Source: Dipodascopsis uninucleata var. uninucleata (Eukaryota > Ascomycota > Lipomycetes > Lipomycetales > Lipomycetaceae). From it: a DNA stretch of 64,000 nucleotides. Below the pieces are notes generated by a model. That model was not told the DNA's origin, made no database searches, and was given only the letters and a program-made list of their open reading frames with translations. The stretch spans positions 1,787,679 through 1,851,678 of the forward strand of contig JAJLTO010000001.1 of NCBI GenBank assembly GCA_030568195.1, in the 5' to 3' direction. Position 1 is the stretch's first letter. Each line of letters opens with the position of its first letter. Made by a program: the position numbers and the translations under genes. Positions 1 to 64,000 of this stretch are shown one piece after another.

Positions 1-234
1 GAGGAGAAAGTCACAAAGGCAGTAGATTACATGGTTCGTAAAGGTCTGGAGTTGGAAGGTACGTGTACTGGAGAGCATGGTGTGGGCATAGGCAAGCGAC
101 AATACCTAGAGCTCGAGCTTGGATTTCCTGCCGTTGATATGATGCGAAAGATCAAAATTGCTCTTGATCCCAGACGTATTTTAAATCCTGACAAGGTCAT
201 GAAAATCGATCCTAATGACCGCAGAGAGCATTAA
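1..234 (+). CDS. DLD1: D-lactate dehydrogenase (cytochrome), C-terminal fragment
   Basis: This is the last 77 codons of a flavoprotein whose 5' part lies outside the window. The frame is open from base 1. The segment GTCTGEHGVGIGKR followed by a region ending in LDPRRILNPDKV is the C-terminal signature of FAD-linked oxidases of the D-lactate dehydrogenase group, and the His of GEHGVG lies in the active-site region. In yeasts Dld1 sits at the mitochondrial inner membrane, oxidises D-lactate to pyruvate and passes electrons to cytochrome c. The ending (LNPDKVMKIDPND) fits Dld1 better than the Dld2/Dld3 2-hydroxyglutarate enzymes. Another FAD oxidase of the family cannot be excluded without the N-terminus. 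It is followed in the same direction by a zinc-cluster regulator. Confidence 0.85.
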   Translation, partial: EEKVTKAVDYMVRKGLELEGTCTGEHGVGIGKRQYLELELGFPAVDMMRKIKIALDPRRILNPDKVMKIDPNDRREH

Positions 235-637
235 GAGCACTGCAATTATAAATGGCTTTTGTTCGGTTTTTTTGTTATTAGAGTAAACCTATGGTCTAGA
301 GCCAGAGTAGATATGATTTAAAGTACAGTCTACTTAGTTTCTTTGACTCGTGCATTTTTTGAAGATATAATAATAGTGATATTTATTGACATCGAGTGTC
401 CTCATTAATGTCAAGATCTATAGAAATACGATCTAGCCAAATGATTTTAAATTTCCCAGTCATGCTAAATTTTAATTTTTCCCCGCAACTTGCGGTTAAT
501 CAGCTTCTCTAAATTGTTACTATTCGTTTCAATTATAACATGCCTACATCAAGAAATCTCCAATGTCATCTCGATCCTATTGACAAAAAATAATGCGCAA
601 AGCTAATATCTTGATCGCAATATGAGTGGAGTTGGTA
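235..637. other. Intergenic, DLD1 3' end and regulator 5' region
   Basis: An AT-rich spacer between two genes in the same direction. It should hold the DLD1 transcript end and the promoter of the downstream zinc-cluster regulator. I see no open frame, RNA gene or clear repeat in it. Confidence 0.6.
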
Positions 638-3492
638 ATGATGGAAAGCAAACTACCGATGTCAGAGCCCCTTGTTACTAGAGAGAAAAGCCTCGAAAGT
701 AATAGCCCTTCGAACTATGAATTTAGTCTAGAAGAGTCAAACAAGCGGCAAAGGAAAAATAGCACGCGAGCATGCGATATATGCAAGAGGTAAGCTTCTT
801 CTGCGACTGCAATATTTCTATGTGTTAGCTTGGGACTGATCTAATAGCTTGTAGACGAAAGGTGAAATGTGATGGTACAATGGTCAGTGAACTAAGCACC
901 TAGTGTATGAACGAACGAATACAGTAGCTAACAACCATTTTATTTATTGTTTTCCGGTTAATACAGCCCTGTATTAGATGTATAAAAGGGAATATAAAAT
1001 GTACTTACAACGAAAAGTATAATAGAGGCATATTTGTCGGTCCACTACAAAGGACCGATGCCGAGAGACGAGCGGCGGGACAGTCAAAAGTTAGAAGTGC
1101 TCAACATTTAACAGAATCCGATGCAGGTGATTTTCGGCAGCCAAATGCAGACAGCGCTTTAATGGACGGTCCGCTATATGGAAACAAACCACTTATATCA
1201 CGGAGTGGAGAACATAGTTGCCAGGAAGGCGAGGAATTTCGAGGTTCTTATTTGAGTAACTCTTCAAATGAGGTATATCAAGAGAATTTAGGCAATGAAG
1301 TACCTCAGGAAGAAAATAATCTGACGTTAAAACCGGTCCCAGCAAGTCCAGATACAGACGCATTATATTCTCGTGATATTTCTGAAGAATCTGCAGAACT
1401 AAGGAGTCAAAATCAAATGTCTGCTGCAAAGAAAAACATGAATGGTCAGTTTTGGTTTTCAGAGTTACCTGTGGGCAAGGTGGATCCCAAAATATTAGCA
1501 TTACCGACAAAGAAGTTTGCCCTTCAAATGATAGAATGGTACTTTGATAATGCCAATCCTACATATAGGATTATGCATAGACCTACAGTGGAGATTTGGC
1601 TTGAAAGTGGTTTCTATTCTGAACCTTTATATGAGTCTTCAGACTCAAGCAGCAACATCAAATTGGCATCATCAGCCGAAAGAACCTCGGCTGAGGGAAA
1701 GAGCTTTTTTAATGACAGAAGTATCAGCGCAGCCATGTTCAGTATCTGGGCTTTGGCATGCCAGTTTCCAGTCGAAATGTATAGTAACAGTGAAAGACGT
1801 CAAGCATTGAAAAGACAAGGCTTACAATATTTTTTAATAGCACAAAATGAAATCAAGGAAGATTCTTCCTTAGTTGATAGACTGACAACATTGCAAGCCA
1901 AATTTATTATGGTAATTATACAAGCTGAATTTAAGCAAGTGAATGATTTACTAACAATTTGCCAGTGTCAATATTTATTGTCCACATCTAGGATTAAAGC
2001 TGCATGGGACCTTCTAGCTTCAGTCAAAAATATGTCAAATAACTTAGATCTAAATAGACGAGCGTTTGGTTATAGAGTACGATACGGAAAAGCGAATGAT
2101 GTACTTAATATAGAACTGCGCAAACGAGTTTTTTGGGCGGTTTATACTTTGGACTCTTATATGTGTACAATGCTAGGAAAAACTCTGATGCTGGCGGAAG
2201 AAGATATTACAGTAGAATATCCAACGCTTACTGACGATATGAAAACGGCTATTGCAACACCGGAAGGAACTTTTGCACTTAATGATGATGACGAGCCAAG
2301 CTTGATGTGTACCCCAATTGCTCATACTCAGCTTTCAAGAATTATACGACTAACGTTGCGCAAGCTTTATTCTGACACGTCACCAGAAAATCAGGAGGAT
2401 TTGATAGATGAATTAGGCCAACTGATTGAAAAATGGGAGCGGACTTTACCGCAATTCTTACGCTTGCGGTCATCTGGCGGTCTGAAGCTACCGTTCTCAA
2501 GACAGTTAGATGTCATTAGACTAGCACACGTGCACTGCGTCATCTTGATATACAGACCATCTTTAAATATTTCAAGGAAATACAAGTCTGTAATCGGTTC
2601 CATACCATCACGCAGAAAGGCACATCAAGAATTGTGTCTTGAAGCTGCATTAAAAGTGTCAAAGATGAAGTCGCTCAATGATCTCTCTGGATCATACTGG
2701 TTTGTTGCTTACATAGTGTTTTGTGCAGCGACAGTAATGCTCGTCTATTTATCTCAAAATCCCGAAACGACTAGGAAAAACGAAGTTTTACAGTCTGCTA
2801 GAAGGTTATGTGATGTGGAACGGTCATTAGCTTCTCAGAGTGGCATGGCAAATCGTTATTTATCTGTATTATCGGTAAGGGACGCTTTTCATAGAAACGT
2901 TTTGGATAATTCTAACAAAACTCAGGAACTGTGGCGTCAGGTGCGAAAAAAGCTGCCCAACTGCAACGCAAACTGCGTTCCGTTTGGACCTGCCGGTGAG
3001 CTTCCTTTGCGTCGAGACCCAGCGGCTCCAACAGAGAGAATATACAGTAATACTAGCATGAGCAGCGAAATCCCACGAATGTATAATAGTGACGTTAATG
3101 AGAATGACGTTAATGAGAATGCATGTAGCACATTTAGCAAAGAAGCCCCTACGGGCTACGTGAACAGCTCGACGAATACTAGTTTTGCGAGCAGAAATGC
3201 TCTAGCGGTCTCTTCGCTAGTGGAGCCCGTGCCAGGAGGCAAGTGGAATGGAGATGGTATAGGCTCGACAGCAACTAGACCTTACGCGGAAAGCTCTGCC
3301 AGAGATAGCACCCAGAGTACTCCGACAGAAAATACGTCGTTGCAGATATCTGACTATTCGCTCCTGGCAGAACCTGAGGCAGAAGTCAATGATATAAGCG
3401 AAATGCTGTTTGGAGACATACTCGAGAGCGTGGCACAGTCTTTTCAGGATTTCGACTCTGCTGCATCGTCAGGATTCACCATGTTCAATTAA
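638..3492 (+). CDS. Zn2Cys6 (fungal-specific) transcription factor, three exons
   Basis: Exons at 638-789, 855-882 and 967-3492 join into a 901-residue protein. The zinc cluster is encoded across all three exons: Cys at about residues 46, 49, 56, 62, 65 and 72, in the order CDICKRRKVKCDGTM then PCIRCIKGNIKC. No continuous frame covers it, so the splicing is needed to see the domain. Two ATG codons stand in tandem (638 and 641); the first is used here. The middle of the protein carries the fungal regulatory domain (PF04082 type): a segment with YFDNANPTYRIMHRP and, later, RKRVFWAVYTLDSY. The C-terminus is Ser/Thr/Asn-rich and ends with acidic and aromatic residues, like an activation region. 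A nuclear DNA-binding regulator is expected; its targets are unknown. A perfect 15-bp tandem duplication lies in the disordered tail. Confidence 0.85.
790..854 (+). other. Intron 1 of the zinc-cluster regulator
   Basis: 65 nt, 5' site GTAAGC, branch-like CTAAT at 841, 3' site TTGTAG. Removing it joins the codon for Arg between the second and third Cys of the zinc cluster. Base positions follow from the conserved domain, so the boundaries are well supported. Confidence 0.85.
883..966 (+). other. Intron 2 of the zinc-cluster regulator, unusual 5' site
   Basis: 84 nt between codons (phase 0). The 3' site is AATACAG. The 5' site reads GTCAGT, not GTAAGT or GTATGT. It is chosen because it gives the usual Cys-Asp-Gly-Thr-Met-Pro-Cys spacing of the zinc cluster. 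Confidence 0.7.
3091..3120 (+). repeat. Perfect 15-bp tandem duplication in a coding region
   Basis: GACGTTAATGAGAAT occurs twice head to tail, keeping the frame and adding a repeated Asp-Val-Asn-Glu-Asn to the disordered tail of the regulator. It looks like a recent slippage or duplication event. Confidence 0.9.
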
Positions 3493-4353
3493 CAGACCGT
3501 AGGTAAAAATACCAAAGGAGCTGGTATTCCAGCTCTTTATACTGTATTGATCTGGTGGGAGCGCTGCAGGAGAGTATCGCGAAAATCCTTGTAACAATTA
3601 GCTTTATGATACAAATTGCTTATACTATACTAGTGTCTCAATTACATTGAGACTGCATAAGGTTTGGCTGATTATGTAATCACAGTTTCTATGTGTATAT
3701 TGAAGTCCAGCGCACTGAGTGATTAATATATGGTTACCTATGCTTCAGAATGGTCATTACTTAGTTACAGTTGCAATAGAAATGTCGTAGTCGACACGAG
3801 AGAAGATGGGTATGTTTAGCAGCAATTTGTGACTTAAGTCTTTAGTGGTGAGTCTGTACAATATTATAAATTTTGCACGGTCTTAAGTGCTTGAATAATT
3901 TAAATACCGTTAGACTGGTACACTAGTATAGTACCAATTCCAAAAAGCACCCTCGTCCCCCCCACTTTCTGGTTTTCTAGGACAAGTCATTATTACTTAT
4001 TTATGCGCCACAAAACCTTTAGACTTTGCATTTTCGCAATTTCCACTGATATCGGGCACTCTTTCGGGATTTCGCTCGGGCTTTCTTTCCATTCAGCTAT
4101 TTAATTTTCTATTAACACAGGATCGCGAAAAAAGAGCTAGACTCTATCGGAAATATGGCAATCAGTAAGCGATTACACAGTTGTAAATAATAGAAATTAT
4201 TAGAACTTCAATTAAGCGTCATTGTCTAAAAAGACAGACTGCATCAAGAGCAACTAGTTACAGAAAAATACCCACGATGATATATTCAAGACGATCGAAA
4301 CCATATGTCAAATCGCTACAAAACAAGCACAAGAAAAAAAAAGGAAATGATGG
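3493..4353. other. Convergent intergenic region
   Basis: Lies between the 3' ends of the regulator (plus) and the glucose transporter (minus). It contains a C7 run near 3957-3963 (CGTCCCCCCCAC) and a GC-richer patch at about 4040-4090. No gene or RNA is recognisable; it probably holds two transcript ends. Confidence 0.55.
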
Positions 4354-5961
4354 TTAAACTTTTTCTTCCTGAAGAGACACAGCGTCCACCTTTTTCTCAG
4401 AGAGACCCATCTCAGCTGCGAAAGTAGTGGATGGCTTCCACTTGGCTGAGGTTCTAGGAGAACACTCCTCCATCATCTTGTCAACCTGCTCAAGTGTAAG
4501 ACCCTTAGTCTCGTAGATTAAAAAGTAAGAGTAGACGAAGCAGCACGAGCAAAGAGCTCCCCAGATGAAGAAAACACGAGCGCCAAGGTTGCCTTCGTCT
4601 GTGCCAACCATATATGGAGTAATGACAGAAATAATACAGTTCCAGAGCCAGTTAGAGGCAGTAGAGAGAGCAACACCGTGCGACCGAATTGGAAGAGGAA
4701 AGATCTCGCCAATGATAACCCAAGCGCCTGGTCCCCAGGTAGAAGCAAAGAAGAAAATGTAAATGCAAATGAAAGAAATCATAGCCTTGACGGCCGACTG
4801 GTTGCCACCATCGGTGACACCAATAATGGCAATGATGAACTCGCAGACAAGCATACCAAGCGCACCATAGATCATAAGAGCACGGCGACCGAACTTCTCA
4901 ATAGACCAGAAAGAGATGGGTGTAGAGCAGACATTGACCAGAGTGGTGATAAGACTGATAAGGAATGAATTTTGGATAGTTCCGAGCTCCTGGAAGAAAG
5001 TAGTACCGAAATAGAAGATGAAATTGATACCAGTCCACTGCTGCATCATCTGCATAGAAGTACCGAGGATTGTTCGTCGCAAGTTGCTACTGGGATTTCT
5101 GAGAGAGCCCGAGAAGCAGTGCAGCCAGCTCTGCAAGTATCCACCCTGTGGAATCAACTGATTCTCGTACTCGTGGTTAGCGACAATCTCGGTAAGTTCC
5201 TGCTGAACATACTCAGAGTCGCGGGGCTGGCCACGGAGTCTTGCCAAGACAGCCGCCGCATCGTCCAAACGATCCTTCTTCACGTAGTAACGAGGTGATT
5301 CTGGAAGCAAAAAGATACCAGAAGCAAGAATGAGTGCCCAGGCCATCTGAAGAGCAATGGGAATTCTGTACGATCCAGAGTCCTGACGCTTCTCAGTACC
5401 GTAGTCAACACAGGAAGCGAGCAAGAGACCTATAGTTACGCAGAACTGGTAGCCAGAGACAAGAGCGCCGCGAACCCGTCGTGGAGCGATCTCAGACATG
5501 TAAAGGATAATGATGGCAGAGACGAAACCGACACCGAAGCCAGCGACGAGACGTCCCGCAACGAGAAGACCAAGGGACGAAGAAGCAGTCTGCAAGATAA
5601 CACCAATAATGAACACTGAGCAACCAGAGATGATAGTGAATCTCCGACCGAAGTAGTCGGCAAGATCACCTGCAATGAGAGCACCAAAAAATGTACCGGC
5701 AGAGAGAATAGATGTAATCAAAGACTTCTTCCACGCAGGAAGAACGAAGGCATCCGACGAGACAGCGTCCTTGTCGAGACCAGTGAGCATGTGGACGACA
5801 AAGTCCATGCCCATGACGCCACTAATGTATCCAGAATCATAACCGAAGAAGATACCGCCAAAGGCAGCGAAAGCACACATCATGTACGCTTTCAAGGTCA
5901 CGGGAGCCTCTATGCGGTCGACGGTGACAGCCTGAGTGAGTGTAGCACCACCACCAGCCAT
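4354..5961 (-). CDS. High-affinity glucose/hexose transporter (MFS sugar porter)
   Basis: A 535-residue plasma-membrane hexose:proton transporter with about 12 membrane segments. The start is the ATG at 5961, giving Met-Ala-Gly-Gly-Gly, which resembles the N-terminus of fungal high-affinity glucose transporters of the HGT1/MstC type. The open frame continues 9 bases further upstream only to a TTG. Sugar-porter signatures are all present: GYDSGYISGV in the first helix, GRR after helix 2, PESPRYYV at the end of helix 6, QQWTGINFIFYFGT in helix 7, and PETKG-like YETKGLTLEQVD at the end. Codons are strongly biased, which suggests high expression. Upstream is an exceptionally long GC-rich non-coding stretch. 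Transport of glucose is inferred from family. A sensor role is unlikely, because the C-terminal tail is short. Confidence 0.9.
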   Translation of the reverse strand: MAGGGATLTQAVTVDRIEAPVTLKAYMMCAFAAFGGIFFGYDSGYISGVMGMDFVVHMLTGLDKDAVSSDAFVLPAWKKSLITSILSAGTFFGALIAGDLADYFGRRFTIISGCSVFIIGVILQTASSSLGLLVAGRLVAGFGVGFVSAIIILYMSEIAPRRVRGALVSGYQFCVTIGLLLASCVDYGTEKRQDSGSYRIPIALQMAWALILASGIFLLPESPRYYVKKDRLDDAAAVLARLRGQPRDSEYVQQELTEIVANHEYENQLIPQGGYLQSWLHCFSGSLRNPSSNLRRTILGTSMQMMQQWTGINFIFYFGTTFFQELGTIQNSFLISLITTLVNVCSTPISFWSIEKFGRRALMIYGALGMLVCEFIIAIIGVTDGGNQSAVKAMISFICIYIFFFASTWGPGAWVIIGEIFPLPIRSHGVALSTASNWLWNCIISVITPYMVGTDEGNLGARVFFIWGALCSCCFVYSYFLIYETKGLTLEQVDKMMEECSPRTSAKWKPSTTFAAEMGLSEKKVDAVSLQEEKV

Positions 5962-6138
5962 TTTGTTCAAAGTGTGTGCACTGCTCGTAGGATATTTATG
6001 TAGAGAAGGTATGCGACAGCACCAGAGTCCTTACAGTGAATAGAACTTTTTAATTGTGCTTGCAGACCGAAAACGAGAAGAGGAACACCAGGGTGTATGA
6101 CTTCTATTTATTTGCCGTTTTTTCGTCCAATTCCCCGT

Positions 6139-6144
6139 CCCCGC
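6139..6144 (-). promoter_or_regulatory. Candidate Mig1/CreA-type GC box
   Basis: Read on the minus strand this is GCGGGG, matching the SYGGGG core used by Mig1-type glucose repressors. It lies 178 bases upstream of the transporter start, beside a second near match (ACGGGG). The motif is short and may occur by chance. Confidence 0.2.
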
Positions 6145-6206
6145 TGCCATATTTGCTGCAGAGTAGAAGGAAAGCTAAAATCTGGTGAGAAGGTGCGCTA
6201 GCCCGC

Positions 6207-6219
6207 CGAAAGACTTTCG
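6207..6219. repeat. Small palindrome CGAAAG-A-CTTTCG
   Basis: A 6-bp inverted repeat around one base. Its CCGAAAG half-element recurs at 7179, 7211 (inverted) and 7332 in the same upstream region. Confidence 0.5.
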
Positions 6220-6887
6220 TGGGGTTTACTAGACTAAATTGCGGAGCATATAGTACTTCGCAGTTCGCTCTAGCGCAAGTTTAGGTTTTATTTATAGCCT
6301 TAATGGCAGTAGCAAACTGTATCAATAAAGCTTATTTGCGGCTATCTGGTTACTACCATGGTAAGATAGCAGTGACATAATGATATTATTCTCCGGTGGC
6401 CTGTTCTGGCTATGCGTCTTTGGCAGCAGAGCAGTCACGACACAGGGCACACTACGTCAGTAGCAGTACGGCGCCTTCTGGCAGGATCCAGCTAGAGAGC
6501 CAGCCGTTACGCGAACAGGTAGCGGCGTCTCGTGCTTTACCACTTGCCGCGATTCTGGGTATTCTGTTTGCAGACGAAATTTTTTCCCGTGCACAGTTGC
6601 GAGATTCCGCTGCACAGCGACGTGCGCGAGAACTATTTTGGGAGAAAATGTGCAAACAGGGAAATCGCAGGGAGTAACATACTTTATTTGGTGCGGTATT
6701 TCTAATCGAGGAAAGAGGACCGAACGAATTACAGCGTGTCTTAACACAATGGGCTAGCATATGCACAGAGCGCAGTAGCCAAAGTCTGACCGTTAGCTCC
6801 TGCACCGCGAAGCGCACTAAATGGAGGGGCGGAAGACGACGGCCAGATCCTGCGGAAGTCGTCTAGGGCTCACCAGCCTAGCTCGTA

Positions 6888-7121
6888 CGCAGCAGCGGTA
6901 GCAGTGGTAAAAATGCAGAGGCAGCGCAGTTCTGGAAGGGCAGCCGACAGGTAGAGCGTCGTTGCTGGAGAGCAGCGCACGCTCGCAAGGAGCAGCCGCG
7001 AGCGCCAGCAGCAGTGCATGGGCAACACACGCAGCAGCGCGATACTGCAAGCGAGAAACTGCTAGCGCTTATCTCTGGACGCACTCGTCGCCTTGCGCAA
7101 ACATGCGAGCTCGCAGCAGCG
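6888..7121. repeat. Three copies of CGCAGCAGCG
   Basis: Exact 10-mers at 6888-6897, 7030-7039 and 7112-7121, embedded in a CAG/GCG-rich stretch. They could be binding sites or simply low-complexity GC-rich DNA. Confidence 0.5.
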
Positions 7122-7178
7122 GAGACTAGCCTAGCTACACGTAGACATGCCTGTCAGCGACCGGTTTAGCTCTGATAG

Positions 7179-7217
7179 CCGAAAGCAATGAAGACGGAAG
7201 TCTTTCATTGCTTTCGG
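7179..7217. repeat. Strong hairpin with a GGAA (GNRA-type) loop
   Basis: The left arm CCGAAAGCAATGAAGAC pairs with the right arm GTCTTTCATTGCTTTCGG (17 pairs, one bulged T), leaving the loop GGAA. A long stem closed by a GNRA-type tetraloop is more typical of a structured RNA than of a protein-binding palindrome. The plus strand would give the GGAA loop; the minus strand would give TTCC. Confidence 0.7.
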
Positions 7218-7320
7218 ATGTTGGTCGCAGTGCCCGGTGGGATAGGCAAGCAGAGCTGCCTAGTTGAGCTAGCATGTGCTGCAGGGCACTAAATATAGGG
7301 GCGGATATGCGTAGCAAGCA

Positions 7321-7332
7321 GCTAGCGCTAGC
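7321..7332. repeat. Perfect 12-bp palindrome GCTAGCGCTAGC
   Basis: Self-complementary over all 12 bases and immediately followed by another CCGAAAG element. Possible protein-binding site in the transporter upstream region. Confidence 0.5.
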
Positions 7333-8545
7333 CGAAAGCTGGTAGTCTGCGAATGATAATTTTCTTTTTTCCCAGAAATGTGCCGACGGAAAAATAAGAT
7401 TATACTAATTTCGCTATTATTGCTACCTGCCGTATGGAGCACACTCTGTGTACTGTATACGGTGTAGACTGCTTAGCGGCCCTGACTAACACAAAGCTTA
7501 TGTCCGCTACTCCTTCGTCGTCACTCTTTTTGTGCTATGCAAGCTGCATTGCCGTACTAGCCAGCGCTCGTGCATCCCAGCTGGGAGGATGCCAGAGTGC
7601 GAAGTTCGTGCCGAGCAACCCCACACGCAGCGGTCGCGAGGCTATCGCCGAGGCTATCTCCTCCTGCGTGTCGCAGAACAGCGGTCTCACCACTACAGGT
7701 GCAGCAGACTGATCCTTTCTTCGCGTGCACTCACGATGATTTGAGTCGACAGAAGCGCGCGTCCCAGGATGAGTAATAGGGTTGCGAGTATGCAAGAAGG
7801 GCACTGGTGCTAATCTGTACTGGGACTAGTGTGCGCTTAAGCTAAGCGCAAGCGCTGTGGCTTTAGAGTTAGACACATCCCACTTTGTCCATGGCTCCGC
7901 GCAGTAAAGTGCCGCGAAACACGCTGTAGTAAGTGCTGGCGGCATGCACCACCTCATAGGCGGCCCGAATTTCCCTAGCTTACTCTATGCAGTCGGAGTG
8001 CCGCTAAATCTTGCGCTACTTCGTCGGCAATCGGCATGCCTCTGACGTATGTAATGAAGTGCGAAAATTGAGCGAGAGTCATCGCGATATGTTTTGCGCA
8101 GGGCTGCTTCACCTGCAAACGGGACTCTAAGCGCAGTGCAGACGCTGCTACGCTATGGACGGGGACAGGAATCCTGCTGCTCTAACATGGTGTTTCAAAC
8201 GAGCAGCTCGCCTGGAGGTAGCACCCGTCCTCCGTCGCTTGCCGCACTTACACGAGTGCTGCTGGACCTACGTTTGCATGCGTACCGCGGACGCTCATAA
8301 GCTATGGCAACTGTTCGTAGACATGGGGTAGAGCGGTCCGCTAAACCTACAGTCTGTTTCGAGTGTATCGCGTAGTCCTACACTGCTACTGGTCACATGC
8401 ACATGTGCTGGCTCAGGGTAGTTGACTCCAGGAGAGCTGCAAAGTAAAAAAAAATTGTATATCAAGTATCAATTTATTGGTTAGAATGTTTAGCAGAGCA
8501 GCCTAGCTCAATACAATGAAGGACACTAGCTTCTGTTCCATTTGC

Positions 8546-10333
8546 TTAGTTCACCAAGATTACGAAGCATTCGTAAGGGCGCAGCGTGATGCATGTGTCT
8601 AGCGACACAGCGTCGTAGTTCGACAAGCACACTGATCCACTCTCTGCAAACTGCTTGTCCAAGCTCCACTTCACCTCCTCTTTTGTGAAAGACGACACGA
8701 CCAATGCAATCTTGTCTTTATACGTGCGCTTGTACACGAAAACCGACTCGTTGTCGATATCAATGCTCTCGTACACTCCGTAGACGAACACGTCCTTGTG
8801 TTCTTTTCGGAGAGCAAGAACTGACTGCCAGTACGAGTATACACTGCCTTTGACACCAACTTGCGACGCCGCGTTGCATTCGCGGTAGTCGTCGTTCACG
8901 TCTATCCAGGGACTGGCAGTGCTGAAGCCGGCGTATTCGCTGTCATCCCACTGAACGGGAGTCCTAGCATTGTCACGCGACTTCTTCTGCAGTTCTGTCA
9001 TAAAGACTGCCAGATCCTGCGCAGATGCCTGCCGCTCTTTCAGTGCCTGATAGGCATTAAGAGTTGCAATGTCGCGGTACCGGTCGATACTCCAGGTCTT
9101 GGGCACGTTTCGCATGCCAATTTCCTGGCCCTGGTATATATAGATGGTGCCGCACATGAGTCCAAAGATAGTCGCGACGACTTTCGCAGAGAGAAACCTA
9201 TAGTCATCTTCGTCGCATGCAAATCGCGATATAGAGCGAGGCTGGTCATGATTTTCCACGTAGATAGCGTTCCAGCCGTTATGTTCCTGCATGAATGTTT
9301 CCCATTTGTCGAAAATTCGCTTAAGCTCCGGGAGTTTCCATTCCTTGGGCAGATATTTGCCAATAGGAGGTATATCGATGTCGACGCTGTGATAATTTTA
9401 CTGTTAGCTTACACACATAACCCCAATACAAGCTAGAGCTACATACTGCTCAAAATTGAATATCATGTTAAGCTCATGACGATCAAATCCGACTGCTTTT
9501 ATAATTTCTTTTGGGTCCGTTACTGATGGCATTTCGCCTACGCTGAATGCATTATACTGCTCGAGTATCTTGCCAAGCCCAGCTAGATATTCATGCAGTC
9601 TGGGACCAGGAGCGTAGTATAGGGCACCTTCCTGGTAGGGGCTGTCAGGATTGATAATAGGTGCGTCTGGAAAATCAGGATGCTTGCTTATGAAGTTAAT
9701 GACATCCATTCTGAACCCGTCAACGCCTCGGTCGAGCCAGAATCTGACAATGTCATGCACCTCTTTAACCACTTTAGGATTTTCCCAGTTCAAGTCTGGC
9801 TGTTCTTTTGCAAACAAATGAAGGTAATATTCCTCGCTTGCTTCATCCCACTCCCATGCACTGCCTCCAAAGTACGATCTCCAGTTGTTTGGTGGCATTC
9901 TGTTTCCATCTTCGTCATACTTAGGCTTTTTCCATATATAGTAGTCTCTATGTTCACTTGATTTGGACGCAATAGCTGACTTGAACCATTCATGTTGGTC
10001 GGACGTATGATTTACGACCAGATCCATTAGAAACTTGAGGCCGCGAGCATGGAGCCCTTTGACAAGCTCATCTATGTCACTGAGCGTACCGTATTTTTCA
10101 TATATGTCCCTGTAGTCTGAGATGTCATAACCCATGTCAACCTGTGGCGAACGGTAGCATGGACAGAGCCAGACGGTATCAACGCCGAGGTCCTTGATGT
10201 AGTCCAGTTTTGATATGATTCCTTTTATATCACCAATACCATCGCCGTTGGAGTCTTTGAACGAAGCAGGATAAATTTGGTACACTGCGCATTCCTTCCA
10301 CCACACTGTAGTCTGTTCATAATTACTCGACAT
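8546..10333 (-). CDS. GH13 alpha-glucosidase, isomaltase (oligo-1,6-glucosidase) type
   Basis: Exons 10333-9447 and 9386-8546 encode a 575-residue intracellular enzyme, the usual length of yeast maltases and isomaltases. The start is the ATG at 10333; an upstream in-frame GTG at 10345 is not used. The catalytic triad is complete: nucleophile Asp210 in GFRMDV, acid/base Glu267 in VGEMP, and Asp343 in ENHDQPRS. The residue after the nucleophile is Val211. In Saccharomyces enzymes Val here marks isomaltases (alpha-1,6) and Thr marks maltases, so isomaltose-, sucrose- or palatinose-type substrates are more likely than maltose. No signal peptide is seen. It follows the TauD gene in the same direction. 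A related copy at 17254-19058 is dead, so this may be the main cytosolic alpha-glucosidase of the region. Confidence 0.9.
9387..9446 (-). other. Intron in the GH13 gene
   Basis: 60 nt on the minus strand: 5' site GTATGT, branch AAGCTAACAG, 3' site ATCACAG. Removal joins ...NFE and VDIDIPP through a His codon, restoring the family segment FEHVDID. Confidence 0.9.
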
Positions 10334-10665
10334 ACTTACTTGCACTCCCTATTTAGTTATTATTATCTATATTTAAATCTATTTAAGAGAAAAAATTCTA
10401 TGCTATAAACTACGATCTTTCTGCTCAGGAACTGATCCATTAAATAGAGAATCCATTTGTGAGACAAGTAAGATAAAGTTTGTGCCCCCCACGCAATGGG
10501 GTGGAGTGGCTTTTTTACGTTATGAAGAAATTACGAGATTAATTATTAATATCCCAACTATATTCAGAAGATATACTCAAATATTTCATAGACACCGTTC
10601 CTCAACAAAAACAACTTAAACTCCAAACTTAAGGGCCAAACTCTTTAAATAAGATTGAAGAGAAC
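10334..10665. other. Spacer between TauD and GH13 genes
   Basis: The promoter of the GH13 gene and the 3' end of the TauD gene, both on the minus strand. It contains a short inverted repeat CCCCA-CGCAA-TGGGG around 10487-10501 and, on the minus strand at 10492-10483, GTGGGGGGCA, a possible Mig1-type site about 150 bases upstream of the GH13 start. Confidence 0.5.
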
Positions 10666-11775
10666 TCATGCGGTTGCGGTTTCGGATGGTCTCTCGGCCT
10701 GTGGCGTGAGACGTAGTGCGTGTCTCCTGCTACCAGTATCCCAGTCAAATAGCGCTGAGTGAACCGCTCGGCGGTTATCCCAGACAACAACAGTTCTTGG
10801 CTCCCAATTGGCTCGAAGCTGAAGGTCAGAACTCTTCGAAAGAAAGTCATAAAGGAACTGGAGAATTGCATCAGATTCTTCTCGCTTAAAGCCCTTGATG
10901 TATCTTGAGAACTGTGGGTTAACAAAGAGGGCCTTCTTCTTCGTTACTGGATGCTGACGAATAAGTGGGTGCCAGTTCTCCACTGGATCTCGTCGAACAA
11001 TTCCGCCTTGCTTAAGCGCAACTTCTGCTTGATTGACACCTGAATGCAATACCTCTAGACCTAGGAGACGATTGCGGAACTCTGGCGAGAGTCGCTCATA
11101 GGCTTCCTGAGTGTCAGCGAAAATAGTGTCGCCGCCGCTCTCAGGACCTTCCAAAATAGCCAAGAACGTGGTTCCGGGAGGCTGCTGCTCATAAGTCACA
11201 TCGGAATGCCATGCAATTGATGAGATATGGTCCTTGAAGAAGGTGTCATGAATTGGATCATCTTCTTTTCTGTAGATGAGATGAATCTCGGGATGACCCT
11301 TTGGAGCACCAGAAGTTGGATGTATGTGGTTGCGTCCAAAGTACGACGAATACTTGAGAGCTTCGCTTGGAGTTAGGTCGATCAAGTCTTGATCTCTGAA
11401 CACAAGAACACCGCGTTGGGCAGCGAGCAGAGCAAGCTCGTCTTTTCCTGCATCAGAGAGTTTACTCAGTTGGACACCGCGAATCTCCGATCCAAATTTT
11501 GGAGTAATACTCTTAACCTTCAGTTGCTCGTTATCTTTTGACAATAAGTTGGTGAAAGTCGAGTCTGCTCTTGAGCCGGGATCAACATGATCGAAAGGTT
11601 TTAGGGGCTCATATTTTGTGGTCTTATCCCATACTGGGAGATAATGTGGATATTTCACACCTTCCTCGCCAGTAATTCTAATCTCCACTGTTCCCTTCTC
11701 GCTCTTGAACTCCTTTCCAGTTCCGGCAAGGTCTGGGGCGGATACCGATTCAATAGTAGTTGCACTGTATGACAT
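10666..11775 (-). CDS. 2-oxoglutarate-dependent sulfonate/taurine dioxygenase (Jlp1-like)
   Basis: A 369-residue TauD/TfdA-family enzyme. It is expected to hydroxylate a sulfonate such as taurine with Fe(II), O2 and 2-oxoglutarate, releasing sulfite as a sulfur source in the cytosol. Iron ligands are His190 and Asp192 in AWHSDV and His339 in NRRAVHSA. Arg350/351 or Arg355 in RRHALRLTPQ should bind 2-oxoglutarate. The length and the N-terminal extension before the KVKSITPKFGSEIRGV strand fit yeast Jlp1. The start is the ATG at 11775; the frame runs 45 bases further up only to a TTG. A TATAAA lies 82 bases upstream. The exact substrate is not shown by sequence; related fungal enzymes act on several sulfonates or herbicide acids. 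Confidence 0.9.
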   Translation of the reverse strand: MSYSATTIESVSAPDLAGTGKEFKSEKGTVEIRITGEEGVKYPHYLPVWDKTTKYEPLKPFDHVDPGSRADSTFTNLLSKDNEQLKVKSITPKFGSEIRGVQLSKLSDAGKDELALLAAQRGVLVFRDQDLIDLTPSEALKYSSYFGRNHIHPTSGAPKGHPEIHLIYRKEDDPIHDTFFKDHISSIAWHSDVTYEQQPPGTTFLAILEGPESGGDTIFADTQEAYERLSPEFRNRLLGLEVLHSGVNQAEVALKQGGIVRRDPVENWHPLIRQHPVTKKKALFVNPQFSRYIKGFKREESDAILQFLYDFLSKSSDLQLRANWEPRTVVVWDNRRAVHSALFDWDTGSRRHALRLTPQAERPSETATA

Positions 11776-11856
11776 TGTTAAGCTTTGCTTGTATATATGT
11801 GACGGAAAGGAAGAAGTCAATTTCTAATGTTTTTTGAAAGGGCGCATTTGGACGAA

Positions 11857-11862
11857 TTTATA
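11857..11862 (-). promoter_or_regulatory. TATA box of the TauD-like gene
   Basis: TATAAA on the minus strand, 82 bases before the ATG at 11775, a normal distance for a yeast core promoter. Confidence 0.5.
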
Positions 11863-13670
11863 GGCAGGGAATATCTAGGAAAAGCCACATTTACGAGAGA
11901 ATTATACTGTATGGCGCTATTGTAGATATTATTTAGGAAGCTTGCGAAATAATTGATGAGTGACGCTACTTACTACTGATTGTTCTATTTGGGTGAGGGT
12001 ACACATACGTGAAATGGCGATTTAAGATGTGCTTATAATCTCCCAAAATGACACAATCTGTTGTGATGTCCCAAAACGGTCGAGAAACTGCATATTCTAT
12101 AATATATGGAGCCATTTTGCTTGCTTGCTCCTCTTCAGAGATAACACATTTAATCTTATTGGTTTAATAATTGACTGGAGAAATAATAGTGATGTTTTGA
12201 CAGTATATCTATATGAAAATGAAGACGCTGTTTAATGTCAATTGGAGCAGGGCTGTGTTGGCTATGCTTTCATTAACCTCCAAAAACTCGAAAACTATTG
12301 GAGAGGAGAAATGCTATCTCACCGAGACCTTCGTATTACTAGTACTTTAATTATTACGTGTAAACTGATTGCATTCATAGACTGTGCGGTTGACTCAAGT
12401 ATCTGTAAACTTCTTTAGCTCACGTATTCAGTTAGGCGATCAGATCAGATTTATTATTTTCTCCATCTTTGCGAGTACATTACTTGAGTGTCTATAGTAT
12501 ATATTATACATGACTATCACTAGAAAAAGGTGATTTATAGCCATCTTTCTCTCATCTGCTCGCAGGCACGTAAACAGTATTGCTGAACATCAGAAGCTGC
12601 GTCAATTACTTTCAATTCACGCTGATCTCTCTGATATCAGTGTGAAACGGCAACGTAGTATATAAAATCTAATAATTGAGTTGGCAGAGGAGTAATAGCT
12701 AGAACCATGACTTGAGGCAGACTTAATACTGTGATATGTTCTGGCGCTTTGTGCGCAGAGCAAAAAGCAAGGCGTAGGCCATATTTTATGTTGGATAGGA
12801 ATTTACAGTCGTTTATACCATAAACTTCGTGTGGCGCAATGTATGACACATATTCTGGAATCGATATGATTGGGCTCGAATTGCGATGAGACTTGTAATT
12901 TTTAAATAGAGCATATAACACATTTTTTTAATATGAACCTACAGAATGTAGTGTCAACTTGGAGCTTCCCCATGAAGGGACGTGCTAGATAGTGTGAGCC
13001 AAATTCCAGCCGTAGTATCTCGCGGCAAGCCTACTTTAATTAACCTAACCCAAAATGTACGGCTCCAGATATCTTAAACCACTAAATGGTGTACAGCTAG
13101 CAACATACAAGCGATTTCTGGGTTAGACAGATGCAACTTAGTTAGATGTAGACCCGCTACTTATAAATAAGGTACATTGCTCTATTGAATTGCAAAAATT
13201 GTCCCTGCTATTGCTGTCATGCTCATAAAATCTCCGAATATGTTATTCTCAGAAGCCTCATTGACGCTGGAATGCTTTACATATAATACTGTATTATAGA
13301 CATCAGCAGTGGAAGCTATTTACTGTTAAATGCCGATTGTTTTCTTAAGGTAGAGAGGCACTTATCGTGTGCAAAATCGGTCTCTAGTAGTATAAAGAGC
13401 GCCTAAATAGCTACTGCTACTTTTCACCGTGACATCATATTTACAAAGTCAGTACGGTATTTGCAGGACCTGCTTACCACTTACCCTACTGCAATCCAAA
13501 AGTGGGCATCACCTAACCCCATTCGAAACCATTCTACTATTCTGTAGCATGATTTGCGTGAAACATTTATGTACCGTTGATACTTAAACCATGCCGTTAT
13601 CTTGACAGTCAATTCGGTTTTCCGACTGGTCGATCGCTCGTTCAGAATACAAGCATGTAAGGAGAATGAC

Positions 13671-13680
13671 ATATATATAA
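13671..13680 (+). promoter_or_regulatory. TATA element of the ADH6-like gene
   Basis: ATATATATAA lies about 90 bases before the ATG at 13768. Confidence 0.5.
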
Positions 13681-13767
13681 GAAGGCTACAGCCATAAAAA
13701 TTCCGCTATCACAAAGCTGACTTGAAGAAATATCTCGATTAAATATCTCTACTTTCTAATATTCATA

Positions 13768-14856
13768 ATGGTTTATCCCGAGTCAATTGATGCCGTTGGC
13801 ATTTTTAGTACTGCACACTGGAAAGATCCAAAGAGATTCACGTACACTCCACAGGCGTTTCGTGATTATGACGTTGATATTAAGATAATCGCTTGTGCTA
13901 TCTGTGGTTCAGATATTCATACTATCACGGGACATTGGGGTGAACCTTATTATCCTCTTGCAGTCGGACACGAGATCGTTGGTCACATCGTCAAGGTTGG
14001 ACCAAAAGCTAAGAAAGGCCTAAAGGTTGGAGACCGAGTAGGCGTCGGTGCACAATGCGATTCATGCGGATCATGCGCTAGATGCTGTAAACACTTCGAA
14101 AATGGATGTCCAAAGCTCGTTAATACCTATATGTCACATTATCCAAGTGGAGTAGCTACCCAGGGTGGGGATGCCTCTCATATTCGAGTGAACTCCAAGT
14201 TCGTCTTTCAGATACCGGACAGCTTAGAGACAAAGCACGCTGCGCCGCTTTTCTGTGGCGGTATTACCGGATCTGCTCCTCTCTACCAGAACAATGTTGG
14301 ACCAGGAAGTAAAGTTGGTATTTGCGGTATTGGTGGTATTGGCCACATGTCAATCATGTTTGCCAAGGCACTTGGAGCTGAGGTCTATGCAATTTCGCGA
14401 TCCCGCAGAAAAGAGGAGGATGCGAGAAAAATGGGCGCGGACCATTTCATTGCGACCAACGAAGAAGGATGGGATAAAAACTATGAAGATACGCTTGATC
14501 TCATCATTAACACTAGTAGCTCCTTTACTGGAATTGACTTTGACAGGACGTTAAATTTGCTATCTGGAAAGGGAAAGAGTGTTTTTATCACAGCACCTCC
14601 GGCCAGCGAGAAACTGACCATTACTCCTATGCAGATGTTGCTAAATGGATATTCAGTCGGTGGATCTGGACTCGGCTCACCGAATGATATCGAACATATG
14701 CTGAAAGTAGCTGCAGAGAATAATATCAAGCCATGGATTGAGACATATGACATTAATGAGGAGAACCTCTCGAAAGCATGGCAACGTGTTGAAAGTGGGA
14801 AGGTTAGGTACAGAATCACAATGGTCGGACATGACGAGTTCTTCAAATCAAAGTAA
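13768..14856 (+). CDS. NADP-dependent alcohol dehydrogenase, ADH6/cinnamyl-alcohol type
   Basis: A 362-residue zinc-dependent medium-chain dehydrogenase, close in length to yeast Adh6 (360). Catalytic zinc ligands are Cys46, His68 with Glu69 in GHEIVG, and Cys163. Structural zinc ligands are in the lobe CDSCGSCARC...C (Cys97, 100, 103/106/107, 114). The nucleotide site GICGIGGIGH is followed by ISRSRRKEEDARKMGADH; Ser210, Arg211 and Lys215 match the residues that let Adh6 take NADPH. The enzyme should reduce branched, aromatic or cinnamyl aldehydes in the cytosol, in detoxification or fusel-alcohol formation. The ATG at 13768 follows a TATA element at normal spacing. Neighbours give no pathway clue. 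Confidence 0.92.
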   Translation: MVYPESIDAVGIFSTAHWKDPKRFTYTPQAFRDYDVDIKIIACAICGSDIHTITGHWGEPYYPLAVGHEIVGHIVKVGPKAKKGLKVGDRVGVGAQCDSCGSCARCCKHFENGCPKLVNTYMSHYPSGVATQGGDASHIRVNSKFVFQIPDSLETKHAAPLFCGGITGSAPLYQNNVGPGSKVGICGIGGIGHMSIMFAKALGAEVYAISRSRRKEEDARKMGADHFIATNEEGWDKNYEDTLDLIINTSSSFTGIDFDRTLNLLSGKGKSVFITAPPASEKLTITPMQMLLNGYSVGGSGLGSPNDIEHMLKVAAENNIKPWIETYDINEENLSKAWQRVESGKVRYRITMVGHDEFFKSK

Positions 14857-17253
14857 ATTAAAGAATTCCATAGGGGTCGGAAGCAAATCTCAAGTTGTCG
14901 CGCGTCAGAGGAGAATGCGTACTTTTTAGCTACTCTTGCTGCTGAGAATTAAAAATCTGATTGGCAGCCTCACAATAAATATTAGTAGAAAATCATTTGT
15001 TGCGTGTAAGTTAAACTGAAAAACACTTGTTCATGATAAACTGCTATTCGGGCTGTTTTCGGAATATACTTACGAGAAACAATATCTATATTAATATTGG
15101 AGATGTTTCGCCACGTAGAAAATTTGCCATTGTCGCAGAAAGTTACCGCGCTTATAAACGTAATAAGTGCATGCTCTCTGTAGATTCCCTAGTCTTGCGG
15201 CTTAATGGTGTTTTAGCAACACGATAACAAGGCTCAATGATCTTGAAATCATTTCTATATTTCGATTAATGATCTATCTGTATAAGTGTTGACCTGAGAC
15301 ATGGTCTGGCGTAACTAAAATATACGGAGAAAAGCTACTGACTTCAACCAAATATTGTGTTCTTCTAGTAATTAACTTGCTCTCTGCAATTTTCAGTGCG
15401 TAAGCTCCTGTAATTAGCACATATTTAACATTAAGTACTATGATCTCCAACGAAGCTCGTAGAAGCCCGTGTAATGTACCTCAATTGGCACTGGATTGAT
15501 TTTTCTGGGAGCGTGATTCCGTCGAAATATATATCTATGTACAGAGTAGAGTACACTGCTGATTTCTTAGAAGTTGTTGCTTCCTACAGAACTATTCTTC
15601 GATGATATTCACGCAACTAGTACTGACATTCATTATACATGACAAAAGACGTGTCGTTGACTAGTAGAGTTAGTTTGATATCAATAATGATAGGTAAGTC
15701 CAGTGGACTAGAGTAAGATTAAAGTTTTGACCTGTTGGCGATATCTCGTCTTAACACTAAAGCTAACAGGACACCTGATAGATATACTAGACAGCTCAAT
15801 TTAAGGAGCTGGTATAGCCTTGGAGATTTAGTTCGCGGTGTTCTCAGCCTACATTGATTTCGTAGTTACATTGCGATGTATATAGACATCTGCACAAAAA
15901 TTTGTATTTATTGTATATATCCAACGAGACGTGCATAGACGATTGCTCAGGATATATAACAAATGTAAACTTACACATTATTAGAAATAACAGCTTTAAG
16001 CAATAGATACATGATTGCTCTGACGATTACGTACACATCGCTAGAAGGATGTATCTATTTCTTCGATAGCAACTATGAATTGCCATCCCAGAGAGGGAAG
16101 CAGGCTAGCAGCCATAGCAGCACTGTTCTGTGCCCTGGTCTGTTCCCAAAACCATGACATAACTCATGAACAATATTGCAGCAATCGAACTTTGCAGCAC
16201 GTTGTCCGGCATGCAATTAAGAATCGTGCTCTATACTCGCAGAGTACCAATATCAAATATCTAGTAATATAGCAAGTATGACAGCACATCTAACTGGGTA
16301 TTTATTTACCAATATAGGGTTAGGTGATAAAACAAGAAAGTTGTAAAAAAAGTTCAAAGCATAATTGTTAAGGTAGCATATATGGGGTTAGGAATAGTGT
16401 TTGTGCGCTACCAGATCATATGCGCAGCCCCTAGTAGTCTATGTAGTCATAATATATACCATATATATTGTAGATAATGAATGCGCTTAGCAGATAGAAA
16501 GTACATAATTTATGGATGCGAAATCCAGGGACTATCTTAAATGCCATGATCCAGAAAAGCGAGGCTCACTGTGGTAGCATATGTAGCCGAAAGATGTGGT
16601 AACCATTGTCGATAGCTCTTAAAACACTTAGTTTAATAGCTAACCGAATTCAACGCTCAATTCAAAATTAATTAATTAGACAAGAAAGCTACCGACTACT
16701 ATGTTCTCTATTCTATATTACCTGTTCTATTCTGGAAGGAAGGTAAAAATCCTAACTGCGACCACGCTCTCCTCTGCTGGTAGATTAGTTTTTCAGCTGG
16801 CATAGCTTCTAGCCTATCCACTGACGACATATTTCTGCTAATAACATGAGTCGTTAATTAACCCTAATATCCACGGAAATTGTGAGAATTTTAAAGTTAA
16901 TTTAGAGTATAAGAGTATGGCAATTAAAGTTTCGTAAAATTAACCTAGTTCCGTATATGAATAGGATTCACTCATAGGAAAGAAAGAGGCTGGAAGTTCA
17001 TGGGCATATAGCGTAAATTATCATTTCGGCAGCATGAAAAATGCTGCAATATCATGTTCATACGATATTTAGATTTTATCAGTTAATTTCATTATGGACA
17101 TAATTAGTATTCGCTGGAGTTAATGTATTGGGCGTTGACGCCAGTGCAGTATATCTCAGCAATCTCACACAGACATTTTCGACAGCGACAGCACTCAATT
17201 CTTTCCAGCAATATTAGATAACACACCAGACATTGTCAGGTATTCAGATGTCG
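14857..17253. other. 2.4-kb gene-poor region
   Basis: Between the ADH gene and the maltase pseudogene. AT-rich, with no conserved frame. One 65-codon frame at 16075-16272 starts with a possible signal sequence but is otherwise unsupported. No RNA gene or transposon was recognised. Confidence 0.5.
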
Positions 17254-19058
17254 TCAAATGGTAATGTAAATCCGCCCTTCATACGGCTGCAGTAATTCGT
17301 GCTTTGGCGTTTTGTAGTTTCCAATCATCAGAGACATATCTTCAACCATATCAAGGAGAGGAGGGGCTGATTCTTAGTAGCAAAATTCAATACTATAATA
17401 GCCTTCTGCTTCTCTGATGTCTTGCTAAAACAGTAGACCTCTTCATTATCAAAGTCACGGTTATTATAACTTCCATGAATAAGTACTCCGCGGAACTGTT
17501 TTCGAACTTTTAGTGCATGCTTATAAAAAGACATTACACTATTCGGATCGTCCTGCTGCTTTGCAACATTGATTTCAGGATACAAATCGTGAAATCTCAT
17601 CCACGGAATTCCAGTTGAAAAACCTGAATTCCGTAAAGCATTCCATTGCGTCGGCAGTCTAGAATGATCACGTGCGAGTAACTGGAGTCCCATTGTTATC
17701 CGCTCAAGCCTTGAAGGATCGGATCCCATCTTCGAGACTCGTTCAGCCTCTATATAATATCCTTGTGCTTCAATATCCTTATATTCCTCTATGGGCCATT
17801 CTTTTGGGGCGTTGATCATTCCAATCTCTTGGCCCTGGTATATGTATAACGTGCCTGTGAGGCCAATCTGAAAAAGTGCTAGCATCTTGGCAGATACGTC
17901 TCTGAATTCGGCAGCGTCACAACCGTAAAGCGAGACCGCTCGACCATTGTCATGAATTTCAATAAAGACGGTAGTCCAACCAGTTCCATCTATGAACTTT
18001 TGCCATTTTGATGTTATACTCTTTAGATCAGTGATCTTCCAAGGCTGAGGGTCATATTTATCTTCGAGACCGGAACCCATACCTAAATGTATCATATCGA
18101 ACTGGAAAACCATATCCAATTCCTTCTCTTTGGCAGAGACGTACTGCAAGACCTGTTTTGGATCTGGAGTTAGTGACAACTCACCAACTGTGAAAGCATT
18201 ATACTGGTCGTACACCTTTGCCTTGATCTCCTTCAGATACTCGTGTATATTAGGACCATTGCACAACATCTGCGGAGCCGGCTGAATGAAGTTCTCAAGA
18301 TCTACAATTGGAGCATCTTTAAACTCAGTATATTTACTATACTTGTTTACAGTATCGACACTGAAGCCATCCACTCCTCTCTCTAGCCAGAATCTTATGG
18401 CACTGTTATAGATTGCTTCTCTTGTCTTTGGGTTGTCCCAGTTTAGATCAGGCTGTTCTTTTGCGTAGAGTTGAAGATAGCATTCCTGGGTAGTTTTATC
18501 CCAAGTCCAAGTACTACCGGCGAAGTAACTTCTGTAGTTAGTAGGAGACAGTCTGTTGCCGGTGATTGCCATATCGGGCAGGTCTCCAGAAATACTAATC
18601 TCTTTTGGGATTTGTCTTCGATGACCTGGACTCTTTGAACCAGCTGTGCTCGGTAGAAGGATGATTGATAACAAGATCCAAAATAATTTTCATTCCGTGC
18701 TCATGGCACGACGAGATTAATTGATCTATGTTATCCAGCGTACCATAAGGTGGGTATACTGCCTCGCAGTCTGAAATATCGTAACCCATATCATATTGTG
18801 GACTATCAAACATTGGAGATACCCAACAACGTCGACTCCGAGATCTGCTAGATAGGGTACCTTTTCTAGAATATCTGGAATGTCACCTGTGCCATCTCCG
18901 CCAGAGTCCTTAAAGTTTGCAGGATATACTGCGAATAGTTAATAATTATGAATGATCATTCCCCGCCGACTAATTGACATTTATTGTCATTTATATGAAG
19001 TACGAACCTGATAGATTACGGCATCCTTCCACCATTGATACCTAGGAGTAGTATCCAT
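17254..19058 (-). pseudogene. Maltase (GH13) pseudogene of a dead MAL locus
   Basis: Similarity to yeast maltases runs from an ATG at 19058 (MDTTPRYQWWKDAVIYQ) to a stop at 17254, spread over several frames. Lesions seen: a single-base shift near 18825 (inside DLGVDVVW), a TAG stop at 18595-18597, another shift near 18570, and a last shift near 17365 before the C-terminal segment IGNYKTPKHELLQPYEG. A stretch after the first 17 codons (about 19007-18930) looks like an intron with a poor 5' site (GTTCGT) and does not keep the frame. The active site has decayed too: the invariant Arg of GFRxD is Ser (GFSVDT) and ENHDQ is EIHDN. The gene diverges from the permease pseudogene as in classical MAL loci. 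Confidence 0.9.
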
Positions 19059-19888
19059 TTTAAACTCTTCTATCGTTCTGATGTAACCTTTCCTGACCGA
19101 GTACCAATGCAGTATAAATATTGAAGATGTCATTTGAGACCGCTTGGGTTTTCTTGTGTCACTATATCAATTCATATCGTTCCGTAATTATAGTGCCGTT
19201 TACGTAGCAGTGCAGACGCCATTTTCTGGTAGACGAGCATATCTTTGGTCCTCTCATTCGGTGCCTATTCGGTTTTTTTTATAGCACATACGTCAGATAG
19301 CTGTACTATTATAGTCGAACTATGCGTGATCTTTCAATATGAGTTGTCGAGGACATGTAAATACTGCGAAATTCAGACATCCCCGCGATTCTGTAATGTA
19401 AATAAACTTTGCAGACTATGCAACGTATAAAAGTCCCGACTAAGTGCCGGCTCTAGCCTTACCATGTCCTTAAATAGGTTGAAAATACCGACTAAAGCCC
19501 GACAATTGCTAGCATGACTCCAAGCGAAAGATTTCTTGGGGTATGCTTGGACATATCAATGTAAATAATGTTGTTTTGTGGCAAACCCCAGATATTTAGG
19601 AGTATCTTATTCTGCGGAGTCTAATTGTGGAGTTCATAGGACTGGGCAAATTTAGGTGACCGTAAGAATGTCAAATGTTTTTACTAGTGAGATTCTCTGG
19701 GGAAGAAAGTAAAATTTGGCTAGAAGACAGTCACCAGGCAAACTCAACCGAGTTATGGTAGGCAGACTGGCACAAAATGAATAAGAGCAAGCTCTTTGTC
19801 TAAATGTGAGGGCATCGAACAAAGTGTTGTCTATGCTTATCGCAGTGGGCGTTTCATTATCATATCTACATAGCGATTGATTTAGGTT
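19059..19888. promoter_or_regulatory. Former bidirectional MAL promoter
   Basis: An 830-bp region between the divergent maltase and permease pseudogenes, in the position of the shared MAL promoter of yeasts. I could not identify activator sites with confidence. No gene lies in it. Confidence 0.45.
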
Positions 19889-21403
19889 TTGCTATGTTAC
19901 TTCACACTGACAATAGCAAGTTTAGGCAAGGCAGAGACTGAAAGTAAGCATGATGCAGAGCGCCTGGCATCAGCTCTCGATAAAGTGGCAATGGCACATG
20001 GTGCAGAGAAGGCGACTGAGTATGAGCATCGTATGTCATTGAGGGAAGCGATAAAACAGTATCCTAGAGCAATTGGCTGGTCAATTCTGTTCTCCTCTGC
20101 CTTGGTTATGGAATGATATAACTTGGCCCTTCTGGGTTCACTTTATGCATCTCCGAAATTTAGAGAGAAATATGGAGAGTTCAGGGATGGCAGCTGGACT
20201 TTTCCAGCATCATGGCAGTCCGGACTCTCTAATGGCGCTCGCGCAGGAGAATTCGTTGGGCTTCTTATTAATGGAACCGCTGCGGAGAGATTTGGATTTC
20301 GAAAGACTTTCATCGGCTCTCTGGTCGCTATGACAGCGTTCGTTTTTGTGCTGCTTTTTGCACCAAATGTGGAGACACTTCTTGCTGGAGAGATCCTGTG
20401 TGGTCTCCCTTGGGGTGTATTTCAGACTTTGGCAGTGTCTTATGCGTCTGAAGTGTGTCCAATGTCCCTAAAGGCCGTACCTTACCACTTATATTAATAT
20501 GCGTTGGGTATTTGGTTAGTTCGTAGCTTCAGGTGTCAACCGAGCCTCAGTCAGTCGACCTGATCAATGGCCCTACAGGATACCATTTGTTATTCAATGG
20601 GTCTGGCCGATACCTCTCTTGATTGGAAGCCTATTTGCTCCAGAGTCTCCATGGTGGCACGTTCGTCATAACGACAGAGATGGGGCTCGCAATGCACTTA
20701 AAAAACTCACATCTTCCCATAAGGATGAGATGAGTATCGAGGAACGCTTGATATGATTGATTATACGAATGCTCTAGAGAAGGAAATCTCTCATGGTACC
20801 AGTTACTTGGATTGTCTGAAAGGAGTGGATAGACGAAGAACAGAAATTGTTTGTGGACTCTGGCTTGTACAAGCTATATGTGGTGCTTGTCGGACGAAGA
20901 ACGTTACATCTGACTGGTGTATCATTACTATGTATAATATTGTTTATTACTGGCTGTATTTCTTTCCCTCCAGACACCAATAGCGCCGCAATGTGGGCGG
21001 TTGGTGCGATGCTCATTGTGTTTACCTTTGTCTACGACTTCAGTGTTGGACCTGTTACATATGCTCTAGTATCTGAGATACCATCTACTAGACTTAAGTC
21101 AAAATCTATCGTCATTGCTCGTGCCTTATATAATATAAGTAATATTGTCGTCAATGTCCTAACACCTTATCAACTCAACCCTACAGCATGGAATTGGGGA
21201 ATAAAGGTAGCAGTCTTTTGGTCGGGTGCTGCTTTCTTATCTGTGACATGGGAGTTTTCAGACTTCCCGAACCAAAGGGGAGAAGCTACGAAGAATTGGA
21301 TTTGCTTTTTCAGAACCGTGTTTCTGCTAGGAAGTTCAAGGAGACGAAAATTGATCCTTTCCGACGCGACATTGAAATTTTTGAGAATGACGTTAAAGTC
21401 TAG
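19889..21403 (+). pseudogene. Alpha-glucoside (maltose) permease pseudogene
   Basis: The translation resembles MAL31/AGT1-type proton symporters. Conserved pieces in order are RAIGWSILFSSALVME, ASWQSGLSNGARAGE, ETLLAGEILCGLPWG, APESPWWHVRHND, FDFSVGP-like FVYDFSVGPVTYALVSEI, and a tail with LLFQNRVSARKFKETKIDP. Lesions: TGA at 20114-20116 (Gly codon GGA to TGA), a shift near 20475, TAG at 20517-20519 (Gln position), a shift near 20745, an internal deletion of roughly 50 codons at about 20885 that removes helices 7-8, and a shift near 21245. No in-frame ATG precedes the similarity, so the start is also lost; the left boundary is approximate. It is divergent from the maltase pseudogene and tail to tail with the activator pseudogene. 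Confidence 0.9.
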
Positions 21404-21471
21404 GCTCGTGCTGTCCGATTATGATGATTATTTCTTTCAACCTGTTCTGTAGTTTAGGCACGACATTTAAT

Positions 21472-23345
21472 TTAGTATAGTTGTTTCCAGTGATATATCT
21501 GTAAAATTCTGATATGCAACTGAGTATGCCAGTGTGCAGAAGGTACATCATCAATTGGTATTGTCATTCGTTTTAGTGGCTTTGAAGACTCGCATTCAGG
21601 AACGTACATATCGGCGAATATCTTTCCGTAGTTCAGCCACAAACTCATTTCAACATCATGAAATGTACTGTCAAAATTGTTCAGCCTTTCACTTTCAAGA
21701 GCTTCTTCCGATAGCACATCTGATGAAAGAGGAAGCGTCAGATGTCGGGATATAGAAGTCGTCAAAGAAGGGATATTCTGGCTAACTATAGAGAAAAGTA
21801 ACGGTAGGAATCTATCCTTTCCTCCTACAAGATCCGCTATCGTACGAAACATGCAATTTAAATAATCAATAGGGCCAAGCTCCATACCACCAGACGTCCA
21901 TCCGTCTGTAGACAAACATGACATGACATCTATAACAGTGCATGCTATGTCATCTATCTTTTCGGTCTACTAAATATGTCAGTAACCCTATATGTGTTAT
22001 TATCATATGCAACATACCAGACCAGCTCCATGTACATTCATACTCCATAAAGGAACTTTCCATATTGAAATACATAGATCTCGAGCAATTTGAAGAGGAT
22101 AACTGAAAGTTAATGATTCCTCGGCTGCTGTGTTCGAAAGATATCCCAAGGTCGTCGAAAGACTCCAGACCATTATACAAAGCCATTGCTGTGATATTCG
22201 TATATTAGCCACCTCGTTTTCCGATAATAGAGTACCTGAAGGAATAACCTTAAGAAACTTGATTCTCTATGTCAGCCATAGCCGATGCCGAAGTTGCTGC
22301 TGGCTGGTCTAAAGAGGTAGGCCCTGGCTGCGTCATCGATAAATTCCACAAAAGAAAAAATAAAGCACCAAATGGGCGGAAAATGTCAAGAAGCCCGAAG
22401 CTCGTAAGAGAAGGCGAATCCTCGAGAACAGGAGGTTCCAAGCTTATCTGCAGCGTCATAGGTCTGTGCCGTCTTATAGAGTGGGACCTGAGTAACGTTA
22501 GAAGACACAACTCACTCACTGCCTCTATAAATGCAGAGTATCGTTACCTTTCCGATATCAGAGTTACAAAAAATAACCGAGAAGCACAGTTTCTAATGGC
22601 AACATCAGCACTGAACTCATTACCGGCACAAACAATAAGAGTCGTAGTCTCGCGTAAAAAGAACCAGCCGCGAGTATGAGCACCAATGCCAACGTAGCAG
22701 CCATAGAGAAAGAAAGACGAGAGAATCTGCCTGAAACTGTAGCCGGAAGATATATCTAGTGAAGTTCGACAAGCCACAGCCTCGTCCAACAGGCGATTTA
22801 GAAGATCTGGATCGTAATCAAAGGACACCGGAGTCCTGCCCGACAGATAGACGTCTTGCCGTAACACACCGGTCTGGATCAATACTAAGGCACAAAATGA
22901 AGACACCACATAATGAGACCAGCGATCTACATTGATCGCCACTATTTCATTTTGGAGGATAGCCGTGTCGAGTATAGGAATGGTGGAATATAGCTCTTTT
23001 ATAAACAATTGCACACAAGTGGCAATGATATTTGATGATAGATTTGAAGGTGAGGAGAGAGGTGTGACTGACGCTAGACCCTCGCTTCTTCCCGCACTAG
23101 AAGCACGATTCCCGCTGAAAATGACGATCTTATATTTTGTAAGAGTCCTGCAGAAAGAGGCTGCGAAAAAGAGAGGTCCGATTGAGCAGCTAATAGGGCA
23201 GATAGTACAGGTGCAGAGGCACCTTGTCGACCCTTTCGCCTCCGGTGAGCGCTATACATCTAATTCCAGCTTTCAGACATCTCGAACAAGTGCTGGTACG
23301 GTCGCACTTTACCTTTCGAAACTTGCAACCATCACAGGACTGTTT
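21472..23345 (-). pseudogene. MAL/AmyR-type zinc-cluster activator pseudogene
   Basis: At 23336-23256 (minus) a full zinc cluster is readable: CDGCKFRKVKC, then CSRCLKAGIRC. Behind it, pieces of the AmyR/MAL63 regulatory domain follow in order in different frames: SGYSFRQILSSFFLYGCY and WFFLRETTTLIVCAG (22544-23014), RRHRPMTLQISLEPP (about 22460-22520), and a C-terminal part with FLSTDGW-like CLSTDGWTSGG and GPIDYLNCMFRTIADL (21472-21924). The frame changes at least four times and no start codon precedes the zinc cluster; the frame closes upstream with TAA. In intact MAL loci this protein switches on permease and maltase when maltose is present. Its 3' end faces the permease pseudogene 68 bases away. 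Confidence 0.88.
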
Positions 23346-24933
23346 CGTGGCTAGGATTGATATATCGCTAAATCGAATGAGCCTGCATTACTAGAATGGA
23401 GTGCTATCAAGTTCCAAATATGAAAATAGTGCTGCACTAATAATAAAAATTAGAAGACCTTCTAGTGCCGTACCGACGGCTTCTTTTTCGGCCATTACTA
23501 TAGTTTGTGTTTAGCGGAGTGCATTAGAGTTTCCGTCTCCCCCGCCTATTGTACCCCGCTCAGAGCTAAGCACAGTTCAGAAAATGTACCGAAATTATCG
23601 CGAAGCCATAGCCTTACTGCCACTAGTAGAAGGTATAGTACAGGACCTTGTTTAGACGCTATATAATTCAAAGGATGGAGATGTGTGCTTACGATTTTCA
23701 GGATAGAGAGAATGATATCTCTTTGTTTCTGAGCTGGCAAGTGCAGGTCTGTAATGTCACGTCATGATGGCTTCCTATCCAAACCTCGACACTGCATCAA
23801 TGATGTATTTAGATAGCCTTTAGATAATCAGCCTGAACCCAATAAAGCCTGCAGCATATATCGTTATTTCACGCTATTTCTAACTTTGCCTTGGTTCAAC
23901 AGTAGTACTTCATTCTGCTATTGGTGTAGAAGAACCACCTCGATCCTTATCGGCTGCACACAATATTGAAGATTATCATTCCTACGGGCAATTATCTAAT
24001 CTGGAGGCTATTAGAGTAAATTTTAATATACGGAAGCTTCCTGCAACCCGCTAAACTAAATTAACAGGGTTCAAGAAATGCTTATATCTTACCAAGAGTG
24101 TTTATTTCTGACTGCTGTTTCCAAAACTCATAAACAGGGCTTCGGATGCGGAGACTTTGCCTTCAAGCTCAGCTTCGGCAACCCTACAATTGATACCCAA
24201 TATTCAAGTAGTTCGACCCACTGGGATCAATTACCAGTTAATCCAGCTAATGGGCCGGCAGCTCAGAACTCTTCATCCGTTTGTAAGCATCAAGGTGCTC
24301 ACTATGTAAAAACACAGGATATGCGGCTGCAAATGTACAAGATGCCGAACGGCCCAGAATCCCACCATGAACAGTACTATAAGTCGTCATATGCAGGAAT
24401 GTTGTATTTATTCGAAAAGTTACTATCTTCGAGAAGATTTATTGCAGGCTTGAACAATCCTGGCCTAATTCTAACTAAAATCGGTATAATTAATAGAGGG
24501 ATCCTAAGTATTGATTACACTTAAAGTAGAGAGCGTTGAATATCTATATTAGCTTTCCACCTTATTCTAGATAGCCCCTCATCCAAAAATCCTTACTCAC
24601 TAGACGTTATGACTATTACCCCATGCATGCTATACCATTCACTTATCTAGTCAATTTAGGTCAAAACGATCATTCGTACCAATAGCACAGAATCGAACGC
24701 TATCATGAGGTGCAGTAGTTATTTTTTATGTAAGTTCGCCGAATTGAATCCGAGGCGGAGATCCCGCTGCTGGTAATGCATTGAATAGAAAGTATCATGG
24801 AATCAATGGTAAGTAGGATCAATAAGTGTGCAGGACCTAGTATTATAAAAGCTGCTCGAACTGCTGCTTGTGAACTACATTGCTCTACAAGTATTGACTG
24901 TGTCAAAGTAGCAAAACAATTCGCGATCTCATA
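23346..24933. other. Region between dead activator and GH31 gene
   Basis: Divergent promoters of the activator pseudogene (minus) and the GH31 gene (plus). A 148-codon frame at 24078-24524 starts with ATG but shows no recognisable family, signal or membrane segment; I do not call it a gene. Confidence 0.5.
24844..24850 (+). promoter_or_regulatory. TATA box of the GH31 gene
   Basis: TATAAAA, 84 bases before the ATG at 24934. Confidence 0.55.
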
Positions 24934-27738
24934 ATGAGGAACTTTGCTAGTGCAGTTACTACTATTCTCACCTGTGTGTCGGCAGTGACAGCAGCTGCTG
25001 TTCCAGTCTCAAGCAGCAAGACTTCCACTTCTTGGAGATCTGAGCCTACGTTTGATAGTTCGGAAGCAGTTGGCGTTGCGCAGACTCCTAGTATTTATGA
25101 GCCATATCAAGGAGGCAATTGTCCTGGATACAAAGCAGTTAATGTAACTACCTGGTCTTCGGGTATGATAGCCAAGCTTGTGCTTGCTGGTGAGCCTTGC
25201 AATGCCTATGGAGTTGACTATGAGGTGCTTGATCTTGTCGTGACAAATGACAAGAAAAACAGACTTCATATTTCAATCACGGATGAAGGCGGTAAGAATT
25301 TTCAGCTCACAAAGCGACCTGATATCTGGACAGCTCCTTTAGTCACCGATGCTGAACATGTGTCTTCGGACAAGGCTGAATATATTTTCAAGTACAATGC
25401 CGAGCCATTCGAGTTCTGGGTGATGCGTAAGGACGATTACAGCATTCTCTTTGATACTCGAGGATATAATCTCATTTTCGAGAATCAGTACATTGAATTG
25501 TCAACGTCAATGGTCCCCGATTACAACATATATGGTATGGCAGAGACAATGCGTGGTATTCGTCTTGGCAATAATCTGACTCGTACTTTTTGGGCAAATG
25601 ATGATGGCTCTTTGGTAGATGGAAACATGTATGGCAGCCATCCATTCTACTTAGAGAACCGATACTCGAGTACGGGATGTACCAACTCTCATGGAGTCTT
25701 GTATTTGACTTCAGGTGGTTTAGAAGTACTTCTACGTGAGGACAGCTTGCAGTACCGTGCAATTAGCGGAGTGATTGATCTCTATATATTCACAGGACCC
25801 GATGCTATGTCCACACTGTCTCAGTACAACACTGCTATTGGACTTCCTGCTATGCCAGCATACTGGTCTCTCGGTTTCCACCAGAGTAGATGGGGTTACG
25901 AAAATGTCTCGACATTGGAGTCCGTTGTTGCTAAGTTCAAAGAAAATAATTTGCCTCTTGATACTATTTGGTCCGATATTGACTATCTGTACGAGTTCCG
26001 AGATTTTACTACAGATCCTGTTAGCTTCTCCCAGAAAGATATGCAAAAGTTCTTGGCCGGTCTTAAGGCTACTAATCAGCACTGGGTTCCAATCGTCGAT
26101 GCTGCAATTTATGCTGCGAATCCTGCCAATAGATCTGATGATTCTTATTACCCTTACTACAAGGGAACAGAAATGGATGTATGGCTTAAAAACCCCGATA
26201 TGTCAACATATATTGGTGATGTTTGGCCCGGATACACAGTGTTCCCAGACTGGGTAAATCCAAGAGCAACTGACTTCTGGGTTGAGTCGCTTATGAATAT
26301 GTCGATTTACCTTGGTGAAAAAGAACAAGGAACAACTTTTAGTGGAATCTGGATTGATATGAATGAAGTTTCTTCGTTCTGCGTTGGATCTTGTGGATCC
26401 GGCGACCTTGACGTCAATCCAGTACATCCGCCATTTTCGCTCCCAAATGATGCAGGTTCCGAAGTGACTATTTATCCTGACAATGTCACGACTCCTCTTA
26501 CAAAGCGCTCAGTTCCAGAATTTAACGTGAACTATCCTCCTTACGCTCTTAATAACTTTCAGGGTAATCATGATCTTTCTGGCCACATTGTGGGAGTTAA
26601 TGCAACTTCCGTTGATGGTACTCTTCGCTACGACATCTTCAATTTATGGGGCTACGGTGAATCGGTTGCCTCCTATAAGGCTCTTTCGCAGATCCGCGAG
26701 AACGTTCGTCCTTTTATTCTTTCTCGTTCCACATTTGTTGGTTCTGGAGCTGTCGCGGCACATTGGCTCGGTGATAATAATGCCAGATGGGACCATATGG
26801 CATACTCTATTCCAGGAGTCTTGACTTTCAACTTGCTCGGTGTTCCGCACGTTGGCCCTGATACGTGTGGATTCGGTGACAACACTGACGAGGAATTGTG
26901 TACCAGATGGATGGCACTGAGTGCATTTTTCCCATTCTATCGTAATCACAATACTTATGGCGCAAGATCGCAGGAGCCTTACATGTGGAATACAACAGCG
27001 GAAGCATCCCGAAGAGCTATGGCAATTAGATATCAGCTATTGCCATACTGGTACACATTGTTCTATGAAGCCCATACAAAGGGTACTCCAGTAGTACGAC
27101 CACTATTCCTTGAGTTCCCTGATGAGCCCAGTTTGGCAGATGCGGACAGACAATTCTTGGTTGGAAGTGCTATTTTGGTTACTCCTTCCCTTGATCAAGG
27201 TCAGACTACTGTGAATGGCGTGTTCCCAGGAAATAATGACACAATATGGTATGACTGGTACACGCATCAGCCTATCACTAGAAAGTATGGTGAGAATATT
27301 ACTCTCGAAGCCGAGTTGGAGCATATTAATGTTGCGGTTAGAGGTGGATATATTATACCAATGCAGGAAGGTGGTCTTACAACGGTAGAGTCTCGTCAAT
27401 CTCCCTGGCACTTGCTCGTTGCCTTAGATTCTAAGGGCGAGGCAACTGGAACTGTTTACGTGGATGACGGCTTGTCTATTGAGGTAGATGAGAGTCTTAT
27501 TGTCGAACTCTCTGCTAAAGAATCCACTCTCATTGCTTCACCATTTGGAAGATACGATGTCCAGCAACCTTTGTCAGCAGTCACAATCCTCGGTGTCAGC
27601 ACCAGGCCCAGTATTGTCAAGTTTGAAGGTCACTCGGCTAAGTTCAGTTTCGCTAACCATACTCTTACTGTATACGACCTTAAGACTGAGACCAAATCTG
27701 GGGCCTTCGCTAAAGAGTGGGAGCTCACCTGGAAGTGA
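24934..27738 (+). CDS. Secreted GH31 alpha-glucosidase / glucoamylase
   Basis: A 934-residue enzyme with an N-terminal signal peptide (about residues 1-21, ending SAVTAAAVP), as in extracellular GH31 glucosidases such as Schwanniomyces GAM1. The catalytic nucleophile is Asp475 in GIWIDMNEVSSF, and the acid/base is Asp614 in AHWLGDNNARWDHM. The N-terminal beta-sandwich includes GMAETMRG and LYIFTGPDAMSTLSQY. The barrel carries LGFHQSRWGYEN and LDTIWSDIDY. Many Asn-X-Ser/Thr sites fit secretion. It removes glucose from the non-reducing ends of maltose, malto-oligosaccharides and starch outside the cell. Codon choice is biased, so expression may be high. With the MAL permease and maltase dead nearby, outside hydrolysis plus hexose uptake could be the remaining maltose route. 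Confidence 0.95.
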   Translation: MRNFASAVTTILTCVSAVTAAAVPVSSSKTSTSWRSEPTFDSSEAVGVAQTPSIYEPYQGGNCPGYKAVNVTTWSSGMIAKLVLAGEPCNAYGVDYEVLDLVVTNDKKNRLHISITDEGGKNFQLTKRPDIWTAPLVTDAEHVSSDKAEYIFKYNAEPFEFWVMRKDDYSILFDTRGYNLIFENQYIELSTSMVPDYNIYGMAETMRGIRLGNNLTRTFWANDDGSLVDGNMYGSHPFYLENRYSSTGCTNSHGVLYLTSGGLEVLLREDSLQYRAISGVIDLYIFTGPDAMSTLSQYNTAIGLPAMPAYWSLGFHQSRWGYENVSTLESVVAKFKENNLPLDTIWSDIDYLYEFRDFTTDPVSFSQKDMQKFLAGLKATNQHWVPIVDAAIYAANPANRSDDSYYPYYKGTEMDVWLKNPDMSTYIGDVWPGYTVFPDWVNPRATDFWVESLMNMSIYLGEKEQGTTFSGIWIDMNEVSSFCVGSCGSGDLDVNPVHPPFSLPNDAGSEVTIYPDNVTTPLTKRSVPEFNVNYPPYALNNFQGNHDLSGHIVGVNATSVDGTLRYDIFNLWGYGESVASYKALSQIRENVRPFILSRSTFVGSGAVAAHWLGDNNARWDHMAYSIPGVLTFNLLGVPHVGPDTCGFGDNTDEELCTRWMALSAFFPFYRNHNTYGARSQEPYMWNTTAEASRRAMAIRYQLLPYWYTLFYEAHTKGTPVVRPLFLEFPDEPSLADADRQFLVGSAILVTPSLDQGQTTVNGVFPGNNDTIWYDWYTHQPITRKYGENITLEAELEHINVAVRGGYIIPMQEGGLTTVESRQSPWHLLVALDSKGEATGTVYVDDGLSIEVDESLIVELSAKESTLIASPFGRYDVQQPLSAVTILGVSTRPSIVKFEGHSAKFSFANHTLTVYDLKTETKSGAFAKEWELTWK

Positions 27739-28897
27739 TTTGGTAGCAGACCCTGCGTTTATTCCATCTACATGTAGGTGAAGAACAGCATAAGCTTTTG
27801 GGAAGCTTTTTGCACTGTTTAAAATACGAATATTATGTTTTTTGTGAGTTGATTCAAATTTGTTTTGAAGATATTTATTACAATACACTGTTTCTCTTCA
27901 CATATTTTCAGTTCATATAAATCTTTGGTAATAGCTCATGTCAGACCCATATTTCTACAAAGAGAGTTTGAGCTGATGTGATTTTCACAAATTCTACAAT
28001 TATACCTATCCACCTAATCGCAGCCATGGCAAAGTTAGCTTCACTTGTAAAAAAGATCGCGATCAGCAGTATGGAGAGTATTTATGAGCATTCTCAGACT
28101 ATCTAATAATAGCGCACAGTGTTTGCGAGGTTTGAATAGATCAAGAGTGCTTATTTTCGAGTTGGGACTCGAAGTCAATGTTTTTACTCTCTTTTATTTA
28201 TCATTTAGGCGGAAAAAAATTTACGAAATGACGCGGAACGCATACGGACATCTGACCCAATTCCTCGGATAAGTCTACAGAGGAAGCAGAAGTATAATTT
28301 GAAACAATTGGATAATAGGTGACAACGCGGTAGCAAATTCTCACAGCTCGGTACGCATTACTCAAGCAGTGACGGTGACTGCCGTCATTAGACGCCACTT
28401 CGCCATACCCACAAAAATTGAATTTTCGGCTATTCAATTAGTGCTCATCAGCCACATTTTAAATTGACACTTGTCCCTGAATCATACTAGTTATATTAGG
28501 CTAGCAGTCGTACATGCAGTTGACTTGACTTCATTCGCTCGAGAGCCCGATAACTAGCTCCATAGACGACGACTATAAACAGATACGTAGGAATCAAAAA
28601 AAAAAAAAAAGATCGAATCACTTCTCTCTAAGTACTTTATTGAGAATAATGTCATAAGGTATTAGATCATACTCCACCACTCTGTCTGTACTTTTGTTGC
28701 AATATGCTATAGATATGACATAGCTATGGCGTCTGGCAAACTATAATCACTTACTAAGATCTCTAGTATGCTGCTCTGTAGAGAGTTTACAGCACAGTTT
28801 TTTTTTGTTCTTCTATCTACATGGAAGTATTTCCATGGTCAAGTCATATATATTAGGAAAAACTATATAAATTGGCCAAAAATCTGCAAAAGACTAT
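27739..28897. other. Convergent intergenic region
   Basis: Between the 3' ends of the GH31 gene and the GH106-like gene. AT-rich with one A15 run. No gene recognised. Confidence 0.55.
28596..28610 (+). repeat. A15 homopolymer
   Basis: Fifteen consecutive A residues in a non-coding region. Confidence 0.9.
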
Positions 28898-31800
28898 CTA
28901 CTCAAACTGAGTCAGGATCTCGGTAGAGCTAGCATTCTCCACTGAGTAAATCTTTGGGGCCGTGAGAATGCCCATTGTACTTGTGACATACTCATACGAC
29001 CAATTAAAGCCTGAGCTGCGCCATACGCCAGGACTAAAATATTTCAACTCTGAATTGGGCATATGAATCGCTCCAAAGGGATTTTGATTATTGGCAAAGA
29101 CCTCTAGCCGAGCAACATGTTTTCCAGTCAAGAGAAAGCCGAGATCAAGCTGGAACGGTGGAAAGGCTAAAGGCTCGTAGTGTTTATCGTCAACAGAGAC
29201 CTTAATAAGTGGTGCCTTGAAATGTGGAATCTCTAACGCCACATGACCATCTTTTTTGAGCTCAAATGACGACTCGTATGTGACAGTTCCGGTATAGAAT
29301 GGAAGTTTTTGAAATGCCCAATCTCCCCAGTAGAGAGACTGCGGATACTCGCTAATCTCAATTTCCGCACCTTTGACAGTAACGCCAAAATTGCCAAGGA
29401 TATAAATTCTTTCAAGGTTTGTTCGGAGCCCGTATGGAATTTCTAATATTAGAATATGGACACCGGCAGCCAAGGTAGGTAGGTCAATGTCTTAATATCC
29501 TCATCAACAAAATAGCCCCGGGGGCTGCTCATATCCAAAGACTTGCCATCTACAGATACTTTCCAGTTTTGTCCCAGTTCAATAGCAAGAAGAGTATCTA
29601 CAAGTGGACATACTGTGTTGATTTTGTACTTAAGCTTTAGATCCCAAGTTTGCGTACCACGATTGAATTTGTAGTCAGACCAAGGTTGTGCAAACTGCTG
29701 ACCCTTTAGAGGTAGACCTAACTGTGCTCGTAAGGTATTATCAATCCGCAATATTTCTTCCACTGTACTCCACTCGGTGCATCCAAGTTGGTATTGAGCC
29801 ATATCCAAGAGTGCGACGTTAGGCATAGAGAGCGTGAACGTAGTTGGGGTTCTGATGTCGCATTCATATGTCAATTTTGTTTTAGAGACGACCTTTCTTT
29901 CAGGTGGCGACGTTCGTTTTGAGCCAGGTGAAAGTTTTAGGAGAAGACTGCCGGCGCTCGGAACAGTTCTAACAATTTTTGTTGTCCCACCTTCAATTAA
30001 CGTTGGAATATCTGAGATCTTCCCAGTCATTGTGTCCAACTCAGTTACGGACCAATGACCTGAGAACCTGATCTCACAGTCGTCCAGGCGTTCATATATA
30101 TCATGGCGCTCTTCCGCACCATGTTGACTGCCGTCAGTATTGCAAAATAAAGACATATCTGGAATCGCCGTCTACACGGATCTGGTGTAGAAGAACGCTG
30201 GTCGGTTTGCCACTTGATAGCCAGACTGAAATTTCTCTGTAAGGTTCGAGTGCTTCAAAAAGGGATTCGAACGATAATGGATAGCTGCAAGATGGATGGG
30301 TGGCAATCCAATTGACACATTCGTCAGAGCGCCTCCCATCAACATATCTAGGTGATTGACCAAAAAAGATTACCTTACCACCGGAACGTTCAAATTCTTT
30401 GACCATCTGAAGTGTGCTCGAGCGGATCGTAGTCATTACGGGAAGTAGCAAAACGTCATATGTGCTAACGCCGACTTTGAGCTTTCCACTGTCGATAGAA
30501 TAAGGAGTATGATTTGATTGAATGAGAGATTCACACACAAAATCAAAATCAATAAGGCCCTTAAGAAGCCGCTCTGTAATAGAATGAAAGCAGCTGTCGA
30601 GTTCATTACGCTTGAAATAAGTTTGATCAAGTGGCCCGAAGAAGAGCCAGTAGCTCTCGACCGGGTGGACTACAGCGACTCGCGCAAGAGGCTTGCCGCG
30701 CGTAAGAATAGCATTCACACGAGCAAAATGATCTTCGATGATCGGATAGTCTTTGTACCAGGGTGACTGGTAGTTAATTGAGGACGGAAAGTCTCTCTTT
30801 GCTTCTCCAGCGAGACTCACGAGACTCAGATGCGGGCATCGCAAGGTAACACCAAGAGCGGCGAGCCAGTCTCCCTGGCGCTTGTGTCCACTAAAGTCGA
30901 AAGTCCAATTCGTGACACCATACATTTCACAAAGTGTTCCCTTGCGTCCCATCTGGCGTGCGACAGACTGCGCCTGTTTGGCAGTTGTCAACTCCATCTT
31001 ATCCTGAAGAATGTCGATTCCAGGGTGGGCAAAGGCTCGATATGTCCGCATTGCTTCGCCCATTGCGGAAGACTGAGAAAGTAATGTTGGCTCTGGCATG
31101 ACATGACCTGTCAGAGACAGTCCATTATTGCTACACCAGGATGCAACTTCGTCAAGGAATCCAGAACAAAAGCGCTCGCATGCGTGGTCATGGAACCAAT
31201 ATCTAATCTGGGACAGGTCAGGTGATGCTAACTCGAAGAAGAGCTCTGGCAAATGCGCTACAATATCTACCCTATATGTTTCTTTGAAAGTCTTTTGGAA
31301 GTCGCTCGACCATGGCATAAACACATCTTCGGGCCGAGTTGCAAATTTCAGACTTGATTTGTGTGGAATTTGTGGTTCATCTGTGAACATGTATGAGATT
31401 GTCTTACCGAATTCGCTTTCGACTCTTTCGCGATACTTCTCGTGTGTTACCTCGAGAAACCGCTGAGTCGCTTTCTTATTCATTGTATCAACATATGTCT
31501 GCTTATTATACCACTCAGATGGTAGTGCTGTCTCCATATATGCGTACCAGATGACTTTCTTACTGCCCTCTGCTTCACCTAATTCTCGTGCATTGTTTGT
31601 CTGCGAGAGCTCAGTCGGGCAGTTGAGTAAGTCTTCTATGACCTTGTATGATATCAGATATCCATCTTCGTTGAGCTCCAGCTCAAAAGTTGCCAGTAAT
31701 TCTCCATTTTCACTTCGTGAAGGTTTCGCGTTGGCACCTCCCAAAAGCTTTTTAGATGCCCGCTTATCCCCATATTTGAAAGGTGTGAAAAGTACATGGG

Positions 31801-32110
31801 TTGCGCGAAACTCCTTATTTGTTGTCACCAAACCACCGGCTGCTCCAGACGGCCAACGATCCTCGTCATACAGGTGAGCTTTCATTCCTAGTTCCTTGGC
31901 TCGGTCTATACATGCTTTGACGAGATCTAAAAATTCGTCTCCCATGTACTCGGTTTCGAGTCCCACTCTTACATGGATGAAGAATCCTCCAAAACCCATT
32001 TGTCGGAGATAGTCCACTTGACGAAGCAACTGTTCTCGGTTTAGTTTATTATTCCAGCACCATAATGGCGCCCCTCTTTGTTCAATAACTGGTTCTTTGA
32101 ATGTATCCAT
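28898..32110 (-). pseudogene. GH106-like (alpha-L-rhamnosidase-type) gene with two frameshifts
   Basis: Three consecutive open frames on the minus strand (32110-30134, 30156-29449, 29473-28898) read as one protein of about 1,070 residues. The start is the ATG at 32110. The first part is a barrel with PLWCWNNKLNREQL, GGFFIHVRVGLETEYMG, HLYDEDRWPSGAAGG, an acidic MFTDEPQIP and GHVMPEPT; the last parts look like beta-sandwich, sugar-binding-fold domains. This arrangement is closest to GH106-type exo-glycosidases acting on rhamnosides, though the exact family is uncertain. A single-base shift lies in or next to a run of four T near 30147 and a second near 29472. The second returns to the first frame, so the shifts compensate each other. 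This is a recent pseudogene or two sequence errors. No signal peptide is visible. It diverges from a permease gene. Confidence 0.6.
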
Positions 32111-32353
32111 TTTAAAAGTATACGGTGATGATTTTTGTGCTCTTTCCCTCTTCTACTTGTTAAGATTTAACTGTGAATAAATGTCTTTTAAAAATGCGGA
32201 GCTTCGGAAATCCAAATAGTTGTGGGGTAGCCTCGGGAGATCATTAAGAGCTACGAGGATGTCGAGGAGCATAAATCTCTTGATATTATCATGAATAAGT
32301 TCCGTCAAATAAGCTATAAGGACTAACGAGATTGAATAATAAGATTGTCGGCG
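32111..32353. promoter_or_regulatory. Short bidirectional promoter, GH106-like / permease
   Basis: Only 243 bp separate the divergent start codons of the GH106-like gene (32110, minus) and the permease (32354, plus). Joint control of hydrolase and transporter is likely. Confidence 0.55.
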
Positions 32354-33966
32354 ATGGCAAGTGAAACTCAACAGAATAGAGTACTGGAGATGAAGGGAGA
32401 GGAGGAGTGGGCAGAAGGAAAAGAGTTGACTGCGGATGAGCGAGTGTATTCTCCGACAGCAACGAACTTGACATTTGCACAGGAGCTTTGGAGACGAAAG
32501 CGAATAGTCTTTTTTTGGGCATTATCTACGTTAACATGCTTAATGTCGGATTAGACAACGTTATTGGAGGACAAGTGCTCGGCTTAAGTGCATTTCGCAA
32601 AGCATTCGGATACAATTACAATGGATCGTGGGTTATTAAGTCCCAATATCAGTCGGCATGGTCAGGAGCTAGTGTGGGTGCGCAGAGCTTAGGCAACTAT
32701 ATCAGTGGATGGGTGGCAGATCGATATGGACATAAGACATCATTGATGATTTCAATATTAATATCATTGGCAGCCACATCGGTGATGATAGCAGCAAAGA
32801 ACATCGGTGCGCTAATCGCGGGCAAGACGATGGTGGGCCTCGGAGTCGGCTTCGTAGTCGCTCAGGCTGCACCATACGCGAAAGAGTTAGCTCCAGATCG
32901 ATTTACGGGCTTTGCAACTATTGGAGTTGGCACATTCTTACACATCGGACAGTGGCTTGGAGCGGGAGTGGTATGGATCACAGCTACTCAATTTCCAGGA
33001 GTGAATGACGAGCGATCCTTCCGAGTTGTTTTCGGGCTTCAATATGTGTTTGCTGTTCTTTTTCTAGTATTTTGCTGGTTTCTCCCCGAATCTCCATATT
33101 ACTGCGTGCGCCGTGGTAATGTCGAAAGAGCAAAGAAGATTCTGCGTTATATGTATGGACCTGAGCACGATGTGGATGTTCATGCTCTGTCGATAGAAAT
33201 TGAAATTGAACGTGCTCGTGAATCGGCTGCAGAAACAGGCTTCATTTTGCCATGGTTAAGCACGAACAGGCGTCGAACACTGATCGGAATATTTGTTATG
33301 ACGGGCCAGTTATTCAGCGGAAATTTGTTCTATCCATCGTACCAAACTTACTTTTATGAATTATCAGGAGTGAAAAATGCGTTCGCCATAACGTTCGCAA
33401 ACTACAGTATAGCATTGCTAGGCAATTTCTTAGCTTACAGTTTGGTTGATAAGCTTGGTCGCAGAAACCTTTATAATAATTGCATGCTTGTATGCGCAGT
33501 AACAAATGTCATCATGGGTTCGATGTACAAAGTGCAGGAATTTAACCAATATGCGGCTGGCTGCGTTGCGGTCACCTGCATTGCGGTTTGGAAATTTTCA
33601 TACATGTTTGGACTTTCTCCTGGCTCATACTCTATCCTCGGAGAGGTACCTACTTCAAAACTAAAGGCGAAGACAAACTCATGGATTAATATTGTGAACT
33701 CATTGGTGTCGTTTGGAATCAGCTACGCTATTCCTCCACTATACAATCCGGATGCAGCTAACTTGGGAATGAAGATGGGCTACTTATTCTTTGGCTCCTC
33801 TATGATCTACTTTGTTGTTGGCTTCTTTTGTCTTCCTGAGACCGGAGGACGAAGTGGTATGCAGATGGATGAGCTCTTTCAGGAACGCATTTCAGCTCGC
33901 AAGTTTGGAAAGGTCAAGTTTGACCCTGAGAATCATATTATCAAGGAAACTGTTGGACGTGTCTGA
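32354..33966 (+). pseudogene. MAL-type glycoside permease with a frameshift in a T7 run
   Basis: An alpha-glucoside/sugar proton symporter of the MAL31/AGT1 group, about 537 residues if continuous. The ATG at 32354 opens a 66-codon frame that ends just after the run TTTTTTT at 32510-32516. From there the family similarity continues in another frame to 33966. Features: LNVGLDNVIGGQVLG in helix 1, DRYGHK, GLGVGFVVAQAAPYAKELAP, LPESPYYCVRRGN, RLGRR-like DKLGRRNLY and a C-tail with DELFQERISARKFGKVKFDP. That tail matches the end of the dead permease at 21403. A single indel in a homopolymer may be a real recent loss, a strain polymorphism or a sequencing error. The substrate is inferred to be the product or substrate of the divergent GH106-like enzyme. 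Confidence 0.75.
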
Positions 33967-34768
33967 TCTGCGTGCCTATTTACAAGTCTCAGCTTCTATC
34001 AGGTTGTCAAAGTGTACTTTTTTGTGTGATAGTTTAATCAGTTACTTGCGGCTTTTGGCTTCAGTTGCCTCATTATTATTGTAGGAGTGAGCACGAGTAT
34101 GTCTTTTCGCCTTCGTACAATAAATTTTTCAATGCTCTTCGAATACATAAATTCCGTAGTGTACTTAGCTCTGACTTGGGAATGTCTCAACCACTTTAAC
34201 ATGAAGAGAACACTGGCTTTTGAGGTTATTCTGGATGTGGTAGTAGTTATGTGGTTGGAACTGGAAATTGCTATATGGTCGCATATTGCGGTGTATATCT
34301 TTACAATCTCCGTGCCCCTCCTTCGTCTCCCACCTGCCTTACTCGTCAATATTCTATTGTATACTTGCGTAGCGCGTTTCGGACGGGATGTGTACTGCTC
34401 TCCACTACCTGGCTCGCTTTCTCTATAACAGAATTACTGCATTCATTGATCAGGACAAAAATTACATACTCAATAGCACCTTCAGGTCGCAACATAATAA
34501 TCAGATTGTGGTTCCAAGAGAGAGGTGGGGAAACTAAGAACTATCTTATGAGTTTTCCTCGTGTCGCTATCATAAATCCGCTGTTGCACTATAATTGTGT
34601 ATGACGACAGATCCTATTCTCGGTCAATCATTGTAGAAATAGTTTAAGAGGTATTTCGATAAAAATTTGAAAACGCGATGCACTGCAGATATAATGTTTA
34701 GTTACTGTGATATTTTTCCGGTCTATAGCTGGAACCACATTCAGGTTCAAAGATGCTCCGACGGGTAA

Positions 34769-34801
34769 CTTCGGAACTTTAAGTGCTCTTCGGAACTTTA
34801 A
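34769..34801 (+). repeat. Direct repeat CTTCGGAACTTTAA, two copies
   Basis: Identical 14-mers at 34769-34782 and 34788-34801, 19 bp apart. Confidence 0.8.
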
Positions 34802-36700
34802 AGGGCACCACGAATCTCCAAGCCAAGTATTTGAAGGTGAGCATTGAAGTTCAATATAGTGAGATGGGGACATCGGAAAAGTGAAAAACCAAATGGCTTA
34901 GTATTCTCGGCATGATTCATATGATTCATATTATTAAGTAGTCTACATGACGTGAAAAAGATGGAGATGTCAGCTGCCGCCTTAGCAAAGATTTAAAAGT
35001 ATGCTCCCGTCACTACAGAATGACTCAATAACGAATATAAAATACCCTAAAACACTCCTAAGCTGAATATTCTCATAGTATTAATGACTTTTTACTGACA
35101 GCTGATCATGAAGTTCTTAGTACTTTCTAACAAGACGATCAACTCCATTTCTGTTAGACAAGCTTCCTGCGAATGCCATGGCCGTCTACGTTCTTACGTT
35201 CAGATCTCTATCTTCTGTCTTGAGACAAATTTAATCGATGGCGAATATAACAAAAACTAGAAGCCGTTGGAGAGATATTAATTGCTCTTGTATCTCCTAC
35301 ATTCAGGCGCGTTCCATGATGATAGCTTCTCGTGAGAATCAATCGCTCACGATGATTATTCCAATCCATATACTAAAATGCCCCTCCAAAGAGATCTGTT
35401 TGAGACATTCTATATACTCCATCCTTGTTATATTCAACACATATAATAGTTTCTACTTGTCAGTCGTTCGACTAGTCATAGTATCTTTGACAATACGCTA
35501 TCGAAGAAAGCAGTGTGATTTTGAATGGTATACGTTATAACTTCTATATATTGCTGGACTAGTTGAAATTTACTTAACAAAATATCTTCGACAGTACCTC
35601 TCTGTATCTAACATAGATTCCCTAGTACAGCGAATCTGAAAACTTTGTAGCTCGGCTCATTCGACAACTCTGTACCCCGTTACGAGGTCTAAAGCTTAAG
35701 ACTTCTACTCTAATTAGATATACCAGCACATTGATCACGTGATTAATGATTATCAGATTACCCCACAATTAGCTAGCATTACTAATAACTTAAATGATAT
35801 TTATTATATAGATAGTAAAACAAGTGTCTAATCTATATTTAACCTTAAGTCGCTCGCAAGAAGTTTGCAAGATTCTTTCTATATTCAAACAGCTACTTTT
35901 AAGTATTTAGGTTTTTTAAGTTCACAGTTTATCAAACTGAAAACTGCCACTTTAACTGCCAAAGCCTGTGTACCGTGACGAGCAGCAGGCAGACCATCTT
36001 AACGATATTCACAAGTATGGGGGAATTTATGAAGTGACAAGACCATATCTATAGTTTCGTACGATTCTTTGTCTAGACTACCCGGACTAATTTGTATTGA
36101 TTTAGGTTCCTTTTCTAAAATTAAGTCATCGACTAAATGGTACATTAAAATCCATGACGTAGCATGGCAGACAGTGATATGCTGTTTGTAACGATTAATA
36201 GACAGGATCGTATTGTGAAATATATCGTAATTTGCAATAAGAGGTATTAGATGCAACATATTAGAGTTGCTACATTAAACAGGGTATGATTAAAGATGAT
36301 TATAATGCATGTGCGCGAGCGAGAAAAATATTTCCCCCCAGAGGTGAATGAAGTATAGCTCTCTCCAAGTGAGATTCTAGCATAAGATTTGAGAATAGTC
36401 AGTCACGAAAACTAGAGTTATTGTATGAACAATATTGTTTTCAATGTTTTAAAATCTGGTGACTCCTACAGTCGTCAAACATTATGACGGATCTAGTGCA
36501 TTCAAAAAGTAGTTCTACATCACTGTGGCTACAACCAACTTTATTCTGGGCAACTCAAAAGCGACTAGAGCACTGTATGGATTAATACGAAGTTTTGAAA
36601 GTAGTGACTACGAATTAAGCAGCGGACACTAAACCAAATGATCTTCAGACTCTCTAACTAATGAGCTAGCAGACTTGGACGATTATGGGCATACTAAACC

Positions 36701-36744
36701 ATATATATATATATATATATATATATGTGCGTGTGTGTGTGTGC
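36701..36744 (+). repeat. (AT)13 followed by (GT)n microsatellite
   Basis: 26 bases of AT repeat then GTGC and a GT repeat, downstream of the Dal5-family gene. Likely length-variable. Confidence 0.9.
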
Positions 36745-36839
36745 ATCTCTACGATAGACTCCGAACAATAGAATTGTATTTCAAGCAATCCTTTATATTA
36801 TAAACTGCGTAAGCTAACATAAAACACTGTAAAATGCAA

Positions 36840-38300
36840 TTACTTGGGATAACGTTTGAGCAAAACATATATAATTAGAAAAATTATAACACCCACTCCA
36901 CTCATTCCCGAAATAACACCGAATCCCATAAGATATTTTGGCGAATCTTTAGACGGAAAAAGATATGCTCCGTAAATTTGAGCGAGATTACCCATAGCAT
37001 TTAGAAACGCCAGACTAATAGCTTTCACTTCACGGTTCATATGCGCAAAAGATGAAGATGCGTATGCGAGCGTCATTGCATTACAAGTCCATATACCTGC
37101 AGCCATGAATATCAACACAACATATCTTACAGTAAAGTTATAAGAAGAACAGACAATAATACTACAAATAGTAGCTAGTGTCAACCATCCGGCGATAACT
37201 AAGCCTCGATATTTTGTAATTTTATCCAACACAACACTGGTGATGCTGTTGCAAAGAAATGCAACAGCATAAATTGGAACTGTCATATACTGAATCATTG
37301 CTCCTGAATATCCGAGCCCTTCTACAAGAGTAGGATAGAAATATGACAGAGTGGCTGAACCTACGATTACCATGTAAGCCATAGTGAAAAGAATTACTCT
37401 CCAATCTGAAATAGCGATGCGAAGAGCTTTCAGATGGCCCAAGTGCTCGTCATCGTTTCCTGACGACGCATTATCATGAATTAATCGTAAAGTTGCAAGA
37501 TCTCTCTCGCGTATTGTAAACTTTTTCTCATTGGCAGGAAAATCTAACAAGAAAAAGGCCGCAAAAATGGCAACTCCAGCTGTGCCTGCTCCTTCAACGA
37601 TAAATAGCCACTTCCAACCAGCAATACCGTGCACTCCCTCAAGACCACTTGTAATAGCACCAGCTAGAAGACCACCAAATGCGCCTGACAATATTGAAGC
37701 GGAGATGTACACGCCGAATCTCTTAGATAATTCATTCTTCTTATACCAAGACGAGAAAATAAGAAGAATACCTGGTGCAAATCCTGACTCAAGTACACCT
37801 ACAATAACTCTTAATGCAATAAGATGCTTATAATCATTAATCAATGCCATCATACACGTGACAAAACCCCAAAGTGTCATGATAATGGGCAAAAATATAC
37901 TCGGCCTTGATCTTGCTAAAATCATATTTGAAGGAACTTCGCATACAACGTATCCGATGAAAAATACTACCAATGTGATAGAATAATCCGATGAGGAAAG
38001 GTTAAGGTCGTTAGCCATCCCTGCGACCTTCGCATTTCCAACATTCGTTCTGTCCATATAGGACATCAAGTACATGAAAAATACTGTTGGAAGAAGATAA
38101 AGATCAATCTTCCTAACAAGTTTTTTCTCTTCTTCAGTATTCGGTACATATTCTCTTGCTGCTTGTACTAAGTCCTCTTCATGCTCGCTATCCGCCTTAG
38201 CATCCTGAAGCGCTATCACATCTCTGGTGAATTGATGGTCGTCATCGGCACTCGTAGGATCAGCACTAATGTTACTCCGGAAGAAGTTTCTGATAGTCAT
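36840..38300 (-). CDS. Dal5/allantoate-family permease (MFS anion:cation symporter)
   Basis: 486 residues with a hydrophilic N-terminus of about 65 residues and then about 12 membrane segments. Family marks: RKIDLYLLPTVFFMYLMSYMDRTNVGNAK in the first helix (here split, with the Asp-Arg-x-Asn core MDRTNVG), then a helix 4 region with YVVCEVPSNMIL, and LRVIVGVLESGFAPGILL. These define the Dal5/Tna1/Vht1/Fen2-like group of plasma-membrane symporters for allantoate, nicotinate, biotin, pantothenate, dipeptides or other organic anions. The substrate cannot be read from the sequence. The ATG at 38300 is the first in frame. The gene is isolated, with long non-coding flanks and AT repeats on both sides. 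Confidence 0.9.
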   Translation of the reverse strand: MTIRNFFRSNISADPTSADDDHQFTRDVIALQDAKADSEHEEDLVQAAREYVPNTEEEKKLVRKIDLYLLPTVFFMYLMSYMDRTNVGNAKVAGMANDLNLSSSDYSITLVVFFIGYVVCEVPSNMILARSRPSIFLPIIMTLWGFVTCMMALINDYKHLIALRVIVGVLESGFAPGILLIFSSWYKKNELSKRFGVYISASILSGAFGGLLAGAITSGLEGVHGIAGWKWLFIVEGAGTAGVAIFAAFFLLDFPANEKKFTIRERDLATLRLIHDNASSGNDDEHLGHLKALRIAISDWRVILFTMAYMVIVGSATLSYFYPTLVEGLGYSGAMIQYMTVPIYAVAFLCNSITSVVLDKITKYRGLVIAGWLTLATICSIIVCSSYNFTVRYVVLIFMAAGIWTCNAMTLAYASSSFAHMNREVKAISLAFLNAMGNLAQIYGAYLFPSKDSPKYLMGFGVISGMSGVGVIIFLIIYVLLKRYPK

Positions 38301-40928
38301 TATGGTTACAGTAATAATAATTATATATGGTTCTTTGTAATATGCCCTCTAGTTGGTTTTCGCTGGCCTTTGCACTATATATATATATATATATATATGT
38401 TTCGCCAAACATATGCTGCTTCCTTCTTCGGCTAACAATTAATTTCTGGGGGTACCAAACTTACACTTACTAACTGTTCTATCCGTCTACTATAACATCT
38501 AAACCTTCGTGCCTCCTTCGTGTATCATTCGAGCACTTTGACATCTGCTATTCCAAATATTTTAAGATAGTGCATATAAAATTTGTGGAGACAATTTGCG
38601 GGGTAGTAAATTGTTCTGTTGTGGTTTTGATACTTGTTCCAGAGCATCCACGAGACGAGATACGTTCTCGCTTCGGGCACATCCTCTATTATCTTGGAAC
38701 TCTTACGTGGCCAAGACTATAGTTGGATAACTAACTCGACACAAAAATGAAGTCTGGTGACTATCTAAGAAATACGTATAAATTCCCAATTTTTCCTTGG
38801 CAATAGTAACATGTAAAAAAGACCCATGACTAGCACTATTCGTAGCAATTATAGATTCAATATTGCAGTTACTTATCAAAATATCATACCGCACATACTC
38901 AAATCTCGTTAGTTTCTTCGTGAAACAAGCAAGAATCATTCGGAGAAGACTCGTCCACCGAGTAGACCTTTTCGCGCCATTAGCTAGACATCTCAACAGC
39001 ATCCAAGTCATTACCAGACTTGGCATCTGCGACTAGAATATTAGTGGATTTTTACGAGAATGCTTCTTAACAAGCTGCTCATGATTATATATAGTTGCAA
39101 GCAGCAAAATTTCCATTCAAGGTAATAGCAGAGTCGACAAACGACGCAGAGATAAAATGAATTCTGGCTCATTACTGTTTCTACTCCATAGATCGTGCTA
39201 TATGTATTTTTTATAGCTGTCTCTGTTACATTTGAAGCTGTATCCTATAACACCAAAGCACTTGATCTAATCACAACTTTTTTAATGACTCCCTTGGATT
39301 CGATAGAACAGCAAATGCAGCTGTTCTAGCTTTATTTTTATGGATTTATACCACATTGCAACGGTAGTCGTCAGAATCTATCGAACTCGGCAATTCATGT
39401 CGACGTTGCCACTTGTGTGGGTTATATCAGCAAAATAGGTTGACAGTTCTACTTCATGGCTATATCAAGCTGTATGTAACATGTAGCACATAATGGCTAT
39501 AGAATGGTCCAGGAAGGGGCACTAATGCAACTTTAATTCATAGAATCTGTGGAGACTGCCATGACACAAAATATCGAGATCTCTTCTGGCTGGAGTCTGA
39601 CGATGAATTGCTACAGTATTAACATTCTTTAGCTCTTCGACTCGAATTCGATGGCGCTTATGTCTACTAATTTTCAGATCTGCATAAGGAATTAATGTCT
39701 AGGATATGGCATTATTAGATATTGGTTGTTTCATGAGTAAGCAGAATTAATAAATATATCTTGGTGGTTTCGAATTGTTCTAGAGAATAAATAATTTGCA
39801 TAACTTCTTTTAGAGATTGATAGAAGATCTTTAGTCATTGAATGTAGAAATATAGTTTAAGCATGAAGAATAAGAAATATATTCGGCTCATAGTATCTAA
39901 TAATCTGCAGCTCAAATAGACAAATCATCATTCATGTCTGCTGTTTTACCTGATCACTTATATTACAAAATTATGCTTGACCATTTTTGTCCTGCCTCAA
40001 TCCCAATCTTTTTGCAATTTATTGTAAAATTCCTATGATTTGACCATTACTTCGTTTGTGAATTGTATGGAACATATTTTGATCAACAGAAGTCGTCTAG
40101 CCTGCTACAGAAATATTTAAGTTGTTAAGGATATCAATTCGGTGCTGATCATATGTTCGCATGGAAGCAAGATAGTTATACCCCACATAAACTTTTTCGT
40201 CCATTTTCGCAGCAGTCCTATTAATATGAGTTTCAAATTAGAATAATTCTGTTGTTCTTTTTTAGTTCTATTGTCTTTATAAAAATGGCCGAATTTACAG
40301 TAATATAACGAATAAGTTTACAGGCCATGTAATATTTCAGTGTATTATTACTGAACACTCTAGAATATGATAGAATGAAAATGCGTTCAAAAGGAGTCGA
40401 CCATCAGTCAGCTCATAATTTTCATCTTTTATTGGCGACTTTGGTTTAGTCATTAACGCGTCATGAAATATCTCGTCCCATCACTTTGCTGATTGAGTTC
40501 AACTTCAAAAAATGCATGTCTTTTAAGTTTCACTCACAATTTACAATCTTAATCATGCGTAACATTCAATATCGAATAATTTTACGTCAATTCATACAAA
40601 GTCTTCTTCGAAGAAATATCTCCGAGATTACTGTCTATTTATACTTGCACCTTACAAGAAGATTGCGATGGTTTCAATTAGAACAACTACATTAAAATAT
40701 CTACCTAATTTCGATGTCTAACAACTAAAATACATTGCCTACATTGAAATGAAGATAAACTCCCAGGAATAAGACTTATTTTCAGCACAATCTAACAGAG
40801 TTACAATCACATAACCCATTGATGCTCATACTATGTCAGTTACGATATGAAAGCTATCAATCGTACATTTACAATAATGATATAGAACCTCTGAGAGAGT
40901 CCTCACCATAAAAGTATTTCACTCTTGA
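38301..40928. other. 2.6-kb gene-poor region
   Basis: AT-rich, between the Dal5-family gene (its promoter side) and the 3' end of the secreted-protein gene. Frames at 38703-39026 (minus) and 40486-40695 (plus) have no recognisable family. No RNA gene seen. Confidence 0.5.
38376..38398 (+). repeat. (TA)n microsatellite in a promoter
   Basis: About 23 bases of alternating TA, 76 bases upstream of the Dal5-family start codon. Length changes could affect expression. Confidence 0.85.
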
Positions 40929-41840
40929 TTAACAAGTCTGACAGTTACTCGTTCCCACAGAACAACCATAATTGCGAGCACTAAAATCGTTCATCGGAGT
41001 ATCAGCATGCGTATCTTCTTCCCATGATGTACAGGTTATTGGAGGTATACTTGTGCAGAATCTGGAATGAGAGTCCGACCAAAGATACTCATGTTGCGCC
41101 CACAGACAAAGCACACTAGTTGCAGCATTAATATTACATGTAACTGAACTGGACACTGACCACGATTCTGATACACCTATATTTAACTCCGCAGAAATTA
41201 TAGATTTGATAATCTCAATACCCAGACCACCTGATATGTCATACGTCCATGTCTCTGTGTATTGGATAGAATAAGTCGCACCCTGACCGAGCTGATCGTA
41301 TACACAACTACCAACCCTCTTCCAAGCAGACCACCACGTACCATGGTCATAAACTTCATACTCAGTAAAACCATCTGAACCACCATCAGGTCTCTTCAAT
41401 AGCTTCTGATGAATCTCACCACCAAAAACATATGCTTTTGGAAGATCTACAGATAAATATACACCATCACTTATGCTCTTGTTAGACAAGAGCGTATCAT
41501 TAACCCAATTAGATTTAACACGATAGTAGCTAACTGGTACACTATCATATGTCACATTGCCTATCATCACAAGGTCTGGCTCATCTCTCACAATCCCATC
41601 ATCAGATAAGAGCTGTGCTGAAACCAACGCACTTAGGAACAAAATCGTAATTAATAGCTTAGTCGACCAAGAGACCTTCACTTTACTCGATGAAGATTTA
41701 TGAAACGAATAGATGACACAAGTGACATTATCGGGAGGTTGCCTCACATTAACATCAGTAGTATTGTTACATACGTAAATATCATACCCTCCACAAGAAG
41801 GATTGTCCACGCAAAGTTGTGTTTCGTTATATAATGGCAT
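40929..41840 (-). CDS. Cys-rich secreted or membrane-anchored protein, unknown function
   Basis: 303 residues from the ATG at 41840; the frame continues 27 bases upstream only to a GTG. A hydrophobic, signal-like stretch LLITILFLSALVSAQ lies inside at residues 62-76, preceded by a Cys-containing, Asn-glycosylatable segment. So either it is a type II membrane protein, or the true start lies in an unseen exon, or the N-terminal part is spurious. The rest looks extracellular: repeated Asn-X-Ser/Thr, a beta-rich TETWTYDISGGLG region and a C-terminal Cys pattern ending CSVGTSNCQTC. Dibasic sites (LLKRP, AWKRV) could be Kex2-cut. Similar endings occur in small secreted fungal proteins of unknown role; I do not assign a function. 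Confidence 0.6.
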   Translation of the reverse strand: MPLYNETQLCVDNPSCGGYDIYVCNNTTDVNVRQPPDNVTCVIYSFHKSSSSKVKVSWSTKLLITILFLSALVSAQLLSDDGIVRDEPDLVMIGNVTYDSVPVSYYRVKSNWVNDTLLSNKSISDGVYLSVDLPKAYVFGGEIHQKLLKRPDGGSDGFTEYEVYDHGTWWSAWKRVGSCVYDQLGQGATYSIQYTETWTYDISGGLGIEIIKSIISAELNIGVSESWSVSSSVTCNINAATSVLCLWAQHEYLWSDSHSRFCTSIPPITCTSWEEDTHADTPMNDFSARNYGCSVGTSNCQTC

Positions 41841-44800
41841 GACTGAAAAATCACACAGAAAAAACACTAATAGTTATTTCAATAAATATGTAAAGCACAA
41901 AATAACTAAAATAAAGCACAGGACATCCTGTGAAATATATATATGTCACGGCTACGAAGGCACTAATCCAAAAGTAATAATATGAAATGCTTAAACAAAC
42001 AACTAACAGAGCTCCACTGCCATATACAGTATTAAACTTAAGACTAAACATTCCGAGAGCTCGAGGCCACTTAATGACAGTTTAGCACATTGATATTGAG
42101 CCGTATTAGCTTAAATAATTAGCTGTTAATAAGAGTTAATTCTAAATTTATGTATGCAAACGATATCTTAGTACAGAGATAACGATGAAGTAGCAAGTAG
42201 TAAATCATAAAATTCTAGACTTTGCACTATATGGGGCTCGTTCTGTGTCTGATGTCTAAATTAGTTAATAAAACTGAACTAGAAGCATGATCAAAAGAAT
42301 ATTGAAAGTCGAAGTGAAAAGAAATAGAGATTAATTAGTGTCAGATAAGAGCTCTCGTATATAGGAGGTATGACGGACATGAGGATAGTTAGATATTACT
42401 GTAGATAAGCCATGGTCAGATGAAGTAACTAGCAGCCATAGACAGTACTAGTGTCATAATAGTGCCAACAAGCTGGCAAAATTCTATACAAGATGTTGGC
42501 GTAGTAAGAGTCCATAAAGGCCAAATCTAGTAGCTTGAGTAAAGGACGATATATATGATGCTAAGTATCGATATAGTCCCAAAAAGTTGACGAGTCTAAA
42601 GCTATTTAACATTGTGGTTCGCGTTAACGTCATTTTAAATTTTACTAGTATATAAATATGCTTTGTGATGAATAATATTTAGATCTATCTGAATGAAGAA
42701 CAACAGTGAGTACCTCAGTATATTTTTAGCATAGTCAAGGAAATCATAGTATTAGGATAGCATGGGAACACTTAAGATGAGACAAGAGAAACGACGGTGA
42801 CATAGATGTAGAGAGCGGGAGAAGAGACTTGCTTTGAATAAAACGGCTAGACTTTCATTCGATGCAAAGTGCCTATAGTTCACGGAATTGGTCAGTACGC
42901 CTTTATGCTTAATCTACCTTGCGCCTAAGCGACAGCAAAAAGTTTTGCGACCGAGCGAAACGAAAAGTCGTTCCACTATCAGCCACCTCACTATTTCTAC
43001 AGGAGTAGATAACTTAGCGCACATGCATTGCTAGGTGAATCTAAGCAATAATTATTTTGTCTCATAGAATAAAGCAACAGCATCACCAACTTTTGGAAAC
43101 AATTAAATTGGCTTAGTTTTAGCATAGTAATTAGACTAATTTAAAGCAAATCGTCCCTCAGCGGTGACTGAGCAGTGGGTCCTAACAGAGGAATGCCAAG
43201 GATGAATGAAGTAGTGTGGTGCTAACCATTGCTTGATTGCTACGGCTCAGGTTATGGCTACCTTTGCATCGTAGGAAGGGTCTACCGCATCTGACATTAT
43301 CAGAGAGAAGGAGGTTCTTGTCGGCAGAACGTATTTACAATATGCAGAATAAAATTGCTAGTACTGTTGTCAAACCATATCGTTTTATAATAAGATGGTT
43401 ATAATTCTCACATCTAAGAACAAGACTCTCTTCATAGAAGAATGACGTGAAAATCACGTATGGCAGTTGCAGTCTAGAGAATAACTAGAGAGTAGATTTT
43501 ATAAGCCTGTGGAAGATGCCGCCTTCCAAGAGACGCAAATAACCTGTAGTTGGCCACAGACAGAATGCTAGGTAATACTCATAACTGGGAAAGAATTGTC
43601 ACGCTTGTGGCAATAGCTTGATAAGAATAAGTGTTCAATACACAGATCGATCATTATTGATAGAGTCATTGGCTCTTACGTAAGTGAATTAACGGTATAG
43701 GAGAAAAAAATTCAGAGTAGCAGAAAAAATAAATGATATACTAAAATATAGATCAAAAAGGTATTTGTTCACTCGCTCCGACGCAACCGAAGAGAGAAAA
43801 TTTGACAAGAGGTCTTCCATTTTTAGAATATTTTGCTGACATTATTGAAATAAAAGAAACCAATTGATTTCGCACATGTAGAGTTAGTCGGTTAGAACAG
43901 GAACATCAGCTCACTATCTCTCAATAATGAAATGAAGAGCAAAAATCTATGCGACGATGTGCTCGGAATAGAGTCACCAGAACTCGCATTAAAAACCAGC
44001 GAGCTGCATACTACATCTCTGACAAGTTCTGCTACTAGTCATCCCATGTGATTTAAACTGCAATAAGCTATTCGAAAACTAGATACTCTCGATGATGTTA
44101 CTCTTACAAAAGCATATGGTTCTTAGAAGGATTCCAACGTAGCTCGCTAGGATCCCTGCATAAGATAAGTTCGTTGATTGGATGAATGTAGCGTAGATAC
44201 TCATAAAAAGTCAGGCAAAATTTCTACGAACAGAGAGAAAATAGAAATATGACGCCCTTGATTTTTAGGTTAACGACCGGCAGAGCAAAAGATCGCTTTT
44301 TTATTTTAAAGCAGCAATATCGTAAGAGACAGCAAACAGGTATTATACATATCATCGGCTGAGGGTGATATGGTGGTGATAGTGGATGCAACTTTAACGT
44401 TCTTAATGTCATCCTCTACATTCTCGACTGTCAAATGTTATAATTATTTATCGATAGATGGTTAAATTGAAGTTTCGAACTCATTGTAGCTGCCAAAGAA
44501 ATTTGGTAATATGACTACATCAAGTGAAATATATCTTCTTTTCTGATTTATATGCAGCTAAACGGGAGATAAGCACTATAGCCATAGCATCCAGTTCTAA
44601 TATAATCTTTCGCGTGGGTATACGGCACATCTACAAAATACCGGAGATATGACTAGATATGCGCAAAGTAGAAACTCGAACGTAGATACAATATTCCAAC
44701 TGAAGGCCATTAGCGAGGTCTTTCTGAGAATTGATCTTGAACATCTCGTGCATGTCGCAATTGTCTCGAAAGTTCATAATGCATCCAAGACGAAGTCGAG

Positions 44801-45938
44801 AAACCTCTAGTATCCATTCATTCGCAGAATTCTCCAAGAAGATCAGATAAACTCATGAGCGGATATTACATTGTGGATGTGGAATACGTCCAGAGTCTAT
44901 ATCACTCTTTTTATATATCGTGTCTCAATAGTTCCTTAAACGGATACGACGCTCAATTGTTGGGCACCCTCAACGCAATGCTACCTCGGATATTTTCACA
45001 TGGCCCTTAGTGGTTCTATCACAAGCACTGCTTTAATTTTGCCTTGTAATCTTAATCATATTTCCTTCTCTCGCTCTCTGGTGCACAGTAGGAAATCTTG
45101 GCAAAGCCCAAAGAAACTCTGTAGCTGAGGGCAATTCCTCAGTACAGAATTGTAACAATAGAAGTTATTTAAAACAGCTCTAAGTTTTCGAAAACTATCA
45201 AAGAAAATTAAAAAAAATTTCACTTTATGTCAAATGGAATAAAATGATATAAAATAAATTAATCTCAAGTGTACTCTCAAACCAAAAAGGGAAGAGAATA
45301 TTTAGAGAATCTGAGCGCGAGAGATCCTTTGAAGCTATGTAACGAACTGACAACGACAAGACTACAGTGAAGAATGCTATGCGTGAAGGTGTTAGGAATC
45401 AGGGTAGACTCATGCGTCAACTATCTAGACGTAATTGACTCGATCTTTCTTCGAGTTTGGTGGCTAACCAAGTGGATCTAATTGGTCTTGTTCAATTATT
45501 GACTGCGTTGGGATGATGAATTGAAGTACATATTTACCTATTCTAGACTTGTATTGCAACTAGGCTGAGATTCTTATTCTAATTCCAAGATATTTCAGTA
45601 GTACTACTAAAACACGTAGTAAAGATATTGAATCTTGAAGACTAACATTATCTATGTATACCTCTCCAAATTTTCTACAACTATTATCAAATATCTGTAA
45701 TGTTCAAAACTCTTGCTTGTGGCTTCACTGTCGTGTGGATAATTTTTGCGCCTAAACATTTCTCCTAAACATTTACTCGGTTCTGAACCCACCCACATGG
45801 GCCATAAAGATACATGCGGGTAAACATTTACCCAACTCCTTGGGCCGATTTTTGGTTGTTTTTGATATATAATGGGCAGACCTGAGTCACATCTGGGAGA
45901 TGAACACAAGCGGAAATTTGTAATTTAACAATCGAAAA
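41841..45938. other. 4.1-kb gene desert
   Basis: The longest stretch without a recognised gene. A hydrophobic 66-codon frame (42051-41851, minus) begins with ATG just upstream of the secreted-protein gene. A GC-richer patch lies at about 43141-43330. No tRNA, snRNA or transposon feature could be recognised. Confidence 0.5.
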
Positions 45939-46814
45939 ATGCTTGCGGGTTTCAAAGAATTCTTTGTTTCTGTGGAACAAAATGTCGATATTTACGGAGG
46001 TATTAAGGGATCTGGTCCGGGACTCCTTCTTGCTCACGGATTCCCGGAAAACCATCGAATATGGCATGCAGTAGCTGATACTCTTGCTGAAATGTATACT
46101 GTAGTAGTTGTTGATCTCCGGGGCTATGGCAAGTCGTCCAAGCCTCCAAGTGATGCTTCTCACAGCGTCTACAGCAAACGAGAATTGGCCAAAGACTGCG
46201 TTAAGGTTATGTCTTATCATGGAATCGACAAGTTCTATTTTATTGGACATGACAGAGGAGCCAGAGTTGGTCATAGGTTGTGCCTGGATTATAGTGACAA
46301 GGTCATTAAAGCAATCTTTTTAGACATTTGCCCAACTCTTTCGATGTATGAATCTACAGACCTGAAATTTGCGAAGGCTTACTACCACTGGTTCTTCCTA
46401 ATTCAGCCTGCTCCTTATCCAGAGAATTTGATCGGATCCAATCCAAAAGCTTTCATACATGGCCATATGGGTGGTCGATATGCGGGATTGAAACCATTTC
46501 GACAGGAAGACTTGAGCGACTATATTGAGATTATTGGACAATCGAAAGCTGTTCATGCCATGTGCGAAGACTATCGGGCATCAGCCACTATTGATTTAGA
46601 ACATGATAGTGAAGAACTTAAGAACGGAGTTAAAATTAAAGCTCCTCTTATGGTTTTGTGGGGAAAATATGGTGTTATTGAAAAATGCTATAATGCAATT
46701 GAGGTATGGAAGAACTACGCTGTTGATGTAAGTGGTGAGGCTGTTGAATCTGGCCATTATATCCCAGAAGAAGTTCCTCAGCTTTTGCTGGAAAAGATTA
46801 GCGGATTCTTTTAG
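45939..46814 (+). CDS. Haloacetate (fluoroacetate) dehalogenase-like alpha/beta hydrolase
   Basis: 291 residues of the alpha/beta-hydrolase fold: HGFPENHRIWH holds the oxyanion loop, DLRGYGKSSKP follows, and the nucleophile elbow is FIGHDRGARVG. All functional positions known from fluoroacetate dehalogenases are present: nucleophile Asp105, carboxylate-binding Arg106 and Arg109, acid Asp129 (LDICPT), halide pocket His150, Trp151 and Tyr212 (YYHWFFLIQPAP, CEDYRAS), and base His273 (ESGHYIPEE). Related soluble epoxide hydrolases lack the Arg-Gly-Ala-Arg and His-Trp pair, so dehalogenation of a 2-haloacid is the better prediction: haloacetate plus water gives glycolate plus halide. Cytosolic, with no signal sequence. 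It stands alone upstream of a convergent GAPDH-like gene. Confidence 0.88.
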   Translation: MLAGFKEFFVSVEQNVDIYGGIKGSGPGLLLAHGFPENHRIWHAVADTLAEMYTVVVVDLRGYGKSSKPPSDASHSVYSKRELAKDCVKVMSYHGIDKFYFIGHDRGARVGHRLCLDYSDKVIKAIFLDICPTLSMYESTDLKFAKAYYHWFFLIQPAPYPENLIGSNPKAFIHGHMGGRYAGLKPFRQEDLSDYIEIIGQSKAVHAMCEDYRASATIDLEHDSEELKNGVKIKAPLMVLWGKYGVIEKCYNAIEVWKNYAVDVSGEAVESGHYIPEEVPQLLLEKISGFF

Positions 46815-47272
46815 TCTCAGAAAAGTTTGGATAATCCTAAAATAGATATCGAGGCTGTCATTGTTGCTTTCTGTTTAAATATAGCACTCACTTAAAAAAT
46901 TAAGTATTTGCATTTCTATCTAGTAGACTAAATTAATTGCTAGTCGTATTTTTTGGAAAAGGCGAGATCTATTGATAATCCAAGTTGTTTTATTTATTAC
47001 TCGGAGAACAGTAGAGTACCTAAATGCAAATTAATCTATACGTAACTTTGGTAAATGATCTTATACAAATTGAAATAAACTGCCATTTAAATTGCTTCAA
47101 CATAAATTGGATCTGACATAAATATTGAAAGTTTCCTCAAGTATATAAATTTTAATTGAAACTTCTAAATTCAATTGAAAATATGGTACATCACATCTTT
47201 GGTTGGAGGATCTACGACTACAGCTCAAATTCGTTGACTTCTGGATGCGAGAAAAAAGTTTAATTAGTAGTT
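46815..47272. other. Convergent intergenic region
   Basis: AT-rich 3' ends of the dehalogenase-like gene (plus) and the GAPDH-like gene (minus). Nothing else seen. Confidence 0.55.
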
Positions 47273-48307
47273 CTAATTTTCAAAATGATACATGTACTTA
47301 ATAAGATCCAGAATTCGTGCGGAATATCCACACTCATTGTCATACCAAGCCAATAATTTTACGAACTGATTGTTTAGTTGAGTGCTGGCCGAAGAGTCGA
47401 ACGTGCACGAGTACAATGATCCTCCCATATCAGAAGAAACGACTTCCTCATCAGTATAACTAAGCACGCCATAGAGGTCACCACTGGAATCTAGAGCCGC
47501 CTCTTTGAAAGCATTATTAATATCCTTCATTTCAGCTGGAGTATTGAGTTGGACTGTCAAATCGACTAAAGACACGTTACTGGTGGGCACTCTCAAGGCT
47601 ATGCCTGTTAGCTTTCCGTCTAATTGTGGAATAACTTTGCTCAGTGCCTGTGCGGCGCCAGTTGATGTTGGAATAACGTTGCTAACACCACTTCTTCCTA
47701 TACGCCAGTCTCTAGAAGCATGACTATCAACAATCCGTTGAGAATTAGTGACCGAATGTACGGTAGTCAGAATTCCACAGGCAATCCCAAATTTGTCGTC
47801 AATAACTTTTGCTAGTGGTGCTAAGCAATTGGTTGTACATGATGCATTGGACACCACGTTCATGCCAGGAGTATAGGAACGGTGATTTACTCCATACACA
47901 AATGTTGGTGCATCTTTAGAGGGAGAAGAAATTATTACTTTCTTGGCACCAGATTTGAGATGAACGGATGCAGCTTCTATTGTCTTAAATTTTCCTGTAC
48001 TTTCAACAATGTATTCCGCTCCGATGGCTTTCCAATCAATTTGAGTAGGATCACGTTCTTGAATGTGTTTGACAATCTGGCCATCAATTATAATGTCACT
48101 ACCATTGCTGGAAATATCACCAATATATTTTCCATGTACAGAGTCATATTTAATAACATACACTGCATATTCAGGACTTAGCGATGGAGCATTGATGGCC
48201 ACAAGTTGAACATCGGGATCATCCAGGGCACAACGTAATACCATACGACCAATTCTTCCAAAGCCATTGATGGCAATTCTAACTTTGGGACGAGATTCTA
48301 CAATCAT
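47273..48307 (-). CDS. Divergent glyceraldehyde-3-phosphate dehydrogenase, probably NADP-using
   Basis: 344 residues; a complete GAPDH with INGFGRIGRMVLR at residues 13-25, catalytic Cys157 in ASCTTNCLAP, His184 in TTVHS, and WYDNECGYSARILDL near the end. The nucleotide-selecting motif NDPF of ordinary GAPDHs reads NAPS here (residues 39-42). The lost Asp normally binds the ribose hydroxyls of NAD and repels NADP. This change is typical of NADP-accepting GAPDHs, as known for Kluyveromyces lactis GDP1. The phosphate-binding loops also differ from the glycolytic enzyme (SVTNSQRIVD, GRSGVSNVIPTSTGAA). A role in NADPH supply is inferred. The ATG at 48307 is the first in frame. It is divergent from a kinase gene and convergent with the dehalogenase-like gene. 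Confidence 0.9.
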   Translation of the reverse strand: MIVESRPKVRIAINGFGRIGRMVLRCALDDPDVQLVAINAPSLSPEYAVYVIKYDSVHGKYIGDISSNGSDIIIDGQIVKHIQERDPTQIDWKAIGAEYIVESTGKFKTIEAASVHLKSGAKKVIISSPSKDAPTFVYGVNHRSYTPGMNVVSNASCTTNCLAPLAKVIDDKFGIACGILTTVHSVTNSQRIVDSHASRDWRIGRSGVSNVIPTSTGAAQALSKVIPQLDGKLTGIALRVPTSNVSLVDLTVQLNTPAEMKDINNAFKEAALDSSGDLYGVLSYTDEEVVSSDMGGSLYSCTFDSSASTQLNNQFVKLLAWYDNECGYSARILDLIKYMYHFEN

Positions 48308-49191
48308 TTTGGTAGTTATATGTTTTGCTAGTCAATTGCCTAGTAATCGCAGATGGGATTGGATTATTATACTTGACATTGACGAGACATTCGTCTAAAA
48401 GTTTAGTCGTTCTCACTTGTTGCCGCTGAAAAATAGCCGGATCGCCATTTTTCCAGAACATGCACGGTGGAATTATCCTTCGCGGTTTTAAGTAGCCCAA
48501 CACGACACTTTATCGTGATATATTGAAGCCATTTGTCTGAGCTTTCCCGTACCGAAGGTAATAAATCCTATAACACTGTCTCTACCATAATACCACAGCT
48601 CCCTAGTAGTCCGACATGCCATAGCATCTTATTACATCTGAAATTAGCCACATAATCAGAAAGTTCTAAGAAACAAACATATTACGCAAGAGAGAATGAG
48701 ACTTGGGTCTATCCATATGGCTCTAAAAATAAATCACAGCCGAAAAGTTAGAGGCAATATAGATGGATTGCCACCGAAACTATTTTTTAACTTGACTACT
48801 AGTAATAATTCATAAACTATCGCCACGCAAAATAGTTCTCACATACAAGTGCAAGGAGTCAGCTAGTGAAAGGAACCTGTAAATTTAGCTCTTCTAAGCA
48901 TACCGCTGACGAGTCATAACGTCAATCGGGCCGATAACTAGCCGATCACATTACAACATATTTGTCTACTAAATGACTATGACAAGACCTTAATATTGCA
49001 AATTAATATGAAAATAAGCTATCTTTCCTTTATTCTCATGTACTACCTCCATTCGGATAACAGATATCACACCTCAAGATTCACTTCGACATCCGCTAAT
49101 GGTTACTCATGTTGAATACAGTGGTTGAACTTTTACCCGCTATGTAGCAATATAAGACGTCATTCTCCGCATATATACCTACATCACCAAT
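48308..49191. promoter_or_regulatory. Divergent promoter region, GAPDH-like / kinase
   Basis: 884 bp between the start codons of the GAPDH-like gene (minus) and the Tda10-like kinase (plus). A TATATA sequence lies about 20 bases before the kinase ATG. No other gene is visible. Confidence 0.45.
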
Positions 49192-50049
49192 ATGACGACC
49201 TCTATTCTCCAACATCTCCAAGGCTTTGTCACTCAGTTTCTAGATAAAAGAGATAAGCCCTTAGTGCTTGGTATATCGGGTCCTCAGGGATCGGGCAAGT
49301 CGTTTTTGTCTTGCGCTTTGGAAAAAACATTGAGAGAGAATAACCTAAAAGTCGTTTCAATATCTTTGGATGATATTTATCTAGACCATAAGACGTTGGT
49401 CGGGAAATATGAATCAACCCATAGTCCGCTTTTGGCCCGACGCGGACTTCCAGGAACTCATGATATCGAGCTCTTGAAAACATTGGTATCGGAATGTTTG
49501 GCGAAAAAGGCTGGCGAGGTTTTTAGAATACCTAGATATGATAAGAGTGCGTTTAATGGAGAAGGTGACAGACTACCAGTATCGCAATGGACAGAAGCAG
49601 TTGGTCCAATTGATATACTAATTGTTGAGGGATGGTGTTTGGGATTTCAGCCTCTGGAAGATATGGAAACTGCGCTGCAGATACTCAGATTTAAGCTTCC
49701 TTCTATTTCTATTACTATGGAGGACCTCGAATTTATGAATTCTGAACTTAAAAAAATGAACGACTTTCTGTTTAATGAATATCAGCCAATAATAGATACT
49801 TTGGTGCATTTGGACGCGCAGCATCTAGAGTACGTTTATAAATGGCGTGCACAACAAGAAGTAGAATTGCACGAACGCTACGGATCGGGTATGACCCCAG
49901 AACAAGTGGTCGCGTTTGTAGATGGATATGCACCCGGCTATATTTTATATCTCGAAGGCTTGAGAAAGGGGATACTGGGAACCAAAGGCAGACAGCTACG
50001 ACTTGTTCTTGGTGATCAGAGACAAGTACTAGATGTAAAAGTTCTGTAG
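49192..50049 (+). CDS. TDA10: P-loop kinase, glycerate-kinase-like (Tda10)
   Basis: 285 residues, the usual length of yeast Tda10 (YGR205W). Walker A GPQGSGKS lies at residues 30-37, followed by ISLDDIYLDH, THSPLLARRGLPGTHD, a Walker B-like DILIVEGWCLGF and the C-terminal YVYKWRAQQEVELHERYGSGMT region (here cited in part). These are the hallmarks of the Tda10/glycerate kinase subfamily of P-loop kinases. Plant members phosphorylate D-glycerate; the fungal substrate is not settled. Cytosolic, ATP-dependent. It is divergent from the NADP-type GAPDH gene. That closeness may be chance, although glycerate and triose phosphate metabolism are adjacent. Confidence 0.9.
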   Translation: MTTSILQHLQGFVTQFLDKRDKPLVLGISGPQGSGKSFLSCALEKTLRENNLKVVSISLDDIYLDHKTLVGKYESTHSPLLARRGLPGTHDIELLKTLVSECLAKKAGEVFRIPRYDKSAFNGEGDRLPVSQWTEAVGPIDILIVEGWCLGFQPLEDMETALQILRFKLPSISITMEDLEFMNSELKKMNDFLFNEYQPIIDTLVHLDAQHLEYVYKWRAQQEVELHERYGSGMTPEQVVAFVDGYAPGYILYLEGLRKGILGTKGRQLRLVLGDQRQVLDVKVL

Positions 50050-50771
50050 GAAGTAGTTGCGGTAAAACATTTTACCGTCTCCTCTGCAATTCGAGTTATG
50101 TTAGAGGTTGGATTTGGTAGTTCTGTTAGTTGACAGTTATCCTATAAAAAGATACAAAGTTTTTCATCTAGTGACCCAGAAATTGCGTTAAATTATCAAT
50201 GGCTTCCAACTCTAGTATTGTAAGTCTTATTATCATGAAGAGTTCTGCAGTTAGGTTTTTAGCTTGATCTACCTAGATATTGTACTGAACGATTTATTAC
50301 ATGTGCGAATTATTAATTACTATTCAATATAGATATATGCTAAAGTACAACGATAATATGTGGTATAAGCTAGTAAGATGAATTCACGCGAATCGGTTTC
50401 AGAGTGTTCTTATATTTAAGTATATATTTTCTCATAACCTTCATGAAGGTGTAGCAGAGTAGCTAGAGATAAATATATATACATATGTCAAAACTTTAAT
50501 ACAAGTTAGATTACTTTAAATATTATTCATAAAGTTTACCTAATTAAGTAATCGAATTTTAACAATTCGTCACATGACAAGTAGCCAGGGTAATAGACAA
50601 GCCATTCTTATTAAAATCATATCAGGGAATGAGCTAGCAGTAACGAGTTCCCCACATAAAACAGATAAGTTAATATATATGATTACCGTTCATACTCATT
50701 GTAAAACATTGTTAAATGTACTTCCATTTTTACCTTTTCTATATCTTTACTGATATTATTGAGGAGAGAGT
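50050..50771. other. Intergenic, kinase 3' end to regulator 5' region
   Basis: AT-rich. No zinc-cluster exon could be found here for the downstream regulator. A short ATG...GTAAGT at 50199-50226 could be a first exon, but it carries no Cys. Confidence 0.45.
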
Positions 50772-52418
50772 ATGGCAAATACATTAGATTCGAAGACTAG
50801 AGAGAAAGGCATACTTAACTCGAGTCCTGATGGGACCACACAGTTTCTAGGTAGCGCCAGTGGAATAAGCTTTCTTCGAGACATGAAATCAGCATTTCTC
50901 GATACAAACGGAGCACTGGACAAAGAAACAATTCTAGGAGTTATCATCCCTAATCTACCAGATCCTTCAGTGTTACCTGGACGAGCAGCCAGTGTCACCT
51001 CTATCAGGTCTCCTCGAAATATTTCGCAGTGTCTGTCTGCGGAATTGGCTCAGAAATTGGCATTGCCATTCTTTCGGTACTTTCACCCTTTGGTGCCATT
51101 CCTAGATGGACCCAGCACTAGATCAGATCTCGAGCAGTTGTCTACTAAAGAGGGAATAGCCCTTGACGGGAACAGAGCTACAATTATTCGAGCAGTACTG
51201 AGTATAGGAGTAGCCGATGATCCTCGATTAGCTAGTGAACCAGCAGTACAACAGATGATTTTTAAAAGCGCTTCAGATGCTCTATCGCACGTCGAGTTAG
51301 CTGCAACAAGATATGATCTCGAGACAATTCAGGCATTACTCTCCATTCTAGTGTATCTCTATGCACGGATGTTCTTACAGAGTTCTTATGAAGTGTCGTG
51401 CCTGATTAGAGCTAAGGTTCATCTGGCTGGCTTACATAGGTGCCCTGCTAGGTATTCGCAGTTCTCTGGTAAAATGTGTGATTTGCGAAAGCGTGTCTAT
51501 TGGTCAGCATACAGTCTCGATCGAATACTGAGTCAATCGCTGGGATTACCAATTGGTTATCAGGACTCTGACTGCGATGTGTGCTCGCTTATACATGAAC
51601 AGCACGTACAGGGCTTCGATGTCCCCGTGATTGACAAATTTGCTGAACGTGCGGTAGCAGCCGAATGTTCACCAATAATAGTGTCAGTAGCCTTTTCTGA
51701 ATATTGCCACTTAGTCGGAGAGACGATCGAGATATTTAACAAATCGATCCACGTTCGTCATGTCGACAATGAAAAGGTACAGGAGATCAAGTCTCGGGTA
51801 GAATTTTGGAAAAACACCTTACATGATGGGCTGATGAACCGACGTAACGATGAGGCAATCACATTTGAAAATTCTTGTTTCTTCAGCACACTTTATCATC
51901 ATTTAACAATATTGATACACAGGCCACGACTAAGTTTATCTATGGATAGCTCAGAATTCAAATATGCGCTACAAATCTGCATAAATAGTAGTCGAGAAGT
52001 CCTGGCATTGATGACTGATCAGTGTAACAGCCGTCCTGATCAGAGTTTGTTCTGGCCGGGATATCTGCCAATGGTATGGATGTCTGCCTGGATTGTCGCA
52101 TATGCGGCGAAGATTGGGTCGTATCCAGTTCACAAATCGCGAAGGGACTTGATGCTATGTATTCCACTATGCGAAACATTGAGTAACAGGTGGAAGGTAG
52201 CCGCAAAGTGTCGAGAGATGTTAGCGGTGATATTGAAGTCACTAGACTCTCTGAATGGAGCTCAGAACGATCTGCAGCCAAACAGGAAAAAGCCTCGACG
52301 TTCAGATTCTGTAGTTGCCGATAAATTTGGCGATTGGGAAGAATTGAACGAGATTTTTGATGTATTTATGAGCGAAGGCTCCATGTGGAAAGGAGAAGAG
52401 CAACAACAACAAGAATAG
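50772..52418 (+). CDS. Fungal regulatory-domain protein lacking a zinc cluster
   Basis: 548 residues from the ATG at 50772; an in-frame TGA lies a few codons upstream. The middle-homology (PF04082-type) domain of Zn2Cys6 regulators is clear: PFFRYFHPLVPFLDGP, TIQALLSILVYLYARMF, and DLRKRVYWSAYSLDRILSQSLGLPIG. The N-terminal segment TTQFLGSASGISFLRDM is the linker that normally follows the DNA-binding zinc cluster, but no Cys-rich part precedes it here or in 720 bp upstream. It may be a truncated regulator, a partner without its own DNA contact, or a gene with a distant first exon. The C-terminus is acidic and ends in four Gln. Neighbours are a sugar-porter transporter and a tartrate-type dehydrogenase, possible targets. 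Confidence 0.8.
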   Translation: MANTLDSKTREKGILNSSPDGTTQFLGSASGISFLRDMKSAFLDTNGALDKETILGVIIPNLPDPSVLPGRAASVTSIRSPRNISQCLSAELAQKLALPFFRYFHPLVPFLDGPSTRSDLEQLSTKEGIALDGNRATIIRAVLSIGVADDPRLASEPAVQQMIFKSASDALSHVELAATRYDLETIQALLSILVYLYARMFLQSSYEVSCLIRAKVHLAGLHRCPARYSQFSGKMCDLRKRVYWSAYSLDRILSQSLGLPIGYQDSDCDVCSLIHEQHVQGFDVPVIDKFAERAVAAECSPIIVSVAFSEYCHLVGETIEIFNKSIHVRHVDNEKVQEIKSRVEFWKNTLHDGLMNRRNDEAITFENSCFFSTLYHHLTILIHRPRLSLSMDSSEFKYALQICINSSREVLALMTDQCNSRPDQSLFWPGYLPMVWMSAWIVAYAAKIGSYPVHKSRRDLMLCIPLCETLSNRWKVAAKCREMLAVILKSLDSLNGAQNDLQPNRKKPRRSDSVVADKFGDWEELNEIFDVFMSEGSMWKGEEQQQQE

Positions 52419-53194
52419 CAGATTCAGATCTAACTGTCAATAATAATCGAAGCGGATATTTTGGGGATCTGATGAGAAAGCAATTGAGACAAATTTGGAA
52501 TTTAGATATCTCATTGTACCTGTCTGGTCAATTTGGAGGCGATGACTACTGTTGCGATGATGTATCTTAGACATCGAGTGTTGTTGATTATAACAGGCTA
52601 GTAAACTCATAGTACTACTTCTTTGAAATGGTTCTTGTCTTACATGCTAAGCTCTGCTGTTGAACGAAAAGTATTCACATAATCCTGTCCTTTGGATTCT
52701 ACTGGACTATTTGAAAAGGCTAACTTGTATGAAGAATCATTTATTCCTGACTACATTGGAGAGTTTTGGTTCAAAATTGTGGCAGAGTTTTCAGCTATAC
52801 AAGATATCCAAACTTTACCTGTGCTCTTGAAATCTTAATATGTTGTCATTGATTACAGGTACTATTCATCAAAGACTGCTCATGTTTCTTTTCTTGAACT
52901 GCAGCAATCAGACTAATTTAAATGCCACATGAGTTTATGTGAAATGTTTCAGCCGAGTATTTCGTTGCGCGGTTAAATATTCTAGCGCAATGATCATCTC
53001 GTGGAGTTTCCAACAGTAAAGATCCTAGAATACTACTTGGCGGGATAACTGAAATTAATACCCTTCTTATTTATGGGATTCTTGCTTACCAGTGAGATCA
53101 GAATGTATTACGAGAGTATATTTACTATAATATGGCACGAATGCTCGATTAAATTTTCGCACAACGTGTATAAAACTAGCAAAGTGTCTCCAAT
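52419..53194. other. Convergent intergenic region
   Basis: 3' ends of the regulator (plus) and the sugar-porter transporter (minus). No feature recognised. Confidence 0.55.
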
Positions 53195-54751
53195 TTACTC
53201 AATATGATCTATCTCTTCTTTGAATCCATCTTTAATCTCGTCTTTGGAGTTCTCATTCTCAAGAAGCGTGATTTTCTTCATCGAAATTGGTCGAACGTCC
53301 CATATATTCTTAGCATTCTGAAACATATGCTCTATTTCTTCCAGGCTTCGATTCTTAGTTTCTGGGAATATAATAAATACGACGAAGAAAGATAATATAC
53401 CTACACACCCATAAATGAAATAGTATTTCCACCCAATAGATGCAAAGGCAATTGGTGTGATTTCAGCAGTAACGAAGTTAAAGATCCAGTGAGTGACTGT
53501 ACCAACTGTAGACATGTGCATTCGAAGATCATGGGGAGCTATCTCAGATATGTAAAGGAAATTCGCTCCCAGATAGCCTAGTGGAAAGAAGAAGAGAAAA
53601 AAAAATATTAAAAATACGGATGCAATACTCGCGCCTGAATTTGCATCGCTTATTGATATAGTGCCTCCAATTATCATCATGCACAATCCCATACCTAGTC
53701 CGGACACTAGGAATAATGGTCTTCGACCAAATCGATCAACGCAGAGAAAGGCCACTAAAGCAGGTACAAGTTTCCAGGTTAAAGAGATAGCGGCTAAAAG
53801 GTGTGCCTTACGATTAGAAAACCCAAGTGACTCCTCATACAGTGTAGTAGCGTAGTAACTGATGACAGTAGCACCAGTCATAATAGCAAAGAAATTGGCC
53901 ATCACTGCCAGAAAGACCCTGAAAAGAATCTTTCGCGGGCCCATAGTAAATAGATCAGAGAACCCTAGAACCCTGTCTCCGCCTTCAGAATTGTTAAGCT
54001 CTCTATCAAGTGTTTCATACTGGGCAATTATGTCTGGATGATCCTCTGGTAAGTTTGCGAGCTCAGACAATGCAGCAAGTGCTTTTGAACGTTTTCCTAT
54101 TCGCACTAACCACCTAGGAGACTCAGAGAAAAAGGGTGAAGTTATCAATATAACCAGAGGTAAAGAAATTGGAATCACCATAGGAATTCTCCAAGCATAT
54201 TGTTTGTCACCCACTGTAGAAAATCCGTAGTTAATCCAAGAAACCATTGCAATCCCTAAGCAAATGAATTCACCAAGAATAATAACGTTTTTGCCCCTGT
54301 TCTTCGGAGGAGAACACTCGGAAACCCATACTGGAACCACAGCGTTAAGTCCACCAACTCCAATACCTCCCACTACTCTTCCAACGGCCAATTGGACAAC
54401 ATTGAAAGATGTTACTTGCAGAATGATACCTATTACCGACACCACCGATGCAAAAAAAACGCATTCTTTTCGCCCAAATTTTTGCCCTAAAAAGTTACAA
54501 AGCAGAGCACCAGTAGCACAGCCTAAAGTATATACTGCCACAACTGTACCTTGGATCGTGGAATTATGAGACTTTTCTTGGCCAGTCGTTGTAGAGGTGT
54601 TCATGATAGGAAATTGAGAATAGAAAGATTTGAACGATAGTACACCTCCTAAGAGGGACTGAAAATACCCAAATAGGATAAATGACGGTGTCAATATGAA
54701 TGCAGTTCGCGCAATTGTCTGCGATTTTCCTCGGAACTTGGGAAGAATCAT
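53195..54751 (-). CDS. MFS sugar-porter family transporter
   Basis: 518 residues from the ATG at 54751; the frame extends 39 bases upstream only to a TTG. About 12 membrane segments with sugar-porter marks: FGYFQSLLGGVLSF in helix 1, GQKFGRKE, GRVVGGIGVGGLNAVVPVWVSE (cited in part), SESPRWLVR before the central loop, DRFGRRPLF, and PETKNRSLEEIEHMF at the end. The helix-7 motif is weaker than in hexose carriers (MTGATVISYYATTLY), so the substrate could be a monosaccharide, a polyol or an acid such as quinate. Transcribed divergently from the tartrate/malate-type dehydrogenase, 1.3 kb apart, with a regulator on the other side; together they could form a small catabolic cluster. Confidence 0.88.
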   Translation of the reverse strand: MILPKFRGKSQTIARTAFILTPSFILFGYFQSLLGGVLSFKSFYSQFPIMNTSTTTGQEKSHNSTIQGTVVAVYTLGCATGALLCNFLGQKFGRKECVFFASVVSVIGIILQVTSFNVVQLAVGRVVGGIGVGGLNAVVPVWVSECSPPKNRGKNVIILGEFICLGIAMVSWINYGFSTVGDKQYAWRIPMVIPISLPLVILITSPFFSESPRWLVRIGKRSKALAALSELANLPEDHPDIIAQYETLDRELNNSEGGDRVLGFSDLFTMGPRKILFRVFLAVMANFFAIMTGATVISYYATTLYEESLGFSNRKAHLLAAISLTWKLVPALVAFLCVDRFGRRPLFLVSGLGMGLCMMIIGGTISISDANSGASIASVFLIFFFLFFFPLGYLGANFLYISEIAPHDLRMHMSTVGTVTHWIFNFVTAEITPIAFASIGWKYYFIYGCVGILSFFVVFIIFPETKNRSLEEIEHMFQNAKNIWDVRPISMKKITLLENENSKDEIKDGFKEEIDHIE

Positions 54752-56054
54752 TTTTGGTGAATCTGAGAACAGTGGTAAATAATTCAACAAGAAGCCGAAG
54801 GTGTCGTCTTAAATGTAGGTTCTTGAACTGAATGGACCCCGGGCTATTTAGATATCATGTCATCGTGGGAACCACGAATTATTGCAGACTAATTAAAGTT
54901 AAGCTTAATATTTTGCCCGATGTTATACCCCGCACTTCAGTCAGTCATTTACTAGCCTCCGCTTATTATAGGGTATAGTTTCTTGGCATATACGAATGAC
55001 ACTACTACTGCAATTTCCAAGTAAATAACCCTTGCAATATAGATTTTATTAAGAATGTCTCTCTATGACAAACCTTATATTAAGAAAGAGAACAGATAAA
55101 GAATATGGAATATCAGTAGTCGCGCTGCGATGGAGATCTCTAATCAGAAGGCAATAATTAATTTTGGAGAACCGTATCAATTCAGAGCCATTAGTTCAAT
55201 GATAAGAAGGCACAATATATTAATTAATCTTTACGTCAATAAATCAAGTTCAAATATTAATTCTGTGCGGAATAATTTTTTCCCGCAAGATTAGCCCTCT
55301 ATTTGGCGGGCGGACCAATGCTGCGAAAAAGAGTGCAAATAGAGACAGAGAACTATCAAATTTGCTTGCGGATAACATACTAATAGGATACGTAAAGTTA
55401 CGAGTTAAGTTCGCGACATCTATAGAGCTTTCAGAAACATTCAATGGTTGTTCTTAAAATATAAGATCAATTGACAAAGTGAATCACTAATTCAATTAAA
55501 TAGCTATCGTCACAATACGATACTATTTACGTATAAAAGTTCATAAGATATACTAATCTAGTAATGCTTCAGTCTTTAGCAAGTTAAGAATTAGATGTGC
55601 ACGAGTGAACGTATATTGGATGAGAAGCCAACGTCGTCAAGGTGCGGTAACCAACCAGTTGTAGAAGATGCCCACTCTCTAGCTCTCCTGCTATTATCTA
55701 GAGAGGTTTTTGATAAATCGGTCGGATTAAGATATTCGCAACCACGTAGATATGTCATGAGAATCAGCCACGCCTATTTGGGGCCAACCATACGAGAGTA
55801 AGTTCCTTATAGGACAATAAAAATTGGCGAATAGTTCAGTATGTAGTGATTCGCTTTTTCGGCAACATGGAGGGGGATTTTCTATTAAGCGGGTAATTGA
55901 TGATATAATTTGCCCCTAAGACCGAATAAATTTTTTACCGACAAGGCTTTAGCTAGCTATGCTAAGTAAACTTTTATCCTAGAATAATGCTTATAAAAAT
56001 ATACCTTAGCACTCCTTGAATACCTGATTTCTAGTAACGATATCATCGCCAACA
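54752..56054. other. Divergent promoter region, transporter / dehydrogenase
   Basis: 1.3 kb containing the promoters of both genes. Small frames at 55250-55444 (minus) and 55595-55801 (plus) are unsupported. Confidence 0.45.
55992..55999 (+). promoter_or_regulatory. TATA box of the tartrate/malate-type dehydrogenase
   Basis: TATAAAAA, 63 bases before the ATG at 56055. Confidence 0.5.
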
Positions 56055-57134
56055 ATGACTAACAAGATCTATTCTATTGCTCTTATTCCAGCTGATGGCA
56101 TCGGCAAAGAAGTGATTTCTGCCACCGTAAAAGTTTTGGATCAATTGGTGCAAACCTTTGGTACCTTTACCTTAGAATATACTGATTACAACTGGGGAAC
56201 TGAACGATATAAAACTACTGGTGAATACATGCCCGAAGATGGCACGAAGCAATTGCAGAAGCACCATGCTGGTCTATTCGGTGCTGTAGGTGATCCTGAC
56301 GTTCCAGATCACATTTCTCTTTGGGGTCTTCTGTTGAAGATTCGAGGTCCTATGCAGCTTTACGCTAATGTACGACCAGTTCGAATATTCCCTGGTACGA
56401 GGAGCTACCTTAGTAATATTGAGAAAGATTCTGATCTTGACTGGGTACTTGTCCGAGAGAATTCTGAAGGAGAATATGCTGGTCACGGGGGACGAAGCCA
56501 TCTCCATCAGCCATGGGAGACGGCTACTGAAGTAGCTATCTTCACTAGAGTAGGAATTGAACGAATAATGAAATTTGCGTTCGAAACTGCTAGGTCTCGT
56601 CCTAAAAAGCACCTCACTGTGGTAACTAAATCGAATTCCATGCGAAATGGTATGGTACTTTGGGACGAGGTCGCAAGAGAAGTGAGCCAGAACTATCCTG
56701 ATGTCAAATGGGATAAGATGCTTGTTGACGCTATGACCATCAGAATGGTGTCCAATCCTAAGTCCTTGGATACCATTGTCGGTACAAATCTTCATATGGA
56801 TATTTTGTCTGATCTTGCTGCTGTTCTTTCTGGTAGTATAGGAATCGCCCCATCTAGCAATCTAGACCCAACTCGAAAGAATCCTTCTTTGTTTGAGCCA
56901 GTTCATGGTAGCGCATTTGATATCACTGGCAAGGGCGTCGCTAACCCAATTGCAGCTGTATGGAGTGCCGCGGAGATGCTCAAGTGGATTGGAGAGAAAG
57001 ATGCTGGAGAATTCCTGATCAGGGCATTGGAGACTGTGTGTATTGAAGGCAAGACTACTAGAGATCTCGGCGGGTGCTTGAATACTGAGCAGGCTACCGA
57101 GGCTATTTGTGACGCCATTAAAAACTTGAAATAG
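56055..57134 (+). CDS. Tartrate / D-malate dehydrogenase (isopropylmalate-dehydrogenase superfamily)
   Basis: 359 residues, the length of bacterial TtuC/DmlA enzymes. Superfamily marks in order: IPADGIGKEV, GAVGDPDVPDHISLWGLLL, the substrate-binding region YANVRPVRIFPG, VRENSEGEYAGHGG, TKSNSM, LVDAMTIRMV and DILSDLAAVLSGSIG with the metal-binding Asp residues, then FEPVHGSAFDITGKGVANP. The DHISLWGL segment replaces the longer Arg-rich loop of isopropylmalate dehydrogenase and points to the tartrate/D-malate group, which oxidises and decarboxylates D-malate or tartrate with NAD and a divalent metal. No mitochondrial leader is evident. The codons are rather biased, suggesting good expression. 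A TATA box lies 63 bases upstream. Confidence 0.92.
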   Translation: MTNKIYSIALIPADGIGKEVISATVKVLDQLVQTFGTFTLEYTDYNWGTERYKTTGEYMPEDGTKQLQKHHAGLFGAVGDPDVPDHISLWGLLLKIRGPMQLYANVRPVRIFPGTRSYLSNIEKDSDLDWVLVRENSEGEYAGHGGRSHLHQPWETATEVAIFTRVGIERIMKFAFETARSRPKKHLTVVTKSNSMRNGMVLWDEVAREVSQNYPDVKWDKMLVDAMTIRMVSNPKSLDTIVGTNLHMDILSDLAAVLSGSIGIAPSSNLDPTRKNPSLFEPVHGSAFDITGKGVANPIAAVWSAAEMLKWIGEKDAGEFLIRALETVCIEGKTTRDLGGCLNTEQATEAICDAIKNLK

Positions 57135-58866
57135 TGACGTTCTCATCTGAGCTTAGGTTATATTGTAGATCATCTATGCTATGGGACGTGGCTTTTAGAG
57201 ATCACAGTACTTAGATTTTCTAATTAAGGGAACATGATGAATTAGTATATATTCTAATAATAAATATTTGAATTGTAAATGAGAGTTTATTTCGTGTACC
57301 AATATGTATGGCTAGAAAGAAAAGCTTTTTGAGCTCAAGCCCTGTGTGATAATATCCGTGACCCTGATTAATGCATAGTATACCATATTGATGTGTTTAT
57401 ATGATCTCTCAGAACTTTAAGGACTCTATCTTAGTGGCAAGCACAAACACATAATTTTGCTACAACTAGGGTCTATTGTGGTGACTGAAGCAAGAATTTA
57501 ATCGCCTAAAAGGATACCTTACCGACTGCTTTAGGGCAGATGATGAAAACTTCAGGGAGAATCTTGCGTAAATAAACATTTTTCTCTAATTCTCTTTTTA
57601 TAGCATCACTATCTAGATATATTATTTAATTATTGCTTGCGAATCCTAGATAATTTGGGTTTAACCAGTGAAAAGCTCATGGCTCCCTATCTAGATAGGA
57701 CAAGGATGCATCGTCTTCTTTCATAGTTTGATCTAAGAGCTACCATGAGGAAGTTTTGAGCCCTACTCCTTCACTATTAATCCTATTATATATTATATAT
57801 TGGTATAGTTCTATCTATCTATTTTGAAAGCAATTGCCTTTCGAGCTATGTATTCATTATGTGCGCACTCCATAACAGAGAAAGTGCAAATAATAATCAC
57901 ATTCTCAACATTTGAGTTTCTTTCAGTCCATGTGCAAAGTTTAACTGCCCTAAGCCATTCCTAGCCCCTCGCAACTTGAATATCTGGTTTTGGAAGCTAC
58001 CAAATAACGGAGTGTTCTCTCAAATTTATATTTCTAACAGTATTTTCCAGTAAATCTTTATTAATGATACTCTTATTTTGCTTGGAATTTCAAATTTTAA
58101 TTAGCTGGGTTCAATATTACATAAGAAAGATATTCCTTGGCAGCAGAGATATATATACTTCTAATATTGTTAATCTCTTAACAATCGAGCATCTCGAATA
58201 TCTAATTTTGAGAGCTAATAAGTAGCTCTGAATTCCATAAGCACTTAGGAAAACTTCGTGTTTTCAGGAGAATTTTGAAATGAAACAAAAGTCGGATAAG
58301 AGAGGTTATTACATACTCCCGTCAAGATTACATTCAGTCCCAGCGTCTTTATATATAATACGATGAAACTGTAGCTGAGACGGTATCAATTAAACAGGAA
58401 AACAGTGCGTCAGTCGTCATAAGCAGGTCTATAATAAATACAACCTGCTCGCAATATTTGACCACTAATCTTCATCACTAAGGAAAGGTTCAATATAGCT
58501 CAAGTTCGCTGCAGTCGTTCCAGTTTATAAAAATACAGTTGCCAGACTTGCAAAGCTAAACCTTTAAATGGTAATAATAGATTTAAATTTTCAGAGTTTT
58601 CCAAATATAGCTAAACGCATTACATAACGCTCAGATCGTAAGAACTCGCTGCAAATAGGCTAGTATAAAAACTACTATCATATTTACAAGCTCAGTAAAC
58701 CTCTTGGGATATACATTTAGAGGCGCTGCTCTCTATTTCGTTGCATTACCGTTCTTATATTTACCAGATAGATCTCACTTTTGAATAATATTTTTGATTA
58801 TTAGCATGGCATAGATTTATAACCCATAGCATTTGATTTTTGTTCAAAAATCAAAAAAATTAAAAG
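57135..58866. other. 1.7-kb gene-poor region before the 5S gene
   Basis: AT-rich, no frame longer than 60 codons. It contains the 3' end of the dehydrogenase gene and the T-rich terminator of the minus-strand 5S gene at its right end. Confidence 0.55.
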
Positions 58867-58985
58867 AATTGCAGCACCTACGATTCCAGCGTGGTCTCCC
58901 ACCGCAGTACTGAGTAGGCCCAAAGAAGCTTAACTGGTGTTGATCGGACGGGGAACTGTGTTTTCTTCTTGGTATGGCCGCAACT
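58867..58985 (-). rRNA. 5S ribosomal RNA gene (dispersed copy)
   Basis: The minus strand reads GTTGCGGCCATACC at the 5' end, CCCCGTCCGATCAAC in the loop A/helix III region, CAGTTAAGC, a GGCCTA...GTACTG middle and GGTGCTGCAATT at the 3' end. These are the standard fungal 5S blocks in the right order and spacing over about 119 nt. The two ends pair (AGTTGC with GCAATT). The transcript would end in CTTTTA followed by T-rich DNA, a polymerase III stop. The internal control region is intact. The gene is not next to other rRNA genes in this window. The ends may be off by one or two bases. Confidence 0.95.
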
Positions 58986-60781
58986 GATAGTTTGTGTATC
59001 TAATATTATTCAAGTAGAGAAAATAGTTTAATTGTATTACTATCTGCAATAACAGACATTTCGGCGAGCAAAAAGACTATAATGCTTACTTTAACTTATG
59101 CTTTAGTTCAGCACTACTAATACCGAATTATCTAATTTATAATATTGCTCAGGGCATTCTCATCAATTATTGGTGTGAGGCCAAAAATCTGTTCAACATA
59201 CATATTGTATCCATAATTATAACAGCCAGTTCTACCTGTCAAGTAAACACTAGCTGTGTCACATTGCAGACAATTCAATGCATAACGCTAAAGCCTCTAT
59301 CCTACAGCTAAATAAGAACAGTGGTTTAGGGTAGTGTCATTGCGATGATATTCTGATATTTAGATTTGACCAGAAAAATGTAGCTTGCCTTTCTTTGCGA
59401 ATACGGTTTTTCTAGTGGCATGAAGACGAAAAGAATTTCTTAAGGCCGACAATACTTCAGACTGTAAAGTATTACCAGTAGATATTAGCGTGAGACCCGA
59501 AGAATCTATGATCTCGGATCGGAATTCTCTCGGTGATGGACATGGCGAAACGTTTTATATTGGTTTACAAGTGTTGTTTGACTGTACGTGGCGTGTAGCT
59601 AAACTCTGTCATGTGCGAACTCAAAGTGTCTAGTTCGCGAGCAAGAGCACGATGTTCCTGCTATGATATATAGAACTAGACCTTTTAGTACTCGTAATAT
59701 CATGTTTAGTATGTCGCGAGTAGTTCATTGTAATTGAGAGTAACATTGTCATACCCTCGAATCCATAGCAAACCAGAAGTACAAAGTGCACATGCATGAA
59801 TATTGACTCTCTCTAAGAGCATTTTTTTCGTCTTGAATTAGATGATATATATAGGGCGCGGGTATTATAGTATTGGTCTAGTGTATGTTCGCAGATATAA
59901 CGCGGAATTCTCCGTTGTAAGACTTGATCTAGCAACAAGACTATTCGCGATATTCTGCTAAAATTGAAAGAGGAATGGACACCAGAAAACAACTTAAAAG
60001 AAGCGAAAAGTGTCTGTCACCTGTCACCTGCCATATAAGAATTTGCGAGATACGTCTAACTTTAGCTAAGCCTCTGTAGATAATGCTGGTAACTGGATAT
60101 CAGTTGCTCTAAATGTATTGAGAGCAGATAGTAGAATGTATATCTAAATCCCTTTAAAAAATAAACACCTTATCTATGAGTTACACTAAGCTCCGTTTAT
60201 TGCTGTAGTTCGCTGACTAATGGATCATTTTCAGTGTGGAACTAATTAATACCTGCCATTTCTAGTTTGTTTTAACAAACTCTGTATCTAAAGAGGTTAA
60301 AGTTAGAAAAAAAGAATATTAAAATTAGCGCAGAATAAACGTTTAGAGTGAACTGGCAGGATAGGATTTAATGATGGTTTAGCGATGATATTACATTATT
60401 GACGGTTTCTGAGAGTCTCGTCCTCTCATCTAGAAGCTCCTCAGACTATCCACAATATACTAAATATCATTAAATGGTAGGTATCTTTCTGGCTTCATAG
60501 AATAAATCGTCAATAATCGCTCTATCGCTTACTCAATGAGACGTCGCGCCTTCTCCACTCAAATAGACCACCACCACAATCATTAGTCATGTAGGATAAG
60601 GTTTAATAAAAGTCAATAGTACGAAGTTACAGTAGCATCAACGGGGAACTCGTATGATTTAAAGAACGAAATAAGAGCAATATACCAACTACAAGGTTTT
60701 TACACAGACTATCTTTATTGGCCGTGTGCTACGCCTTGACTTTATTTTCTTTTGTTGGTATAACTCCCATTAGCTAGTTTC
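58986..60781. other. 1.8-kb gene-poor region after the 5S gene
   Basis: No frame over 60 codons, AT-rich. No tRNA, LTR or other RNA gene recognised. Confidence 0.55.
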
Positions 60782-61221
60782 ATGGTAAGTATTTCATTAT
60801 TGCTGATATATCATACAACTACAATTATAACTAGCTATACAGTATATTTTTATATTAGTATGTGCAATCAGCTACCATTACTATTTAAGATTGATTAAAT
60901 TAACATACTCTGCTAACACCAAAGAACTTCATAATGCTACAGTTGATAATTTTTGATGTCAAATTCTTAAATGAAGATCATGATCAAGATATTAATAACT
61001 TATATTATAAAAATTATTCAGATGATATATCAGATAGTTTAAATTATAATCATTTAGAAGATCAAGGAACATCTTTATCTTGCGAAAGTAAGATCAGTTA
61101 TTTGTCTAAAGGTCTAGTAGAATATATAACAGATGAAATTTCATATTTTTTTAAATACAAATATAGTACTAATTCTGATATTATAAATAATATAAATCTG
61201 CGAGACGTGATTTATGAATAA
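60782..61221 (+). CDS. Small AT-rich gene, probably with an intron right after the ATG
   Basis: The continuous part (60934-61221) encodes 95 residues rich in Asn, Asp, Ile and Tyr. Just upstream, ATG at 60782-60784 is followed directly by GTAAGT, and 60911-60924 gives CTGCTAACACCAAAG, a branch site and 3' splice site like that of the GH13 intron. Joining 60784 to 60925 keeps the frame. An alternative uses a tiny middle exon at 60843-60857 between GTAAGT...CTATACAG and GTATGT...AAAG, which also stays in frame. Without splicing, the ATG at 60934 can start the protein. No family is recognised. Composition is far more AT-rich than other genes here, as in yeast cytoplasmic linear plasmid genes, but no plasmid gene was identified. 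Confidence 0.4.
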
Positions 61222-61373
61222 CTAATATGTAGGGCTAAACTCGCGAAAGTACATAATTAGGTTTTAATGAGTTTGTCTCTACAAGTGAATAAAACTTTAT
61301 TTGGCAAATACATATAAGGATTATTATCTCCAATGAACTATTTCATATTTTCTAGTTCGCAAAATATTGAAGT

Positions 61374-61763
61374 ATGATGAAGTTTTACCATGGGATATCA
61401 GTAGTTTTATTTGTACTATGCACCTTATCGATGTTGATAGAGTGCACCAATGCACAAGTGAAGTGTCACTCGCGACATAAAGCATATATTAATGATTGTG
61501 ATTCTGCTATTCAGATGATGGTTGCCAACAACGGATCGAGTTTTGGAAATGCAGCTTGGATTTCTGGAAACTGTGCGATTGTCGTGAGTCGGACATATCC
61601 AGATCAGACTACTGACTTGTTTGAGATAAAGTCAAGATTTGAATCGATGCGATCTCAATGTTTTGGAACAGATCACTTGATGCGCAGTGCAGTTTTCAAT
61701 GGAGATCCAACCGTTCCGAAAATATGCATTTGTGGACGAAAGAACGTTGGCTCCTGTTACTGA
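61374..61763 (+). CDS. Small secreted Cys-rich protein, unknown function
   Basis: 129 residues from tandem ATGs at 61374/61377. A signal peptide is clear (VVLFVLCTLSMLIECTNAQ, cleavage after about residue 28). The mature part has six main cysteines in the order CHS...DC...GNC...SQC...CIC and ends KNVGSCY. The same spacing and ending occur in the broken gene at 62415-63344, so the two are paralogues. The layout resembles small secreted fungal proteins, including killer-toxin-like and Ecp2/Hce2-like effectors, but I cannot place it in a named family. A secreted, disulfide-bonded product acting outside the cell is likely; toxicity is only a guess from architecture. Confidence 0.7.
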   Translation: MMKFYHGISVVLFVLCTLSMLIECTNAQVKCHSRHKAYINDCDSAIQMMVANNGSSFGNAAWISGNCAIVVSRTYPDQTTDLFEIKSRFESMRSQCFGTDHLMRSAVFNGDPTVPKICICGRKNVGSCY

Positions 61764-62414
61764 TGGAATGTCGATTGAGTGGTACTTTAATAATAGACTT
61801 GAGCCTTTGAATTGCGACTTTCATTCGGATGTGTGATGAAATTAGTCTGGTATAATTCAGTGGATAGGTGCTTTTCCGTTTTATGATATAAACTTTGTTA
61901 TATAGTGTATAATTCGGTTGTTGAGTAAAGCACATTTTATTTATTTCATGTCGGTAGCTGATTTATTCGTGCTAGAAAGGCTGAAATGATCAAAATCAGT
62001 TTAAGCTTAGCACGAGTTATTAAGAAGATAGTTTCATATAAGTGAATAATATTACCGTTTATTAAGTATCTTTTTCTTAGTATCTTTTTCATTGCATTAT
62101 TTAAGGTCATAGTTTATAAAATTTAGTTGCATATGGCTTAGTTGAACCTTGTGCACCATTATATGTCTAGTGGCGTGCATGCTCAAGTGGTGCATTCGTA
62201 TTACTGAGAACATAGAACATGGCTCATTACTCTTAAAATTGTAAGGCCATGAATTAACGGTCAATATCGTATTAATAAACGAACTTGGCTGCAATTGGAT
62301 ACATACATCACCAGAGAATCTCGGAAACCTGGGCTATATGGTGGAAGACAAATTGGCCACTTTCGCTCTATTTTCTGTATCTTTCAAATTAGCTTAAATC
62401 GTTTTATTGCAATC
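61764..62414. other. Spacer between the two Cys-rich paralogues
   Basis: AT-rich; small minus-strand frames are unsupported. It should hold the 3' end of the first gene and the former promoter of the second. Confidence 0.5.
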
Positions 62415-63344
62415 ATGATGTGGTCCATTAACGTTTTGTGGGCAGTAGCGATAGTGCGACACGTGAAGACTGTTAAGTCTTTTGTGGTTAATACCACTGA
62501 TATTCTTGTGAATTCTACGCCGTTCTCGGAAACAACATGAGTTACGAGTATAATTTGACTGCTGGTATCATTTAAGAATATCAAGATTATACTTATGTTG
62601 ACGGTGATTATCTGCTTTACGGTTTCACGAGAAGACCCTGGGTTATAAGAGCCTATGCTGTGTTGTCTGGATCGCCAGGTTTTGCTGCAGCTAATTTGTA
62701 TCATGCATTGGCTACTAATGAATCAACAATTATGAACGTTACGTCTGGCAGTTTAGTGGATATGTATGTGGCATATGCTTATGACCATAATATGACCTGT
62801 GGTGCTCTTGAATCTAGAGTAGCGAGTGATGTTTCTACTGTAACTAGCAGGATTCTTGGTAGTTATGGCTTGACCTATGAAAGTATGTAAAGGGGGTAGT
62901 AGGATTGAATTCGAATTACAACACTACCTTAATGTGTACTTTGTTAAATCAATGGTATGAAGCAGATATTGAGGATGATAGTAATGATGGTAGTGATAGC
63001 AATCTTCAAAGGAGATGGACGGCAACAGGCTCAGTTGCTTGTCATAGTAATCATGGTGCTGCTGCCCTCGATTGCTACGCTGCTGCCTCATCAATTCCAT
63101 ATGATGGCTCGTCTGGACAGATGTATGTTACATACTCTAGCGGTACTTGTTCTGCTGTTAGATATGTACGTATCCGGACCAAAATTGGAATTACCATTGA
63201 TATAAGTCTGATGCTATACTTATCACGCAGTCGTGCTGGGTGAACAATTATAGCAGCAAACGAAGTGGTGTTGTTCAAGCTACAGCTACAAATTCTAAAG
63301 TATGTGTCTGCGCGTACCAAAATGTCGGTTCGCGCTATAATTAA
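62415..63344 (+). pseudogene. Broken preproprotein related to the Cys-rich secreted protein (killer-toxin-like layout)
   Basis: Similarity to the 61374 product is confined to the C-terminal part (about 63030-63344: CHSNH, DC, a third Cys, QSC and CVC, ending near NVGSRY). Before it stands Arg-Arg at 63010-63015, a Kex2-type cleavage site, and a longer N-terminal part with a hydrophobic start at 62415 and several Asn-glycosylation sites; another Arg-Arg lies at 62630-62635. Lesions: frame change near 62535 with TGA at 62538-62540, TAA at 62573-62575, TAA at 62888-62890 with a frame change, and a further shift between about 63170 and 63250. A signal peptide, pro-region and dibasic site before a Cys-rich domain are the layout of yeast killer preprotoxins, but no known toxin is recognised. 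It cannot make a full product as it stands. Confidence 0.65.
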
Positions 63345-64000
63345 GAATGGAACACAGCACTGAACTTCATACCCTGAGAACAGTTCATTGTTTCGTTTGC
63401 ATTATAATTACTGTATTTCTGATTCGCTGCTTACGGTTCTATGTTTCCTGTTTTGAATTGTTAGTAGTGTACTGAAATGTCCTTATATAGTGTAAGCGTT
63501 ACGCAAACTTAGATAGCTAGCTCTATAATAGAATTAGTATTGAGTCTAATAACGAAAATTTATCTTATAATCTGGAGATAAAATGTATGTACGATGGTGG
63601 AGCTTTGCTAATACTCTTACACTGCCTTTAATAAGTGCTTTTCTGATGAGTTGCATCGATGCTGAGCATGGATTATAAACAAGAAAATAATGGGAGTTAC
63701 AGTGGCCCAAGTCTTAATTCACAACTATTTATACCAAGGACTAATGAAGGTGTGGGCACGATGCTATCATGGCGAGTGTGTGCGCCATTGTGACCTGATT
63801 CTGAAGTTGTTATACAGGTTATATGGGAATGGAAGAAGGGCTTCCTCTATTCATTTTTTTGAAATAGGGCCAAGTCCCAGTAATATAGTCAGCGCATCCA
63901 AGTCCATAATTTGCCAACCTGCGAGATGCATCATGATTACCTATCGTGGCATGCAATAATATGGTAACCACGCTACCAAAATCTACCGATATATAGCTAT
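63345..64000. other. Right end, no gene recognised
   Basis: An 89-codon frame at 63690-63959 starts with ATG but lacks any recognised family, signal or membrane segment. Nothing else seen. Confidence 0.5.

What the first reader, a model, noticed from the sequence alone, without database searches (positions are those of the whole stretch)
17254..23345. Complete MAL locus decayed in place: maltase, permease and activator all pseudogenes
Seen directly: three neighbouring MAL-type genes in the classical order (divergent maltase and permease, adjacent zinc-cluster activator) each carry several frameshifts, stops or deletions. The maltase has also lost the Arg of GFRxD. Established: yeast MAL loci are this trio. 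Inference: selection on intracellular maltose use was lost here, while a secreted GH31 glucosidase (24934-27738) and a glucose transporter remain intact. This would be a shift from import-then-cut to cut-outside-then-import.
Basis: partly seen in the sequence, partly recalled or inferred. Interest (0 to 1): 0.85.

Follow-up and report, generated by a model that had tools for sequence, protein, structure and literature searches.

The report
Decayed maltose-use gene cluster in yeast
Near a chromosome end of the yeast Dipodascopsis uninucleata lies a broken set of three genes for taking in and splitting maltose; a similar intact set survives elsewhere, but its enzyme looks built for a different sugar bond, so whether this yeast lost maltose splitting inside the cell is an open, easily tested question.

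Summary
At about 17.26-23.35 kb lie relics of a GH13 maltase, an alpha-glucoside-type permease and a Zn(2)Cys(6) regulator, in MAL order. Setting aside three intron-like stretches, I count 3 frameshifts + 1 stop in the maltase, 4 frameshifts + 2 stops + about 43 missing codons in the permease, and 3 frameshifts in the regulator; intact paralogues aligned the same way show none outside introns. The maltase lacks an Arg present in 233 of 233 relatives.

The genome (D. uninucleata by a 100% protein match) keeps an intact trio on contig C5, and an intact second GH13 alpha-glucosidase lies in the window at 8546-10333, not mentioned in the finding. Yet both intact enzymes carry the V216-I217 'isomaltase' signature and the relic the T216-V217 'maltase' signature; the fourth copy (C17, S216-M217) has an in-frame stop. 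So no intact GH13 gene with a maltase signature was found in this 16.2-Mb assembly. Loss of intracellular maltase is plausible but untested by growth; a shift to outside cutting is not shown. Known kind: a cluster decayed in place.

The parts
17260..19058 (-). Maltase relic (GH13, T216-V217 clade): 3 frameshifts, 1 stop, Arg of xRxD and Asn of NHD replaced; intron-like stretch about 19007-18941
19991..21388 (+). Alpha-glucoside-type permease relic: 4 frameshifts, 2 stops, about 43 codons missing
21574..23345 (-). Zn(2)Cys(6) regulator relic, 3 frameshifts; intron-like stretches 22547-22488 and 22017-21967; 6 of 16 database hits share organism and contig length with a listed maltase hit
19059..19990 (.). 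Divergent intergenic region between the maltase and permease relics (shared promoter inferred)
   Evidence: from the coordinates
8546..10333 (-). Intact second GH13 alpha-glucosidase, 575 aa, one 60-bp intron (9387-9446), V216-I217 isomaltase signature; not mentioned in the finding
24934..27738 (+). Intact GH31 alpha-glucosidase-type gene, 934 aa, WIDMNE and LGDN motifs; start looks like a signal peptide (by eye)
4354..5961 (-). Intact sugar transporter, 535 aa (PF00083), presumably the 'glucose transporter' of the finding; substrate not tested

Best explanation
This is a MalT-type MAL cluster (maltase, divergent alpha-glucoside permease, adjacent Zn-cluster regulator) that decayed in place 40-47 kb from the end of contig C1 of Dipodascopsis uninucleata. 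In its working state a regulator of the MAL kind would have switched on permease and maltase, and maltose would have been imported and split in the cytosol (inferred from family knowledge). All three parts are now dead, and no close second copy of the cluster was found in the assembly. What remains for importing and cutting alpha-glucosides is a separate intact trio on C5 and a lone enzyme at 8546-10333, both with the isomaltase-type active-site signature. Selection on the maltose module was relaxed; the most likely reason is that secreted enzymes (GH31, GH15) and the remaining alpha-glucoside systems made it dispensable (inferred). Shown: decay of all three, intact relatives elsewhere, signature residues. 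Inferred: substrates, cause of loss, phenotype.
For: Lesions in all three genes with clean controls; lesion counts of 4, 7 and 3 fit one common rate (chi-square p = 0.25, small counts). The relic breaks 12 of 134 columns that are at least 98% conserved in its clade; the largest count in 114 clade members, each left out in turn, is 8; C5 has 0 of 76 and window 8546-10333 1 of 76 in their own clade. The relic lies inside the T216-V217 clade: 31 rows, SH-aLRT 100; 30 rows, 100/100. C5 and the window enzyme are sisters in the V-I/A-I clade. Conserved partnership in other fungi: best maltase hit P0122 (AJ79_07446) and best regulator hit P0241 (AJ79_07448) are both Helicocarpus griseus on a 72,608-bp contig; likewise Polytolypa AJ80_09515 and AJ80_09513. 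Two whole-assembly searches show four GH13 alpha-glucosidase loci: relic, C5, window 8546, C17 (the tool scores best candidates only). No DNA copy of the relic beyond three short 67-77% stretches. C5 trio intact.
Against: No growth data on maltose were found. The signature rule rests on a handful of enzymes, and a V-type enzyme could cut maltose weakly. The regulator's frameshifts lie partly in poorly conserved stretches and its references are only 42-43% identical; against the C5 regulator the match is 26.5% over 374 residues with 2 frameshifts and 2 stops, one of the stops in the stretch I call an intron, so its lesion count is the least certain. C17 carries S216-M217, which the rule does not cover. 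Intact relatives of the permease remain (C5, C4, C15, C18, C6, and C17 with one intron), so uptake need not be lost.
Confidence: 0.75

Rival explanations
1. Spare copy: the relic is one of several redundant subtelomeric alpha-glucoside clusters, as in Lipomyces starkeyi with eight, and its loss changed nothing in maltose use.
For: Intact trio on C5 and an intact enzyme in the window. Eight MAL clusters reported in L. starkeyi (PMC6070925, passages). Related permeases on C5, C4, C6, C17 and C21 lie within 30 kb of a contig end; those on C15 and C18 lie about 42-56 kb away.
Against: The intact enzymes differ in the residue that decides maltose against isomaltose and are only 38-40% identical to the relic over its open frame, so they are not copies of it.
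Confidence: 0.35
2. One reading: the lineage changed from import-then-cut to cut-outside-then-import for maltose, with the GH31 enzyme at 24934-27738 doing the cutting.
For: Intact GH31 with catalytic motifs and a signal-like start, a GH15 gene on C5, an intact sugar transporter.
Against: Intracellular and putative extracellular enzymes coexist in B. adeninivorans (PMC6981392, passages), so no switch need have happened; the GH31 substrate is unknown (PDB relatives include maltase-glucoamylase, sucrase-isomaltase and lysosomal alpha-glucosidase); an isomaltase-type import system is kept.
Confidence: 0.2
3. Assembly or sequencing errors make working genes look broken.
For: Two other genes nearby show what look like single frame breaks (about 30.15 kb and 32.5 kb), which could be indel errors.
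Against: Many breaks within one 6-kb stretch, about 43 missing codons, and replaced invariant residues. A D. uninucleata protein, P0121, from a contig of another length (1,855,108 against 1,851,678) keeps the same residues, 363 of 363 outside gaps, and skips stretches of the relic; whether its reads are independent is unknown.
Confidence: 0.03

Closest known systems
Aspergillus oryzae malP-malT-malR cluster (PMC8180590 and PMC6070925, passages)
   Same: Same three kinds of gene; MalT has the T216-V217 motif like the relic; an A. oryzae T-V protein (P0134) is 60-61% identical to the relic. That P0134 is MalT itself was not checked.
   Different: The relic is dead; orthology of its regulator to MalR was not tested.
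Lipomyces starkeyi MAL clusters and AG1 (PMC6070925, PMC6981392)
   Same: Same yeast family; AG1 signature YTVNKLSHE, and the relic shows TVNK and LS at the matching motifs. L. kononenkoae P0128 and L. orientalis P0139 are full-length T-V proteins (582 aa).
   Different: L. starkeyi keeps predicted maltases; in this D. uninucleata assembly I found no intact gene with a maltase signature.
Blastobotrys adeninivorans BaAG2 (PDB 7p01)
   Same: T next to the nucleophile; a proven maltase that does not cut isomaltose; best PDB match of P0128, the Lipomyces relative of the relic.
   Different: Working enzyme; no MAL cluster was found in its genome (PMC6070925 abstract).
GAL genes decayed in place in Saccharomyces kudriavzevii (recalled; only a search listing seen)
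   Same: A sugar pathway left as pseudogenes at its old place.
   Different: There a whole pathway is lost (recalled); here related alpha-glucoside systems remain.

Membership tests
Fungal MAL cluster (maltase, permease, activator) | GH13 alpha-glucosidase gene | tested here: met
   PF00128, E = 6e-81, open stretch 17328-18572
Fungal MAL cluster (maltase, permease, activator) | Divergent alpha-glucoside permease next to it | tested here: met
   57% identity to the C5 permease, opposite strand, 0.9 kb apart. That these permeases carry alpha-glucosides is inferred from the neighbourhood.
Fungal MAL cluster (maltase, permease, activator) | Adjacent Zn(2)Cys(6) regulator | tested here: met
   Six-cysteine pattern readable near 23345-23255 (by eye); 13 of 16 database hits carry PF00172. 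Two pieces of the relic given to Pfam alone matched nothing.
Fungal MAL cluster (maltase, permease, activator) | Genes functional | tested here: not met
   All three broken: a relic, not a working member
MalT/BaAG2-type maltase | T216-V217 next to the nucleophile | tested here: met
   FSVDTVNK in the relic; T-V in 114 of 233 relatives; the 30 of them put into the trees form one clade with the relic (29 of them)
MalT/BaAG2-type maltase | Complete catalytic motifs | tested here: not met
   Nucleophile, VGE Glu and NHD Asp kept; Arg of xRxD and Asn of NHD lost
MalR/MAL activator orthologue | Orthology to MalR | not tested
   Only linkage with maltases in other fungi seen
Isomaltase (oligo-1,6-glucosidase), for the intact C5 and 8546-10333 enzymes | V216-I217 signature | tested here: met
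   RMDVIN in both; rule from PMC6070925 section 3.5
Isomaltase (oligo-1,6-glucosidase), for the intact C5 and 8546-10333 enzymes | Cuts isomaltose, not maltose | not testable with these tools
   Needs an enzyme assay

The most novel reading that the evidence does not exclude
D. uninucleata has lost every intracellular alpha-1,4 maltase (the MalT-type gene and the C17 copy both broken) while keeping an intact import-and-cut system for alpha-1,6 sugars, so that maltose now reaches the cell only as glucose freed by secreted enzymes. This would be a natural split of maltose from isomaltose use by decay of one cluster and retention of a sister system.
Probability: 0.4. Interest if true: 0.5.

Novelty: new member of a known kind. 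Interest (0 to 1): 0.38.

Why it matters
A dead three-gene cluster beside live relatives with a different active-site signature gives a clean natural test of whether such signatures predict which sugars a yeast can split inside the cell, in an early branch of the budding yeasts. It also shows a public gene model (P0121) that reads a pseudogene as a protein.

Tried and rejected
Assembly error as sole cause: rejected by intact controls and lost invariant residues. Intact maltase elsewhere: intact GH13 alpha-glucosidases exist, but with another signature. Recent segmental copy: no close DNA copy found. Gene transfer from filamentous fungi: the maltase relic is nearest by identity to Onygenales (65%), but the trees do not settle its place; the quick tree put it beside a set of other filamentous fungi (SH-aLRT 86), the careful tree beside Lipomyces at 29/16 support, and grouping with Onygenales is not rejected (p-AU 0.337). 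The regulator search returned no named budding-yeast hit among 16, but only 7,992 candidates were scored. Left open. dN/dS of the relics: no DNA of orthologues was at hand; for the C5/8546 pair dN is 0.24 and dS could not be computed (NG86 returned -1, YN00 failed), so no ratio is given. Growth data: searches gave none; of the 28 papers listed I opened only PMC11024372 (passages; no word on maltose), and PMC8532513, listed, was not opened. Telomere repeat at the contig end: none seen by eye in the last 400 bases. Loci L009, L015-L018 were fetched and not analysed.

Results against my reading: the C5 trio is complete, so 'lost MAL' is formally wrong; C17 is outside the signature rule; the regulator lesions are the weakest (42-43% references; 26.5% to the C5 regulator). 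At the 95% conservation level one of 114 clade members has as many violations as the relic (12 of 153; largest 13). In one search gap columns inflated the relic's count; I recounted substitutions only, over 385 residues. The trees use 64 and 33 rows, chosen by hand for spread, of the 238 rows aligned. From that alignment P0121 and 5 proteins of 450 aa or less were left out.
Full report
What and where. The window is bases 1,787,679-1,851,678 of contig C1 in an unnamed 16.2-Mb, 25-contig genome; C1 is 1,851,678 bases long, so the window ends at the contig end. The C5 alpha-glucosidase of this genome is 100% identical to a Dipodascopsis uninucleata protein (P0001), which names the species; strain unknown.

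Observation. Read with a frameshift-aware protein-to-DNA alignment of my own, the maltase relic (65% to P0122) has three frameshifts and one stop, the permease relic (57% to the C5 permease) four frameshifts, two stops and about 43 missing codons, and the regulator relic (42-43% to P0241 and P0243) three frameshifts once intron-like stretches are set aside. For the regulator the raw output was four frameshifts and one stop with P0241, and five and one with P0243; I set aside the stop and the pair near 22014/21957 as introns, by eye. For the maltase I used two references and for the permease three, with the same stops and nearly the same breaks.

Controls. The C5 enzyme (against P0122) and the permeases on C4, C15, C18 and C6 (against the C5 permease) gave no frameshift and no stop; the window enzyme 8546-10333 gave no frameshift and two stops inside its intron; the C17 permease (two frameshifts) and C17 regulator (one frameshift, four stops) gave breaks that coincide with intron-like stretches, judged by eye. 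The C17 enzyme gave one stop against P0122, with the last 47 residues of P0122 unaligned, and one stop plus two frameshifts against C5. The C21 permease gave two frameshifts and may itself be broken. The relic regulator against the C5 regulator matched only 26.5% over 374 residues, with two frameshifts and two stops.

Decay beyond frame. Over 385 residues of the maltase relic's open stretch, 12 of 134 columns that are at least 98% conserved among 114 clade members are replaced; no member, left out in turn, has as many (largest 8). At the 95% level the relic has 12 of 153 and one member has as many or more (largest 13). The C5 and 8546-10333 enzymes have 0 and 1 of 76 in their own set of 116 at 98%. 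Arg of the xRxD motif is Ser in the relic and Arg in 233 of 233 relatives; Asn of NHD is Ile, against Asn in 232 of 233.

What it was. The relic carries T216-V217, shared by 114 of 233 relatives, including L. kononenkoae and L. orientalis proteins; the 30 of these put into the first tree form one clade with it at SH-aLRT 100. PMC6070925 (section 3.5 read) assigns T216-V217 to maltases, A. oryzae MalT and L. starkeyi AG1 and AG6 among them, A216-I217 to predicted maltases, and V216-I217 to isomaltases; BaAG2, also T-V, cuts maltose and not isomaltose (PMC6981392, abstract and passages). Among 16 hits of the regulator read-through, 6 share organism and contig length with one of the 120 listed maltase hits: Helicocarpus, Polytolypa, Penicillium argentinense, Aspergillus steynii, A. 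melleus, A. alliaceus. In Helicocarpus and Polytolypa the locus tags differ by two, leaving room for one gene between, as in the window; for the three on contigs above 2 Mb the shared contig says little about distance. Both hit lists are capped, so the other 10 are not evidence against linkage. In A. oryzae, malR, malT and malP form a cluster and MalR controls both others (PMC8180590, passages).

What remains in the genome. PF00128 and P0128 searches show four alpha-glucosidase loci: relic; C5 (574 aa, intact); window 8546-10333 (575 aa, one 60-bp intron, intact); C17 (one TGA inside, disturbed end). The tool scores best candidates only, and the further PF00128 matches on C2, C1:602464 and C5:621063 are partial and were not characterised. 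On C5 the order is regulator (minus, 1331976-1334036), permease (minus, 1336084-1337748), enzyme (plus, 1338884-1340608); in the relic the order is the same, but permease and regulator are tail to tail instead of on one strand. C5 and 8546-10333 both read V216-I217; C17 reads S-M. GH31: five matches, which I read as four loci, one in the window; GH15: one match.

How it works and what was lost. Family knowledge says a MAL regulator switches on permease and maltase, and the sugar is imported and then cut. With all three dead, that route is gone. The C5 trio should still import and cut some alpha-glucoside, by signature an isomaltose-like one (inferred). Whether maltose is still used, and by which enzyme, is unknown.

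Timing (inference). Lesion counts of 4, 7 and 3 in alignments of about 1.7, 1.4 and 1.6 kb fit one common rate (p = 0.25, rough lengths and small counts), which agrees with, but does not prove, one shared loss of function.

Known or new. A sugar-use cluster decayed in place is a known kind of thing. I found no paper on MAL decay in Dipodascopsis (searches, titles and abstracts as listed; the library lacks most subscription journals).

Noticed in passing
window 32350-33966 (+): A sugar permease (476-aa frame) whose likely first part (MASETQQNR...FFWALSTLTCLM) lies in another frame directly before it: one frame break, either a young pseudogene or an assembly error.
   Followed up: partly
window 29449-32110 (-): A protein weakly like GH106 alpha-L-rhamnosidase (E = 7e-6, below Pfam's cut-off) is split into two overlapping frames near 30.15 kb.
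   Followed up: partly
window 6031-8545: A stretch of high G+C (52% at 6001-8000, neighbours 47-48%, most of the window near 40%) without long frames; no second copy found in this assembly.
   Followed up: partly
L005:3332-5053: C17 GH13 alpha-glucosidase with one in-frame TGA and a disturbed end, S216-M217, beside a regulator without breaks outside intron-like stretches and a GH32-like frame (family named by eye).
   Followed up: partly
L014:5157-6654 (-): C21 alpha-glucoside-type permease with two frame breaks.
   Followed up: partly
window 17328-19058 (P0121): A public D. uninucleata protein of 475 aa is a gene model over the maltase relic that leaves out stretches of it, among them broken parts and the one with the VGE motif: a pseudogene annotated as a protein.
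   Followed up: yes
window 40929-41840 (-): 303-aa frame without any Pfam match.
   Followed up: no
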